Part shown: positions 1 through 64,000 of the stretch, piece after piece
How positions within the stretch are numbered: position 1 is the first letter of the stretch
Layout: each line of letters begins with the position of its first letter
NCBI GenBank assembly: GCA_036245525.1
Contig: BTPG01000005.1
Location: forward strand, 62,001 to 126,000
Source: Semisulcospira habei
Taxonomy: Eukaryota; Mollusca; Gastropoda; Semisulcospiridae
Reading direction: 5' to 3'
DNA length: 64,000 bases
The notes under the pieces: model-generated
What the model saw: only the letters and a program-made list of their open reading frames with translations
Database searches by the model: none
What the model was told of the DNA's origin: nothing
Program-made: the position numbers and the translations under genes

Positions 1-574
1 TACTTTCGCCCGCTTCTACCTCCGGGACCTGACAGTCCAGCGCGACAACCTCTCACTGGTGGGTGACATCTCTGCGGCACAACACTCCCTCCAGGCACCA
101 CCGGCACCTTAGGTACGCACTTCGCTAAAATTGTCGGGAGTGTGTGATTAGGAGTGACGGGCCATTTTCATCCCTGGAGAGGTTTCTAAAGGGGTTGTGC
201 GGCACCCTCCTCCTTTTTGACATTCTTCCTGACAGTCATGTCATCGGTAATGTTTTTGAGGAAACAAATTAATTTTTCTCTAAAATGTATTTTTTCGAAA
301 AATACTTACCGATGACATGACTCAGAGGTCCCTCCCTCCTCCCCGCTTGCCGCTGGTAGCTCCGTAGACAACTGGCTAAAGGATACACCACGTGGCACGT
401 GACCGGATGGGCATGGGAGGCTACTCTCGTCCCTGTTAGGGATCCCCGAGAGCCTCCTGGGGGGACCCTTCGGGTCTTAGGCTAAAATTGGTAAGCAAGT
501 AGACTATTTCCTGACAGTCATGTCATCGGTTAGTATTTTTCGAAAAAATACATTTTAGAGAAAAATTAATTTTT
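1..574 (+). mobile_element. DIRS copy A, right end (cut by window start)
   Basis: The segment contains the last codons of a tyrosine recombinase, a 3' leader beginning GCTAAAATTGTCGGGAGT, an internal complementary region at 231-323, and the right inverted arm ending AGAGAAAAATTAATTTTT. The ICR reads complement of the left end (GTTTTTGAGGAAACAAAT) followed by complement of the right end. It is nearly identical in its arm to copy C, so A and C belong to one subfamily. Confidence 0.9.
2..112 (+). CDS. C-terminus of DIRS tyrosine recombinase (copy A)
   Basis: The reading frame opens at the window edge with TFARFYLRDLTVQRDNLSL and stops at TAG 110-112. The Tyr in FYLRDL aligns with the catalytic tyrosine of the recombinase in copy F (TFARYYLRDL). 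Everything upstream, including the catalytic Arg and His, is outside the window. The tail ISAAQHSLQAPPAP is shared by all copies. Confidence 0.85.
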   Translation, partial: TFARFYLRDLTVQRDNLSLVGDISAAQHSLQAPPAP

Positions 575-835
575 GGCGAGTGCGTTAAAACATTCTTTTA
601 CATTTGACAAGCCTATCGATAAGTGTGTTTTCCGATCCGTACTTTTTCAGTCCTCAATCCGAAAGTACTCTAACATTGGGTGTCAAACACTTGTGGTACA
701 TTATATTGTTGCTTTGGGCTATTTTCAGTAGTAACATTTTCAGTTTGGCTAATAACATTTTCAGTTTGGCTAATACAACTTGGAAGTCACTAGCCAAAGG
801 CTGGTGGGCAAAATTTTAGACTTTCAGGGCTGCCC
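575..835. other. Intergenic or intronic spacer, no recognised feature
   Basis: The stretch is A+T-rich. A short duplication of CATTTTCAGTTTGGCTAATA occurs near 730-775. Nothing coding is supported. Confidence 0.5.
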
Positions 836-1250
836 AAAGAAGAAAGAAACGCATGTAGAAAATTCAATTACAACACAGTTGTAGAACATCCCAATGAAGG
901 AAGAAATGCACTTACAACACAGTTAACACAGTTCTAGAACATCCCAAGGAAGAAAGAAAATTAATGCACTTAAAAAATTCAATGACAACAGAGTTCTGGA
1001 ACTTCTCAGTGAAGAAAGAAACACACTTAGAAAAGACAATTACAACACAGTTCTAGAACGTCCCAGTGAAGAAAGAAACACACTTAGAAAAGACAATTAC
1101 AACACAGTTCTAGAACGTCCCAGTGAAAAAAGGAACACACTTAGAAAAGACAATTACAACACCGTTCTAGAATATCCCAGTGAAAAAAGGAACACACAGA
1201 GTTGTGTTGTAATTGTCATTTCTAAGTGTGTTTCTTTCTTTCTTGTCATG
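836..1250. repeat. 57-bp minisatellite ending in an inverted copy
   Basis: Units of 57 bp containing CTTAGAAAAGACAATTACAA start at 1026, 1083 and 1140, with more diverged units before. The array ends at about 1200-1250 with a reversed copy (GTTGTAATTGTCATTTCTAA), so the last unit can fold back. Confidence 0.75.
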
Positions 1251-1361
1251 TTTTCTTCTCTAAAATGTTAATGTCTAACCCTTTTCATCCTGAGGCTGAT
1301 TTTTTTTTTTAATTGCTTATTGTTCTATGAAGCCTACCTCACAAATTAGGAGATAGATCAA

Positions 1362-1440
1362 CCATTTTAGTTCAAGGGTGGTGCCAGAATAGCTTGGCGC
1401 CTCAGGCACCAAGCTAATCTGGCACTACCCTTGAAGCATC
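1362..1440. repeat. Palindrome family 1 (TTCAAGGGTRGTGCCAG hairpin)
   Basis: Arms with TTCAAGGGTGGTGCCAG and CTGGCACTACCCTTGAA surround a GGCGCC-type centre. It lies about 130 bases before SLX4 exon 1. Other copies are listed separately. Confidence 0.8.
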
Positions 1441-1567
1441 ATAGTGAAATTAATTTCAGGCAGTGGTGCATCAGAACGAAAAGGGTTAAATGGAAGTTTC
1501 AGTTCAGCTTGTGTAAATTCCCCACTATGCATGCACGTTTCTGTGGTTTTAGACTTTACTGCTCTAG

Positions 1568-1737
1568 TGCCAGTCCACATTTCAAGATGTTTGGACGTTT
1601 CAGAGCCGCAAAGCTCACTTGAAAAATTGTGCCAAGACGCTCGGCGTGGAGACCAAGCAAATGTTGAAGCTCGTGAGTCAGCAGAAGCAGGAGCACCTGG
1701 CAAGGATCGCTGCAGGCGTCTTGCCTCCCTTGTACAG
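1568..1737 (+). CDS. SLX4: SLX4 exon 1 of window: C-terminal half of UBZ4 zinc finger
   Basis: The exon begins in phase 0 after the acceptor TTTACTGCTCTAG and ends before GTCAGA. Its peptide starts with a Cys and continues to RKAHLKNCAKTLGVETKQML. The H-x3-C pair (HLKNC) is the second half of a C2HC UBZ4 ubiquitin-binding finger. The leading Cys would be the second residue of the first CxxC pair, the rest of which lies in an upstream exon outside the window. The helical segment after the finger (ETKQMLKLVSQQKQEH) matches the form seen in SLX4. It ends with two bases of an Arg codon. Confidence 0.8.
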
Positions 1738-1769
1738 GTCAGACAGTAGCAGTCATCCCCGAATCCCTC

Positions 1770-1837
1770 GGGCCTGCGCCGGCCGCAGTGGGCCTGCGCA
1801 CGGCTGTGCGCGGGCTCACTGCGGCCGGTGTGGGCCC
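1770..1837. repeat. GC-rich imperfect palindrome just after exon 1
   Basis: Arms built on GGGCCTGCGCCGGCCGCAGT and its complement face each other around a CGGC loop, about 32 bases per arm with a few mismatches. It starts 32 bases after the exon 1 donor. A related GGCC-rich palindrome lies at 47791-47858, also just after an SLX4 exon. Confidence 0.7.
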
Positions 1838-2044
1838 AAAGACATTTTGCTCATCTGCTGATTTATTTCTTCAAAAACTTTACCAATGGTATTACTGATA
1901 GGAAGATATACTTAGCCTGTCATTTTCTGTGATTTTTGTCCTGTGGCATAGAGACGTGAGGCCCAGAGTCAAGCCAGCACAAATTTGTGCTTTTCTTGCT
2001 ACATAAGTTTGTGCCTTAACAAATATGTTGTTTTCAATTTGTAG

Positions 2045-2113
2045 AGCAGGGCGTAAACCAAGTCATGGTAGCTCTACAGGACAGCGCAAAAGAGTCGCCT
2101 CCATTCCAAAGAG
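2045..2113 (+). CDS. SLX4: SLX4 exon 2 of window: basic linker
   Basis: The acceptor TTTTCAATTTGTAG leads to one base that completes the split Arg codon, then AGRKPSHGSSTGQRKRVASI. The donor is GAG/GTAAAGT. Both borders are in phase 2, which matches the neighbouring exons. The peptide is short, basic and Ser-rich and is probably a flexible linker between the UBZ and the XPF-binding region. No domain is visible. The downstream intron is filled almost entirely by the 75/85-bp minisatellite. Confidence 0.7.
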
Positions 2114-2219
2114 GTAAAGTAATGGTAGATAGTCAAGTCAAGTCAGAAATCTTTATTTATCCCACGAAGGGGCAATGCCAGTTTGGACGGGAGCATATAA
2201 AGATGTAAACTGAAAGTAA

Positions 2220-4612
2220 AAATATGGCTAATAACAGACTGTGTAAGATAGTATGAGTTATGCGAGTCCTGTATATACCTTTCCAAGTGCAGAAATCAAA
2301 GTAAAAATATGGCTAATAACAGACTGTATGAGTTATGCGAGTCCTGTATATACCTTTCCAAGTGCAGAAATCAAAGTAAAACTATGGCTAATAACAGACT
2401 GTATGAGTTACGCGAGTCCTGTATATACCTTTCCAAGTGCAGAAATCAAAGTAAAAATATGGCTAATAACAGACTGTGTAAGATAGTATGAGTTACGCGA
2501 GTCCTGTAAATACCTTTCCAAGTGCAGAAATCAAAGTAAAACTATGGCTAATAACAGACTGTATGAGTTACGCGAGTCCTGTATATACCTTTCCAAGTGC
2601 AGAAATCAAAGTAAAACTATGGCTAATAACAGACTGTGTAAGATAGTGTGAGTTATGCGAGTCCTGTATATACCTTTCCAAGTGCAGAAATCAAAGTAAA
2701 AATATGGCTAATAACAGACTGTGTAAGATAGTACGAGTTATGCGAGTCCTGTATATACCTTTCCAAGTGCAGAAATCAAAGTAAAACTATGGCTAATAAC
2801 AGACTGTGTAAGATAGTATGAGTTACGCGAGTCCTGTATATACCTTTCCAAGTGCAGAAATCAAAGTAAAAATATGGCTAATAACAGACTGTGTAAGATA
2901 GTATGAGTTACGCGAGTCCTGTATATACCTTTCCAAGTGCAGAAATCAAAGTAAAAATATGGCTAATAACAGACTGTGTAAGATAGTATGAGTTACGTGA
3001 GTCCTGTATATACCTTTCCAAGTGCAGAAATCAAAGTAAAACTATGGCTAATAACAGACTGTGTAAGATAGTATGAGTTATGCGAGTCCTGTATATACCT
3101 TTCCAAGTGCAGAAATCAAAGTAAAAATATGGCTAATAACAGACTGTGTAAGATAGTATGAGTTACGCGAGTCCTGTATATACCTTTCCAAGTGCAGAAA
3201 TCAAAGTAAAAATATGGCTAATAACAGACTGTATGAGTTATGCGAGTCCTGTATATACCTTTCCAAGTGCAGAAATCAAAGTAAAACTATGGCTAATAAC
3301 AGACTGTATGAGTTACGCGAGTCCTGTATATACCTTTCCAAGTGCAGAAATCAAAGTAAAACTATGGCTAATAACAGACTGTGTAAGATAGTGTGAGTTA
3401 TGCGAGTCCTGTATATACCTTTCCAAGTGCAGAAATCAAAGTAAAAATATGGCTAATAACAGACTGTGTAAGATAGTACGAGTTATGCGAGTCCTGTATA
3501 TACCTTTCCAAGTGCAGAAATCAAAGTAAAACTATGGCTAATAACAGACTGTATGAGTTACGCGAGTCCTGTATATATCTTTCCAAGTGCAGAAATCAAA
3601 GTAAAAATATGGCTAATAACAGACTGTGTAAGATAGTATGAGTTACGCGAGTCCTGTATATACCTTTCCAAGTGCAGAAATCAAAGTAAAAATATGGCTA
3701 ATAACAGACTGTGTAAGATAGTATGAGTTACGCGAGTCCTGTATATACCTTTCCAAGTGCAGAAATCAAAGTAAAACTATGGCTAATAACAGACTGTGTA
3801 AGATAGTATGAGTTACGCGAGTCCTGTATATACCTTTCCAAGTGCAGAAATCAAAGTAAAAATATGGCTAATAACAGACTGTGTAAAATAGTATGAGTTA
3901 CGCGAGTCCTGTATATACCTTTCCAAGTGCAGAAATCAAAGTAAAACTATGGCTAATAACAGACTGTGTAAGATAGTATGAGTTACGCGAGTCCTGTATA
4001 TACCTTTCCAAGTGCAGAAATCAAAGTAAAACTATGGCTAATAACAGACTGTGTAAGATAGTATGAGTTACGCGAGTCCTGTATATACCTTTCCAAGTGC
4101 AGAAATCAAAGTAAAAATATGGCTAATAACAGACTGTGTAAGATAGTACGAGTTATGCGAGTCCTGTATATACCTTTCCAAGTGCAGAAATCAAAGTAAA
4201 ACTATGGCTAATAACAGACTGTATGAGTTACGCGAGTCCTGTATATATCTTTCCAAGTGCAGAAATCAAAGTAAAAATATGGCTAATAACAGACTGTGTA
4301 AGATAGTATGAGTTACGCGAGTCCTGTATATACCTTTCCAAGTGCAGAAATCAAAGTAAAAATATGGCTAATAACAGACTGTGTAAGATAGTATGAGTTA
4401 CGCGAGTCCTGTATATACCTTTCCAAGTGCAGAAATCAAAGTAAAACTATGGCTAATAACAGACTGTGTAAGATAGTATGAGTTATGCGAGTCCTGTATA
4501 TACCTTTCCAAGTGCAGAAATCAAAGTAAAAATATGGCTAATAACAGACTGTGTAAGATAGTATGAGTTATGCGAGTCCTGTATATACCTTTCCAAGTGC
4601 AGAAATCCTACC
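2220..4612. repeat. 75/85-bp minisatellite array, about 29 units
   Basis: Units contain GCGAGTCCTGTATATACCTT and differ by presence or absence of a 10-base GTGTAAGATA segment, giving 75- and 85-bp forms. Variants recur in blocks; for example the block around 3471-3760 reappears 670 bases later. The array fills the intron after SLX4 exon 2. It yields short open frames that are by-products of the repeat. Confidence 0.9.
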
Positions 4613-4878
4613 TTGATTGAAATGAACAAACACAGATGGAAACAAATACACAGAAGGCAAAAAAATGCATGAAGTCTTGTCTCTTCTCTCCTATCGGCAC
4701 ACTCACCCCGTCCCCCTTCCACCCCTTCCCCCATCCTACCCCAAAATCCCTCCTCCCCTAACCCCTCACCCCCTCAAAAAAAAAGAAAGAAAAAAAAAAG
4801 AAACAAAAAAGCAGTGTTTGAGAAGTATAATGACTTTATCGGCTGCATTTCATTGCATGTCATTTATGTCTGCTACAG
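4613..4878. other. Low-complexity intron end
   Basis: Pyrimidine-rich (CCCCTTCC runs) and A-rich sequence joins the minisatellite to the acceptor of SLX4 exon 3. Nothing else is seen. Confidence 0.5.
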
Positions 4879-5001
4879 TAAGCTTGATGAGGACACCCAG
4901 TTGGCTCTGGCGTTGTCAGCATCTGTGAACACTGAGGGGGCAGCAACTACCTCGTCTGCACTTGGGGAAAGGCCTGCCAGAAGAGGACATAAACAGCTGC
5001 A
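4879..5001 (+). CDS. SLX4: SLX4 exon 3 of window: start of MLR-like region
   Basis: The exon follows CATTTATGTCTGCTACAG and ends before GTATGTGG, with phases that fit exons 2 and 4. It encodes LDEDTQLALALSASVNTEG followed by a Thr/Ser/Ala and basic stretch. The D-x-Q-x-A-L-A-L-S pattern is characteristic of the segment of SLX4 upstream of the XPF-binding MLR domain. The left terminus of DIRS copy B begins only about 50 bases after the donor. Confidence 0.8.
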
Positions 5002-5451
5002 GTATGTGGTTATTTTTGTTCATTAACCCCGTCCCTCCCCCTGTACCTACATTCGTTTCCTAAAAAACATTTCTGATGTCATTACTGATAGGATGACACG
5101 TCTAGATACCGATTTCAGCCTAAGTCTCCTTTGTGTAAGTAACACAACCGGGGAGGCGACTCGGGAAGTCGTCGTTTTATAGAACTCCCGGAGTGACCTC
5201 CCCTCCCTTCCCATAAGGCCCCTTGGGCCTATCCACCAGTCATAGGCTTAGCTGCCTCGCGAACGGACGTTCCGGTTTCGGCTTACGTTTACCACATGGT
5301 CTCCGTGTGTTTTCTCGGATTCGCTGGTGTTTTCTGGATTTCTTCTTGTGTGAACGGTTAGCCAGCCTGCATAGATTCTTCTACTTACAGCATCTGGTGG
5401 GAGTTTCTCCTTTGAATGGCACTCCTTTTCCATTTTCGTGGCGGACATGAG

Positions 5452-5716
5452 GTAAGGTCTCGGGTGATACCTGAGCCGGCCATTTCGACCGGTTTCGGTC
5501 TGACTCGAAGGGGTTGCCTTTGGCGCCTTTTTCTTAGAGAGTAGCCCTATAGTGCGGTGTTACGCTGCTTTCGATTTTATCGTGAGCCCTTTGTTATTTT
5601 TGTTTTTCGGGTTCGTTCCCGGTCGTTGTCGCGTTTTTGTTTTTGGTGCTACTAACGGCAAGAATGAGACGGATGGGACGCGGCCTGGCCTTTCACGGTT
5701 CTCGTTTTTGTTGCAG
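5452..5716 (+). other. Predicted leader intron in DIRS ORF1 (copy B)
   Basis: ATG-AG is followed by GTAAGGTCTCGG; the acceptor is TTTTTGTTGCAG. Joining the two sides gives M-S-A-Q-L-C-T-C-P-R-C, in frame with the Cys-rich ORF1 start. The same arrangement occurs in copies C, D and F. Confidence 0.75.
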
Positions 5717-7740
5717 TGCACAATTATGCACCTGCCCGCGCTGCTTGGGTTTTTAGTGGCCGAGTGATTCCCATGCTCTGTGTTTACCATGCTCTGGATG
5801 TTCTTCTTCCCGGCCGTGCCATGTCTGCTCTTTGTGGAAAGAGCGACTTTGGTCACAACTTTTAGATTTTTATCATCATGACCGGCCTGCGGCTCCTCGC
5901 TTACTTAGCCGCCCGCCGGATGATTTGCGCCCCTCTGCCAGTGTGACATCCCTTCCTGTGCCTTCCGGCCATTTGGTGACCCACAAGTGGGCATCGTCAG
6001 ATATTGTGGGCCTTGCTTCACACCAGATATTGATGGCCTCGGACCTCAGCGCTCGCCCGTCGCTCGTCCCCTCCCGCGTGGCTTTGAGTCGGGACTTACC
6101 GCGATCGGGACAGCCCCTCCCAGCTGGATCTAGCCACCTGGAGACCAGGGCCATTTCTACAAGACAGAGGCATTCCCAAGCGGCATGGGGTCCCGCCTGC
6201 GGCCTCTACAGAGTCGCACCCCATGAGTAGTAAGACTCTGGGGCCCTTGACTCAATCGAGCCCCCCCCCCCCCCCATCCGGCATTACAGCCTCCGGCGGC
6301 AGGGGACTCACTCACTGTTTCTCTCAGGCACTCTCGCGCGGATGATCGCACACGGCGCACTCATCCTTCTCAACTCTTCACCACTAGTCTGGTTCAGCGG
6401 GTGGCGTTGCGATGTCGTTCTTCGAGCTGCAGCCCTCTCTCCAGAGACACCCGCTCCAGTGCCTTACGACCGCGTTCTCCGGACCGTCGCCGCTTCGCTC
6501 CCCAACGCGGCCCCTCCCCCAATCGCCGGGCTCAAATTACGGCTGTCTCGCCGTCCCTGTACCTGCCGATCTTTTTCTCAGGTGAGTGCTAATTATGCCC
6601 CCCGCCCTTCGGGCCTTCCTGCCTGGAGGGTGGTCCGTGTGACCGCTTCTAGCTTTCCGGTCGCGCCTGATCAATCCCCCTCTGTCCCTGGGGTTCCGAT
6701 TCCCCCCCCCCCCCTCCCCCCTCGCCTGGAGGATTCTTGTGGGGGGGATCGGGACGATGTGCTTAGCCTACATCCCGAGGACTCTGCTTCCGTGCTCCTC
6801 AAACCTCAGTCTACGCTTTCGAGTCGCCCAGCTCGCCCTCTCTCCCCTGCGGCTCCCTCGCTCGCCCCTGAGGCGGGTTCCCCCTCCTCTGCTTGTAGCT
6901 TGTCGCCCTCTTCCCACCCCCCACCCCCACCCCCTTTGCCTCTGGCATGGATTACTGCCGAACCCTCAACGAAGCGGCCCGCCTGATTTCTCCGGAAGCT
7001 TACCCCCCCCCCCCCCCCCCCTCTCCTCCCCTAAAACGGAAGGCTTCAGCTTCGGTCGATGCTTCGCACCAGTCCAAACGTTTTAAGTCCCTGCCTCAGC
7101 CCACCTGCTTTCGGGACTTCATGGATGCTTTTAACGCTCACTTGCAACAGGGCATTGGCTTCTTTTCTGACCGCCGCTGGCCTGCGGATGTGGAGATTAA
7201 GTTCCGACAGCACTGGTATGCAGGACACTCCCAGTCCTTCCTGTGCCCCCTCCCTACGGTGGATCCCGCAGCAGAAGCGCAGTTTGGTGGTAAGGCCGCG
7301 GTGGGTAGGTCTACTCCCGCGGGCCTAGACAAGACAGCTACCCTGATTTCGGAATTCTCTAGCCGTGTTGGGTTTTTTGAAGTTAGCAACACAGGCTGTG
7401 GTACGACGTATCGAGGATTTCTGGGACTCTCCTGAGGCCTCTGACCCCCTGAGCGATTTACACTCCATCGCAGTGACGGCTAATCGGGCAGTGTACCACA
7501 CTTCGACCAACGCGTTAGCGGCGGCCGCCAACTGTGACCTTATGCGGCGTGACGGCGTCCTACAGCGATGTGTCGGCATTCCCGCTTATGTGAAGGCCCA
7601 GCTGCGACAGGCCACCCTCAGCAGTGCTCTTCTGTTTGGCCCTACCTGGCAGTCCGTGAAGGAGTCTACCAAGGACCTTTGGCCTCGCATCCCACCCCAC
7701 CCCCGCGGCTTCCCCCCGCTTTCTGTCTTCCCGCAGGGCC
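5717..7740 (+). pseudogene. DIRS ORF1 (Cys-rich N-terminus and gag-like), copy B
   Basis: After the predicted intron the reading starts TCPRCLGF, meets a stop at 5754-5756, and continues WPSDSHALCLPCSGC and WKERLWSQLLDF. Farther on, SLHPEDSAS and a poly-Pro tract precede the gag-like core: PPLKRKASASVDASHQSKRF, GFFSDRRWPADVEIKFRQHW, then YAGHSQSFLCPLP. A frameshift near 7370 moves the rest, which includes LATQAVVRRIEDFWDSP and ANCDLMRRD. The core is presumed to be the capsid-like protein of DIRS elements; no known fold is identified. It is disabled by at least one stop and one frameshift. Confidence 0.75.
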
Positions 7741-9658
7741 GTGGGTCGTCCTCTGCGGAATGTCAGACCCACCCCTCGACCCACCCGACGACCAAGGAGC
7801 ACCCCATCAGCGGGAGGCTCGCCCGGCACATCGACGAGTGGCGGTCGCTGCTGCCGGATGACACTTGGGTGTTCTCCAGTATCTCAGACGAACTCCATAT
7901 TTCATTTCTCCAACCGCCCCCCTCTTCACCGCTCGCCGGTGTGGACACATGTCCCATCCAACCCAATCAAAGCTTTGGCTCTGCGTCAGGAGATTGCATC
8001 TCTGCTCCAGAAGGCTGCGACGGAGGTGGTTTCTCGTCTCGACTTGCCAGCATTCTACAGCCGCCTCTTCCTGGTTCCCAAGTCAGTGGTGTCCGGTCAT
8101 TGACCTGTCAGCTCTAAACAGGTTCATTTCGGCCCCCTCATTTTGCATGGAGACAGCGCGGGCTGTGCAGTTCGCTGTGCGCCCTTTGGACTTTGCGGTC
8201 AGCCTCGACCTTTCCGAAGCTTAACTCCATGTTCCCATTCACCCAGCGTCTCGCCGCTTCCTACGCTTCGCCTTCTGCGGGGTTGTCTACCAGTTCCGTG
8301 CTCTTCCCTTCGGCCTCAACATCAGCCCTTGGGTCTTTACGCGGATTATGGACGCGGTGATCTCTTGGGTCCGACAGTACTCGTCCAGCCTGACCTCCAA
8401 TTACCTAGACGACCTCTTGCTCCGGAATCAGGACCCCCAGTCTCTGGAGGCGGACAGGGACGCTTTTTTTACCCTTTTTCAGAGGCTGGGCTTTATAGTC
8501 AACCATGGGAAGTCGGATTTCACTCCCTCCCGTACCTTCGTCCATCTAGGAATGGAGTTTCTGACCGACCGCAACACAGTGAGACTAATAGACGCCCGCG
8601 TTAAAAAACTGGTGGCGGCCGCTCACCAGGTGTCGCGTTCAGAGTCGTGCCCTGCCCTGACCTGGCTTCAGTTACTGGGATTCATCAGTGCGGCAGCCGA
8701 CCTCCTTCCCCTCAGTCGGCTGTACTCTCTGCCTCTTCAGCTCCATCTCCTTTTTCATTGGCGACCTTCCTTAAATGACCTTTTGGCCCTGGTACCGGTG
8801 TCCCCCTTGATCAGGTCCCACCTACTTCGGTGGACGGATCCGACCTGGTTCGCATCGGGAGTGCCCCTCTCCTCCCCCCCTCCTCGGCTTTCACTCTGCA
8901 CGGATGCGAGTCTATCCAGCTGGGGTGCCCACCTACTTCCGGATTTCGATGAGGTCTCGGGCCAGTGGCCACCATCTTTACAAAACAGACACAGCAACTG
9001 GCTGGAGTTGAAAGCGGTTTGGCTGGCTCTGACTCATTGGGAGTCTTGTCTTTGTCACCACGAGATCTTGATTCTGTCCGACAATTCCACTGTGGTATTG
9101 TACATCCAGAGACAGGGCGGGACGCACTCTCCGTCTCTCTGCATGCTGCTCTACCAGTTGTTCCTCTGGTGCCGGGATCGCCACATCTCTCTCCTGGCGC
9201 GGCACATTCTGGGTCACCTCAACGTGCTCGCGGACTCTCTCTCTCGCCGGGGCTTGCTGCTTCATACAGAATGGACCCTCAAACCAGAGATCTTCCGGAT
9301 GATCAGCGCGCGCTGGGAGACACCAATGGTCGACCTTTTCGTGACAAATAGAAACACACAGCTTCCCCTCTTTGTCTCGCTCGTTCCGGACCCTCTCGCC
9401 TGGGCAGTGGACGCCCTGTCGATCTCTTGGGACGGCCTGATAGCCTATGCTTATCCCCCGGTCGTACTTGTTCCCAAGGTGTTGCTCAAGCTACGAGGCT
9501 CCAACACGATCCTCTTCCTCGTAGCCCCCTTCAGCTGGGCACGCAGCTGGACGACCGACCTGATGAGCCTCGCCACGGATGCTCCCCTGCTATTACCCAC
9601 ACCGCGCACGATGCTGAAGCAACCGCGGCAAGCTCTCTTCCGGAGAGGCTCCTATTAA
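7741..9658 (+). pseudogene. DIRS reverse transcriptase, RNase H and methyltransferase-like region (copy B)
   Basis: An N-terminal piece carries DEWRSLLPDDTWVF. The RT palm begins near 8150 and is broken by TAA at 8221, where other copies read D-A-Y-L-H. From 8348 the frame is open: SNYLDDLLLRN is the RT active site (YLDD), CTDASLSSWGAHLLPDF and LSDNSTVVLYIQRQGG are RNase H, and DLFVTNRNTQLPLFVS with YAYPPVVLVPKVL is the degenerate methyltransferase-like part. The frame ends at 9658 and the recombinase follows in another frame. Confidence 0.85.
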
Positions 9659-9737
9659 AGGCCTGGAGGTTGTGCGGTCAGCTCTCACTGCTAGAGGCTT
9701 CTTGCGTGCAGCAGTGGAGGCAATCGTTGCGGCCCGC

Positions 9738-10968
9738 AGGGCTTCCACCAGGAGGGTATACGAGTGTAAGTGGAGAGTCCTACAGTCCTGGTGCCTCCCA
9801 AGACACCTGTCTCCGATGGCCCTGAATATACCACCAGGAGGGTATACGAGGGTAAGTGGAGAGTCCTACAGTCCTGGTGCCTCCCAAGACACCTGTCTCT
9901 GATGGCCCTGAATATACCACCAGGAGGGTATACGAGGGTAAGTGGAGAGTCCTACAGTCCTGGTGCCTCCCAAGACACCTGTCTCTGATGGCCCTGAATA
10001 TACCACCAGGAGGGTATACGAGGGTAAGTGGAGAGTCCTACAGTCCTGGTGCCTCCCAAGACGCCTGTCTCCGATGGCCCTGAATATACCACCAGGAGGG
10101 TATACGAGGGTAAGTGGAGAGTCCTACAGTCCTGGTGCCTCCCAAGACGCCTGTCTCCGATGGCCCTGAATATACCACCAGGAGGGTATACGAGGGTAAG
10201 TGGAGAGTCCTACAGTCCTGGTGCCTCCCAAGACGCCTGTCTCCGATGGCCCTGAATATACCACCAGGAGGGTATACGAGGGTAAGTGGAGAGTCCTACA
10301 GTCCTGGTGCCTCCCAAGACGCCTGTCTCCGATGGCCCTGAATATACCACCAGGAGGGTATACGAGGGTAAGTGGAGAGTCCTACAGTCCTGGTGCCTCT
10401 CAAGACACCTGTCTCCGATGGCCCTGAATATACCACCAGGAGGGTATACGAGGGTAAGTGGAGAGTCCTACAGTCCTGGTGCCTCCCAAGACACCTGTCT
10501 CCGATGGCCCTGAATATACCACCAGGAGGGTATACGAGGGTACGTGGAGAGTCCTACAGTCCTGGTGCCTCCCAAGACACCTGTCTCCGATGGCCCTGAA
10601 TATACCACCAGGAGGGTATACGAGGGTAAGTGGAGAGTCCTACAGTCCTGGTGCCTCCCAAGACGCCTGTCTCCGATGGCCCTGAATATACCACCAGGAG
10701 GGTATACGAGGGTAAGTGGAGAGTCCTATAGTCCTGGTGCCTCCCAAGACGCCTGTCTCCGATGGCCCTGAATATACCACCAGGAGGGTATACGAGGGTA
10801 AGTGGAGAGTCCTACAGTCCTGGTGCCTCCCAAGACGCCTGTCTCCGATGGCCCTGAATATACCACCAGGAGGGTATACGAGGGTAAGTGGAGAGTCCTA
10901 CAGTCCTGGTGCCTCCCAAGACACCTGTCTCCGATGGCCCTCCCAAGACACCTGTCTCCGATGGCCTG
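9738..10968 (+). repeat. 86-bp tandem array inside the DIRS recombinase gene (copy B)
   Basis: About 14 units contain ACCAGGAGGGTATACGAGGG and TACAGTCCTGGTGCCTCCCA. The unit derives from the coding segment for RRVYEGKWRVLQSWC at the recombinase N-terminal domain. Because 86 is not a multiple of three, each unit shifts the frame, so the amplification destroys the gene. Units are nearly identical, which implies recent expansion. Confidence 0.95.
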
Positions 10969-11880
10969 AATACACCCCAGTTAGCCGAGTTCTTCTTGTG
11001 GCTTTTTGGGGAACAAAATTTGGCCCCTATCACCATCCGGGGATATCTCTCTATGGTCGCAGATACCTACCGACATTTGGGCCGACTGGATCCGGGCGCA
11101 TGCAAGGACCTCACCGACCTCCTCACCCACTTCGAGTTGCAGCGACCTGTTCAGCATTTGCTACTTCCGCAGTGGGACCTGGTTTGGATCCTCATTTGGC
11201 TTAATTCGGACCGCTTCGAACCTTTGCCCTTAGCCACTATGGCCGACGTCACCAGGAAGACCTTTTTCCTACTCGCCCTCGCTTCGGCTGCCAGAGTCAG
11301 CGAGCTGCATGCGTTATCAGTGGACCCAGCATGCCTCTAGTTTCGCACGGATGGCTCCGTCCAGTTAATAACGAACCCTTCCTTTCTCGCCAAGAATAGG
11401 CTTTTCTCGGCCAGAGCTCAGGTCATGTCCCTCTGCCTGCTTAAGAGTTTTGACAGTTCCCCGGAGTCCCGACAGCAGGACCCAGTATGGGCCTTGTGGA
11501 TCTACCTGCGCCGATTGCGGCCCTTCCGAAGGGGCTGGAAACGCCTCTTTCTTCCCCTGAGACGCGGCCGCGACAATATTTCGGTGCAGACTATATCCTT
11601 GTGGATTCGCAGGATCATCCGCTCTGCTTATGAAGAACTCTCACCGGACGTGGCACAGAGACTTCGGATTCGAGCGCACGAGGTCCGAGCGGTATCTGCA
11701 AGTCTCACCCTCGACCGCAACTGTGCGGTGCGGGACATTGTGGCGGTCATCGGGTAGCGAACGAGTTCCACCTTCGCCCGCTTCTACCTACAAGACCTCT
11801 TGGGCCAGCGGGAGAACCTGGCCCTCGTCGGTGACGTCTCGGCGGCGCAGCACTCTCTCCCGACGCCCCCAGCACCCTAG
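10969..11880 (+). pseudogene. DIRS tyrosine recombinase catalytic domain (copy B)
   Basis: After the array the sequence reads AEFFLWLFGEQNLAPITIRG, ADVTRKTFFLLALASAARVS with ELHAL (catalytic Arg in AARVSELH), and RIRAHEVRAVSASLTLDRNC (H-x-x-R). A stop at 11338 and a TGG-to-TAG change in the GW motif near 11755 break it. The final TFARFYLQDL with the nucleophilic Tyr and the tail to TAG at 11880 are present. Confidence 0.85.
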
Positions 11881-11992
11881 GTAATGCTTAGTTGAAATCG
11901 TCGTGAGTTTGCGCCCAGGGCGCCTCATTAAAAAACATGCTCTCAGGACGGGGTATGATGGGCGGCACTCTCCTCCTTTTTGTTATTTCTTC

Positions 11993-12880
11993 CTATCAGT
12001 AATGCCATCAGTAATGAAATCGGTAGCTAGACATGTCTTCCTATCAGTAATGCCATCAGTAATGAAATCGGTAGCTAGTCGTGTCTTTCTATCAGTAATG
12101 CCATCAGTAATGAAATCGGTAGCTAGACGTGTCTTCCTATCAGTAATGCCATCAGTAATGAAATCGGTAGCTAGACGTGTCTTCCTATCAGTAATGCCAT
12201 CAGTAATGAAATCGGTAGCTAGACGTGTCTTCCTATCAGTAATGCCATCAGTAATGAAATCGGTAGCTAGTCGTGTCTTCCTATCAGTAATGCCATCAGT
12301 AATGAAATCAGTAGCTAGACGTGTCTTCCTATCAGTAATGCCATCAGTAATGAAATCAGTAGCTAGACGTGTCTTCCTATCAGTAATGCCATCAGTAATG
12401 AAATCAGTAGCTAGACGTGTCTTCCTATCAGTAATGCCATCAGTAATGAAATCGGTAGCTAGACGTGTCTTCCTATCAGTAATGCCATCAGTAATGAAAT
12501 CGGTAGCTAGACTGTCTTCCTATCAGTATTGCCATCAGTAATGAAATCGGTAGCTAGACTGTCTTCCTATCAGTATTGCCATCAGTAATGAAATCGGTAG
12601 CTAGACTGTCTTCCTATCAGTATTGCCATCAGTAATGAAATCGGTAGCTAGACTGTCTTCCTATCAGTATTGCCATCAGTAATGAAATCGGTAGCTAGAC
12701 GTGTCTTCCTATCAGTATTGCCATCAGTAATGAAATCGGTAGCTAGACTGTCTTCCTATCAGTATTGCCATCAGTAATGAAATCAGTAGCTAGACGTGTC
12801 TTCCTATCAGTATTGCCATCAGTAATGAAATCGGTAGCTAGACGTGTCTTCCTATCAGTAATGCCATCGGTAAGTATTTT
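11993..12880. repeat. 48-bp satellite built from the DIRS terminal core (copy B)
   Basis: About 18 units contain CAGTAATGCCATCAGTAATG and GAAATCGGTAGCTAGACGTG. The unit is the complement of the outermost left arm of the same element (GATGTCATTACTGATAGG then ACACGTCTAGATACCGATTT). The array occupies the place where other copies have the ICR and right arm, and it ends in the normal right terminus. Confidence 0.9.
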
Positions 12881-12988
12881 TCGAAAAAATACATTTTAGA
12901 GAAAAATTCATTTTTGTTTCTGAAATCTTTGTTCACTCAATGACCAAAAGCCCAAACCGTCCAAGAAACAGCGATACAAATTGGGCTT

Positions 12989-13055
12989 TGCAAGAGGCAT
13001 AGATCCTCATGAGCCTCCACGCCAGCGGGGGCTCATGAGGAACTATGTCTCTTGC
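12989..13055. repeat. Palindrome family 2 (GCAAGAGGCATAGATCCTCA hairpin)
   Basis: Arms GCAAGAGGCATAGATCCTCA and its complement flank a GC-rich centre. The flank GTTTCTGAAATCTTTG directly follows DIRS copy B, so the DIRS end lies at the edge of this repeat. Confidence 0.85.
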
Positions 13056-13157
13056 AGTTGGATTGTGTTCACTTTTTCTTGGCGATGAAGGGGTTAAGTG
13101 GGTGGCTTATTGGCCCATTCAACACTGACACGTTAAAAAATATATATGGACCAACCA

Positions 13158-13255
13158 TGATAGTTCAAGGGTGATTTCAGAATAGCTTAGAGCCTCCAGG
13201 CACCTGGCGCCTCTCTTGGCACTTCTGTTCTGGCACCACCCTTAAACTTTCATGG
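13158..13255. repeat. Palindrome family 1
   Basis: Arms with GATAGTTCAAGGGTGATTTC and CCACCCTTAAACTTTCATGG surround GGCGCC-rich centre. It is more diverged than most copies. Confidence 0.7.
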
Positions 13256-14085
13256 TCACTTTATCTCATGAACTGTAATGAGGACAGCTTCCAAGTCGGG
13301 GAATTTTGACATTATGGCTGAATGACACTTTTATTTTTGGCTTACATGCAATGGCAAAAGTGAGTATGTAATCGGCCAGTGGTCTACTGTCTGGCGTCCG
13401 TGGTAAATTTTAACATTGTCATTTTCTTGGAGACTATTTAAGCCACCGTCATCAAACCTGGCCCAAGGGTACTTTGTGGCAAGACCTTTCTAAACATACC
13501 AATTTTAGTGACCTTTCAAAGGTCAAGGTCACAGGGGATCCATAAATAGGTAAAAGAAAAATGCCATATTTTCAACCAAAAATTGTTTTTTTTTCTCAAA
13601 TAATACTCACAAACACAAACTTGGTATTGACATATCTGATGATAAGACATTTTCTATGCATACTAATTTGGACAACCCATCAGGAAGGTCAAGGGTCAGA
13701 AGAGGTCCAGAAATTGGCCCAAAACAGCCATATTTTCACAGTCTTTGTCCCTTAAATACTATTTTCAACTGCAAACCCAAACCTCAATCCTGCTGGTGTT
13801 AAGGCATTAGTCATCAGTTTTGGGGTGTGTGTCTCCCACCAGCCTCCCACCTCTCCCGGTGCCACTATCATTTCTACATGCTGGCAGTTATGGGGTTACT
13901 CCTTGAGTGCAAACAGCCAAACATACCCCCTCCCCTCCCCCTCCCCCACCCCCCACACCCCCAAAAAATAAAAAATAAAAAAATAAATAAATAAAAAGTA
14001 AAAGAAAATAACATCTTAACCTATTTATCTCCACGGCCAGATTTCCCAAAATTTTGGAGGTGTAACCTAACGACAGTGTGCCCGC
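13256..14085. other. Intron sequence without recognised genes
   Basis: A+T-rich sequence with a C-run (13926-13960) and an AAATAA-rich tract (13960-14010). Some phrases such as AGGTCAAGGTCACAGGGGAT look repetitive. No coding is supported. Confidence 0.5.
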
Positions 14086-14203
14086 TGCAAAAGATGGACT
14101 GACGATGATAATTCAAGGGTAGTGCCAGATGAGCTTGGTGTCTTCAGGCGCCAAGCTCATCTGGCACTACCCTTGAATTATCATGGTCAATCCATCTCCT
14201 GCT
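14086..14203. repeat. Palindrome family 1
   Basis: A long, nearly perfect hairpin with ATAATTCAAGGGTAGTGCCA facing its complement around GGCGCC-like centre. It ends 40 bases before SLX4 exon 4. Confidence 0.85.
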
Positions 14204-14242
14204 GTAGGGCTAAATGGGTTAATTTATTCTTTATTTGTACAG

Positions 14243-14330
14243 GGAGGAAGACTATCTTCTGCGTCAGCTGACCAGTGAGCAGGCAGCAACTAGAATACAG
14301 TCCAGGGTGTCGGACCATATCATGCAGCAG
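14243..14330 (+). CDS. SLX4: SLX4 exon 4 of window: MLR-like helix
   Basis: The acceptor is TTTATTTGTACAG and the donor CAG/GTATTG. The single first base completes a Gln codon, then the exon reads EEDYLLRQLTSEQAATRIQS and ends RVSDHIMQQ in phase 0. The RIQSRVSDHI segment resembles the helix before the TPPLP motif of the vertebrate SLX4 XPF-interacting region. It is separated from exon 3 by 9.2 kb because DIRS copy B is inserted in the intron. Confidence 0.8.
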
Positions 14331-15040
14331 GTATTGTACTCTATGTTTTAGTCTTCACATTGGCCATACTTATGTCACGCACTCCATATTGGAAATGGGA
14401 GGAACGCCCCTGGTACTTCTTTACATCATGTGCTGACCTAATCGATATAAGGCGGAAACACTATACAGCAGACTCTTTGAAGGGGAACGATTGGGTGCCT
14501 GATAGGTGGGGGCAGGGGATCTAACTGTTTGTCTGTCCAGCGCAGAGTCGTTCCCCTTGGTATGCATACAATTCTGCCAGCGCTAGCCTCACCTATTCTG
14601 GTTTGTGAGTATAGACTCTTTGAAGGTTTTATTTTGGGACATTTTCCCCCGGTCATAATTTTCAGCTTTCTAAAGGAAACCAATTTGTTTTACAAAATTT
14701 AAGTCTGTAGTCTGTATAAATCTGAACATTCTTGTGAAGTTCCAAAGTCTGTAGACATGTACGATTGACCTGTGTGACTTTTTAGCTAAGATTACTTTTA
14801 AAACTGTGTTTACATCATGTTTAAGGCCTTTCTCTTAATCTGACTGACCATACTTTTACCCTTCCCACCGTGAGATGGCTTTAGTCGCCTGCTCGGTGTT
14901 AAACCCCAATAACTAACTAACTATTTATAGTCACTCTTTGCCATATGTTTCATGCTATGATGCTGTAATGGGCCCCCTCTGACTAACAGTTAACCTTTAT
15001 CATTCGGAATACACCAGTATGTGAAATAAGTTTGACTAAA
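14331..15040. other. Intron; contains a LINE/SINE 3' tail near 14870-14930
   Basis: No gene is seen. At 14870-14930 CACCGTGAGATGGCTTTAGT and GTTAAACCCCAATAACTAAC resemble a non-LTR retrotransposon tail; a reversed relative lies at 36650-36712 and a diverged one at 33480-33540. Confidence 0.5.
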
Positions 15041-15103
15041 ATAGTTCAAGGGTAGTGCCAGAATAGCTTGGCTATTCTGGCACCACCCTTGAACTAAAGC
15101 CAT
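15041..15103. repeat. Palindrome family 1, short form
   Basis: TTCAAGGGTAGTGCCAGAAT faces its complement with AGCTTGGCT at the centre; the GGCGCC core is missing. Confidence 0.8.
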
Positions 15104-15417
15104 TGGTCTATATCATTATCTGTAAGTACTGTAATGTAGCTTGCATGGCAGTATACAAATTTGAAGCTTTTAGACTCGGTAGGATATGGGTTAACACACA
15201 TTTTATGAGTCTGCCGCATCAGCTTGTGAAAACAAATCTGCAGATTCTGTAAGGGTAATGAACGCGATAGGAACAGAAAAGTGTCGAGTTTGTTTCTAGT
15301 TAGGTAGCAGGGTTTAACCCAGCCCTGCAAGTGGACACAGATTGCGTTCTGAAATCATTGTACACTCAATACCGAAAAAAACGCAGCCTTCCAAGTAACA
15401 TGGCTTCAAAGTGGTGT

Positions 15418-15485
15418 CAGCAAGAGGCGTAGATCCTCATGAGCCCCCGCAGTTGCGGGGGCTCATGAGGATCTACGCATCTTGC
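15418..15485. repeat. Palindrome family 2
   Basis: Arms GCAAGAGGCGTAGATCCTCA and complement, centre CCCCCGCAGTTGCGGGGG, with one mismatch. It ends about 105 bases before SLX4 exon 5. Confidence 0.9.
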
Positions 15486-15590
15486 AGCCAGGGCACGTTC
15501 TGTTTTTCATGGCAGTGAAAGGATTAATGCTGTGCAGGCGAGGGAGACATTCTCACAGCAGGGCAAAACTGTTTTTTTTTCCTATTGCAG

Positions 15591-15707
15591 GACCTAGAGG
15601 ATGACACAGAGATCATCCCCACCCTGCCGTCGGCGCGTCCAGACCGACTGCGCAGTGAATGTTTGAGGCAAGTTCTGTCTTGCAACAGTGAGGTGTCCCT
15701 ACGAAAG
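15591..15707 (+). CDS. SLX4: SLX4 exon 5 of window: MLR-like region
   Basis: The exon lies between CCTATTGCAG and AAG/GTGTGT and is exactly 39 codons, phase 0 on both sides. The peptide runs from DLEDDTEIIPTLPSARPDRL to SEVSLRK. The PTLP-Ser pattern with following basic residues corresponds to the conserved proline motif of the XPF-binding region. DIRS copy C lies in the intron that follows. Confidence 0.8.
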
Positions 15708-15860
15708 GTGTGTTGATATATATATATATATATATCATAAAAAATATTTGCCTTTTGTCTTGTATCTTTCGAGATTCACATTTTTAAAATGAGATATTTG
15801 GATTTGTGTTATTGTTACAGAGAACCTGTGTTGAGCGACCACCTTTATCAGAGACCCCCT

Positions 15861-15937
15861 GTCAGTAAAGGCCATCATTTCGGTGGCTGTAGCTGTGACT
15901 GTGGCTGTAGCCACCTAAATGATGGTCTTTAATGACA
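15861..15937. repeat. Palindrome family 3 (loop GTAGCTGTGACTGTGGCTGT)
   Basis: Arms AAGGCCATCATTTCGGTGGC and GCCACCTAAATGATGGTCTT enclose a loop GTAGCTGTGACTGTGGCTGT. The same loop repeat is expanded at 55046-55528. Confidence 0.85.
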
Positions 15938-16221
15938 CTGTTTGCCCTGGAACACTACTCTGGAGAGAATGTCTGTCTTTTTAGAGCATTTTTGTTTTCC
16001 TTTAAAAAAGTTGGTTGTTAAAAACACGTTCTACTGATTTTGATACCAATACATATTTTGCAGCGTCATAAACAAACTCTGGGTTGTATGGAGGTGATAC
16101 AAATAGTCTTTTTGGTACTTTTCAAATGAGCTAAACTTAATTTTATATTTGTGATGGCTGGTCTGGGATTTTGGACCTGATGGCAACAGGCTTCAAAGTG
16201 AAAAATCAGAAAGAAGAGGAT

Positions 16222-16292
16222 ATCAGGAAATCAAGCATGCTCCATGTTGTCTCGTCGCATGTTTTGGGGGTCCTACCTCTCCAGATAAATAT
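16222..16292 (+). repeat. Degenerate copy of the SLX4 exon 6 acceptor region
   Basis: ATATCAGGAAATC...TTGTCTCGTC and GCATGTTTTGGGGGTCCTAC match, imperfectly by eye, the intron end and first codons of exon 6 at 22795-22866 (TTGTCTCGTCAG, ATGTTTTGGGGTCGTACC). The acceptor AG is changed to GC and the frame soon diverges, so it is a relic rather than a second exon. Confidence 0.5.
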
Positions 16293-16365
16293 GTCACAGG
16301 TGGCACTGGTCTTTCATGGAGGCCCCTACAACCTGTGGCTGTATGGTTCAGTGTCACAACAATGG

Positions 16366-16412
16366 CCAGCAGCATGAGTGAGCTTAGTCCTGCGCCCGCC
16401 ACTAAGCAAGGT
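16366..16412. repeat. Palindrome family 4, left arm (split by DIRS copy C)
   Basis: GCATGAGTGAGCTTAGTCCT and CCGCCACTAAGC are the imperfect complement of 22744-22783 on the far side of copy C. The two arms formed one hairpin before the insertion. Confidence 0.75.
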
Positions 16413-16876
16413 GCTCTGCAACAACGGAGCACATTGTTTCCTCAAAACACATTACCGATGACATGACTAACTGGAAATAGTCTACTTGCTTACCAATTTT
16501 AGCCTAAGACCCAAAGGGTCCCCACCAGGAGGCTCTCGGGGATCCCTGACAGGGACGAGAGAGCTTTCGGGGATCCCTAACAGGGACGAGAGTAGCCTCC
16601 CCTGCCCATCCGGTCAGGCGCCAGGTGGTGTCTCCTTTAGCCAGTTGTCTACTTCGCTGTTAGCGTTCGGACGCTTTTACCTGAGCCTCTGACCCTTGGA
16701 AAGACTGTGTACGGTTCGACCGTCCCTTGCCGGCCTGCCTTCGCCTTGCCTCTCGTCTACTGCTTCTGGCGTGGCCTCCGTCTTCTCTGCTAGCCCTCGT
16801 CTGTGCCTCGTGCTCTTGGCTGGCCCTGGAACCTTCTAGGCTCCCGTCGTCGTCTCCCTGCCATTCCGATGGACAG

Positions 16877-17607
16877 GTAATGTCTCGGCCGTTTCCGACG
16901 TCTCGCCTGGCTGGGTCGGACGTCGGGCTTCGCTCGAGCTACTGTTGGTTTCTCTCCGCATTTCACGGTGAGTTTCGAGTGTTTCTTGATTTCAAAGCTT
17001 TATATGGCGGGGTTCGTTACCCGCCCCCGGTCGCCTTTCATGTTTGGGTATGGGCTGCAGTTTTCTAGTGCGCCTCTCCCCAGTACGTCGACCTCCAGTG
17101 ACCTACTGTCTGGTACTTTGTGCTTCGTCACTCTGCCGTTCCGCCATGGAAAGGTGGAGTATCGGCCACTTCCTACGTCTCGCCTGGCTGGGCCGGACGT
17201 CGGGCTTCGCTCGAGCTACTGTTGTTTGTCTTTGCATTCACTGTCAGTTTCGCGTGTCTCTTAATTTTCGAAGCTTTAAATGGCGGGGGTTGTTACCCGC
17301 CGCTGGTCGCCTTTCATGTTTGGGTTTGGGTTGCAGTTGCCAAGTGCGCCTCTTCCCAGTTCGGCGACTTCCAGTGACCTAGTGTCCGGTGCTTTGTGCT
17401 TCATCACTCTGCAGTTCCGCCATGTAAAGGTAAAGTCTTGTCCGCTACCTACGTCTCCCCCGGCGGGGCCGGACGTCGTGCTTGGCTCGGACTTGTTTGT
17501 TTTCTCTCCGCATTTAACGGTGAGTTTTGCTCGTTAATTCGGAGCTTTATCTGGCGGCGTTAGTTGCCCGCCGCCCGTCACCTTTCATGTATGGGTATGT
17601 GTTGCAG
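16877..17607 (+). other. Expanded ORF1 leader intron with tandem repeat (copy C)
   Basis: ATG-GAC-AG is followed by GTAATGTCTCGG; the last acceptor is GTATGTGTTGCAG. Joining gives M-D-S-T-K-C followed by GGFQWPG, similar to other ORF1 starts. The interval contains about three copies of a unit of some 290 bp (for example CTTTCATGTTTGGGTATGGG at 17036 and a relative at 17314), each with its own ATG, donor-like and acceptor-like sites. Confidence 0.65.
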
Positions 17608-19490
17608 TACCAAGTGCGTTGCTGCCCAGGACGGTGGCTTCCAGTGGCCTGGTGTCCGCCATACTGTAGACCGGGTGCCACCTGCTCCTCTGTCATCGGC
17701 TGCGCTGGCTGCCCTGCTTGACTGGAGGTTCTTGGTCTCTACTCCGGTGTTCCACCGCCGAGCGACCCGCGACTTCCGCCTCCTTGGGACCTTCCGCGGC
17801 ACGGCGGAATTGTTCCAGCTGCCCTCGGACATGGGATAGCCACTCCTCTCGTCCCTGGTAAGTTTGTAGCTTATTCGTAGACGCGTTAAGCCCGCTGACT
17901 CCTCCGGCGAGTCGCCAAGCTGGCTACGTGCCCCCCTCCCGTAAAATGGAGCCCCGGGCACCGCGACCATGTCGCCTTAGTTCACGCGTCGGCCCCTCGG
18001 CCAAACCTCAAGCCCGCTGACTCCTCCGGCGAGTCGCCAAGCCGGCTACGTGCCCCCCTCCTTGAGCCCCGGGCACCGCGACCTTGGTCGCTAATTAGTT
18101 AAGCGTCGGCCTTTGGCCCTTCTTCTAAGCCCGCTGACTTCTCCGGCGAGTCGCCTAGCTGGCTACGTGCCCCCCTCCTTGAGCCCCGGGCACCGCGACC
18201 TTGTCGCCTGTTACATACAAAAAAAAAAGAAAAAAAAAAAGAAGAAGTTGACGCTTGGCCTCGCGGCCCCTCTTGAGCCCGCTGACTCCTCCGGCGAGTC
18301 GCCAAGCCGGCTACGTGCCCCCCTCCATGAGCCCCGGGCACCGCGACCTTGTCGCTAACTAGTCTACGCGTCGGCCTTCGGACCTGCTCAGTCCGCTGAC
18401 TCCTCCGGCGAGTCGCCTAGCTGGCTACGTGCCCCCCTCCTTGAGCCCCGGGCACCGCGACTTTGTCGCTAACTAGTCTACGCGTCGGCCTTCGGACCTG
18501 CTCAGCCCGCTGACTCCTCCGGCGAGTCACCAAGCCGGCTACGTGCCCCCCTCCTTGAGCCTCGGGCACTGCGACCTGGTCGCCTATTGTTGACGCGTTG
18601 GCCTCACGGCCCCTCCTAAGCCTGCGGACTCCTCCGGCGAATCGCCGAGCCGCTTTGTGCCCCCACCTTGAGCCCTGGGCACCGCGACCTGGTCGCCAAT
18701 TAGTTCACGCGTCGGCCTTCGGCCCCAGCTTAAGTCCATGTGCCCCCCTCCTTGAGCCGGGCACCGCGACCTTGTCTCCTTCGTTCTCACTTCGGCACTT
18801 CGACCTCAGTCTCTGGGCCCGCTGACTCCTACGGCGAGTCGCCTAGCCGCTTGTGCCCCCTCCTTGAGCCCCAGGCACCGCGACCCTTATCGCCTGTTGG
18901 TACCCTACGCGGCTTATGGCCCCTCCTTCCAACCCGCTGACTCCGCCGTCGAGTCCCCAGCCAGCTACGTGCCCCCTACTTGAGCTTCGCGCACTGCGTC
19001 TGGATCGGCCTTCTTGTACCTCGGGACTTCGGGCCGTTTCCCCTGGCGCCTACGGCCTTCCACGTTTCACCGGTTCTCGTCTGTTCACCGAAGTGAAGCT
19101 ACGTCGCGCTGTTAGCGCTTGGTTGGGTGCCCCTAGGGGTACACCCAGTGCAGTGGGGATCGACTTCCTCGCCCTCGTCGCCTGGATAGTTGCGGCGCCC
19201 GACGGTCGTCGCCCGCCCCTCGACTCCCTCCGGGGTCCCTGTCGACCTTTGCCTGGTGCGGCGCTGTCGTTCTCCTCGGGACATCCTCTTCCCCGCTCCC
19301 TGCACCCTTCGCCTCCGGCGTCTCCCCGACCCTCTCCGGGGGATGACTCGGCGTCCTGCGTTCGTCTCTGGCCTGCTGGCGTCTTAGCCTTCGGCTCCCC
19401 GGTTCGCTGGCCTCTCGCTCCCTTCGTGCTCGCGGCCTCCGGTGGTTCCGCCGGCGCCCGTGCTTGCGGCAACCCTTCCCAGCTCTAGCG
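17608..19490 (+). pseudogene. DIRS ORF1 remnant with minisatellite (copy C)
   Basis: The start resembles the Cys-rich ORF1 N-terminus (GGFQWPG) and is quickly broken. Between 17885 and 18965 roughly nine units of about 120 bp carry CCGCTGACTCCTCCGGCGAG and GCCCCGGGCACCGCGACCTT. The downstream part is too altered to align to the gag-like core with certainty. Confidence 0.55.
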
Positions 19491-22246
19491 GATCTTCCGC
19501 GTGGCTTTGAACCCTCCGCCCCTTGCCTTCCTTCGTTCGTGGCGGCCAGGCTCCTTCTTGACCATCTCCCCTGATGCGACGTCGCAGCTCTACCGTGCTC
19601 CTGTGGGTACCCGCGCCCGTCGGCCCTGCCTGGCAGTCTCTGAAGGAACCCTTCTAGGCCTGTGGGCCCAACGCCACCCTTGTGGATTGGGTTCCCGCCC
19701 TTTCGGACCAAGGCCCTCGCCCTTCGCGCGCAGGTCTCCGCTCTTCTTTGGGAAGTTGCGATGCTGCTCATCGCTCGGCACGGCTCCCCCGCCTCGGACC
19801 CTTTGCGTCGCCTTCAGCCCTTGGTTGTCGCCGCCAGCCTGGACCTACCCGTTGCTTCTACGCGTCCCCATGCCTCCCGCCCCCGCCTTTGTCTTCGCTT
19901 GCCGTCGACGGGACCGTTTCCAGCTCGGCCTCCTTGGTGTGGTCTCCCCTCAGCCCTGGGTCCTTGCGTGGATCGTGGATGCCTTGGTTGCCCGGGACCT
20001 TCGATCTTCCGCCAGCCATTCTCCTCCTTGGTCGACCTGCTTCTGCGGTATCAGTCAGTGGTTCCTCCTCGTAGGGCAGGGATGCTCTCCTCCTCCGGTT
20101 GCTCGCCTGGTCGCCCTGGTCAGCGCCTACGGTCCGACCTCTCGCCCTCGCCGTCTGTTCACCTGGGAATGGTTTTGGTGACCGACCGCAACTTGGTGCG
20201 CCTTCACGAGCCTCGGATCCAGTCCTTGCCGTTCTAGCCCGTGGGTAGCTGCGGGCGCGGCGGTCCCCACCTGACTGCGGCTCCAGCTCCTCCTCCTGAC
20301 GAGTGCGGCGGCTGATCTCCTTCCCTCGGTCTTCTGTACTCCGCCTCTGGAGGCTGTCCTCAGGCGATCTCTCTACCCTGGTGCCGATCTCCCCTGTGCT
20401 GCGCCACATCGGCTCCGCTGGACGGACATTCTTAGCTCGGCTCCCGGATTCCCCCTGACCTCGCCACTGCCCCTCTCTCTCTGCGTCGTTGCTGGTCTCG
20501 GCGGTTAAGGCGCTCTCCTTCTCCCGAATTCCACTCGTCGGCCGTCCGCTGGCCCGCGAACCTGACTTCGCGGCACGTCACCCGCTGGGACTGGTTGCAG
20601 TTGGCAGGCCCTCTGCGCTGGGCGATACGATCTTTGGACACAGGACCTCCTCGGCCTTCCGACAACCCCTCTTCGTGGCTTGCCTTCAGACGCAGGAGGA
20701 ACCCGCTCTCCCAACTTCTGCTTCCTCCTCTATCGCCCCTTCGCTGGTGCGCGGACAGCGACTTCTCCCTCCCAGACCGCCGCAGTCCAGGTCACCTGTT
20801 CGTACTGGCAGACTACCTCTTGCGACGGAGGCATCCTTCGCAGGTTCTGCGCTCGTTGGGAGACTCCCCCCTTGTTCTCCTCGCCTCGAAGTGGAGCCTC
20901 CGGCTTCCCTCTTCATCTCCCCGTTCCCGACCTCTGACCTGGGCAGTCGATGCGCTTGATCCCTTGGGACGGACTGGTCCTTACCCCTACCCTCCGGCGG
21001 TCCTGGTCCTCAAGTCCTGCTCAGCCTCCGGGGATGCAACGCAGTCCTTCTCCTGGTAGCCGTTCTCCCGGACCGGATCATGGACTAACGACCTTCTCAG
21101 TCTCGCCACGGGCTCACCCTCCCTCTTCCCACCCCCAGCACGATGCTCGAGCAGCGCCGACAGCCGCTCTTCCACCCCTGCCCCGAGCGACTTCTCCTAC
21201 ACGCCTGGCGATTGTGCGGCAAGCTCTCTCTGCTGGAGGCTTCTCGAGTGCGACAGCGGACGCTATCGCTTCAGCCCGCAGTCCTACCAGACGTGTCTAC
21301 GAGGGAAAGTGGCGTGCTTCGTGCCTGGCGCTCTGACCCCGCCGCCTCTCCACCGTCGGCCTGACGTCTCCTCAGCTCGCGGACTTCTTCTCTGGCTCGT
21401 CCAAGACCAAGGTTGGCTCCCCTCTGGGGCGGCTGCTACCCCTCTTGATCGCCGACGCCTACTGTCACCTCGGCCGTCCCGACCCAGCACCTGCAAGGAC
21501 CTGCCCGACCTTATGGCGCGTTCGGCATGCAGCGTCCGGTCTTCCTCTCCCTTGGCCCGTGCTGGGACCTCCCTGGTCCTCCCCTGACTGACTTCGGACC
21601 GTTAAACCGCGCCATCTGGCCCGCTTCGCTGACGTGACTCGGAGGCCTGCTTCCTGATGGCCCTCGCCACGGCGCCCCGCGTCAGCGAGCTCCACACGCT
21701 CTCGTCTCGCCCCGCCGGCCTGCAGTTCCGAGTGGATGGCTCCGTGCAGCTACTCCCGGATCCTTCCCTCTCGCTCAGCCTAGGTCTCCCTTGACAGCGC
21801 CTCCGGCCCTCGCCGCTTGGCCGCTTACATGACCCAGTTCCTCGGGGCACTCCGCAGCAAGATCCGGGACAGGCACTTCGTATCTACCTGCTCCAAGTCC
21901 GTGCGGAGGGGACGGTCTCGTCGCTTGCCGCCGACCGCTGGCAGAACCGGCTTCTCAGCCCAAACGTTCTCCTCCTCGCTCCGCTGGGTATTCCGGTCCG
22001 CCTATCGCGACCTCTCCCCACAGGGAGCCGAGGCACTGAAGATCCGCGCCCATGGAACGCGCGCTAGGGCCGCACGTCTCGCCTTCGCCGCGCCGGTGTG
22101 GTTAAGGACACTGTGGCGGTGGTGGGGTGGCGGGACGGATCTACCATTGCCGCTTCTACTCCCGCGCCCTGACAGTCCAGCGCGACAACCTTACGCTGGT
22201 GGGCAAATTCTGCGGCGCAACACTCCCTCCAGGCGCCCTCGGCGCT
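19491..22246 (+). pseudogene. DIRS RT-RNase H-recombinase remnant (copy C)
   Basis: Fragments in all three frames match the other copies: ATSQLYRAPVGTRARRP is followed near 20160 by phrases equivalent to HLGMVLVTDRNLVRLHEPRI (after the RT palm), and recombinase traces appear from 21290 (RRVYEGKW) to 22050 (IRAHGTRARAARLAFA). Many frameshifts show long decay, although the terminal arms are still almost identical. Confidence 0.65.
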
Positions 22247-22364
22247 TAGGCGGCACTTCGCTAAAATTGTCGGGAGTGGGTGATCCGGAGTGACGGGCCG
22301 TCTCCGTCCCTGAAGAGGTTTCTAAAAGGGATTGTGCGGCACCCTCCTCCTCTTTGCCATTCTT

Positions 22365-22462
22365 CCAGTTAGTCATGTCATCGGTAATGTGTTTTGAGGA
22401 AACAAATTAATTTTTCTCTAAAATGTATTTTTTCGAAAAATACTTACCGATGACATGACTCG
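22365..22462. repeat. Internal complementary region of DIRS copy C
   Basis: It reads AGTCATGTCATCGGTAATGT, GAGGAAACAAATTAATTTTT, then AAATGTATTTTTTCGAAAAA. The first half is the complement of the left terminus and the second the complement of the right terminus, joined as in a circular intermediate. Confidence 0.9.
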
Positions 22463-22743
22463 GAGGTCTCGCCCTCCTCCCCGCTTGCCGCTGGTAACTC
22501 CGTAGACAACTGGCTAAAGGAGACACCACCTGGCGCCTGACCGGATGGGCAGGGGAGGCTACTCTCGTCCCTGTTAGGGATCCCCGAAAGCTCTCTCGTC
22601 CCTGTCAGGGATCCCCGAGAGCCTCCTGGTGGGGACCCTTTGGGTCTTAGGCTAAAATTGGTAAGCAAGTAGACTATTTCCAGTTAGTCATGTCATCGGT
22701 AAGTATTTTTCGAAAAAATACATTTTAGAGAAAAATTAATTTT

Positions 22744-22783
22744 TGCTTAGTAGCTGGCGCGGGACTAAGCTCACTCATGCAGC
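22744..22783. repeat. Palindrome family 4, right arm
   Basis: GCTTAGTAGCTGGCGCGGGA and CTAAGCTCACTCATGC complement 16366-16412. Confidence 0.75.
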
Positions 22784-22837
22784 TGACCTCAGCTCGCATA
22801 TCAGGACACATGAACATTTTCCTCTTTGTCTCGTCAG

Positions 22838-23047
22838 ATGTTTTGGGGTCGTACCTCTCTAGACGACCAAACAGACAGCACAGCACAGGCTGGCCCAGAC
22901 GCTCGGCGGCAGTTCTACGTTCCTGTCCTGATGCCCCCTGTAAAAATCAGCACCGTGATAGCAGGTAGCAAAGTCCGTCAGATGTCGGAGATTCCAGGCC
23001 GACGGCGGTCATTTGACGGCAGCACGAAACAAGAAGAGGACGAGGAG
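22838..23047 (+). CDS. SLX4: SLX4 exon 6 of window: XPF-binding region
   Basis: The exon starts after TTTGTCTCGTCAG and encodes MFWGRTSLDD, then RRQFYVPVLMPPVKI and EIPGRRRSF. The FYVPxLMPPV block and the preceding FWG correspond to the conserved core of the SLX4 MLR domain that contacts XPF. The chosen end, GAG/GTTGGT, gives 70 codons in phase 0 and fits exon 7, but it is a weak donor and the true end may differ by a few codons. The right end of DIRS copy C lies about 97 bases upstream of this acceptor. Confidence 0.8.
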
Positions 23048-23393
23048 GTTGGTGGGGAATGGTCGCATGCTTTCACCATCTGGATTTGAAGTTTTGATAG
23101 TTCAGCTGTAAAACATTTGAGACGTGCTGCATTGGGATACTTCAAATAAAGCTGCATCTCTGGGTGCACATCACCTCAAATGTGCTGACATACCATCATC
23201 TGTAGCCCAATTGCAGTTATGACCCAAAGGAAAACCCAACAAAGAAAGAAAGCCTCATTTATTTAGAATAAATTGCGATGCGAAAGTACTGAACCGCCTC
23301 ACTGCCAGTGGTTGCAGGCTTTGTTTCTGAAATGTTAATTCTACTGTAGAAAGCCCCAGCTGTCCAACAACTTACATACCAAGTGGTGTTAGC

Positions 23394-23460
23394 AAGAGGC
23401 ATAGATCCTCATGAGCCCCCCGCAACAGCGGGGGGCTCACGAGGATCATTGTCTCGTGTA
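23394..23460. repeat. Palindrome family 2
   Basis: AGCAAGAGGCATAGATCCTC opposes a slightly diverged complement, centre CCCCCCGCAACAGCGGGGGG. A half copy (GGGGCTCATGAGGATCTATG) follows at 23515-23552. Confidence 0.85.
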
Positions 23461-23813
23461 ACTTTCTCGCAGACTGTGTTCCTGAAAGTTTAATTCAGTG
23501 CCAAAGAGCGCAACTGCAGGGGCTCATGAGGATCTATGTCTCTTGTAGTTTTATCGGCAGTAAGGGGGTTAAGTTGGCACATTGTTTATTGCATGGGTGG
23601 GACTTTCCCAGCCACAGCCAAATTTCCGGATTTAAAAAAAAAAAGAATTTTTTTTTTTTTTTTTTTTTCACTTAAATAGTGCCCCAAGACCCTCGCTTCA
23701 GAATTCAACTTTTTTTTCAATCCCACCCATGTTATTGTGTGCTTGAAGTTTGTGTCTGTGCTTCTGATACTGCAGAATTGAGTACAACAAAGTGTGTGTG
23801 TGCGTATATGTAG

Positions 23814-23930
23814 AGCTGGTCAAGTGAAGACGAAGGTCCCCCCGTCCCGTCCACACAGACAGCGGCGCTCCTGGCAGAAATGGCAGCCGAGGCCGATGAA
23901 GACCACAGGGTTCAGCAGGGAAGCTTCTCT
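23814..23930 (+). CDS. SLX4: SLX4 exon 7 of window: acidic linker before BTB
   Basis: It is bounded by ATATGTAG and TCT/GTAAGT, 39 codons, phase 0. The peptide includes STQTAALLAEMAAEADED, which matches the T-x-x-LLAE-x-AAE helix found just before the BTB domain in animal SLX4. Upstream the exon is acidic and Pro-rich (SSEDEGPPVPS). The next intron is about 7.9 kb and holds the 82/83-bp satellite with its two insertions. Confidence 0.8.
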
Positions 23931-24059
23931 GTAAGTACCGCTCACACGGGTGACAGTCTTCAGTCCTGGAGGCCGATTCAGCTTTTTCAAAATCCCAGAA
24001 AGTTCGATTTCAGCTTTTTGGGTCCAGACAGAACAGTCCCTTCAGACAGTCTGTTCCGT

Positions 24060-24128
24060 CTGCAAGAGGCATAAGTTCTCATGAGCCCCTGCGTCCGCAG
24101 GGGCTCATGAGAATTTATGTCTCTTGCT
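24060..24128. repeat. Palindrome family 2
   Basis: GCAAGAGGCATAAGTTCTCA faces its complement around CCCCTGCGTCCGCAGGGG. It lies 130 bases after SLX4 exon 7. Confidence 0.9.
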
Positions 24129-24326
24129 GATCATGGGGCATGGCATAGTCAGTCTGTGGGCCGTCTTCAGTCATTCAGTAATTCCTATTTAGAGCGCGAG
24201 TGGCGAGTGAGAACTTATTGGAATGTGTACAGTCAGCTTTTAACTGAATCAGTGAGGCATGCCCGTTCGCCGTGTTTAATACCAGTATTTGCTTAGTATT
24301 TAGCATGAAAATCATATTTTAGATTT

Positions 24327-24367
<41 letters not shown>

Positions 24368-24547
24368 GTCTTAGTAACTGACTTCAAGACAAATTCCAAT
24401 GTTTTTATTGTTTTGTACATGGAAACATATGGCAATAAACTATCTTATCTTATGTCCCCCTTGCACATGTAGTGATCGGGGACAAGCAAGTTTACTGGAG
24501 ATATCATTTTTTAACTTAACTTTCGAATTTGGAAAAAAGGATTTTAC
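24129..24547. other. Intron with a GT microsatellite
   Basis: A GT run of about 14 dinucleotides lies at 24333-24361. Nothing coding is seen. Confidence 0.6.
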
Positions 24548-25470
24548 TCATTTCAGTTGTTTGCACTGTCACCCAGTACACAGCTAAATAAACATGTGGT
24601 GTGCTCTAGTTACATAGTGACTTAAATATACATTTCAGTTGTTTGCACTGTCACACATGTACACAGCTAAATAAACATGTGGTGTGCTCTAGTTACATAG
24701 TGACTTAAATATACATTTCAGTTGTTTGCACTGTCACCCAGTACACAGCTAAATAAACATGTGGTGTGCTCTAGTTACATAGTGACTTAAATATACATTT
24801 CAGTTGTTTGCACTGTCACCCAGTACACAGCTAAATAAACATGTGGTGTGCTCTAGTTACATAGTGACTTAAATATACATTTCAGTTGTTTGCACTGTCA
24901 CCCATGTACACAGCTAAATAAACATGTGGTGTGCTCTAGTTACATAGTGACTTAAATATACATTTCAGTTGTTTGCACTGTCACCCATGTACACAGCTAA
25001 ATAAACATGTGGTGTGCTCTAGTTACATAGTGACTTAAATATACATTTCAGTTGTTTGCACTGTCACCCAGTACACAGCTAAATAAACATGTGGTGTGCT
25101 CTAGTTACATAGTGACTTAAATATACATTTCAGTTGTTTGCACTGTCACCCATGTACACAGCTAAATAAACATGTGGTGTGCTCTAGTTACATAGTGACT
25201 TAAATATACATGTCAGTTGTTTGCACTGTCACCCAGTACACAGCTAAATAAACATGTGGTGTGCTCTAGTTACATAGTGACTTAAATATACATTTCAGTT
25301 GTTTGCACTGTCACCCAGTACACAGCTAAATAAACATGTGGTGTGCTCTAGTTACATAGTGACTTAAATATACATTTCAGTTGTTTGCACTGTCACCCAT
25401 GTACACAGCTAAATAAACATGTGGTGTGCTCTAGTTACATAGTGACTTAAATATACATTTCAGTTGTTTG
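24548..25470. repeat. 82/83-bp satellite, first block
   Basis: Units contain CATTTCAGTTGTTTGCACTG and CTAAATAAACATGTGGTGTG. Two variants differ at CCCATGTACAC versus CCCAGTACAC. The block runs without change of phase into the LINE insertion at 25482. Confidence 0.95.
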
Positions 25471-25515
25471 CACTGTCACCCCCTCTCTCTTGGCTTGACT
25501 TCGCGAACGAAGATT

Positions 25516-27669
25516 TTATAGGAGTTGCCCACGACGTCTGCAGGCTTGTTCGTGGCTGCGGAGGCCAATCCGAGACAGGCAGGTTCGACCGCAGTGGCTG
25601 CAGGGGAAGGTATGGCCAGGGTTCTGAGCTGCGGCATCTCTGTTTTTTCTCCTGAGCCGCTTGTCCTTAAGGCTAGCTCTGTGAGAGTCCTCAAAGGAGA
25701 CAGCTGCCTTGTAAATGGTGGAGCGCCAGGTGTCACGGTCCGCAGCAAGCGAAGACCACTGGTGGTGGTCGATTTGGCAGGCACTAAGTGACTTCTTGAG
25801 ACAGTCTTTGTATCTCTTCTTTGGTGCCCCTCTGTCACGGTGTCCAGTAGCAAGCTCGCCGAACAGGGTGATCTTTGGTAGGCGATGATCCTCCATCCTG
25901 GAGACATGCCCCGCCCAGCGGAGCTGTGTCCGCAGCAGCAAAGCCTTGATGTTCACAGTTTCAGCCTGTTCAAGGACCTCGACGTTGGTGACATAGTCAC
26001 TCCAGTGAATGCCCAGGATGGTACGCAGGCAGCGCTGGTGGAAGCGTTCGAGGAGTCGTAGTTGGCTGTGGTAGAGGGCCCAAGACTCGGAACCATACAG
26101 CAGGGTGGTGAGGACCACAGCTCTGTACACGCTGATCTTGGTGCCTGTTTTCAGCTGTTGATTGTGCCACACCCGCTTGAAAAGTCGCCCGAAAGCGCTG
26201 TTCGCTTTTGCCAGCCTGCTGTCAAGCTCCTTGTCCAGCTTGGCGTCCGACGTGATAATGCAGCCAAGGTAAGTAAACTGGTGCACTGACTTTAGTTCAG
26301 ACTCGCCAATGGTGATGTGAGGAGGGCGATACACTGTCTTGGGTGCCGGCTGATGGAGGACCTCTGTCTTTTTCAGACTGACCTCGAGTCCAAAGAGCTG
26401 GGCAGCATCTGCGAAGCAAGACGTGATGCGCTGCAGGGCTCTCTCTGTGTGTGCAACGAGGGCAGCATCATCAGCAAAAAGCAGCTCACGAATCAGTTGG
26501 TCTAGGGTTTTCGTGTGGGCCTGCAGTCGTCTAAGGTTGAACAGGCTGCCATCGAGACGATACCTGATGTACACTGCATCGTCATCATCGAGGTCCACTG
26601 TGGCCTGCTTCAACATCATGCTAAAAAAGATGGTGAAGAGGGTCGGTGCCAGCACGCAGCCCTGCTTTACGCCGTTGAGAATAGGGAATGGTTCTGAGAG
26701 ATCATTGTTGAGTCTGACCTGGCCTTGCTGGTCCTCGTGTAGCTGGACAATCATGTTGAGGAACTTTGGGGGACAGCCAAGTCGCTCCAGGATCTGCCAC
26801 ATGCCTTGCCTGCTCACAGTGTCGAACGCTTTTGTTAGGTCGACAAATGTTACGTACAGCCCTTTGTTCTGCTCGCGGCACTTCTCCTGCAGCTGTCTCA
26901 GCACAAAGACCATATCGGTGGTGCTCCTGTTTGCTCTGAAGCCACACTGGCCCTCTGGGAGTTGGTCTTCAGCGATGGCAGGTACCAGCCGATTCAGGAG
27001 CAGCCTTGCAAGGATTTTCCCAGCAATGGACAGCAGGGTAATTCCCCGATAGTTGGAACAGTCAGACTTCTCGCCTTTGTTCTTGTACAGGGTGATAACG
27101 ACTGCATCACGGAGATCTTTTGGTAGTGTTCCTTCCTCCCAGCAGCAGAGAAAGAGGTCATGGAGCTTGTTGTGCAGTGCTGTGCCTCCATGTTTCCAGA
27201 TCTCTGGCGGTATTCCATCAATGCCTGCTGCTTTGCCACTCTTGAGCTGGTGGATGGCTGTGAGGGTCTCTTCAGCGGTGGGCGGTTCGTCCAATTCAAC
27301 CTTTACTGGGAGGTGTGGGATTTGTAGGACGACTGCTTCTTGAACAGTGCGCTCAGCGCTGAAGAGGCTCTGAAAGTATTCCGACCAGCGGTTCAAGATG
27401 GAAGTATTATCTGTGAGGAGTGCCTGGCCATTCGCGCTTCGCAGGGGACTTTGTACCAGGTGCCTGGGGCCATACACTGCTTTCAGTGCTTCGTAGAAGC
27501 CCCTGTAGTCACCATTGTCAGCACAAAGCTGGGTCCTCTGTGCAAGTCTGGTCCACCACTCATTCTGGAGATCTCTGAGCTTGCGCTGGAGACTGCTGCA
27601 GATGAGGCGGAAGGCAGATTTCTTCACAGGGCAGGAAGGCTGGGCTAGGTGGGCCTGATGGGCGGCTCT
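25516..27669 (-). CDS. LINE reverse transcriptase, intact C-terminal part
   Basis: A stop-free frame of about 715 codons encodes the reverse transcriptase of a non-LTR retrotransposon. From its N-terminus, GKAAGIDGIPPEIWKH, SNYRGITLLSIAGKILARLL and GFRANRSTTDMVFVLRQLQ are RT motifs; ELLFADDAALVAHTE holds the catalytic FADD. After the palm come the LRWAGHVSRMEDHRLPK segment seen in many animal LINEs and a terminal C2H2-like finger, FPCSHCGRTCLSRIGLRSHE. The endonuclease is missing because of 5' truncation. The clade is uncertain (RTE- or I-like). Absence of stops suggests a young insertion. Confidence 0.9.
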   Translation of the reverse strand, partial: RAAHQAHLAQPSCPVKKSAFRLICSSLQRKLRDLQNEWWTRLAQRTQLCADNGDYRGFYEALKAVYGPRHLVQSPLRSANGQALLTDNTSILNRWSEYFQSLFSAERTVQEAVVLQIPHLPVKVELDEPPTAEETLTAIHQLKSGKAAGIDGIPPEIWKHGGTALHNKLHDLFLCCWEEGTLPKDLRDAVVITLYKNKGEKSDCSNYRGITLLSIAGKILARLLLNRLVPAIAEDQLPEGQCGFRANRSTTDMVFVLRQLQEKCREQNKGLYVTFVDLTKAFDTVSRQGMWQILERLGCPPKFLNMIVQLHEDQQGQVRLNNDLSEPFPILNGVKQGCVLAPTLFTIFFSMMLKQATVDLDDDDAVYIRYRLDGSLFNLRRLQAHTKTLDQLIRELLFADDAALVAHTERALQRITSCFADAAQLFGLEVSLKKTEVLHQPAPKTVYRPPHITIGESELKSVHQFTYLGCIITSDAKLDKELDSRLAKANSAFGRLFKRVWHNQQLKTGTKISVYRAVVLTTLLYGSESWALYHSQLRLLERFHQRCLRTILGIHWSDYVTNVEVLEQAETVNIKALLLRTQLRWAGHVSRMEDHRLPKITLFGELATGHRDRGAPKKRYKDCLKKSLSACQIDHHQWSSLAADRDTWRSTIYKAAVSFEDSHRASLKDKRLRRKNRDAAAQNPGHTFPCSHCGRTCLSRIGLRSHEQACRRRGQLL

Positions 27670-27675
27670 GTGACG

Positions 27676-27909
27676 TTGCCAGCCTTCAGCGTGACGATGT
27701 GAAAGCTGCCTTTCAGACAGATTTAGAGCGCAGGCTCAAAGACACAGCGGACCCAGTAGACTCCTCCCCTGAAACACTTTGGGAACAACTGAAAACTGCT
27801 ATTGCAAAATCCTCTGCAGAAGTCTTGGGTTTCGCCAGAAAGAAGAACAAAGACTGGTTTGACGAAAACGATGTAGAGATCCAGGAACACCTAGCAAAAA
27901 AGAGAGCCG
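27676..27909 (+). pseudogene. Inverted 5' fragment of the same LINE protein
   Basis: The + strand encodes DDVKAAFQTDLERRLKDTAD, then TLWEQLKTAIAKSSAEVLGF and KNKDWFDENDVEIQEHLAKK followed by RAA. This is the segment just N-terminal to the minus-strand RT frame, so it is the inverted arm of the twin-primed copy. Confidence 0.88.
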
Positions 27910-28470
27910 CCCACTGTCACCCAGTACACAGCTAAATAAACATGTGGTGTGCTCTAGTTACATAGTGACTTAAATATACATTTCAGTTGTTTGCACTGTC
28001 ACCCATGTACACAGCTAAATAAACATGTGGTGTGCTCTAGTTACATAGTGACTTAAATATACATTTCAGTTGTTTGCACTGTCACCCATGTACACAGCTA
28101 AATAAACATGTGGTGTGCTCTAGTTACATAGTGACTTAAATATACATTTCAGTTGTTTGCACTGTCACCCATGTACACAGCTAAATAAACATGTGGTGTG
28201 CTCTAGTTACATAGTGACTTAAATATACATTTCAGTTGTTTGCACTGTCACCCATGTACACAGCTAAATAAACATGTGGTGTGCTCTAGTTACATAGTGA
28301 CTTAAATATACATTTCAGTTGTTTGCACTGTCACCCAGTACACAGCTAAATAAACATGTGGTGTGCTCTAGTTACATAGTGACTTAAATATACATTTCAG
28401 TTGTTTGCACTGTCACCCATGTACACAGCTAAATAAACATGTGGTGTGCTCTAGTTACATAGTGACTTAA
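27910..28470. repeat. 82/83-bp satellite, second block
   Basis: About seven units continue between the LINE and the TTAA element. The block ends in TTAA at 28467-28470, which is duplicated at 29492-29495. Confidence 0.95.
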
Positions 28471-28896
28471 AGCTGAGGTGCAATGAGAAAAACCTGCCCA
28501 GCACGTGTTTTAGAAAGACTACAGGACCCAGCTTGGGCCCTGCCCCTAAGTGGGTCAAATCGGATCGTAACTCAGTTGACGGAGTTGGCAACTGCGTATC
28601 CCGAGCTTGCAAAACTCTCGGAAAACGACAGACCACTTCCTGTTGCACGGAAATCATCGCGATTAGCAGATCGGACAACAGCAGACGATTCTGTGACACT
28701 TTGAAACTGACCGACAGCCACGGATTTTACGCGCTGGGGACTATGATGGCAGAATGTACGGCTGTACATGCTGTAAGTATGACTCCTGACACTTTGTAGT
28801 TGTGAACGAATTTTTTCAACACGTACCTCCAGTCCAATATAGGCTAATATAAATAAATAAAGAAGCATTGTGATGTACAACCAATACAGTAAATTG

Positions 28897-28943
<47 letters not shown>

Positions 28944-29491
28944 CGACTGTTTACATAGATGCCAAAAGATACAAGGTCGCCATGGGTCAAGCTGATTTTT
29001 AGTAGCTGCCCTTCGTATGGAGAAAAAAATTTGCTGTAGGCCACTCCAGATGAAAAGATATAACAACAAACACAAAACGACAAATAACCCCTCCTTCCTC
29101 ACCCTTCCGATATCAAATAAGTTTCAGGCTGTACTGTGTAACTTACGGATAGCTCGTCCTGGTCCATATCCAGTGTGCGTCCAGGCAAGGCACAAATGGC
29201 CTGCTCTGTCCGTCGGGTGGTCGAGTGTCGTCTGCTACTGTTGATATCAGTAAAAATATCGCTGGTTTAGATCAGTGATCGCGGTGCACACTCGCTGCAA
29301 ACAGGAAGTGGCCTGTCTTTTTCACGGGAGTTTTGCCAGCACGACCAACGCCGTTGAAAACTCAGTCAACTGAGTAGCAAACCGGTTTGCCGAAGTTAGC
29401 CGAACGTTCACGAAGACAGGGCCCTCGCTGGGTCCTGCACAGTTTTTTTCAAACACGTGCGGGGCGGAGTTTTTTTGACTGTTTCTCAGCT
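28471..29491. mobile_element. Non-autonomous DNA transposon with long inverted repeats and TTAA duplication
   Basis: The ends are AGCTGAG and CTCAGCT, directly flanked by TTAA that interrupts one satellite unit. Roughly 200-base inverted arms can be followed: GCACGTGTTTTAGAAAGACT opposes TTTTTTTCAAACACGTGCGG, and GACAGACCACTTCCTG opposes CAGGAAGTGGCCTGTC. The middle holds a GA microsatellite (28901-28940) and no transposase. TTAA duplication is typical of piggyBac and Kolobok groups; the ends alone do not decide between them. Confidence 0.85.
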
Positions 29492-29495
29492 TTAA

Positions 29496-31822
29496 ATATA
29501 CATTTCAGTTGTTTGCACTGTCACCCATGTACACAGCTAAATAAACATGTGGTGTGCTCTAGTTACATAGTGACTTAAATATACATTTCAGTTGTTTGCA
29601 CTGTCACCCAGTACACAGCTAAATAAACATGTGGTGTGCTCTAGTTACATAGTGACTTAAATATACATTTCAGTTGTTTGCACTGTCACCCATGTACACA
29701 GCTAAATAAACATGTGGTGTGCTCTAGTTACATAGTGACTTAAATATACATTTCAGTTGTTTGCACTGTCACCCATGTACACAGCTAAATAAACATGTGG
29801 TGTGCTCTAGTTACATAGTGACTTAAATATACATTTCAGTTGTTTGCACTGTCACCCATGTACACAGCTAAATAAACATGTGGTGTGCTCTAGTTACATA
29901 GTGACTTAAATATACATTTCAGTTGTTTGCACTGTCACCCATGTACACAGCTAAATAAACATGTGGTGTGCTCTAGTTACATAGTGACTTAAATATACAT
30001 TTCAGTTGTTTGCACTGTCACCCATGTACACAGCTAAATAAACATGTGGTGTGCTCTAGTTACATAGTGACTTAAATATACATTTCAGTTGTTTGCACTG
30101 TCACCCAGTACACAGCTAAATAAACATGTGGTGTGCTCTAGTTACATAGTGACTTAAATATACATTTCAGTTGTTTGCACTGTCACCCATGTACACAGCT
30201 AAATAAACATGTGGTGTGCTCTAGTTACATAGTGACTTAAATATACATTTCAGTTGTTTGCACTGTCACCCATGTACACAGCTAAATAAACATGTGGTGT
30301 GCTCTAGTTACATAGTGACTTAAATATACATTTCAGTTGTTTGCACTGTCACCCATGTACACAGCTAAATAAACATGTGGTGTGCTCTAGTTACATAGTG
30401 ACTTAAATATACATTTCAGTTGTTTGCACTGTCACCCAGTACACAGCTAAATAAACATGTGGTGTGCTCTAGTTACATAGTGACTTAAATATACATTTCA
30501 GTTGTTTGCACTGTCACCCATGTACACAGCTAAATAAACATGTGGTGTGCTCTAGTTACATAGTGACTTAAATATACATTTCAGTTGTTTGCACTGTCAC
30601 CCATGTACACAGCTAAATAAACATGTGGTGTGCTCTAGTTACATAGTGACTTAAATATACATTTCAGTTGTTTGCACTGTCACCCAGTACACAGCTAAAT
30701 AAACATGTGGTGTGCTCTAGTTACATAGTGACTTAAATATACATTTCAGTTGTTTGCACTGTCACCCATGTACACAGCTAAATAAACATGTGGTGTGCTC
30801 TAGTTACATAGTGACTTAAATATACATTTCAGTTGTTTGCACTGTCACCCATGTACACAGCTAAATAAACATGTGGTGTGCTCTAGTTACATAGTGACTT
30901 AAATATACATTTCAGTTGTTTGCACTGTCACCCATGTACACAGCTAAATAAACATGTGGTGTGCTCTAGTTACATAGTGACTTAAATATACATTTCAGTT
31001 GTTTGCACTGTCACCCATGTACACAGCTAAATAAACATGTGGTGTGCTCTAGTTACATAGTGACTTAAATATACATTTCAGTTGTTTGCACTGTCACCCA
31101 TGTACACAGCTAAATAAACATGTGGTGTGCTCTAGTTACATAGTGACTTAAATATACATTTCAGTTGTTTGCACTGTCACCCAGTACACAGCTAAATAAA
31201 CATGTGGTGTGCTCTAGTTACATAGTGACTTAAATATACATTTCAGTTGTTTGCACTGTCACCCATGTACACAGCTAAATAAACATGTGGTGTGCTCTAG
31301 TTACATAGTGACTTAAATATACATTTCAGTTGTTTGCACTGTCACCCATGTACACAGCTAAATAAACATGTGGTGTGCTCTAGTTACATAGTGACTTAAA
31401 TATACATTTCAGTTGTTTGCACTGTCACCCATGTACACAGCTAAATAAACATGTGGTGTGCTCTAGTTACATAGTGTCTTAAATATACATTTCAGTTGTT
31501 TGCACTGTCACCCATGTACACAGCTAAATAAACATGTGGTGTGCTCTAGTTACATAGTGACTTAAATATACATTTCAGTTGTTTGCACTGTCACCCATGT
31601 ACACAGCTAAATAAACATGTGGTGTGCTCTAGTTACATAGTGACTTAAATATACATTTCAGTTGTTTGCACTGTCACCTATGTACACAGCTAAATAAACA
31701 TGTGGTGTGCTCTAGTTACATAGTGACTTAAATATACATTTCAGTTGTTTGCACTGTCACCCATGTACACAGCTAAATAAACATGTGGTGTGCTCTAGTT
31801 ACATAGTGACTTAAATATACAT
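29496..31822. repeat. 82/83-bp satellite, third block
   Basis: About 28 nearly identical units reach to the T-run that serves as the pyrimidine tract for SLX4 exon 8. The TATA and TTAAATATACATT segments make each unit a potential TTAA target. Confidence 0.95.
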
Positions 31823-31835
31823 TTTTTTTTTTTAG

Positions 31836-31991
31836 ACATCGCCAAGACAGAAAATCAGAGACGTAGTGGCAGCTTATGCTTCGCTTGTAAACCGCCATGA
31901 CTTCAGTGACATACAGATCCGTGTGGCCGATGGTGTGATGCTGTATGCTCACAGGATTATCCTGTATGCCCGATGTCCCAAACTTCTGCAG
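31836..31991 (+). CDS. SLX4: SLX4 exon 8 of window: BTB domain, first part
   Basis: The acceptor is a T-run ending TTTTAG, directly after the last satellite unit; the donor is CAG/GTTGGT. The 52-codon exon encodes NRHDFSDIQIRVADG followed by LYAHRIILYARCPKLLQ. The DFSDIQI strand and the YAHRIIL-RCP helix are classical BTB/POZ fold signatures. In SLX4 the BTB domain mediates dimerisation and supports nuclease function. Here the acceptor's pyrimidine tract abuts the satellite. Confidence 0.9.
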
Positions 31992-32044
31992 GTTGGTCCT
32001 TGCAATGAACGCTTCACTTCCAAAAAGAATCTGAACGCTACCCA

Positions 32045-32116
32045 ACTGCAAGAGGCATAGATCCTCATGAGACCCCAGAGTTGCGGGGGCTCATGAGGAT
32101 CTATGCCTCTTGCTGA
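32045..32116. repeat. Palindrome family 2
   Basis: CAACTGCAAGAGGCATAGAT and complement flank GCCCC-rich centre (one side GAGACCCCAGAG). It begins 53 bases after SLX4 exon 8. Confidence 0.9.
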
Positions 32117-32292
32117 ATCGATTTTATATCCATGTTCCTTTCATGGCTGGGGCTCTTTAGCGTTGAGTTTATTCAGAGTTTGAAAACATGATCTGCGCCC
32201 TCTAGCAATGGCGATAAATGCTTCTGTTTCATGTGTCCAGCGAGAAGCTAAATGGATTGTGATAACTTAAGGGTAGTCCCTCATCGAAGTAC

Positions 32293-32409
32293 AGCTGGAG
32301 ATGGATTGACCATGATAATTCAAGGGTAGTGCCAAATCAGCTTGGTGCCATTAGGCGCCAAGCTGATCTGGCACTACCCTTGAATTATCATGGTCGATTC
32401 ACCTCCTGC
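32293..32409. repeat. Palindrome family 1, extended
   Basis: The hairpin extends beyond the core: GGAGATGGATTGACCATGAT opposes ATCATGGTCGATTCACCTCC, stem about 55 bp, centre TTAGGCGCC. Confidence 0.88.
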
Positions 32410-32452
32410 GGTAGTGTCAGAGCTAAGTGGGTTAATCGCATTTCACAGCGAC

Positions 32453-32490
32453 GTTTGTTTTTTCAAAATACATTACCGATGGCATTACTA
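32453..32490 (+). mobile_element. DIRS left-terminus remnant next to SLX4 exon 9
   Basis: TTGTTTTTTCAAAATACATT and ACCGATGGCATTACTAT are identical to the first bases of copy E (47948-47985). No other DIRS sequence accompanies it. It ends about 20 bases upstream of the exon 9 acceptor. Confidence 0.8.
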
Positions 32491-32510
32491 TATTACGTGT
32501 GTTTCTACAG

Positions 32511-32647
32511 CTGGCCGAGATCGGATCTGGCTTGGCCGACCTGACTGACTGGTCCCCTGAGTGTGTACTGGCTGTCCTGAGATTCGTGTATGCTGGTTGC
32601 ACTGACTTTGATGCGGACATGCACAGCGTTCTCAATCTGGCAGACAG
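32511..32647 (+). CDS. SLX4: SLX4 exon 9 of window: BTB domain, middle part
   Basis: The acceptor is GTGTTTCTACAG. The exon encodes LTDWSPECVLAVLRFVYAGC and ends HSVLNLAD plus two bases of an Arg codon. The 'VLRFVYAGCTDFD' segment is the BTB helix-loop that follows the dimer core. An open frame runs past the donor to a stop near 32714, but ending at 32647 joins the frame to exon 10 as LADR-LGLTDL, which fits the BTB family. A remnant of a DIRS left terminus ends about 20 bases upstream of the acceptor. Confidence 0.85.
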
Positions 32648-32708
32648 GTGTGACAATCTTGTGCGCATATTTTGTCTCGGAAGAGTAAAGTTTGTGAGAG
32701 AGAAAAAA

Positions 32709-32968
32709 ATCTAGTTTCTACTGTACGTTGGATGGATCAGCCATGGTGTGTCAGGCTTTGTGGTTATCTACTGTACGTTGGATGGATCAGCCATGGTGTG
32801 TCAGGCTTTGTGGTTATCTACTGTACGTTGGATGGATCAGCCATGGTGTGTCAGGCTTTGTGGTTATCTACTGTACGTTGGATGGATCAGCCATGGTGTG
32901 TCAGGCTTTGTGGTTATTTACTGTACGTTGGATGGATCAGCCATGGTGTGTCAGGCTTTGTGGTTATC
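32709..32968. repeat. 50-bp tandem repeat, five units
   Basis: Units contain CTACTGTACGTTGGATGGAT and GTGTGTCAGGCTTTGTGGTT and are almost identical. It starts about 60 bases after SLX4 exon 9. Confidence 0.95.
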
Positions 32969-33011
32969 TGTGCAGAAATGTATCTTAACCCATTCAGCCC
33001 CGGCGCACTAC

Positions 33012-33128
33012 AGCAGGAGATGAATCGACCATGATAATTGAAGGGTAGTGCCAGATTAGCTTGGCGCCATTGGGCGCCAAGCTAATTTGGCACTATCCTA
33101 AATTATCATGGTCAATCCGTCTCCTGCA
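33012..33128. repeat. Palindrome family 1, extended
   Basis: GCAGGAGATGAATCGACCAT opposes ATGGTCAATCCGTCTCCTGC. The outer flanks TTAACCCATTCAGCCCCG and its counterpart near 33174 (GGGGTTAATT) suggest a larger terminal-inverted-repeat unit. Confidence 0.88.
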
Positions 33129-33271
33129 CTTGTTGCATAGTTGTTAGTTGTCACCTCTCAGATTTGGCCATGGGGTTAATTGGGGTAACAGTACAGTTCG
33201 GTTGATTTCTTTCTTTGTGTGCATTTTGTGTGTGCATATTATTGTTAGCCCATTCAGCCCTGACGCACTAC

Positions 33272-33389
33272 AGCAGGAGATGGGTCGACCATGATAATTC
33301 AAGGGTAGTGCCAGGTTAGCTTGGCGCCTGTCGGCGCCAAGCTAATCTGGCACTGCCCTTGAATTATCATGGTCGATTCATCTCCTGCA
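33272..33389. repeat. Palindrome family 1, extended; whole unit about 33246-33460
   Basis: GCAGGAGATGGGTCGACCAT opposes its complement. The outermost TAGCCCATTCAGCCC on the left and GGGCTGAATGAGTTAA on the right give short terminal inverted repeats, so the unit looks like a MITE with a hairpin core. Confidence 0.88.
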
Positions 33390-33598
33390 ACTGGTGTGCA
33401 TAGTTATTAGATGACACCTCCAGAATTTGGGAAATAAGCCATTGGGCTGAATGAGTTAACTTAAGCTTGTAAGCCTGATTTGCCTCGTGATGTGGCCATA
33501 GTGGTCTGTTGGGTGTTAAACCCTAATACCAAAGTAACTTGTAAACCTGAGTTGATTTTTTAAAAAGAAATGATGACAGTTGTTTTTTTCATTCACAG

Positions 33599-36468
33599 AC
33601 TTGGTTTGACCGACCTGACTGCTTCTGTCGGCAACCTCCCAACAGTCTCTTCGCAGAACATTACAGCATTAAGTCGGACTTGCAAAAACGAAGAGCCTGA
33701 TGTCCAGAACAACAGTTCTATTATTTCTTTCAATAAAAACTCACGTGATGGTAGTGGTGGTGAGCAAACAGTATTTACTGACACCCCTACAGAAGAGTGC
33801 AGAACAACGTTCCTTGATTCCAACTTGAAAATCAACTCACCTTGCCGACAAGAACAAACTCCAGAAATCCACTCACAGCCTGCTGTTGTAGTGGCAGAAA
33901 ATCTGAACCATGTGGACTCTTTTTTAACCACCAGGGGAAAATCTGCTTCCAAAACTGACGTTTTTGGCAAAAGTGAACAGTCGCCAGCGAAAGCTGCAGA
34001 TTCTTATGGGTTGCTGCAGTCAAGAGGCATAAATTTTCATGAGCCCCTCCGGCCACAGGAGCTCATGAAAATATATGCCTCTTGTGACAAACCAACTGCA
34101 GTCGAGGATGATGCAGCAGAAGTGTCTGTTGCGAATGCGCCTGCAGCAGAAAATTTGGTGCCATCACCCTCTGACACCGATTTCATCAACATCGGCTCCA
34201 GTTTTGAATCCGAGGAAAGCCTGAAAAGTGAAGTTGAGAATGAGGCCCAGGAGCTCGTTAGTTCAGAGCACAAACCTGAAACAAACATGGATACACTTGA
34301 TCACACAGTGCATGAAGACACCCACTCTTCTCCTGTTGGAGATGACAATTTACACCGGCAAGGTCGTGGTTCTCAAAGTCACTATTCCTTAGAAGGTCAG
34401 CAGCCCCCTCAAGGTCAGCAGCTCTCTGAAAGTCAGCTGAGTCAGAGGAAGGATAAACTAAAGTCAGTTTCTTCTGACGTGGAAGATGATGGCGTTTTGA
34501 TGGTGGACAGTGACGGTGATCTTTTTGAAGATGAGATCGATGTCTCCCTTCTGCCCAGTACTCAACAGCTTCTGTCAAGCAAGGAAAGGGTTCCGTCAGG
34601 AAAGTTAGATAGGTTAGATTTAAATAGGGATCTTTTCAAAGTATCATCTCCACATAAAAATAATGTGAACAAAGAAGGACAAATTTCTTTGTCAGATTGG
34701 GCTGAGTTGTGCGCGGGGGCAACGGCGACCAACATTGGCTCGATGAAATCACCAAGTAGTCGTCTTTCACAAAAATTCTGCAAGAGAAAAAGTTCAGAAA
34801 CAGATGATTTTCATTCTGAGACAGATGCCTATTGTCTGTCGCCTAACACCAATCCCATACCAAGGAAACGCAGACAAATCTTATCAACATCAACATCTAT
34901 AGGAAATTGTCCATCTTTCAGTGTGTCGGCTGTTGAATGTCCCGATCGGACATCTCATCTTTCTAGTCCTGCATCAAGAAAGTTCATAACTTCTACGCCA
35001 CAAGCCACAGAGGAACAAGCATCTCAAACAGCAGCCAGAAATGTAGATCAAAACGCACAAACGCATGGGAAAGGCAACGAAGCTGAAGTTTCAAAGTCAT
35101 GGACGATGTCTATCTCAGAAAGTGCCTGTAGTTCTCCTAGTTTTCCAACCAAAAAAATTGATGTCAGAGATGCACGTTCATCAGCAACACCGAGCATTAC
35201 CAAGTCTGGCAGTTTCTTCAGTCCTGCCTCTGTGGTAGAGCAAGATTCATTATATGTGACGCCAGTTGTCGGCCAGAGCAAGACGCGACATACTTTCCAG
35301 TTAGTAACTCCGAGTCAGTCTGCTACCTCTTTAGAACATCAGCAGTTTCAGAGACAGTTATCTCGGTTCTCGCCTTCTGTTAGACTTCACAGGCTGTCTG
35401 GATCTGAGGTTGAGAATGCTGTATCTTCAAAGAAAAGTGTTCAGAATGAAAGAAATGTCACAGACTCAGGAGCAAATTTTGGCAGTGCAGAGTCAGAGTG
35501 TGATTCCAGAAGCGTTAACCCCCTTGTGCATGCAGCCACCGGTACTGTAAACAGTTACGATGGCTGCATGCACAAGGGGATTAAGGATTTTTCAGACAAA
35601 GATGATGGGCAATATCATAAGCCAATAGTAGAAATAAATAGTGACTCTGACATTGAGATCATGGGCACGATTCATCGGGAGGCGCCTCCACCATCACCTA
35701 AATTCTCCAAGCTCTCTTCCAGCCAATCATCAAAACTGTCTTCTAGCCAGCCAACTGCTTTGTCTTGTACCTCTGACCAGTCACCACCTCATTTACATCT
35801 GTGTAGCCAGTCGCCACCTCGTTTGAAGCCACCCAATCGTGCAAGCCAATCACCGCCTTTGTTACAAGCCTCGTTTGGTGAGCAACCACCACCTGAGTTG
35901 CATCTGTCTAACCTGCCTGCTTCAGACAGGCCAACTGTCAGGGAATCCCCGCCTTTGTTGCTTCTTTCTCCGTCTGAACAGTCATCAGATGCGGAGCGGT
36001 CAATGGAATCTCAGCAGTTACCTGAGTGTGAGCAGTCACCGCTGCAATCACCTGAGTGTGAGTTGACAGTTGAATCTGAGCAATCACCACCACAATCACC
36101 TGAGTGTGAGCAATCGCCTGAGCAATCATCTGAGCCTGTGCAATCACCTCCGCAATTAGATCTCACTGATGTACCCAACTCACAAAGGCCAACTGCCAGC
36201 AATTCACCACCATGGTTACAGCCCTCCCAGTCACCACCTCCATCACATCCCCCCAACCTGTCACCACCACGGTTAGATCTCTCCAGCCAACCAACGTCAC
36301 CCGACCACCTCTCTCTGTCATCATCATCAAGACTGTCACAACAAACGAGAGATGTCAATGACTTGAACGTCGGTGGCACAAGGGAAGACGAATCCAATAT
36401 GCTTGGCTGTACCGAGTCCAGTCCTGTTGTTATCCACGATGATGATGCTGATGAGGACGACGGGGCAG
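33599..36468 (+). CDS. SLX4: SLX4 exon 10 of window: end of BTB and long acidic, SPP-rich linker
   Basis: This 2.87-kb exon starts after TCATTCACAG, completes the split Arg codon and reads LGLTDLTASVGNLP, the end of the BTB fold. The rest looks disordered. It holds Ser-rich acidic stretches, hydrophobic-acidic segments that resemble SUMO-interaction motifs (VEINSDSDIEIMG near 35630, SSPVVIHDDDADEDD near 36420), and from about 35690 to 36300 a Pro-rich tract of repeated QSPP and ECEQSP units. The donor CAG/GTAAGG at 36468 leaves one base, which matches exon 11. Two palindromes are embedded in frame (34021-34084 and 35515-35584). Confidence 0.85.
34021..34084. repeat. Palindrome family 2 inside SLX4 coding exon 10
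   Basis: CAAGAGGCATAAATTTTCAT and ATGAAAATATATGCCTCTTG are the arms, with CCCCTCCGGCCACAGGAG near the centre. In frame it encodes SRGINFHEPLRPQELMKIYA followed by SC. The arms differ from each other at very few positions, and the frame stays open across the hairpin. Confidence 0.92.
35515..35584. repeat. Second palindrome inside SLX4 coding exon 10
   Basis: CCCTTGTGCATGCAGCCA and TGGCTGCATGCACAAGGG are perfect complements; TTAACC and GATTAA extend the stem with one mismatch. The loop GGTACTGTAAACAGTTAC is itself partly palindromic. In frame it encodes NPLVHAATGTVNSYDGCMHK. Confidence 0.92.
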
Positions 36469-36526
36469 GTAAGGACATTTTTCAGAATGATAGCCCCTTC
36501 ACAGCTGAGAAAAAGTGGACATGATC

Positions 36527-36600
36527 CAACTGCAAGAGACATAGATCCTCATGAGCCCCCGCAGTTGCGGGGGCTCATGAGGATCTATGCCTCTTGCTGA
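36527..36600. repeat. Palindrome family 2, after SLX4 exon 10
   Basis: CAACTGCAAGAGACATAGAT and complement, centre CCCCCGCAGTTGCGGGGG. It begins 58 bases after the exon 10 donor. Confidence 0.92.
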
Positions 36601-37276
36601 GACCACTTTATATTCCTTGGATGGATGGGGCTCTTTGGCATCACAAGATGAAGTTAGTTATTTGGGTTTAACGCCGAGCAGGCGACTAAGGCCATCTCAT
36701 GGTGGGATGGGTAAAAATCTGGCCAGCCAGACTAAAAGACTAAAGGTCTTAAGACAAGATGTAAATATATCTTAAAAATATTTCATGCTAAAATGTCGCA
36801 CAGATCTTTCAAAGGAAACGTCTACAGACTCTCAAAAGGTCAAAGTAATAGAATTAGCATAGTCTATGAATGCTCAAATCTTATTAAAAATATTGCACTT
36901 TCTCAGAAACCTGAAGATTTTGTCCAGGGGTAAGTCCCCACTAGATGGAGACGATCCAACTGCAAGAGGCACAGGTCCTGATGAGCCCCACATGCGGATC
37001 TATGTCTCTTGCTCTCACCACTTTACATCCATGGATGGGTCGCTCTTTGGCAGTGGGTGCACAAGGATTTGCAGAACACAATCTGCATCCACCAGCCTTA
37101 AAGGGGTTATTGGATACACGGTTTGAGTTATGAATATAATACATTTTAGTAGCAATAGTTTATCCTCAGCATTATTATTTAGAAGTTGAATTTGTCTGGC
37201 CATCTGTTCGCTTATTATGGGCAGACTGCTTGCAGAATTTGTTGATCATGTGTCGAAGAGGCGTAACTCATTCAAT
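36601..37276. other. Intron with a reversed LINE/SINE tail and a partial family 2 palindrome
   Basis: At 36650-36712 TTTGGGTTTAACGCCGAGCA and GCGACTAAGGCCATCTCA are the reverse of the tail seen near 14870. At 36957-37016 CAACTGCAAGAGGCACAGGT and ATCTATGTCTCTTGC form a shortened family 2 palindrome. Nothing coding is seen. Confidence 0.6.
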
Positions 37277-37695
37277 GGGGTGGTCCGTGGCGCAGTGGTT
37301 AAGGCGCCTGCCACCAATGCTAAAGGTGCGAGGTTCGATTACGGGTTCCGGCGTCGGATTTTTCTCCTCTAGTAAGTGGTACTGTTAATTCGGGCGGACC
37401 GTCGGGGGTTCTTTCTCCGAGTACTCTGGCTCTTCCTCCCCCTCCACTTTGGTATCTGTTCCAGCCCACTTAATCAAATTTCAAATGCAAACGATTTTGA
37501 ATTTCCAAAAAACTACAGTAGCTCGCTTGAGCTTGCCCTTAGCACCACGTGAATGTTCTGTGTTTATGTACAGTGTGTGAGTGAATGCGCGTGATTCACG
37601 TGAGCGTGCTTGTTGGGTTCAGTTCGCGGCGGCGCTTTGAGCCGATTTTCAATTGGGATAAAGCGCCTATTTAATGCGCTTATTATTATTATTAA
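37277..37695 (+). mobile_element. tRNA-derived SINE
   Basis: The head carries a pol III A-box-like TGGCGCAGTGGTTAAGG and B-box-like GGTTCGATTACG. A middle part includes CTCCGAGTACTCTGGCTC, similar to conserved SINE central domains, and the tail GATAAAGCGCCTATTTAATG ends in a TTA/ATT repeat. The cloverleaf is not complete enough for a functional tRNA gene. No clear target duplication was found. Confidence 0.8.
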
Positions 37696-38396
37696 TGCCC
37701 GGCGCACGTATTTCCCAAATTTTGGAGGTGTCATCCAACGACTGTGCACCTGTTGCAGGAGATGGGTCGACCGTGATAATTGTTTCCTCAAAACACATTG
37801 CTGATGACATTACTGTTAGGAATAGTGTCTTAGACTAATTTCAGCCAAAATTGTTGTGTACCTACATGGTAGGGGAGGTAACAAGGGGCGCTATAACCTA
37901 GCCAGTAACCTGAGTAGCCTCCCTTCCATCCCCATCCTGTCACGCGCCCACTGGATTCCCGCCAGTCTGTTTCTTAGCTAGACTGTGGATGGTTGTGTAC
38001 CTTACGTCACTCTTCGGCTGTGTATGGTCTGACTGGTCCTCGTGTGACTTGGACTCTCTTCACTTTCTCTGTGACTAGCTACGTTGTGCGCTGTGCTACG
38101 TTTGGACACCTTACCTGTGGGATTACCTTGTGGGTGTTTCGTGTGGAGTGACTCTAGACTTGGGCGAGACAGCGGCGGACTTGGTGAACCTCTGTCTTGT
38201 TCCCTGGTGCTAGCTACGGCCTGTGCTAAGCTTGGAGCTTACCTGTGGATTACCGGCCTGGAGTGCACTGGACTTGGGCGAGCCTGCAGTGGACTTGGTG
38301 GGGCCTTGACCGGCTGTTTGGTGCATGGCGTCGCTGCTGTGACTTCGTTGGTCTCTTTGACCTTCGTTGGTTCGCTGACTTCTCCGTTATGGCAAG

Positions 38397-38571
38397 GTAA
38401 AACATCGGTTATTGCCCACAACCAGCGCTCAAGGGAAGGGGAAGGAGCGCCGGGCGTCGGCATATGCGTGCACTTGGTTTCGTTTTGTACTCGTTTTTGC
38501 GCGCGGATGCTTGTTTGCAGGCCCACGGGGGCCACACTCGCTCGCCTTTCATTGTTGGCTATGTGTTGCAG
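38397..38571 (+). other. Predicted leader intron in DIRS ORF1 (copy D)
   Basis: ATG-GCA-AG is followed by GTAAAACATCGG, and the acceptor is GGCTATGTGTTGCAG. Joining gives M-A-S-L-Q-V-R-T-C-T-R-C-G-D-F-Q-W-P-S-D, in frame with ORF1. Confidence 0.75.
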
Positions 38572-40740
38572 TCTTCAGGTCCGCACCTGCACGCGATGTG
38601 GGGACTTTCAGTGGCCTAGTGACAAGCATGCCATATGCCTACCCTGCTCCGGCTGTGCCTCCACTCACCTGTGCCTGGTCTGCGCACCCTGGCTGGAAGA
38701 GAAGTGGTCCCAGCTGAGGGTTTCTACCGCCGTAAATGGCGGACACCAGCCCGAGAGCGAGCACCCGCCCCAGCAGCTACCATAGACGGGCCAAGATGTG
38801 TTTCCCCGGCTGTGGTGCCTCGGACGGCAAGGGATAGACCAGTCTCTACCGACTCTAGAGCTTTGGCCGTTTTGTGCGCCCACTCGTTAAGTACTGAGAG
38901 GATCCAGTATGAGTCTGGCCCGCAACGTGCATGCACGACCCACACCCCGGCTAGGAGCCCAGTGGCGGCTTCAGGAATACGGCCCTCCAATATCTCGCCA
39001 TGAGTCCAGCGCAGATGCCCCCACCCGGGTCTGCCCTGGGGGACTTGGGTGGGGTTAGGTATTTTTTAGTTCCCAGGGTCACCCTGGTCAGCCCCACAGG
39101 GTGGGTTTTTCTCTCTATTCTGGGGCATGTGTTTCTGTCTACCCTTTGCCCATTCACCTGTATTTGCCTTTTAAAAACTCTCCCTACTGTCTGCACTGCC
39201 TGTAGCTCTTGATATTGGATGTGTGTTGCTAAATGGTCTTAGCTTTATTTAGCCCCATGTGTTAGGTTTATTTAACGTATTTGACCGGCTGGCGACATAC
39301 ATTCAATGTTCTGTTTTTTTTGTTTTTTTTTCACAAGCAGTGCAGGCACGTCCTGAGAAAGCCTTGTTGCTGTCGGGACGTTAAGCAATGTACAATCAAT
39401 CAATCAATCCAGCGCAGATGTTCGGCGCCCTGCTACAAGGTCAGTGACAGCAGAACATGACCAGACAAGTCTGCTGGACTGACGCACGCCCGCTCGTCGG
39501 ATAGAAGTAAAAGGGACGAGACAGGCTCGCGACGAGATGACACGTCCTGTCTACCCTCCGGTGCGGACAGGCCATTGACTGATAGTTGAACCGAGCGGAC
39601 TCCCGTATCTCGACATCGTTCGCGCTCACGGGACAGGTTGACTCGCCGGCGGACTGCTTCCCGCGTCTCGGATGCATACCTCCAGGTATGACCCAGCCAC
39701 CGTTGATCGTCCGGCCACAGCGCATCCTTCAAAGACGGGACTGACTCCTCGCTCGGCACGGCGCTCGTCACAACGACCTAGACGTTCGGCTTCACTGGCT
39801 AGACATCAACCTTGATGTCACTCCCACTCCAGGCGATCGTGTCGCAGCCGCTCTCCGCGTGACCTCTGGTCAGTACATCGCAGTACGGTCTCTTCGTGGA
39901 AGACCTCGTGGGACTCTTCTTCGGTTCACTCCTTGCGTCACCGCTCCCAGGTGAGAAAGACCCCCCCCCCAGCGCGACGACCACTAGACGGGACACCCCT
40001 AACGAGACTCCTACTCACCGATGTAGCGCAGAATTGGTCTCACGTGGCTTCCCCGCGCGGTTAGAGGATGACGCCCTCAGGAAGACTCGGTGTCGGCACT
40101 TCTCCGGGATGACAGCCCCACTCCGTCCGGACGCTCACGCTCCTTGGATGACGTCGATTTGCAGCCGGCTACCCTGGGCCATAGGTTGGAGACTCTGCGG
40201 TCCCTGGATGAGGCGGTGCATCTCATCGCAGATTCTCCCCCTGCGGAAGACTGCCCACCCTCCCCCCCACTCAAGAGGAAAGCGTCTGCCTTCGTGGTCG
40301 CGGAGCGACAGAACAAGCGTTTCAAGTCTCTCCCCCAGCCTCTTGGATTCCGGGACCTGCGCGATGCGTTCTCCGCTCATCTCCTGCGCGGCTCCTTGGG
40401 TGACGTGGGTTTCTTCTCTGATGCCAGGTGGCCGGCAGACTTGGACATCTCCTTTCGTCAGAGCTGGTATGCTGGTCACTCACAGAGCTTCGCCTGCCCA
40501 CTTCCGAAAGTGGATCCCCCGGCTTTTTCCTTGGGGGCAGCCACCCTCATTCGCAATGCCCTGGCCTCAGCGGGATTCCTGGACCTGGCAACGCAAGCCA
40601 TTGTTCATCGCGTCAAGGACGCTTGGCACCCGTCGATCACACCGCTGTTGGGAGACATGCTAGCTTTGGCGGTCTCGGGTAACCGCGCGGCCTCCGTCAA
40701 CGCCATGGCAGCGGCCGCTAACTGCGACTTGATGCGTTGA
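38572..40740 (+). pseudogene. DIRS ORF1 (Cys-rich N-terminus and gag-like), copy D
   Basis: After the intron the frame reads TRCGDFQWPSDKHAICLPC followed by SGC and LVCAPWLEEKWSQL, the best preserved Cys-rich start together with copy F. It is interrupted by the nested LINE tail at 39018-39407. The gag-like core runs from about 40145: ETLRSLDEAVHLIADSPP, PPLKRKASAFVVAERQNKRF, GFFSDARWPADLDISFRQSW, YAGHSQSFACPLPKVDP, then LATQAIVHRVKDAWHPS, ending at a stop after ANCDLMR at 40738. Function is inferred from position in DIRS elements. Confidence 0.8.
39018..39407 (+). mobile_element. 5'-truncated LINE tail nested in DIRS copy D
   Basis: A 13-bp duplication, TCCAGCGCAGATG, flanks the insert at 39005-39017 and 39408-39420. 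The insert ends in a CAAT repeat after GACGTTAAGCAATGTACAAT, a typical non-LTR 3' end. It must be younger than copy D. Confidence 0.9.
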
Positions 40741-42954
40741 GATGCCCTCCTATGCTCCTGCGCTCTTCCAAACGATCTGAAGAACCAGCTTTGGCAGGCG
40801 CCGTTCGGCGGAGAACTCCTGTTCGGCCCGACTTGGCAGGCAGTCAAGGACGCTAATAAGGACATTTGGCTCAGCCTTGCCAGTCCAGCCAGCTTTCAAG
40901 CAGCCCGCAAGGCCGTGGGTCGCGCCCTGCAGTCCATTAGACCCGCCGCTCGCCTCCTCACCAGAGGTGGTCATCTGCCCCCTCCCCCCGGACCCTGGCC
41001 TTTCGTCACCCCTGCACACTCCCCACCCCGCCCCTGCCCATAACTGGCCCAGGCCTGCCCGTCGCCCCAGCCCAGTAGAGGCAGGGCCCCCTGACTGCCT
41101 CCCTCTTCGGCCCCTAATGACCGCTTCCCGGTCTCCTGTCGGCGGGAGGCTTGCGCTTTGCAGCGTCGTGTGACGGTCGCTGCTACCGGACGACCCATGG
41201 ATACTGTCGACTCAGAGGGCCTGCAGATCTCCTTTTGGTCTCCGCCCCCCCTGCGCCACTCGCCCGTGTGGACCTCGGTACCGACGGACCAGCTCAGAGC
41301 TGACATCCTGCACAGCGAAGTAGCTGCCTTGATTCGGAAGGCCGCCATGACTCCCCAGTGTTCTACAGCCGCCTCTTGGTGGTGCCCAAGCTGGACGGCA
41401 AGTGGCGTTCCATCATCAACCTCTCTGCCTTGAACAAGTTCATCGTCGCCCCGTCCTTTCTCATGTAGACCGCCTGAGCCCTTCTCGCCGAAGTGCAGCC
41501 TATGGACTTTGCCATCAGCTTAGACCTGTCGGATGCGTATCTGCACGTCCCCATGCAACCCGCCGCCAGACGTTATCTACGCTTCACCTTCGGTGTGGTC
41601 TACCAGTTTCGCGCGCTGCCCTTCGGCCTCAACTTCATCCCCTGGGTTTTCACCTGCATCATGGACGCCGTGGTAGCCAGCACCAGGCGAACGTCTTCGA
41701 GCCCCACGTCGAACTACCTGGACAATCTTCGCTTGCGGAACCAGGTGGAGGCTTTCTTGGAGAAAGACCGAGATGAGCTTCTACATCTACTTGACAGGCT
41801 CAGCTTCCTGGTCAATGCGGGCAAGGCTGACCTCACGCTGTCTCGCTGCTTTGTTCACCTAGGGATGGAGTTTCGCACCGACCTCAATGACGTCCGGCTG
41901 CCGGAACAGCAGATTCAGATAATGGCGACCTTAGCGCAGCAGGTGTCTCAAGAGGAGGCGATCCCCGCCAGACGGTGGCTTCAGCTTCTGGGCCTGATGA
42001 GTGCAGCAGCGGATCTGCTTCCCCTAGGACGTCTCTACTACCACCCGCTTCAGCTGCACCTGCTTCTTCACTGGCGACCCTCGAAGGACGACCTCGAGAC
42101 TCAGATTCCGGTACTGCCGATGCTCCGTCCTCACCTTCTACGCTGGGCAGCTGGCTCGCGACGGGCGTTCCCCTCTACTCGCCTCCACCCCAGCTGTCCC
42201 TCTCCATCGACGCAAGTCTCTCCAGCTGGGACGCACACCTGCTACCGACATTCATCACAGCTGCCGGTGTTTGGCCCTCGGATCTAGTGGCCCGACACAT
42301 CAACTGGTTAGAGCTGAAGGCGGTCTGGCAAGCCCTCATGTGGGAATCTCGTCTGTGACACCAGGAGCTTCTAGTCCTCTCAGACAACTCCACAATAGTT
42401 GCCTACATCCAGAAGCAGGGCGGGACACGCTCCCCCTCCCTCTGCATCCTCCTCTACCAGGTGCTCCGATGGTGCGAAGATCAAAACATCTCTCTCCGCG
42501 CACGACAATCCCAGGACATCTGAATGTTCTAGCCAACTCCCTCTCGCGACGTGGCCAACTTCTCCACACCGAGTGGGCACTCCGTCCGGACATCTTTCGG
42601 ATGATCGGCACAGAATGGGAGACCCCCATGATCGACCTAATCGCGATGAGGTGGAATCGCCATCTTCCTCTCTTCGTCTCCCCATTTCCAGACCCGCTTG
42701 CCTGGGCAGTCGATGCTCTCTCCATCCCGTTGGACGGCCTGGTCGCCTACCCACCGACGGTGCTAGTCCCCAAAGTCCTACTCAAGCTCAGAGGGTGCAA
42801 CGCGGTCCTGTTCCTGGTGGCCCCATTCTTCTGGACCAAGTCATGGACCGCCGACCTCCTGAACGTTGCAACGGCTCCTCCGCTGCGGCTCCCCGCCCCA
42901 CACACTGTGCTCAAGCAACCGCGGCAGGCGCTGTACCATCCATGCCCCGAATGA
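40741..42954 (+). pseudogene. DIRS RT-RNase H-methyltransferase-like region (copy D)
   Basis: RT fragments include PMDFAISLDLSDAYLHVP (41502 onward) and SNYLDNLRLRN, where the YLDD active site has become YLDN. RNase H appears as SIDASLSSWDAHLLPTF and, in another frame, DNSTIVAYIQKQGG. The methyltransferase-like part has PLFVSPFPDPLAWAVDAL and AYPPTVLVPKVLLKLRG. Stops at 41466, 42356 and 42952 and several frame changes make it inactive. Confidence 0.85.
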
Positions 42955-44027
42955 CTCCTCCTCCACGCCTGGATATTGTGTGGCAAGCCCTCGCCACTAG
43001 AGGCTTCTCAAGTGCAGCAGTGGAAGCTATCGCTACAGCCCACAGACCTTCGACCAGATGAGTTTACGAGGGGAAGTGGCGAGTCCTGTGTGACTGGTGT
43101 GACGACAAGTGTCTCTCCCCCACAGATTTGACGGTACCCCAGCTAGTGGAGTTCTTCCTCTGGCTATTCACCGACCAGCGTTTGGCACCAATCACCATTC
43201 AGGGCTACCTGGCCATGATCGCTGACACGTACTGGCATTTGGGATGACCCGACCCTGGTAACTGCAAAGACCTTGCCGACCTTATGGCCCATTTCAGTCT
43301 ACAAGGTCCTGCCCTTCGCTCACTGGTGCCGCGATGGGACCTACCTTGGGTGCTAACGTGGCTCAAACCACTCCAGTTGGTGCGGTTAGCGGACGTGACA
43401 CGGAAGACTTGCTTCCTACTGGCCCTCGCCTCTGCTTCCAGGGTCAGTGAGCTGCACGCCCTTTCAGCACGTCCCTCATGCTTGCAGTTCCAGGCGGACG
43501 GCTCTGTTCAACTGCTTCCCGACCTGATGTTTCTCACCAAGACCCGATCTCCTTTGGCCGCCCCTCAGATGGTCACTGTTCTACCCTTGAGAGATCCAGG
43601 CTCTACCTGAGAGTCCAGACAGCAGGACCCAGTGAGAGCTTTACGCGTGTACCTGCGCCGGACCAAGCCGCTATGCAGGGGACGCACCTGCCTTTTCCTT
43701 CCTCTGTCCCCAGGTAGAAATGACATCTCGGCCCAGACGATATCCTTCTGGCTCTGATGGGTGATACACTCCGCCTACCAAGACCTCTCCCCTGACGCAG
43801 CCAAACGTATGAACATCAGGGCGAACGAGGTCAGAGCTGTGGCCGCAAGCCTTGCATTCGACCACAACTGCGCTGTCAAAGACATTGTGGTGGCTGTGGG
43901 ATGGCGAGCAGAGTCGACCATTGCCCGATTCTACCTGAGGGACCTCTCCAGCCAGCGCCAGAACCTATCGCTGGTGGGAGACGTCGCAGCGGCGCAACAC
44001 TCCCTCCCGGCACCCCAGGTGCCGTAG
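42955..44027 (+). pseudogene. DIRS tyrosine recombinase (copy D)
   Basis: The N-terminal domain reads RLDIVWQALATRGFSSAAVE and, after a stop at 43060, VYEGKWRVLCDWCDDKC. The catalytic part has DVTRKTCFLLALASASRVSE with LHAL, RANEVRAVAASLAFDHNCAV, and GWRAESTIARFYLRDLSSQR. In the H-x-x-R motif the His is replaced by Asn (ANEVRA), so a catalytic residue is lost. The frame ends at TAG 44025-44027. Confidence 0.85.
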
Positions 44028-44144
44028 GTAATCTTAGCTGAAATTGTCGGGAGGTTGCTCCGGGAAGGGCGGGTCTCGTTGCCAGTGTTTAGGGGTTAGG
44101 GGCGTTATAAGCGGCACCCTCCTCCTCTTCGTTATTCTTCCTAA

Positions 44145-44236
44145 TAGTAATGTCATCGGTAATGTGTTTTGAGGAAACAAATGAATTTTTCTCCAAAATG
44201 TATTTTTTCGAAAAATACTTACCGATGACATTATTC
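44145..44236. repeat. Internal complementary region of DIRS copy D
   Basis: AGTAATGTCATCGGTAATGT, GAGGAAACAAATGAATTTTT and ATGTATTTTTTCGAAAAATA join complements of the two outer ends. Confidence 0.9.
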
Positions 44237-44484
44237 GGATGACCCCGCTTGCTGCTGGTCCGCTAAGAAACAGACTGGCGGGAATCCAGTGGGCGCGTGA
44301 CCGAATGGGGATGGAAGGGAGGCTACTCGGGTTACTGGCTAGGTTATTGCACCCCTTGTTACCTCCCCTACCATGTAGGTACACAACAATTTTGGCTGAA
44401 ATTAGTCTAGCTAAGACACTTTTCCTAACAGTAATGTCATCGGTAAGTATTTTTCGAAAAAATACATTTTAGAGAAAAATTAAT

Positions 44485-44575
44485 TTCAAGGACAGTGCCA
44501 GATTAGCTTGGCACCGACAGGCACCAAGCTAATCTTTGAATTATCACGGTCGACCCATCTCCTGCTGTAGAGCGT
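44485..44575. repeat. Family 1 palindrome remainder right of DIRS copy D
   Basis: TCAAGGACAGTGCCAGATTA, a GGCACCGACAGGCACC-like centre and TTGAATTATCACGGTCGACC pair with each other and with the left stub at 37755-37779 (GCAGGAGATGGGTCGACCGT). The unit ends with GGCCTGAATGAGTTAA. Confidence 0.88.
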
Positions 44576-44800
44576 CGGGCCTGAATGAGTTAATTCAACC
44601 ATGGAGTTCCACTCACAATCAGATTTCAAACAATGATGACTTTATTCAATTTTGTCTTTAGCAGCAAAAAATTCAGTAAAAGTGAGACTGATCCCAGCCA
44701 GGGGCTCCTGAGAATCTGTGCCTCTTGCACATGGGAGTAAACTCGAAAAATGTTACGTCGTCGGTGTAATTTTAATTTTTTGTGTGTCATTTAACGTCAG

Positions 44801-44940
44801 ATGTAATGGTGCCCGCGGCCAGCCCTCCCCCAGACAGCGTTGATGTGTGGGATGATTTTGAAGATGACGATGCATTCAGCACAGCCGTCCTGCTTGAGGA
44901 AAACTTCAGTGAAAGGTCTGCTGGTGATGGCGACGTGGAG
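44801..44940 (+). CDS. SLX4: SLX4 exon 11 of window: acidic segment
   Basis: It follows TTTAACGTCAG and ends GAG/GTATGT. Two bases complete an Asp codon, then VMVPAASPPPDSVDVWDDF and a run of acidic residues. Length and phases fit exons 10 and 12. No domain is recognised; the WDDFEDDD patch continues the acidic character of the linker. The 8.3-kb intron before it is mostly DIRS copy D. Confidence 0.75.
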
Positions 44941-45078
44941 GTATGTACAGATGGTGTGATAAACATTTCAGATTACTGAAAGATAATTATGATTGTGTCT
45001 GGACGCAACATTTCAATACTTCAACGGTATTTTAACTCGTTCAGTCCTGATGGAACACAGCATGAAGCAGAAAGACCA

Positions 45079-45230
45079 TGACAGTTCAAGGGTGGTGCCA
45101 AAATTCTGGCACTACCCTTAACCCCTTCAGTGCTGAGAAAATTTAACGCCACTCATCTGCAAGAGGTATAGATCCTCATGAGCCCCTGCAATTGCGGGGG
45201 CTCATGAGGATCTATGCCTCTTGCTGAAAC
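45079..45230. repeat. Short family 1 hairpin and adjacent family 2 palindrome
   Basis: GTTCAAGGGTGGTGCCA faces TGGCACTACCCTTAAC (45083-45122, AAAATTC loop). At 45157-45228 CTGCAAGAGGTATAGATCCT opposes its complement, centre CCCCTGCAATTGCGGGGG. They lie between SLX4 exons 11 and 12. Confidence 0.88.
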
Positions 45231-45501
45231 CACTTTGTCTCCATGTTCCTTTGACGGCTGGGGATCTCTGATGTTAAATTTATAAAGATTTCAAAAACAA
45301 TCTGCTTCTCCACTAGCAGTGAACAGGTTAAACTAACGTTTCCAATCTGTCTCCTGAACTGGTATGTTGTCCTCGGAAGACATCTTCAAAACTTGGGATC
45401 TTCGTTGACCTTATGAAGTTGACTGATGAAAACAGTCTCAGTAAAATTGCCCACATGGACGTCTAAAGTTTCACTGAGAACATTTTCATCAGACAACTTT
45501 G
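45231..45501. other. Intron spacer
   Basis: The sequence after the family 2 palindrome (ATGTTCCTTTGACGGCTGGG) resembles that after the copy at 32045. No gene is seen. Confidence 0.5.
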
Positions 45502-45854
45502 CAATAAACATAGCGGCTAACCCTCCCAATTTTATCGGGAATTTCCGGATTTTTTTTTAGTTCCCGATTCTCCGGTTTTATTGTACAATTCTCCTGATTT
45601 TCATATTTTCAAGCTTTGTTTTAAAATTCGAGGCATTTTGGCGTACCGTGTGGGGTCAAGCGCCTGTAGTTGAGAGCGGCCTACCGCCATACGGTACTGC
45701 AAAGCTTTCGGGGACCCACAGCCGGTCTTGATTACGCATGCGCAGCAAATTTCCGTCCATTCTGTGTTTGTTCCGGTTGCTTCGAAATTACCCTGGTCTG
45801 GAGCACATGCTCAACGATTTTCACAACTGGTATTTTCGATTTTCAACAAAATCA

Positions 45855-46111
45855 TGCCTCCAAAGAAGCAGAAGTGGTTGGTGAAGTTCTATCTCGACTA
45901 CAAGCATTCCTTTCCTTACATCGACGAATCGAGAAAGGGCAAACACTTTGCCTTTTGTAAAATGTGCTGGGCAGACATAAACATTTGTCACGGCATGATG
46001 ATTGCCAAGGGAAGCCTTGTTGGACCCTGCCACAAGCAATCATTTAGCAAAGACTTGCTCCTGAAAGCCAAGCCTGCAACAGCGAACATGGTTAAGAAAA
46101 CACTTTTTTAA
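45855..46111 (+). CDS. BED/C2H2-type zinc-finger fragment of a hAT-like element
   Basis: From ATG 45855 a frame of 85 codons encodes [20 protein letters not shown], then [16 protein letters not shown], a His-containing linker and a short end KKTLF before TAA. The C-x-x-C, the following HG and the later His residues resemble the DNA-binding finger at the N-terminus of hAT transposases and related proteins. No catalytic domain follows. It may be a relic, or a small DNA-binding protein if expressed. An in-frame extension upstream to 45728 is possible but unlikely. Confidence 0.65.
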
Positions 46112-46220
46112 ACATGTGCTTTATTTGTGAATTATTAATTCTGCACTTGAACAAGACAACTGCACCCTCTCCCTCCCTCATATATGTTATTATTATATTA
46201 TTTATATATAATATTATGTT

Positions 46221-46465
<245 letters not shown>

Positions 46466-46638
46466 TTTTATATATTATATCATAATATGTTTATTTTCTG
46501 TCTGTGGACCGGCATGTGTGAAGTGTGTCTCGGCAACTCGGGAATTTTGTTGCCTCAGGGTTGGCAGCTATGCAATAAATGAACTGTGTTGTGTGATTCA
46601 ATGCCTAATTTTCTATTGTATGAATGTAATATGTTTAG

Positions 46639-47757
46639 GGCTGCAGACTTGAGTCTCCCCCTGCAAGGAAGGCAGACCTGATCCATAAACTGGCTGCTGC
46701 AGGAAACAGGACACCAGAGAGAAATGATGAGGACAGTCGGTCCATCCCTCCAGACGATGTTGTAATGCCTGCGAGCTCGCAGACTGCACCAGACACCCCC
46801 ACCAGGTCTCTGGTTCGCCTGGCCAGACACATGCGCCAGCACCTGCCTTCTGGGGAGTGCAGAGCAAAGGAATCGCTTCACAAAAAGTTTTGTGAACAGA
46901 CCGACAATCCTGTGATGCTGAAATCACCCCAGACCAAGGCAGCACGGAAATATTACTCTGGTAGTCCTGGGATCACACGCTTGACTAGTCATGGGATGAC
47001 ACAGGCAGTTAGTCCGCAGACAAGACGTGACGGCACACATACCATACACATGCCTGCGGATTGTAGTGCTGGGAAAACAGACTTTTGTAGTCCTCAGATG
47101 AGCCACGGACAAAAACCCAGCTCGCACATGCCTATGGATTGTAGTCCAGGAAACACACACTGCCGTAGTCCTCAGATGAGACGTGAAAGAACTCATTCCT
47201 CACGTTCACCATTAGACGTTACCATAACACTCTCCCCTCAGCGTTCTCCATTGTTCAAGACACCTGCATTGTCCATTGGCAATACAACAAGAAGCCCTAC
47301 CTCTCCTAGAATTACACCCTCCATGAAGGCCAGATCACTAGATTTTCATGATCCAAATAATGTAAAATCTGTAACAACCCCGAAAACATTTTCTTTACGA
47401 CCTGGAGGTTTTGTGGTTGAAGATTTGGATGATGTTGATGTCAGAACTCTTTCAATCCCCTTGGGCTTGCAGCTTCCGGTACCATGTACAGTACCAGTGG
47501 CTGCAGGCCCAATGGGGTCAATCACGCCCTCCACGAAAGCTGGATCGCCGAAGAAACATGATCAAAGTAGCAGAAAGTCTCCAGCGACTCCCAGAAGAAT
47601 ATTTTCACCGCCTGGAGGGTTTATAGTGGAAGATGTGGAATACGCTGGTATGGTAATGGAAGACGAGGACATGAGCTTCCTGTGGGCGGAGGAGAATGCC
47701 CCTGACGCAGAGGCAGTGATGCCTGGGAGTGTGCAAAATACACGGCTTGAACCACAG
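46639..47757 (+). CDS. SLX4: SLX4 exon 12 of window: Ser/Pro linker with two SIM-like motifs
   Basis: The exon is 373 codons, starts after ATATGTTTAG in phase 0 and ends CAG/GTATGT. It begins with basic helix-like sequence (RKADLIHKLAAAGN), then Ser/Pro/His-rich sequence with short imperfect repeats containing SPQM. Near the end a module occurs twice: ITPSMKA followed by PGGFVVEDLDDVDV, and ITPSTKA followed by PGGFIVEDVEYAG. The hydrophobic run followed by acids in each copy resembles a SUMO-interaction motif. The acceptor is less pyrimidine-rich than others, so the start is somewhat uncertain. Confidence 0.75.
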
Positions 47758-47790
47758 GTATGTCGCATATCCAGTGAGCAAACGGCCATT

Positions 47791-47858
47791 GGGCCGACAT
47801 TGGCCGCAGTCGGCCCACACACTGTTGTGCGCGGGCCAATGTCAGCTGACATCGGCCC
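47791..47858. repeat. GC-rich palindrome just after SLX4 exon 12
   Basis: GGGCCGACATTGGCCGCAGT opposes GCCAATGTCAGCTGACATCG with partial pairing around TGTT. It resembles the palindrome at 1770-1837 and starts 33 bases after the exon 12 donor. Confidence 0.75.
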
Positions 47859-48430
47859 AGGACCTTTTGCATATTGGGGATCTACATGTGTTACATCCTG
47901 CTTAATGTAGGAGTGACAAAAAAACAACAACTTGAATATGATTTTGTTTGTTTTTTCAAAATACATTACCGATGGCATTACTATCTGGGAATACACTCTA
48001 TTGCCTATAGATTTCAGCAAAATTGTGTGTAGCACACAACTGGGGAGGAGACACCGGGGATCCAAGCACTATGACCCCGGGTGGCCTCCCCTTACTACCC
48101 TATCCCGGCGAGCACAGGGCGACCTCGTCAGTTTCACTCATAGCTCGACCGGGGACGGTCGAGTTTTTGCCTTTCTCCGTTCTACGGGTTTCAGTGGTTT
48201 TTGACTGTGGGCTTGAATTGGAGTCTTCGATTCAGCCCTGGACTCACTACATTCGTGGTTTTTCCTTTGACAATTGGACTCATTGTGACCTGTGCGCCGA
48301 CCGGTTTTACCGGCTCTGACTTGTGAGTTCACCCTTGGCTTGGCCTTGGGGTTCGACGACGCACGTGACTTGTGCCCGGCTGTTTGTGCAAGGTGGACTT
48401 TCTTCGCCGGCGTAGCTGGTTTAGGGCCTT

Positions 48431-49064
48431 ATGGCTTCTTCTGTGTCGAAGACTTGCCGCCGTGCGGGGACTTCAGTGACCGGTTGATGCACTCGACTCT
48501 TGCTTGCCGTGTTCGGGCTGTGCTTCGGACGGAACGTGTGATGGTGGCGCCGCTTGGACGGAAGACCGGTGTTCGCGCAGGTGGGACTTCTTCAGGCGTG
48601 ACCGGTCCCCTCGCCCGCTTCGGTCTCCACGGGATCCTCCACGGGTGGACGTACTTCCCTCGGCGCATCGGGCTTTCCGGCCCACAGGTAAGTCCCCTTC
48701 TTGTACCGTTACCCTCGCAGGTTCTCCCTCCCCTCTCCGAGTCTTCGGAGCAGGGTAGGCGAGTTTCGGAGTCACGCTCCCCACGCTCTGCTTCGTTAGC
48801 GCGTGGCTTGAGCCCATTTTGGTTCCCACCCCCCGCTCTGCTTCGGGCGAGCGGTCTGGGAGAGATGAGCGTTCGTCGGCCACCCCCGGCTCTAGGTCTC
48901 CGGAGCGGGGACGGGTGACGGAACGCAAGCATAAGAAAGAGAGTAAACGTGATAAGAAATGCTCTCGCTCACGCACCGAGGCTTCGGAACGTGACTCGAG
49001 ACCGTTAGTAATGCTGCCTCCCCGCTCTGTATTTTCCGAACGGGCAAGGCATGCTTCGCTTTCT

Positions 49065-49096
<32 letters not shown>

Positions 49097-50760
49097 CCCG
49101 CCCCGTCTCGCCTGGGCGGGCCCGGGGTGTGGTTGACTCTCGCCCCCCACGCTCCGAGGAGTCGGAGCGGGGGTCGCGTGCACATAATGGTCCCCTCCCC
49201 GCTTCGCTTCGCCTGAGCGGGCTTGGCGTGACCGTAGACTGTCCCCCCCCCCCGTCTCGTATCGACCGGACGGGCCCGGTGTGACTTGGACCCTCGCCCC
49301 CCCCCCCCCCCCCCCCTCGCTCCGAGGCTTCGGAGCTGGGGCAGCGGGCTCATAAATCGTCCCCTCCCCGCTCCGCCTTTCCTGAGCTGGCTTGGCGTGA
49401 CCCTAGACTGTCCCCCCCCCCGCCTCGTATCGACCAGGCGGGCCCGGTGTGACATCGCGCGTCCTCCACGGTCCGACACATCGGACGGGGGGCCGCGTGC
49501 CCGGTATTTGTCCCCTCCCCGCTCCGCCTTTCCTGAGCGGGCTAGGGGAGACTATTGGCGGTCCCCCCCCCCCCCCCCCCTCGCACCGGTTCTCCCGGGC
49601 GGGCCAGGGGTGACCAGGCCACTTCCTCGGTATTCCGATCGCGGTTTGTCGCTCACGTCGGCTGCCGCGTGCGGATCCCGACTTCGAGGTGGACCGTCGC
49701 TTTGCCACGGTCCCTCCGTCGCCGCGGCGCGCCTCTTTGCGTGCGTCGCGGGCGGCTGCGTCTACCTCGCGCGCGGCGGTGCGGCACTCTCGTAGCCGCT
49801 CGCCCCTTTCGTCTTTGCCGCGAGAAGATCAGTTTGGAACGGACGTCCTCAGCCTTCATCCGTCGGACTCGGCCTCGGCGATCTTCTTGCAGGACTCGGC
49901 GGCGGGTTCTCCTTCCCGCCTTTTTCCGCTGTCGCGTCGGCCTCCGCCTCGTCAGACGTTGCCGGCCCTTCGCTCGGATCACAGTCGGTCCACGCTATGG
50001 GTGAGGCTTCAAGGCTTATCGCCAAGTCCCTACCACCCGACGTCTGTCCGTCTTCGCCTCCTCCGAAGAGACAGGCTTCGGCCATGGTCGACGCGCAGAG
50101 GCAAGTCCAGCGCCGCAAGTCCCTCCCGCAAGCCGGCTTCCGGGACCTCACCGATGCTTCTCCGCCCAGCTGCGTAACGACGCTTTCGGCGACACGGGAT
50201 ACTTTACCGCCGCTCGATCGCCGGTGGGAATCAACTTAAGCTTCCGCCAGGCCTAGTACGCTGGACACTCCCAAGCCTTCGCCTTACCTTTTCCAGCGGT
50301 GGATGTGGCGGCCTTACTACAGGCGGGCGGCCGCAGGCTCGTCCAGAACTCGTGGCCTCGGCCTCTCGACAGGATCGCCTCCTTAGCGCGGAACTCGCTG
50401 GCGTGCTCGGGTTTGGAACTGGCTACCCAGGCAGCACTGCAGTGCCTACAGGATACGTGGGACCTGGAGGCTCAGTCCCCGCTTCGTGACGTGCAGTCCA
50501 TCCTGATAGCGGCCAACCGGTCCGCCTACCATTCTTCCGCCACCGCCAGGGCAGCGGCTGCCAAATGCGACCTCTGGAGGAGGGATACCCTTTTGCGCCT
50601 CTGCTCGGACCTTCCCTTGTCAGTGAAGACCCAGCTCCGTCACGCCCCCTTAGGGGGTCCTCAGCTGTTCGGCGACACTTGGCACACCTTTAAGGAATCT
50701 TCCAAGGACTTGTGGCCCAAGCCTGCATCTAACCCAGCCTCGACCCGCTTTCGCGCCCCC
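48431..50760 (+). pseudogene. DIRS ORF1 without leader intron (copy E)
   Basis: ATG at 48431 opens M-A-S-S-V-S-K-T-C-R-R, then after a one-base loss CGDFSD; this equals the spliced start of copy D (M-A-S-L-Q-V-R-T-C-T-R-C-G-D-F). Between 49050 and 49620 three to four units of about 200 bp with CCCCTCCCCGCTCCGCCTTT and long C-runs expand the middle. The gag-like core follows: SLHPSDSASAIFLQDS, PPPKRQASAMVDAQRQVQRR and LATQAALQCLQDTWDLEAQS. Stops and shifts are frequent. Confidence 0.75.
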
Positions 50761-52969
50761 CGCTCGGCGGGGGTCGTGCCCAGCGGTCTTTCAGGCCCTC
50801 CTTCTCTACAGTCGGATCTTCACGAGGTCGGGCCCGTCCATTCCAGGCTACTCAGGCCGGCCCCGCCCCTCGCCCTTCTTGGCCCCGCGGTGCCCGTAGA
50901 TCGGGCCGCGGTCGGGCTCTTTGACTCGCCCCCGCCTCCGCCCCCGCCTCATTAATCGGGCCTCCCGTCGGCGGGCGGCTGTCGCTCTTCAGCGATCTTG
51001 GAGATCGCTGTTCCCGGACGACCCCTGGATTCTTTCCACCGTTACCGCAGGCCTGCAACTTTCGTTCCTGTCGCCTCCGCCTCTTCGCTGAGCACCCATG
51101 TGGACCCAGGAACCGCTCGACGGCACACAGGCGGACGCTCTGCGCGGGGAAGTGGCGACCCTCCTCACCAAAGCGGCGACAGAGGTGGTTTTGCGGCAGG
51201 ACTCTCCGGCGGTCTACAGCCGACTCTTCTAGCTCCCAAACCAGGCGGCAAGTGGCGTCCAGTTATCGACTTATCATGCTTGGCCCCTCGATTCAGGATG
51301 GAGACGGCCAGGACACTCCGTGCGGCCCTCCGGCCGATGGACTTTGCGATCAGCCTCGATCTGTCAGACGCCTATCTGCACGTCCCGATTCATCCGTCGT
51401 TTCGCCGGTACCTTCGGTTTGACTTGGGGGGATCGTCTACCAGTTCTGCGCCCTTCCTTTCGGCCTCAACATCAGTCCGTGGGTGTTTACAAGACTGCTC
51501 GACGCCGTGATAGCCAATTTCCGTCAGCGCTCCTTGAGCCCGGCCTCCAATTACTTGGACGACCTTCTACTGCGCAACTTGGTCTCCGCAGCCCTCCAGA
51601 CGGACAGGGATGCCCTGCTTTCCCTTCTGCGTCGTCTAGGTTTCCTACTCATTGGGGAAATCCGTTCTTCTCCCTCTCGACGGTTTCTACATCGGGGGAT
51701 GGAATTCCTGACCGACCTCAACCTTGCCCGCCTGCCTCTGGCCAGGCGACAGAAGATAGTCGACTTAGCGACTTCGATGGGGATGGGATCCTCCTTCACC
51801 GCCAGGGTCTGGCTTCAACTCCTGGGCCTCCTCAGGGCGGCTGCGGACCTGCTTCCCTTGGGCAGACTTTATGCTCGGCCTCTCCAGCTACGTCTCCTTC
51901 TTCACTGGCGACCCTCGGGCGCTCTGTTGGATCTAGTACCTGTCACGCCTCGGGCTCGTCCTCACCTCGAGAGGTGGGCGGACCTCGCTTGGCTGGCTTC
52001 GGGGGTGCCCTACACTCCCCGCCGCCTCGGTGGTCTCTCTGTACAGAGGCGAGCCAGGCCGGCTGGGGCGCGCACCTGTTACCGGATTTCTCTCGGCCTC
52101 GGGCGTTGGCTTCGGGAGCTGTTCGGGAATCACGTCAACTGGCTGGAGCTGAAGGCAGTTGGATTGGCATTCGACGTTGGCAGGAGACCTTGGCCAATCA
52201 GGACGTCCTCGTGCTCTCCGACAACTCGACGGTGGTGGCTTACATACAGAATCAGGGTGGCACTCACTCGCCCTCCCTTTGCATTCTTCGGTGCCACCTT
52301 CGCCTCTGGTGCAGGGATCGAGGCATTGCCCTACGAGCCCGCCACATCCCTGGCCACCTCAACATGAAGGCGGACGCCCTGTCTCGTCGCGGACAGTTGC
52401 TCCACACGGAGCGGTCCCTACGCCCGGATATTTTTCGCCTGCTCTGCTCTCACTGGGAAACGCCGCTAGTGGATCTGTTTGCCACCAGATGAAGCAGCCA
52501 GCTCCCGGTCTACGTCTCGCCAGTCCTGGATCCACTCGCTTGGGCAGTGGACGCGCTCCCCATTCCTTGGGTCGGCCGGATTGCTTACGTCTACCCCCCG
52601 GCAGTCCTCGTTCCGAAGGTACTGTGGAAGCTTCTGGGATGCTCGGCGGTCCTCCTGCTGGTGGCCCCCTTCAACTGGACCAAGAGCTGGACCACGGACC
52701 TCCTCGCGCTTGCGACGGACCCTCCTCTGGAGCTTCCTACCCCTTCCACGATGCTCAAGCAGCCCCGTCAGCGGCTTTTCCATCCGTGCCCCGTACGCCT
52801 CCGCCTACACGCTTGGAGGTTGTCCGGCACGCCCGCGCCGCTAGAGGTTCTCGGATGCAGCAGTGGCGGCAATTGCAGCAGCCCGCAGACTCTCTACAAG
52901 GAAGGTGTACGAAGGCACGTGGAGGGTCTTTCAGACCTGGTGCACCTCCCATGGGCACCCTCCCACTAA
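50761..52969 (+). pseudogene. DIRS RT-RNase H-methyltransferase-like region (copy E)
   Basis: RT pieces include PMDFAISLDLSDAYLHVPIH (51337 onward) and SNYLDDLLLRNLVS (51549 onward, active site intact). RNase H has SDNSTVVAYIQNQGGTHSPS and ARHIPGHLNMKADALSRRGQ. The methyltransferase-like part reads YVYPPAVLVPKVLWKL and WTTDLLALATDPP and its frame ends at 52969. At least three frame changes separate these pieces. Confidence 0.82.
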
Positions 52970-53881
52970 CCTAGCCTCCCACCAACTGGCGGAGTTCTTC
53001 CTGTGGCTCTTCGACGACCGGGGCTTAGCCCCGGTCGCCATCAAGGGCTACCGCGCTACGTTCGCGGACATCTACCGTCACCGGTGTCTTCTGGACCCAG
53101 GCGCCTGCAAGGATCTGTCGAATTTCTGGCTCACTTTGAACTCCGACGTCCGGTTTCACGTTCCCTAGTACCCCGGTGGGATCTTGCCTGGGTACTGACG
53201 TGGTTGAATACGGACCGGTTGAGCCCCTCCCCTTGGCTCGGTTCTCAGACTTGACCCGGAAAACCTGTTTCCTTCTGGCTCTCGTTACAGCGTCCCGAGT
53301 CAGCGAGCTTCACGCGCTCTCGATGCTCCCAGCCTGTTTGCGGTTCGTTCCGACGGCTCTGCGCAGAGGCTCTCCGATCCGTCCTTCCTGGCCAAGAACC
53401 GCCGCCCGCGGCGGCTCCTCAGGTGCTAACGATACGGCCCCTCTGTGGAGCGGACCTCTCCCCTGGATCGCGGCAACAGGACCCAGTGCGGGCGCTAGAG
53501 ATTTACCTGCGCCGCTCTCAGCCGCAGCGCCGGGGGCGCTCGCGCCTCTTCTTACCTTGTCCGCGGGCAGACGCCACATCTCGGCCCAGATCGTGTCATC
53601 CTGGCTGCGGTGGGTGATTAGGTCAGACTACCTAGACCTCTCCTCACGCGGCGCTGAGCCTTTACAAATCCGGGCGCATGAAGTGAGAGCAGTAGCCACC
53701 AGTCTAGCCCTGGACCGCAACTGCTCGGTCAAAGATTTTTTGGCAGCGGGTGGCTGGCGCTCAGACTCCACTTTCGCACGCCTCTACCTTAAGAGACCTA
53801 TCCGGCTGACGTGACTCCCTGGCACGGGTGGGCGACATCTCCGCGGCCCAGCACTCCCTCCGAGCACTGCTGGCGTCTTAG
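52780..53881 (+). pseudogene. DIRS tyrosine recombinase (copy E)
   Basis: It begins in the +1 frame relative to the methyltransferase-like part: AAIAAARRLSTRKVYEGTWR and HQLAEFFLWLFDDRGLAPVA. After a shift near 53165 come DLTRKTCFLLALVTASRVSE with LHAL (catalytic Arg), then RAHEVRAVATSLALDRNC (His and Arg) and GWRSDSTFARLYLK with the Tyr. A frameshift follows the Tyr. All four catalytic residues can be seen, but the frame is broken. Confidence 0.82.
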
Positions 53882-53984
53882 GCACATCATAGCTGAAATC
53901 GTCGGGAGTTCTCTCTCGAGGGGGCCGGCGGAGTGGTTGGGTTGTGGTTAGATACGGCACCCTCCGCCTGTTCGCCATTCTCCC

Positions 53985-54082
53985 AGATAGTAATGCCATC
54001 GGTAATGTATTTTGAAAAAACAAATGAATTTTTTTTCTAAAATGTATTTTTTTGAAAAATACTTACCGATGGCATTACTATC
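53985..54082. repeat. Internal complementary region of DIRS copy E
   Basis: AGATAGTAATGCCATCGGTA, TTTTGAAAAAACAAATGAAT and AAAATGTATTTTTTTGAAAA join complements of both ends. It is flanked on both sides by CCCAGATAGTAATG and its complement because of the inverted right arm. Confidence 0.9.
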
Positions 54083-54557
54083 TGGGAATACACTCTATTG
54101 CCTATAGATTTCAGCAAAATTGTGTGTAGCACACAACTGGGGAGGAGACACCGGGGATCCAAGCACTATGACCCCGGGTGGCCTCCCCTTACTACCCTAT
54201 CCCGGCGAGCACAGGGCGACCTCGTCAGTTTCACACATAGCCACAAGAGGCAAGCGGGGCAGGCGGGAGGGCCATTCGAGTAATGCCATCGGTAAGTATT
54301 TTTCAAAAAAATACATTTTAGAAAAAAAATTCATTTTTTGCGTATTGATACAGTTGTTTGACATGGGGAATGTTATGTATGCTGAAGATTAAAAGAAATG
54401 CTTCAGTGTTTCCAATGACTCAAATGATGCAACTGCAGCTCATGCATGAACATACTGATTGTTCATTTTGTGTTAACATTTTGTTTTATTTTCGTACGTT
54501 TTAAAAAATTTCCTGTTATGTTCTATTCTGTTCTGTTCTCTAATTTGGTGTTTTCAG

Positions 54558-54692
54558 CCTGTATCACTGTCAGCGGTGACACCTAAAGTGCCGAGACAGG
54601 CACCCAAGACAGGAGGGACGAAAGCCTGGGTCCCTCCCTCACCCTTCACACCCATGCCTGCCTACGATGACATGGCCACACCAGATTTGAAG
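54558..54692 (+). CDS. SLX4: SLX4 exon 13 of window: start of SAP domain
   Basis: It lies between TTGGTGTTTTCAG and AAG/GTCAGA, 45 codons in phase 0. The peptide ends in PFTPMPAYDDMATPDLK. The TPMP-x-Y-x-x-M-x-TP-x-L pattern is the conserved entry to the SLX4 SAP domain, which binds MUS81. Together with exon 14 it is the strongest evidence for the gene's identity. DIRS copy E ends about 220 bases upstream of it. Confidence 0.93.
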
Positions 54693-54834
54693 GTCAGAGT
54701 TGATGCTGACGATTGTGGTGAAATCATTTCGCACAGTAGAGCCTGTTTTGAGTGATCACCTTTTTTTTTTACAAGGAAAAGTGGTCTTGACCCATTATAT
54801 ATGTGTAGGCTACATTACAGATTAGGAGATAGGT

Positions 54835-54922
54835 CAACCATTTTAGTTCAAGGGTGGTGCCAGAATAGCTTGGCGCCTGAGGCGCCAAGCTATTCTGGCA
54901 CCACCCTTGAACTTTCATAGTC
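54835..54922. repeat. Palindrome family 1
   Basis: TTCAAGGGTGGTGCCAGAAT opposes its complement; centre GGCGCCTGAGGCGCC. The GGTCAACCATTTTAG flank equals that of the copy before exon 1. Confidence 0.9.
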
Positions 54923-55010
54923 AAATTTATTTCATCAATTGTGTATCAGGATGAAAAAGGTTAAAAGACAGGTGTGCTCTCAAAGAGAAGTCTTGAAGAG
55001 GAAAAAGTTT

Positions 55011-55561
55011 CACCTGTCATTTAAAGACCATCATTCAGATGGCTACAGCCACAGTCACAGCTACAGCCACAGCTACGTCACAGCTACAGCCACAGCTACG
55101 TCACAGCTACAGCCACAGCTACGTCACAGCTACAGCCACAGCTATGTCACAGCTACAGTCACAGCTACAGCCACAGTCACAGCTACAGCCACAGCTATGT
55201 CACAGCTACAGCCACAGTCACAGCTACAGCCACAGCTATGTCACAGCTACAGCCACAGTCACAGCTATAGCCACAGCTACGTCACAGCTACAGCCACAGC
55301 TACGTCACAGCTACAGCCACAGCTACGTCACAGCTACAGCCACAGCTATGTCACAGCCACAGTCACAACTACAGCCACAGCTACATCACAGCTGCAGCCA
55401 CAGTCACAGCTACAGCCACAGTCACAGCTACAGCCACAGCTACAGTCACAGCCACAGCTACAGCCACAGTCACAGCTACAGTCACAGCTACAGCTACAGT
55501 CACAGCTACAGCCACAGTCACAGCTACAGCCACCTGAAAGATGGTCTTTAGATGACAGGTG
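55011..55561. repeat. Palindrome family 3 with loop expanded into CACAGCTACAGC satellite
   Basis: Arms CACCTGTCATTTAAAGACCA (55011 on) and TGGTCTTTAGATGACAGGTG (to 55561) enclose about 480 bases made of CACAGCTACAGCCACAG variants. In normal copies the same arms hold a loop of about 20 bases with the same motif. Long open frames in all phases are by-products. Confidence 0.93.
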
Positions 55562-55841
55562 ACCTCTCTTTGCATGATGGTCACTCAAAACAGGCTCTGC
55601 TGTATTTGTTGAACTATTGAAAGGGGGCGAGGGTGTTGGGGGGGGGGGGGGGGGGAGAGGAGAAATGGTGGAGAACCCTCCCTTGCCACTGACTCACCCC
55701 GCCCATGGTCTCCTCTGCCCAGCAAATGGACACTTTGATTGGAAGGTGCTCTTGTTTTTCTTATTTCTTCAATGGTTGGCTTGTTGGTTGGTCACTCTAA
55801 AGGTACAGTGGAACCTTTTGTGACCACCCTGTGAGAGATGA

Positions 55842-55923
55842 CATGTCATAAAAGACCATCGTTTAGGTGGCTGTAGCTGTGACTGTGGCTGTCGCCACCT
55901 AAATGATGGTCTTTACTGACATG
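55842..55923. repeat. Palindrome family 3, unexpanded
   Basis: CATGTCATAAAAGACCATCG and its near complement enclose GTAGCTGTGACTGTGGCTGT. It is 280 bases from the expanded copy. Confidence 0.9.
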
Positions 55924-56025
55924 TGACACTTGTTGCCCTTCAACACTTCTCTTGTTTTAACCGATTTTTTATTTTCTTGCAGAAAGATGGTTGCTCAAAA
56001 CGGTTTGTTGCATACGCAAACGTGA

Positions 56026-56504
56026 CGCCTAGCTAAAATTATCGGGAGTGGGCGCATTGGGAGGGGCCTCGATAGTCGGCTCGCTTCGCGGGTTTTGGGA
56101 GAGTTCCAACTAGCGGCACCCTCCGCCTTTTTGTAATTCCAATTAGTAATGTCATCGGTAATGATTTTGAGAAAATAAATTAATTTTTCTTTAAAATGTA
56201 TTTTTTCGAAAAATACTTACCGATGACATTACTCAGAGGTCCCTCCCTCCTTCCCCGCTTGCCGCAGTGGGGCTAGACTCAGTCACTGGCGGGAAAAGCG
56301 TGAGAGCGCCACCGGATAAGGGAGTACGGGAGACCACTCGGGGTTGCAGGGTTATGGCCCCCCCCCAGTGCTTGCCTCCCTTAGTATGAGGGACACACAG
56401 CAAGTTTTTTTTGGCTAAAATTATGAGCTAAGCGAAGGTTCCAATTAGTAATGTCATCGGTAAGTATTTTTCGAAAAAATACATTTTAAAGAAAAATTAA
56501 TTTT
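56026..56504 (+). mobile_element. DIRS copy G, right end only
   Basis: It starts at the recombinase stop (CCTAGCTAAAATTATCGGGA), includes an ICR at 56140-56234 and a right arm with CCCCGCTTGCCGC in normal orientation, and ends AAAGAAAAATTAATTTT about 20 bases before the SLX4 exon 14 acceptor. The element is 5'-truncated, lacking all coding sequence. Confidence 0.9.
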
Positions 56505-56525
56505 GTTTTCTTATGTGTTTTTCAG

Positions 56526-56613
56526 CGAGAGGTCCAGAAGTACGGCCTGAAACCGGTGGGGAAGAAGCGAATGAGAGGTGTATTGAAGGACATTTACCAC
56601 AAGACGCATCAGT
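56526..56613 (+). CDS. SLX4: SLX4 exon 14 of window: SAP domain core
   Basis: The acceptor is TTATGTGTTTTTCAG. The exon encodes REVQKYGLKPVGKKRMRGVL and ends with KDIYHKTHQ, then one base before GTGAGTGC. The YGLKP-x-GKKRM-x-x-x-L-x-x-IY-x-x-THQ arrangement is diagnostic of SLX4. The SLX1-binding domain should follow but is not found in the rest of the window, which is repeats and DIRS copy F. The right end of a truncated DIRS copy (G) stops about 20 bases before this acceptor. Confidence 0.95.
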
Positions 56614-56699
56614 GTGAGTGCCTACCAGTAGCAATGAACAAACTGAGCCCTGAGGTTGTGAACCTGAAAACTGAAAGTTATCCGCCGAATACTTTATTT

Positions 56700-56900
56700 A
56701 CAGTGTCAGTTCAAGGGTGGTGCCAGAATAGCTTGGTGCCAAGTGGCTCCAAGCTATTTTGGCTTCACCCTTGAACTGACTTGTTTGACCCATATCTTGT
56801 TGCAGTGGGGTGGGGCTGAATGTGTTAACCCTGGTGTGTCCACAGCTGCCAGTGGTGTTTACACTACTGGTAGCTATGACCGCGAGGGGGTTAATTATCA
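56700..56900. repeat. Palindrome family 1 and a second hairpin related to the exon 10 palindrome
   Basis: GTTCAAGGGTGGTGCCAGAA opposes its complement at 56706-56778. At 56826-56897 TTAACCCTGGTGTGTCC...AGCTGCCAGT opposes ACTGGTAGCT...GGGGGTTAA around GGTGTTTACACT; its outer TTAACCC and inner GTTTACA resemble 35515-35584. Confidence 0.75.
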
Positions 56901-57066
56901 CCTGAAGCATGTTTGTGGAACAGTGCAGGTGTGCTGTTTAGTGTGACTTTATTTGTGAAAACCAAGGTCGGTCAAAGTCTCAAATGCAGCCACTAAATAC
57001 ATTCACCCTGAAGACTGCTGTGCATCAATCATGATTGTTTAACTGTTTTAGCCCCAGGACCCTGCA

Positions 57067-57320
57067 GCAGGAGATGGATTGATCATGATAATTCAAGGGT
57101 AGTGCCAGATGAGCTTGGCGCCTTCAGGCGCCTAGCTCATCTAGCACTACCCTTGAATTATCATGATCAATCCACCACCTACAACTGGTACATAGTCGTT
57201 AGGCAACACCTCCAAAATTTGAGAAATGGACCTTGGGGCTAAAAGGTTTAAGGGTAGTGCTGGATTAGCTTGGCACCTTCCCAGGTGCCAAGCTAATCAG
57301 ACACTGCCCTTGTGTTATTG
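57067..57320. repeat. Two family 1 palindromes
   Basis: The first (57067-57182) is extended, GGAGATGGATTGATCATGAT facing its complement. The second (57249-57315) has AAGGGTAGTGCTGGATTAGC facing a diverged complement. Confidence 0.85.
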
Positions 57321-57509
57321 TCGTGACCAGTCCATCTGCCGCAGGTAATACACATGCGGTATGGACGCTTCTTGCAGTTGCAGTTGACATGGCAGAGTTC
57401 GCAGTTATTTTACGGTGGACTCTGTTTTGAAGATCCACCTTTTTTTGCAAGTAAACAGTGGTTTTAGGCAGGCTGTCTTGAGCGGTCTGGAAGGGCCCAA
57501 AATAGGACC

Positions 57510-57541
57510 CTGTCATTAAAGACCATGGTCTTTAATGACAG
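57510..57541. repeat. Loop-less family 3 palindrome
   Basis: CTGTCATTAAAGACCA is followed directly by its exact complement: 32 bases, perfect dyad, no loop. Confidence 0.92.
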
Positions 57542-57764
57542 GTGATTTCTCACAAGGGTGGTCGTCAAAACAAGTTTTGCTGTGCCAGTGTTCTGTGACT
57601 GACAGAGACTTGTAGTCTTCACCCTTTGGGTTTCTGTAGCGCTCTTTGTCGCGCGAGGTGATTCCTGCAGGAAAAGTGCTATGGACGGCCAGAAAGTTAA
57701 CCGTCTTAACCCCACAGCCGCATTTCCAAACTTTTGGAGGCATTGCCTAACGCCTGTGTACCAG

Positions 57765-57892
57765 TTGTAGGAGATGGATTGCTCATGATAATTCAAGGGT
57801 AGTGCCGGGTGAACTTGGCGCCTTCAGGCGCCAAGCTCATCTGGCACTACCCTTGAATTATCACGAGCAAAAAATCCATCTCCTGCTGCAGG
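57765..57892. repeat. Palindrome family 1, extended
   Basis: GGAGATGGATTGCTCATGAT opposes GATAATTCAAGGG-type complement ending CCATCTCCTGCTGC. It lies 45 bases before DIRS copy F. Confidence 0.88.
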
Positions 57893-58228
57893 GTCCCGGG
57901 GCGAAATGGGTTAAGCCTGTGGCTGTTGGTTGTGCTTTTGTTTCTTCAAAATTCATACCGATGGCATTACTGTATGGAATACACCTTTAGCTTACCGAAT
58001 TCAGCCTCAAAACCGTTCGTGTTAAAAACACGAAACGGAGCGTCATAGTAGAGTCGTAACCAAGCATCCGGATAGTCTCCCCTCCCTCCATCTGGAAGTG
58101 CATATTCCCGCCAGTTTCACCTTAGCTTCCGGTAGACAAGTTGCGTCGGCTTCAGCCTCCAGCGTTTATCGGATTTCGGAATTTCTTATTCGTGAATTCT
58201 AAACTCTTTGCCTTATAACAATGACGAG

Positions 58229-58408
58229 GTAAGGTCTCGGGTTGTGCCTTCGCAGCCAGCAGAAAATGTTTAGCCGGCAGCGCAGGCACAACTTGAAAGA
58301 AATTGCGGTTCGGGTACAACCGGTTTTCGATTAGTAGTCGTTTCGTGCACGTGGCCTTTCGTTAGTGGCCTCGGGCTTTTACATTCATGTGTGCCTTTTG
58401 TGTTACAG
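58229..58408 (+). other. Predicted leader intron in DIRS ORF1 (copy F)
   Basis: ATG-ACG-AG is followed by GTAAGGTCTCGGG; the acceptor is CCTTTTGTGTTACAG. Joining gives M-T-S-T-Q-L-H-T-C-R-R-C-K-G-F-Q-W-P-S-D, continuous with ORF1. Confidence 0.78.
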
Positions 58409-60731
58409 TACCCAACTGCACACTTGTCGCCGCTGCAAAGGTTTCCAGTGGCCCTCAGACACGCACGCACGCTGTTTACCTTGTTCTGGCTGTTCATCGT
58501 CCCACCCTTGTGGTGTGTGCGCCTCGTGGAAGGAACGGAAATGGTCCCAGCTGTGGGAGTTTTATGGGCGCCGACGACCAGCGGAACAGATTAGACATAG
58601 AGCCGCTCGGCCGTCAACCAAAGAGAGCAACATACCTCATCACCGGACGGAGCCAGGCCCTTCGGTGACAGTTTCTTTTTGCCCCACAGCGCCGCTCTTA
58701 CAAGCTTCTACAGAGAAGGTAGGCTCTCATTCTATTACTAAGTCGCAGAACCCTATCCCGATTGCAAGTCCCCGAATTGTGGGGAGTGGGATGTTGGCCT
58801 GGCAGTCTCAGATGGTCCCCAAGTATCGGTGACAGACTCCTTCGACCCCTTCTACAGAGAAGGTAGGCTCTCATTCTATTACTAAGTCGCAGAACCCTAT
58901 CCCGATTGCAAGTCCCCGAATTGTGGGGAGTGGGATGTTGGCCTGCGCAGTCTCAGATGGTCCCCAAGTATCGGTGACAGAGACTCCTTCGACCCCTTCT
59001 ACAGAGAAGGTAGGCTCTCATTCTATTACTAAGTCGCAGAACCCTATCCCGATTGCAGGTCCCCGGCATGTGGGGAGTGGGATGTTGGCCTGCGCAGTCT
59101 CAGATGGTCCCCAAGTATCGGTGACAGAGACTCCTTCGACCCCTTCTCTCGGCCTTTCGGTTGAAGCGTCGGGGACCAATCAGAAGCGGACAGCCTATGA
59201 GGCTACTGACGCAGTACGGCTTTCATCTCACAGCCCTCGGCGCTCAGAGGTTAGTCTCCATTCCCACAGAGACAATTATTCTACGTCACATCAGTCACCT
59301 AGGACCCGACACACTGGTTCCCCCGCTCGTTCACGGACAAGTTTTTTTACCACAGGGAGTCGTCTAGCTCGGACACATTCGTCGAGCACATCATTTGGGC
59401 ACCGTAGACCGTATTCCCCACAGCAACGGCCGCGGTCCCAGACAAGTCGACTTCTGGATAAGGAGAGACGTTCCTCTCGTCGCTCCCCCTCCAGCAACTG
59501 GCTCCATCGTCATTTTCCTACTGCGCATTCTTATTCACCCCAAAGTCCTCTGCGTCGGTTCACGACGGCTTCGCGAGACAGATCCTTTGGAACCCCACCG
59601 CACTGGACACCTCCGCGGCATGGCGGATCCTGTCAGCATTCTCCGGACCCTGCGACTTATGACTCAGTCTGCACCCGGAAGACTCGGCGTCGGCCCTGCT
59701 GGAGCCAAAGACACCTTCGGACCCACGTAGCCCTCCCGCTTCCGACTTAGTAGAAGAGCTGCCCCTGCTTTCAGAGACTTCTCGGGCTCTAGACGAAGCG
59801 GCACACATCATCGCGACCATTCTTCCTTTGGACGCATGTCCACCTTCACCCCCACTCAAGAGGAAAGCTACGGCTTCAGTGGACGCTCCTTTCCAGGCGA
59901 AAAGATTCAAGTCCCTTCCCCAGCCTCCAGGTTTTCAGGACCTTTCTGACGCTTTCTCCGAACACCTACGACAGGGCAAGCTGCGTGATAAAGGTTTCTT
60001 CGCGGACTCACAGTGGCCCGCTGACATTGACATCCGTTTTCAGCAGAAGTGGTATGCGGGTCACTCTCAAGCCTTCATCTGCCCCCTCCCAGCGGTGGAT
60101 CCTGAAGCCGAACTCCAGGCAGGTGGCCCAGGACCGGTGCGACGTTTCTTCCCACCTGGACTTGAACCCACAGCTACTTTGATCCGGAATTCCATCGCGT
60201 GTACGGGCTTCTTAGATCTAGCTACGCAGGCGGTAGTCCGTGGAGTACAGGAGTTTTGGGGACCGACCCAGTGAGCAGAAATTACGAGATATCCACTCCT
60301 TGGCAGTAACGGCGAATCGGGCAGTACACCATTCGGCCACCAACGCTATCGCGGCAGCAGCTAACTGTGATCTTATGCGGCGTGACGCGGTCTTGCGATC
60401 TTGCCCTGGAATTCCTTCGACCTTCGCCACACAATTACGCCGGGCTCCGCTGGGCGGTTCGTTCCTCTTTGGTCCCTCTTGGCAGGAGGTGAAGACGGCT
60501 GCGAAGGACTTGTGGCCTAGCGTTAACAGAAGGGAACTTTCCAGATTTCCAGCCGGCCGCAAGGATGAGGGTCGCACCCTGCGGACCTTTAGACCCACCT
60601 CTCGTCTTATCACCAGACGTCCCTTTAGGACCAGACAGCAGGCCCCAGCTAGCCGTGGACACTTTTTCCCCGCACGGACCTCCTCCCGTCCCAGCTTCGG
60701 CCGGAAGCAATGGGGGGGTAGGGCCCAATGA
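58409..60731 (+). pseudogene. DIRS ORF1 (Cys-rich N-terminus and gag-like), copy F
   Basis: The Cys-rich start is complete: TCRRCKGFQWPSDTHARC, LPCSGCSSSHPCGVC and WKERKWSQLWEF, with at least eight Cys that could bind zinc. A 147-bp unit is repeated three times at 58707-59140. The first unit has a compensated -1/-2 shift with TGA at 58830. A Ser/Arg-rich stretch follows, then SLHPEDSASALLEP, PPLKRKATASVDAPFQAKRF, GFFADSQWPADIDIRFQQKW and YAGHSQAFICPLPAVDP. A one-base shift near 60265 separates the last part (IHSLAVTANRAVHHS, ANCDLMRRDAVL) which ends at 60731. It is presumed to be the structural protein. Confidence 0.82.
58707..59140 (+). repeat. 147-bp tandem triplication in ORF1 (copy F)
   Basis: Units start near 58707, 58851 and 58998 with TCTACAGAGAAGGTAGGCTC. 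The 49-residue unit includes EKVGSHSITKSQNPIPIA and keeps frame, except that the first unit lost three bases at two places. Confidence 0.93.
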
Positions 60732-62650
60732 CTCTACCTTGGTAACGCCCCCGCCGAATCCCTCCAGTCCTCCAATCGGCGGGAGGCTAGCACATTACAG
60801 CAGCGAGTGGCGGTCACTGTTTCCAGGGGACCCATGGATCCTCAATACGATTTCTCGCGGACTGAAAATCTCATTTCGGACACCTCCCCCTCTGAGGCGG
60901 TCTCCGCTGTGGACACGCATCCCGACAGACCCTTGCTAGGCTTCAGCTCTGCAGGAAGAGATAGCAGGCCGCCACGGAGGTAGTAGCCCGACACGACTCT
61001 CCGGCTTTCTACAGTCGGCTCTTCTTGGTTCCGAAGTCAGGAGACCGATGGCGCCCGGTGATAGACCTCTCTGCGCTCAACAAGTTCATAGTCGCTCCGC
61101 ATTTCCGCATGGAGACAGCAAGAAGTTTGCGGGCCTCGGTGCAACCAATGGATTTTGCCATAAGCCTCGATCTCGCAGATGCTTATCTTCATGTTCCCGT
61201 TCACCCGTTTTCCCGTCGTTACCTACGCTTCGCCTTCCGAGGAGTGGTCTACCAGTTTCGTGCACTTCCCTTCGGCCTCAATCTCAGTCCTTGGATCTTT
61301 ACGAGGATTGTGGACACGGTGGTCTCCAAAGCCAGGCAGACGTCTTCCAGCCTGACTTCCAACTACCTCGACGACCTGCTCCTCCGGAATCAGGAAGTGT
61401 CTCGTCTGGAGGCGGACAGGAACGCACTTCTCAGCCTCCTACACCGACTTGGCTTTGTGGTAAACAGCAGGAAATCGGATCTCTCTCCGTCACGCAGGTT
61501 TGTTCACCTTGGGATGGAGTTCTTGACCGACCTCAACCGGGTACGACTACCACAGGAACGAATCCAGAAGTTGGCGACACTCGCTCACCAGGTGATTCAA
61601 GCGGACGCAGTCCCGGCCAGGACTTGGCTCCAGCTCTTAGGCCTGATCAGCGCTGCTGCGGAACTGTTACCCCTCGGCAGACTTTACTCGCGACCTCTCC
61701 AGTTACATCTGCTGCTCCACTGGAGGCCGTCTTCCGGAGACCTCGTGGCCAGGGTTCCAGTTCCTCAGCTGATTCGACCTCATCTACACAGGTGGACGGA
61801 TCAAGGGTGGTTGGCGACGGGGGTTCCACTCTTCACTCCACCACCTCAACTGTCACTCTTCACGGACGCAAGCCATGCCGGCTGGGGAGCACACTTATTG
61901 CCGGGATTCAGCACCGTCTCGGGTCAGTGGTCGGCGGAACTCCAAGGCAGACACATCAGTTGGCTCGAGCTCAAGGCTGTTTGGTTAGCTGTCATCAACT
62001 GGGAATCTCGGCTCCGCGGCCAGGAGATCTTGATACTTTCAGACAATGCGACGGTGGTAGCCTACATTCAGAAGCAGGGCGGCACCAGGTCTCCGTCCCT
62101 CTGCATGCTGCTTTACCAGATCCTCCTGTGGGGCAGAGATCGGGGGATCTCACTCCGAGCACGACACATCCCGGGCCATCTGAATGTTCTTGCGGACTCT
62201 CTTTCTCGGCAGGGACAACTGCTGCACACTGAATGGTCCCTTCGACCGGACATTTTCCGGATGATCTGTGCACACTGGGAGACTCCCATGTTGGACCTCT
62301 TTGCCACCAGGTGGAACCGTCAGCTTCCGCTGTTCGTCTCACCCTTTCCGGACCTGCTCGCCTGGGCAGTGGACGCTCTTTCCATTCTTTGGGACGGTCT
62401 CATAGCCTATGCCTATCCTCCTTCAGTACTGGTGCCCAAGATCCTTCTGAAGCTCAGAGGATGCAACGCGGTCCTTCTCCATGTCGCCCCCTTCAATTGG
62501 ACCAGGAGTTGGACAACGGATCTATTGAGCCTAGCCACGGATCCTCCACTTCGGCTCCCCACACCACGCACAATGCTGAAGCAGCCCCGGCAGAACCTCT
62601 TCCATCCTTGCCCAGAGAGACTGTTTCTTCACGCCTGGAGATTGTGCGGC
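60565..62650 (+). pseudogene. DIRS RT-RNase H-methyltransferase-like polyprotein (copy F)
   Basis: The frame overlaps the end of ORF1 and has a TAG at 60937 plus a short deletion near 60970; from about 61000 it is open. RT: RPVIDLSALNKFIVAPHFRM, MDFAISLDLADAYLHVPVH and SNYLDDLLLRN (YLDD active site). RNase H: SLFTDASHAGWGAHLLPGF, ILILSDNATVVAYIQKQGG and RARHIPGHLNVLADSLSRQG. Then DLFATRWNRQLPLFVSPFPD, AVDALSILWDGLIAYAYPPS and WTTDLLSLATDPP correspond to the Dam-like methyltransferase of DIRS elements, but the catalytic DPPY is replaced by YPPS. The protein would copy the element RNA into DNA. Confidence 0.9.
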
Positions 62651-63709
62651 AGGCCCTCTCAGCTCGAGGTTTCTCGGGTACTGCAGTGGAGGCAATCTCT
62701 ACAGCCCACAGGCGGTCCACTCGCCAGGTTTACGAAGGCAAGTGGAGAGTTCTACAATCCTGGTGCGAGTCGCAACGCCTCTCCCCCCACGACTTTGACC
62801 ACTCCACAGCTGGCTGAATTCTTCTTGTGGCTGTTCCGCGAACAGAATCTGGCACCCATCACCATCAGAGGTTACCTCTCCATGGTGGCTGACACTTATA
62901 GACACTTGGGACTTCCTGACCCGGGAGCTTGCAAGGATCTCTCTGACTTGATGGCCCACTTTGACCTCCAGCGCCCAGCCACACGCTCCCTCCTGCCACG
63001 TTGGGACCTCGCTTGGGTTTTAACCTGGCTGAACTCCAGTCGTTTTGAGCCTCTTCACTTGGCCCGCCTGGCGGACGTAACCAGGAAAACCTGTTTCCTC
63101 CTGGCCCTTGCTACAGCGGCCAGAGTGAGTGAACTACATGCCCTGTCAGTGGACCCTACATGTTTGCAGTTCCGGACAGGGGGAGCAGTAAATCTCCTAC
63201 CCAATCCTGCCTTCCTGGCAAAGAATAGACTCCCTTCGGCTGCACCTCAAGTGTTGAGCCTACACCCTCTCACAAGTCTTGATTGCTCCCAAATATCTCG
63301 GCTGCAGGATCCGGTCCGTGCTTTGAAGGTTTACCTCAAAAGAGTGAAGTACATCAGGAGAGGCCGCTCTCGCCTCTTCCTACCTTTAGCGTCGGCACGG
63401 ACCGACATCTCAGCCCAGACGATTTCCTTCTGGCTGAGATGGGTCATTCGCTCCGCCTACAAAGATATCTCTCCAGAAGGGGCTAAGAGATTGCGAATAC
63501 GGGCACATGAGATTAGAGCGGTCGCCGCCAGCATCGCTTTCGACCGCAACTGCGCAGCCAGGGATATCATAGCGGCAGTCGGGTGGCAAACAGAGTCCAC
63601 CTTCGCACGCTACTATCTCCGAGACCTCTCCGCACAACGCGAGACACTGGCACTTGTCGGAGACATCTCGGCGGCGCAACACTCCCTCCGGGCGCCTCTC
63701 GCGCCATAG
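62590..63709 (+). pseudogene. DIRS tyrosine recombinase (copy F), nearly intact
   Basis: The N-terminal DNA-binding part lies in the +1 frame: LEIVRQALSARGFSGTAVEA and RSTRQVYEGKWRVLQSWCES. A one-base change near 62800 puts the rest in the RT frame: QLAEFFLWLFREQNLAPITI, DVTRKTCFLLALATAARVSE with LHAL (catalytic Arg), RIRAHEIRAVAASIAFDRNC (His, Arg), GWQTESTFARYYLRDLSAQR (Tyr). The frame ends at TAG 63707-63709. As a result one continuous open frame runs from about 61000 to 63709, but its stretch of some 50 residues around 62650-62800 is out of register, so it is not a functional fusion. The enzyme would integrate a circular intermediate. Confidence 0.88.
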
Positions 63710-63814
63710 GTAAGCAACCTTAGCTGAATTCGTCGGGAGGTTGCCCCTCGAAGCTGAAGGTATTGCAATGGCACGGCTTGGGCGGCACCCTCCTCCTCTT
63801 TGTTATTCTTCCAT

Positions 63815-63905
63815 ACAGTAATGCCATCGGTATGAATTTTGAAGAAACAAATGTATTTTTCTCTAAAAGATATTTTTTCGAAAAATACTTACCGATGGCA
63901 TTACT
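63815..63905. repeat. Internal complementary region of DIRS copy F
   Basis: CAGTAATGCCATCGGTATGA, TTTTGAAGAAACAAATGTAT and AAAGATATTTTTTCGAAAAA. The GGTATGAATTTTGAAG variant mirrors copy F's own left terminus (CTTCAAAATTCATACC), showing that the ICR is copied from the element's own ends. Confidence 0.92.
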
Positions 63906-64000
63906 CACAGGACCCTCCCACCTGCCCCGCTTGCCGCCAGCATGCTAAGGAGAAACTGGCGGGAATATGCACTTCCGGATGGAGGGAGGGGAGACTATGC

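Follow-up and report, generated by a model that had tools for sequence, protein, structure and literature searches.

Once spliced RNA is copied back into DNA, a retroelement is expected to lose its introns. Penelope-like elements, which belong to a different class, retain spliceosomal introns through transposition.

DIRS-type elements, exemplified by DIRS-1 of Dictyostelium, carry inverted terminal repeats, a reverse transcriptase, a tyrosine-recombinase-like end and a separate gag-like ORF1 (PMC5633606), an organization that the elements described here from the gastropod Semisulcospira habei share, with a candidate recombinase-like end. DIRS-1 is laid out in three partly overlapping ORFs, whereas one of the copies studied here (copy F) holds the reverse transcriptase and the recombinase-like part in a single frame; moreover, the available text on DIRS-1 mentions no native intron, whereas a conserved leader intron is predicted here in the ORF1 of several families (PMC5633606). 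The accessible portions of two further accounts hold nothing on introns in DIRS ORF1 (PMC12477816; PMC5890265), and a search of the open-licence PMC literature, as far as its available sections extend, met no account of DIRS elements with an intron in the ORF1 leader.

A functional parallel comes from another superfamily. The copia-type element BARE1 has a facultative intron, so that its gag mRNA is spliced while other RNA stays unspliced, and the available text of the same source also names splicing for Ogre, CRR and copia (PMC3735527). The point of likeness with BARE1, in our case as a proposal, is that translation and replication draw on distinct RNA pools, but the BARE1 intron measures 104 nt, and when it is removed the frame changes directly behind gag and pol expression ends (PMC3735527), whereas the intron predicted here lies at the start of ORF1 and would supply its start codon. 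The transcripts of Ogre and CRR, which are plant Gypsy elements, are spliced between ORFs or so as to remove rt, and not at the start of gag (PMC3735527).

DIRS-type elements in the window

The window, that is, the whole 64,000-nt stretch of DNA analysed here, corresponds to BTPG01000005.1:62001-126000, and the genome assembly searched measures 1.98 Gb, with eight large contigs of 178-344 Mb. The copies in the window are referred to as B to F. Matches to the RVT_1 profile identify a reverse transcriptase in F (4.3e-20), B (3.4e-14) and D (5.1e-9); the match in copy E (2.1e-6) lies just under the cutoff, and the reverse transcriptase of copy C was assigned through its similarity to F. The Phage_integrase profile matches F at 8.8e-4 with 19.5 bits, below the cutoff of 27.1, and E at 0.09. 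Inverted terminal repeats, examined in C and D, pair 16452-16652 with 22502-22702 at 100% identity in C and 37831-37978 with 44262-44409 at 97% in D, in keeping with DIRS-type membership. The nearest protein bearing an animal name belongs to another gastropod, Batillaria attramentaria (72% across the first 120 residues). The features on which the analysis rests are as follows.

5447-5451, + strand: exon 1 of ORF1 in copy B (ATGAG); of 21 B-family rows, 20 retain the ATG and all 21 the AG
5452-5716, + strand: predicted leader intron of copy B, 265 nt; GTAA in 20 of 21 B-family rows, CAG in 21 of 21
5717-5891, + strand: start of exon 2 in copy B, Cys-rich N-terminus of ORF1, interrupted by a stop in the window copy
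16869-16876, + strand: exon 1 of copy C (ATGGACAG), first of three tandem units
16877-17607, + strand: three tandem units in copy C, each comprising exon 1, the intron and the start of exon 2, with 731 nt between the first donor and the last acceptor; same triplication in locus L111 at 98.7% identity
38389-38396, + strand: exon 1 of copy D (ATGGCAAG)
38397-38571, + strand: predicted leader intron of copy D, 175 nt; GTAA in 27 of 28 D-family rows, TGCAG in 28 of 28
38572-38716, + strand: start of exon 2 in copy D, Cys-rich block, with a third-position excess of change
48431-48463, + strand: intron-free start of copy E (MASSVSKTCRR); this frame is not carried on into the Cys-rich block
58221-58228, + strand: exon 1 of copy F (ATGACGAG)
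58229-58408, + strand: predicted leader intron of copy F, 180 nt; GAG/GTAAGG in 30 of 30 F loci, CAG in 27 of 29 parsed
58409-58595, + strand: start of exon 2 in copy F, Cys-rich N-terminus of ORF1; the frame runs for 550 stop-free codons in locus L033
60965-63706, + strand: 914-aa frame of copy F with reverse transcriptase and tyrosine-recombinase-like end (RVT_1 profile match; Phage_integrase match below the cutoff)

A predicted intron in the ORF1 leader

The first-pass annotation of this DNA had proposed that the ORF1 of copies B, C, D and F is interrupted by a phase-2 intron immediately after its start codon, and that this intron is missing exactly from copy E. The sites themselves stand in all four copies: the ATG is followed by AG/GTAA, a YAG acceptor adjoins the Cys-rich start, the phase is 2 throughout, and joining the two sides yields the in-frame starts MSAQLCTC in B, MDSTK in C, MASLQVRTC in D and MTSTQLHTC in F. 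The predicted intron would thereby fall inside the first three codons of ORF1, and its removal restores a single frame with a start codon in B, D and F and at the start of C. Among the donor-to-acceptor distances of 175-731 nt given in that annotation, those of B, D and F hold, but the 731 nt of C represents one of several possible pairings of donors and acceptors. In copy C, the ORF1 leader between 16862 and 17680 (exon 1, intron and exon-2 start) is arranged in three tandem units that are about 75-81% alike, and since the same triplication recurs in a second genomic copy, L111, the array is older than the dispersal of these two copies at least. The ORF1 frames of the window copies are not all intact, with a stop inside the FQWPSD block of B, another later in ORF1 of F, and a decayed exon 2 in C. 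In dinucleotide shuffles, run for B, D and F, the full intron model arose in 1 of 2000 (B), 1 of 2000 (D) and 3 of 2000 (F) sequences.

A first look across the genome returned 4166 candidates for family D, 665 for F, 243 for B, 1060 for C and 1138 for E. Forty places were scored per family query, and 28 (D), 21 (B) and 30 (F) of these were aligned or read, the window copy among them in each case; because the intron was part of each query, the samples are biased towards copies that carry it. At the ORF1 start, donors and acceptors are conserved in all three samples. In the D family, the only row lacking GTAA carries a deletion, and there is no change in 109 GTAA cells or 140 TGCAG cells, against a rate of 0.041 in the intron body (CpG left out). 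The B family shows one change in 84 GTAA cells, compared with a rate of 0.070 across the intron body when CpG sites are left out, and in the F family, where L036 was left unparsed, the ATG persists in 28 of 30 loci. Directly beyond the acceptor the pattern is that of coding sequence: exon 2 of D changes at 0.026, 0.018 and 0.078 by codon position (CpG left out), six of the eight near-fixed differences between D subgroups in this exon fall at third positions, and the third-position excess is found in exon 2 of both D and B. The 550-codon exon-2 frame of L033 remains open, yet this locus lacks the exon-1 ATG.

Donor, acceptor and phase are therefore conserved within as well as between families, and the exon-2 frame changes like coding sequence. 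Because the sites are conserved, the coding signature starts directly after the acceptor and F has no other start, the interpretation of the segment as a predicted spliceosomal intron is well supported; its conserved GT-AG ends lie in good context, as expected of introns of this kind. The same sites recur throughout the genome. The donor pattern ATGRCRAGGTAANNYCTCGG has 1,850 exact genome matches (control, 1) and the acceptor pattern TTRCAGTNNNCARSTNCRNACNTGY has 3,334 (control, 0), and among the 54 donors listed, on contig C1 up to 55.5 Mb, 20 are followed by an exact acceptor 152-194 nt downstream, with a chance expectation of about 0.001 each, while the other 34 are without an exact match to the acceptor pattern. 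Donor and acceptor starts are hence kept at well over a thousand places.

Intron-free starts and copy E

ORF1 starts without the intron are also abundant. An ATG placed 15-24 nt before a two-Cys block has 2,101 exact genome matches (control, 0). Among the 15 matches listed, eight are intact intron-free starts, such as MASSVSKTCRLCGDFQW, MADLLRKFCLLCADFQW and MASARMKTCLRCGDFQW, and seven are intron ends; 32 of the first 100 places show the intron-free length of 51. The intact starts among these matches indicate that an intron-free group coexists with the intron-bearing one.

Copy E was reported by the first-pass annotation as having the same start as the other copies without the intron. The start MASSVSKTCRR at 48431 is indeed intron-free and is common to all 30 loci fetched for this family, but its frame does not run into the Cys-rich block in any of those loci, the window copy among them, being broken after CRR and reaching a stop after 18-163 codons. 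In the four E loci examined for this, the Cys-rich frame, followed upstream from the block, meets a stop before any ATG, and the reverse transcriptase is split across frames in the window copy and in both longer loci read. The absence is exact in residue count, since D, E and F all have eight residues ahead of the first Cys, but it is not exact at the level of the letters, which read TCT in E where a spliced junction would read AG/T. With its frames broken, E is unable to show a working loss of the intron.

The segment 48000-54300 places E in a burst family with broken ORF1 and reverse transcriptase frames. Across 221 nt, all 40 scored places of this family match at 99-100%, and identity to locus L063 lies at 97.3-99.9% in 29 loci. 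E is likely to represent a young, non-autonomous burst, presumably spread in trans by the proteins of other copies.

Gain or loss of the intron

Taken together, positions 58229-58408 and their counterparts in B, C and D are probably a GT-AG spliceosomal intron that was gained once in the B/C/D/F lineage and was not lost in E, whose group would never have had it. The origin of E by reverse transcription of a spliced RNA, as advanced in the first-pass annotation, does not find support, since intact intron-free starts are common, E falls outside the intron-bearing copies, if weakly, three distant relatives from one assembly are intron-free, and no spliced copy of F was recovered at up to three mismatches. 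Rooted trees, inferred in four runs, unite the window copies in one clade (support 84-94) and place E outside B/D/F in every run, and not nested among intron-bearing copies as a recent loss would have it; the grouping of B/D/F(/C) without E receives support of 61, 71 and 63, with the fourth run unlabelled. Copy C was kept in a single rooted run, where it falls inside the B/D/F/C clade, and a 45-row tree gives support of 72 to the same split between B/D/F(/C) and E. In an unrooted tree of the five copies, E joins F at 81, an arrangement compatible with a root on the branch of E. The branches of both C and E are long, and given the length of the E branch, its decayed coding sequence and the weak support, the position of E may be an artefact.

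Distant relatives bear on the same question. Three of them (L113-L115), found on stray contigs of one bacterial assembly, have unbroken ORF1 frames without the intron, their first-ATG starts reading MPKSGKSSGRHC, MSKSGKSSAGRHC and MPSSSKPRRC, and a fourth contig from another assembly (L112) ends before any start. Together with the rooted trees, these intron-free relatives favour, weakly, one gain in the B/C/D/F lineage. A search for ORF1 homologues outside the genome returned six candidates, none at E 0.1 or better, and no relatives were found in the viral contigs searched or in a first scan of genome contigs. In L113 (position 350) and L114 (position 465), the donor-like string GGTAAGT occurs as in-frame codons just past the ORF1 ATG, at nearly the same place.

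The main alternative is that the intron was ancestral to all window copies and that the group of E lost it through reverse transcription of a spliced RNA, a history that we regard as rather unlikely. In its favour, E, D and F have equal numbers of residues before the first Cys, the support for the outside position of E is weak, and the spliced-type start M-x-S-x-Q-(V/L)-(R/H/Q)-T-C does have 112 exact genome matches (control, 1), as against 3,334 for the acceptor. These 112 could include true copies of spliced RNA, and some of them may be intron ends of the form ATGNNYAG/T. Against such a loss stand the lack of an intron in the three distant relatives, albeit all from one assembly, the placement of E in all four rooted runs, and the finding that none of the eight intron-free starts read carries the M-x-S-x-Q-V-R-T-C of the intron lineage. 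Furthermore, the 26-letter spliced junction of F, allowing up to three mismatches, has no match in the whole genome (2 Gb). A single gain thus remains the preferred history, and the absence of the intron from E, common to a large group, is likely to be old and not a recent exact loss.

Alternatives to splicing

A different reading dispenses with splicing altogether and has ORF1 begin at an ATG just before the apparent acceptor, with GTAA and YAG conserved for other reasons. In-frame ATGs do lie near the acceptor in D (38561 and 38507), C (17591/17597) and B (5664/5673); in the B family, such an ATG comes ahead of any stop in 20 of 21 rows, and the stretch from this ATG to the acceptor shows a third-position excess (46/374 versus 22/375 and 18/374). 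Of the 29 parsed F loci, however, 24 have the nearby ATG out of frame, the window copy included, and the exon-2 frame of window F, read upstream, runs into a stop without passing an ATG; an extra T brings the ATG into frame in the other five (L026, L029, L031, L032 and L034). Likewise, among the matches listed, the intron-near ATG is in frame in three of the seven intron-type sequences and out of frame in four. With its framing so mixed, the ATG near the acceptor is not a shared feature, whereas the upstream ATG with its donor is. As this reading also leaves unexplained the conserved ATG-x-AG/GTAA and the matching phase in four families, it appears improbable.

Less probable still is that the conserved block is a DNA or RNA leader signal (a promoter, packaging or folding element) with no more than a resemblance to an intron. 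In favour of a signal, GTAA-NN-Y-CTCGG extends past the donor in the window copies of B, C and F (in D it is the column majority, exact in 13 of 28 D rows and not in window D), and the F intron, with a long hairpin at its start, folds better than its shuffles (z -2.14, 6/200). On the other side, folding of the D intron does not exceed that of its shuffles (z 0.82), positions +6 to +12 vary within families nearly as often as the intron body, and an intron accounts for the frames that join and for the acceptor that does not vary.

The likeness between families at 5452-5463, 16877-16888, 38397-38408 and 58229-58240 exceeds what a donor site needs. The long hairpin predicted in F spans 58237-58296 and has no counterpart in D. 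Intron RNA structure was dropped as a candidate shared signal, with shuffles folding as well in 6/200 (F), 12/200 (B) and 163/200 (D) cases, and paired changes in the arms of a D-intron hairpin, assessed by eye, resembled independent CpG decay and were left uncounted.

Which RNA is copied

If the predicted intron is spliced, the element transcript would exist in two forms. The spliced form would provide the Cys-rich, gag-like ORF1 protein with its start codon, and the unspliced form would be the one reverse transcribed. As no spliced copy of F is found in the genome at up to three mismatches, the RNA that returns to it is likely the unspliced one in this family, and may be so in the others. 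The intron might then act as an RNA sorter, with the ORF1 protein made only from spliced RNA and reverse transcription confined to unspliced RNA, so that spliced copies are barred from the genome and the intron survives thousands of insertions; we put this forward tentatively, as possible though somewhat doubtful. That the predicted intron has persisted in well over a thousand insertions hints at a separation between the RNAs that are translated and those that are copied, and the abundance of intron-bearing and intron-free DIRS families in one genome makes both RNA-pool sorting and intron gain directly testable.

Other features of the window

A stretch resembling TCGGTAAGTATTTTTCGAAAAAATACATTTTAGAGAAAAATT is common to the right-end regions of several copies (495-589, 12836-12930, 22665-22759, 44409-44503, 54258-54352 and 56426-56520) and may be an element end or a preferred target. 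Tandem arrays of a 75/85-bp unit occupy 2076-4600, an 86-bp array lies at 9659-11076 within the reverse transcriptase-recombinase region of copy B, and long arrays of an 82-83-bp unit, interrupted by other sequence, extend over 24457-31600. On the minus strand, 25519-27735 holds a 739-codon reverse transcriptase frame of another retroelement (RVT_1, 3.2e-35), and a 986-codon frame without a Pfam match spans 33564-36524.
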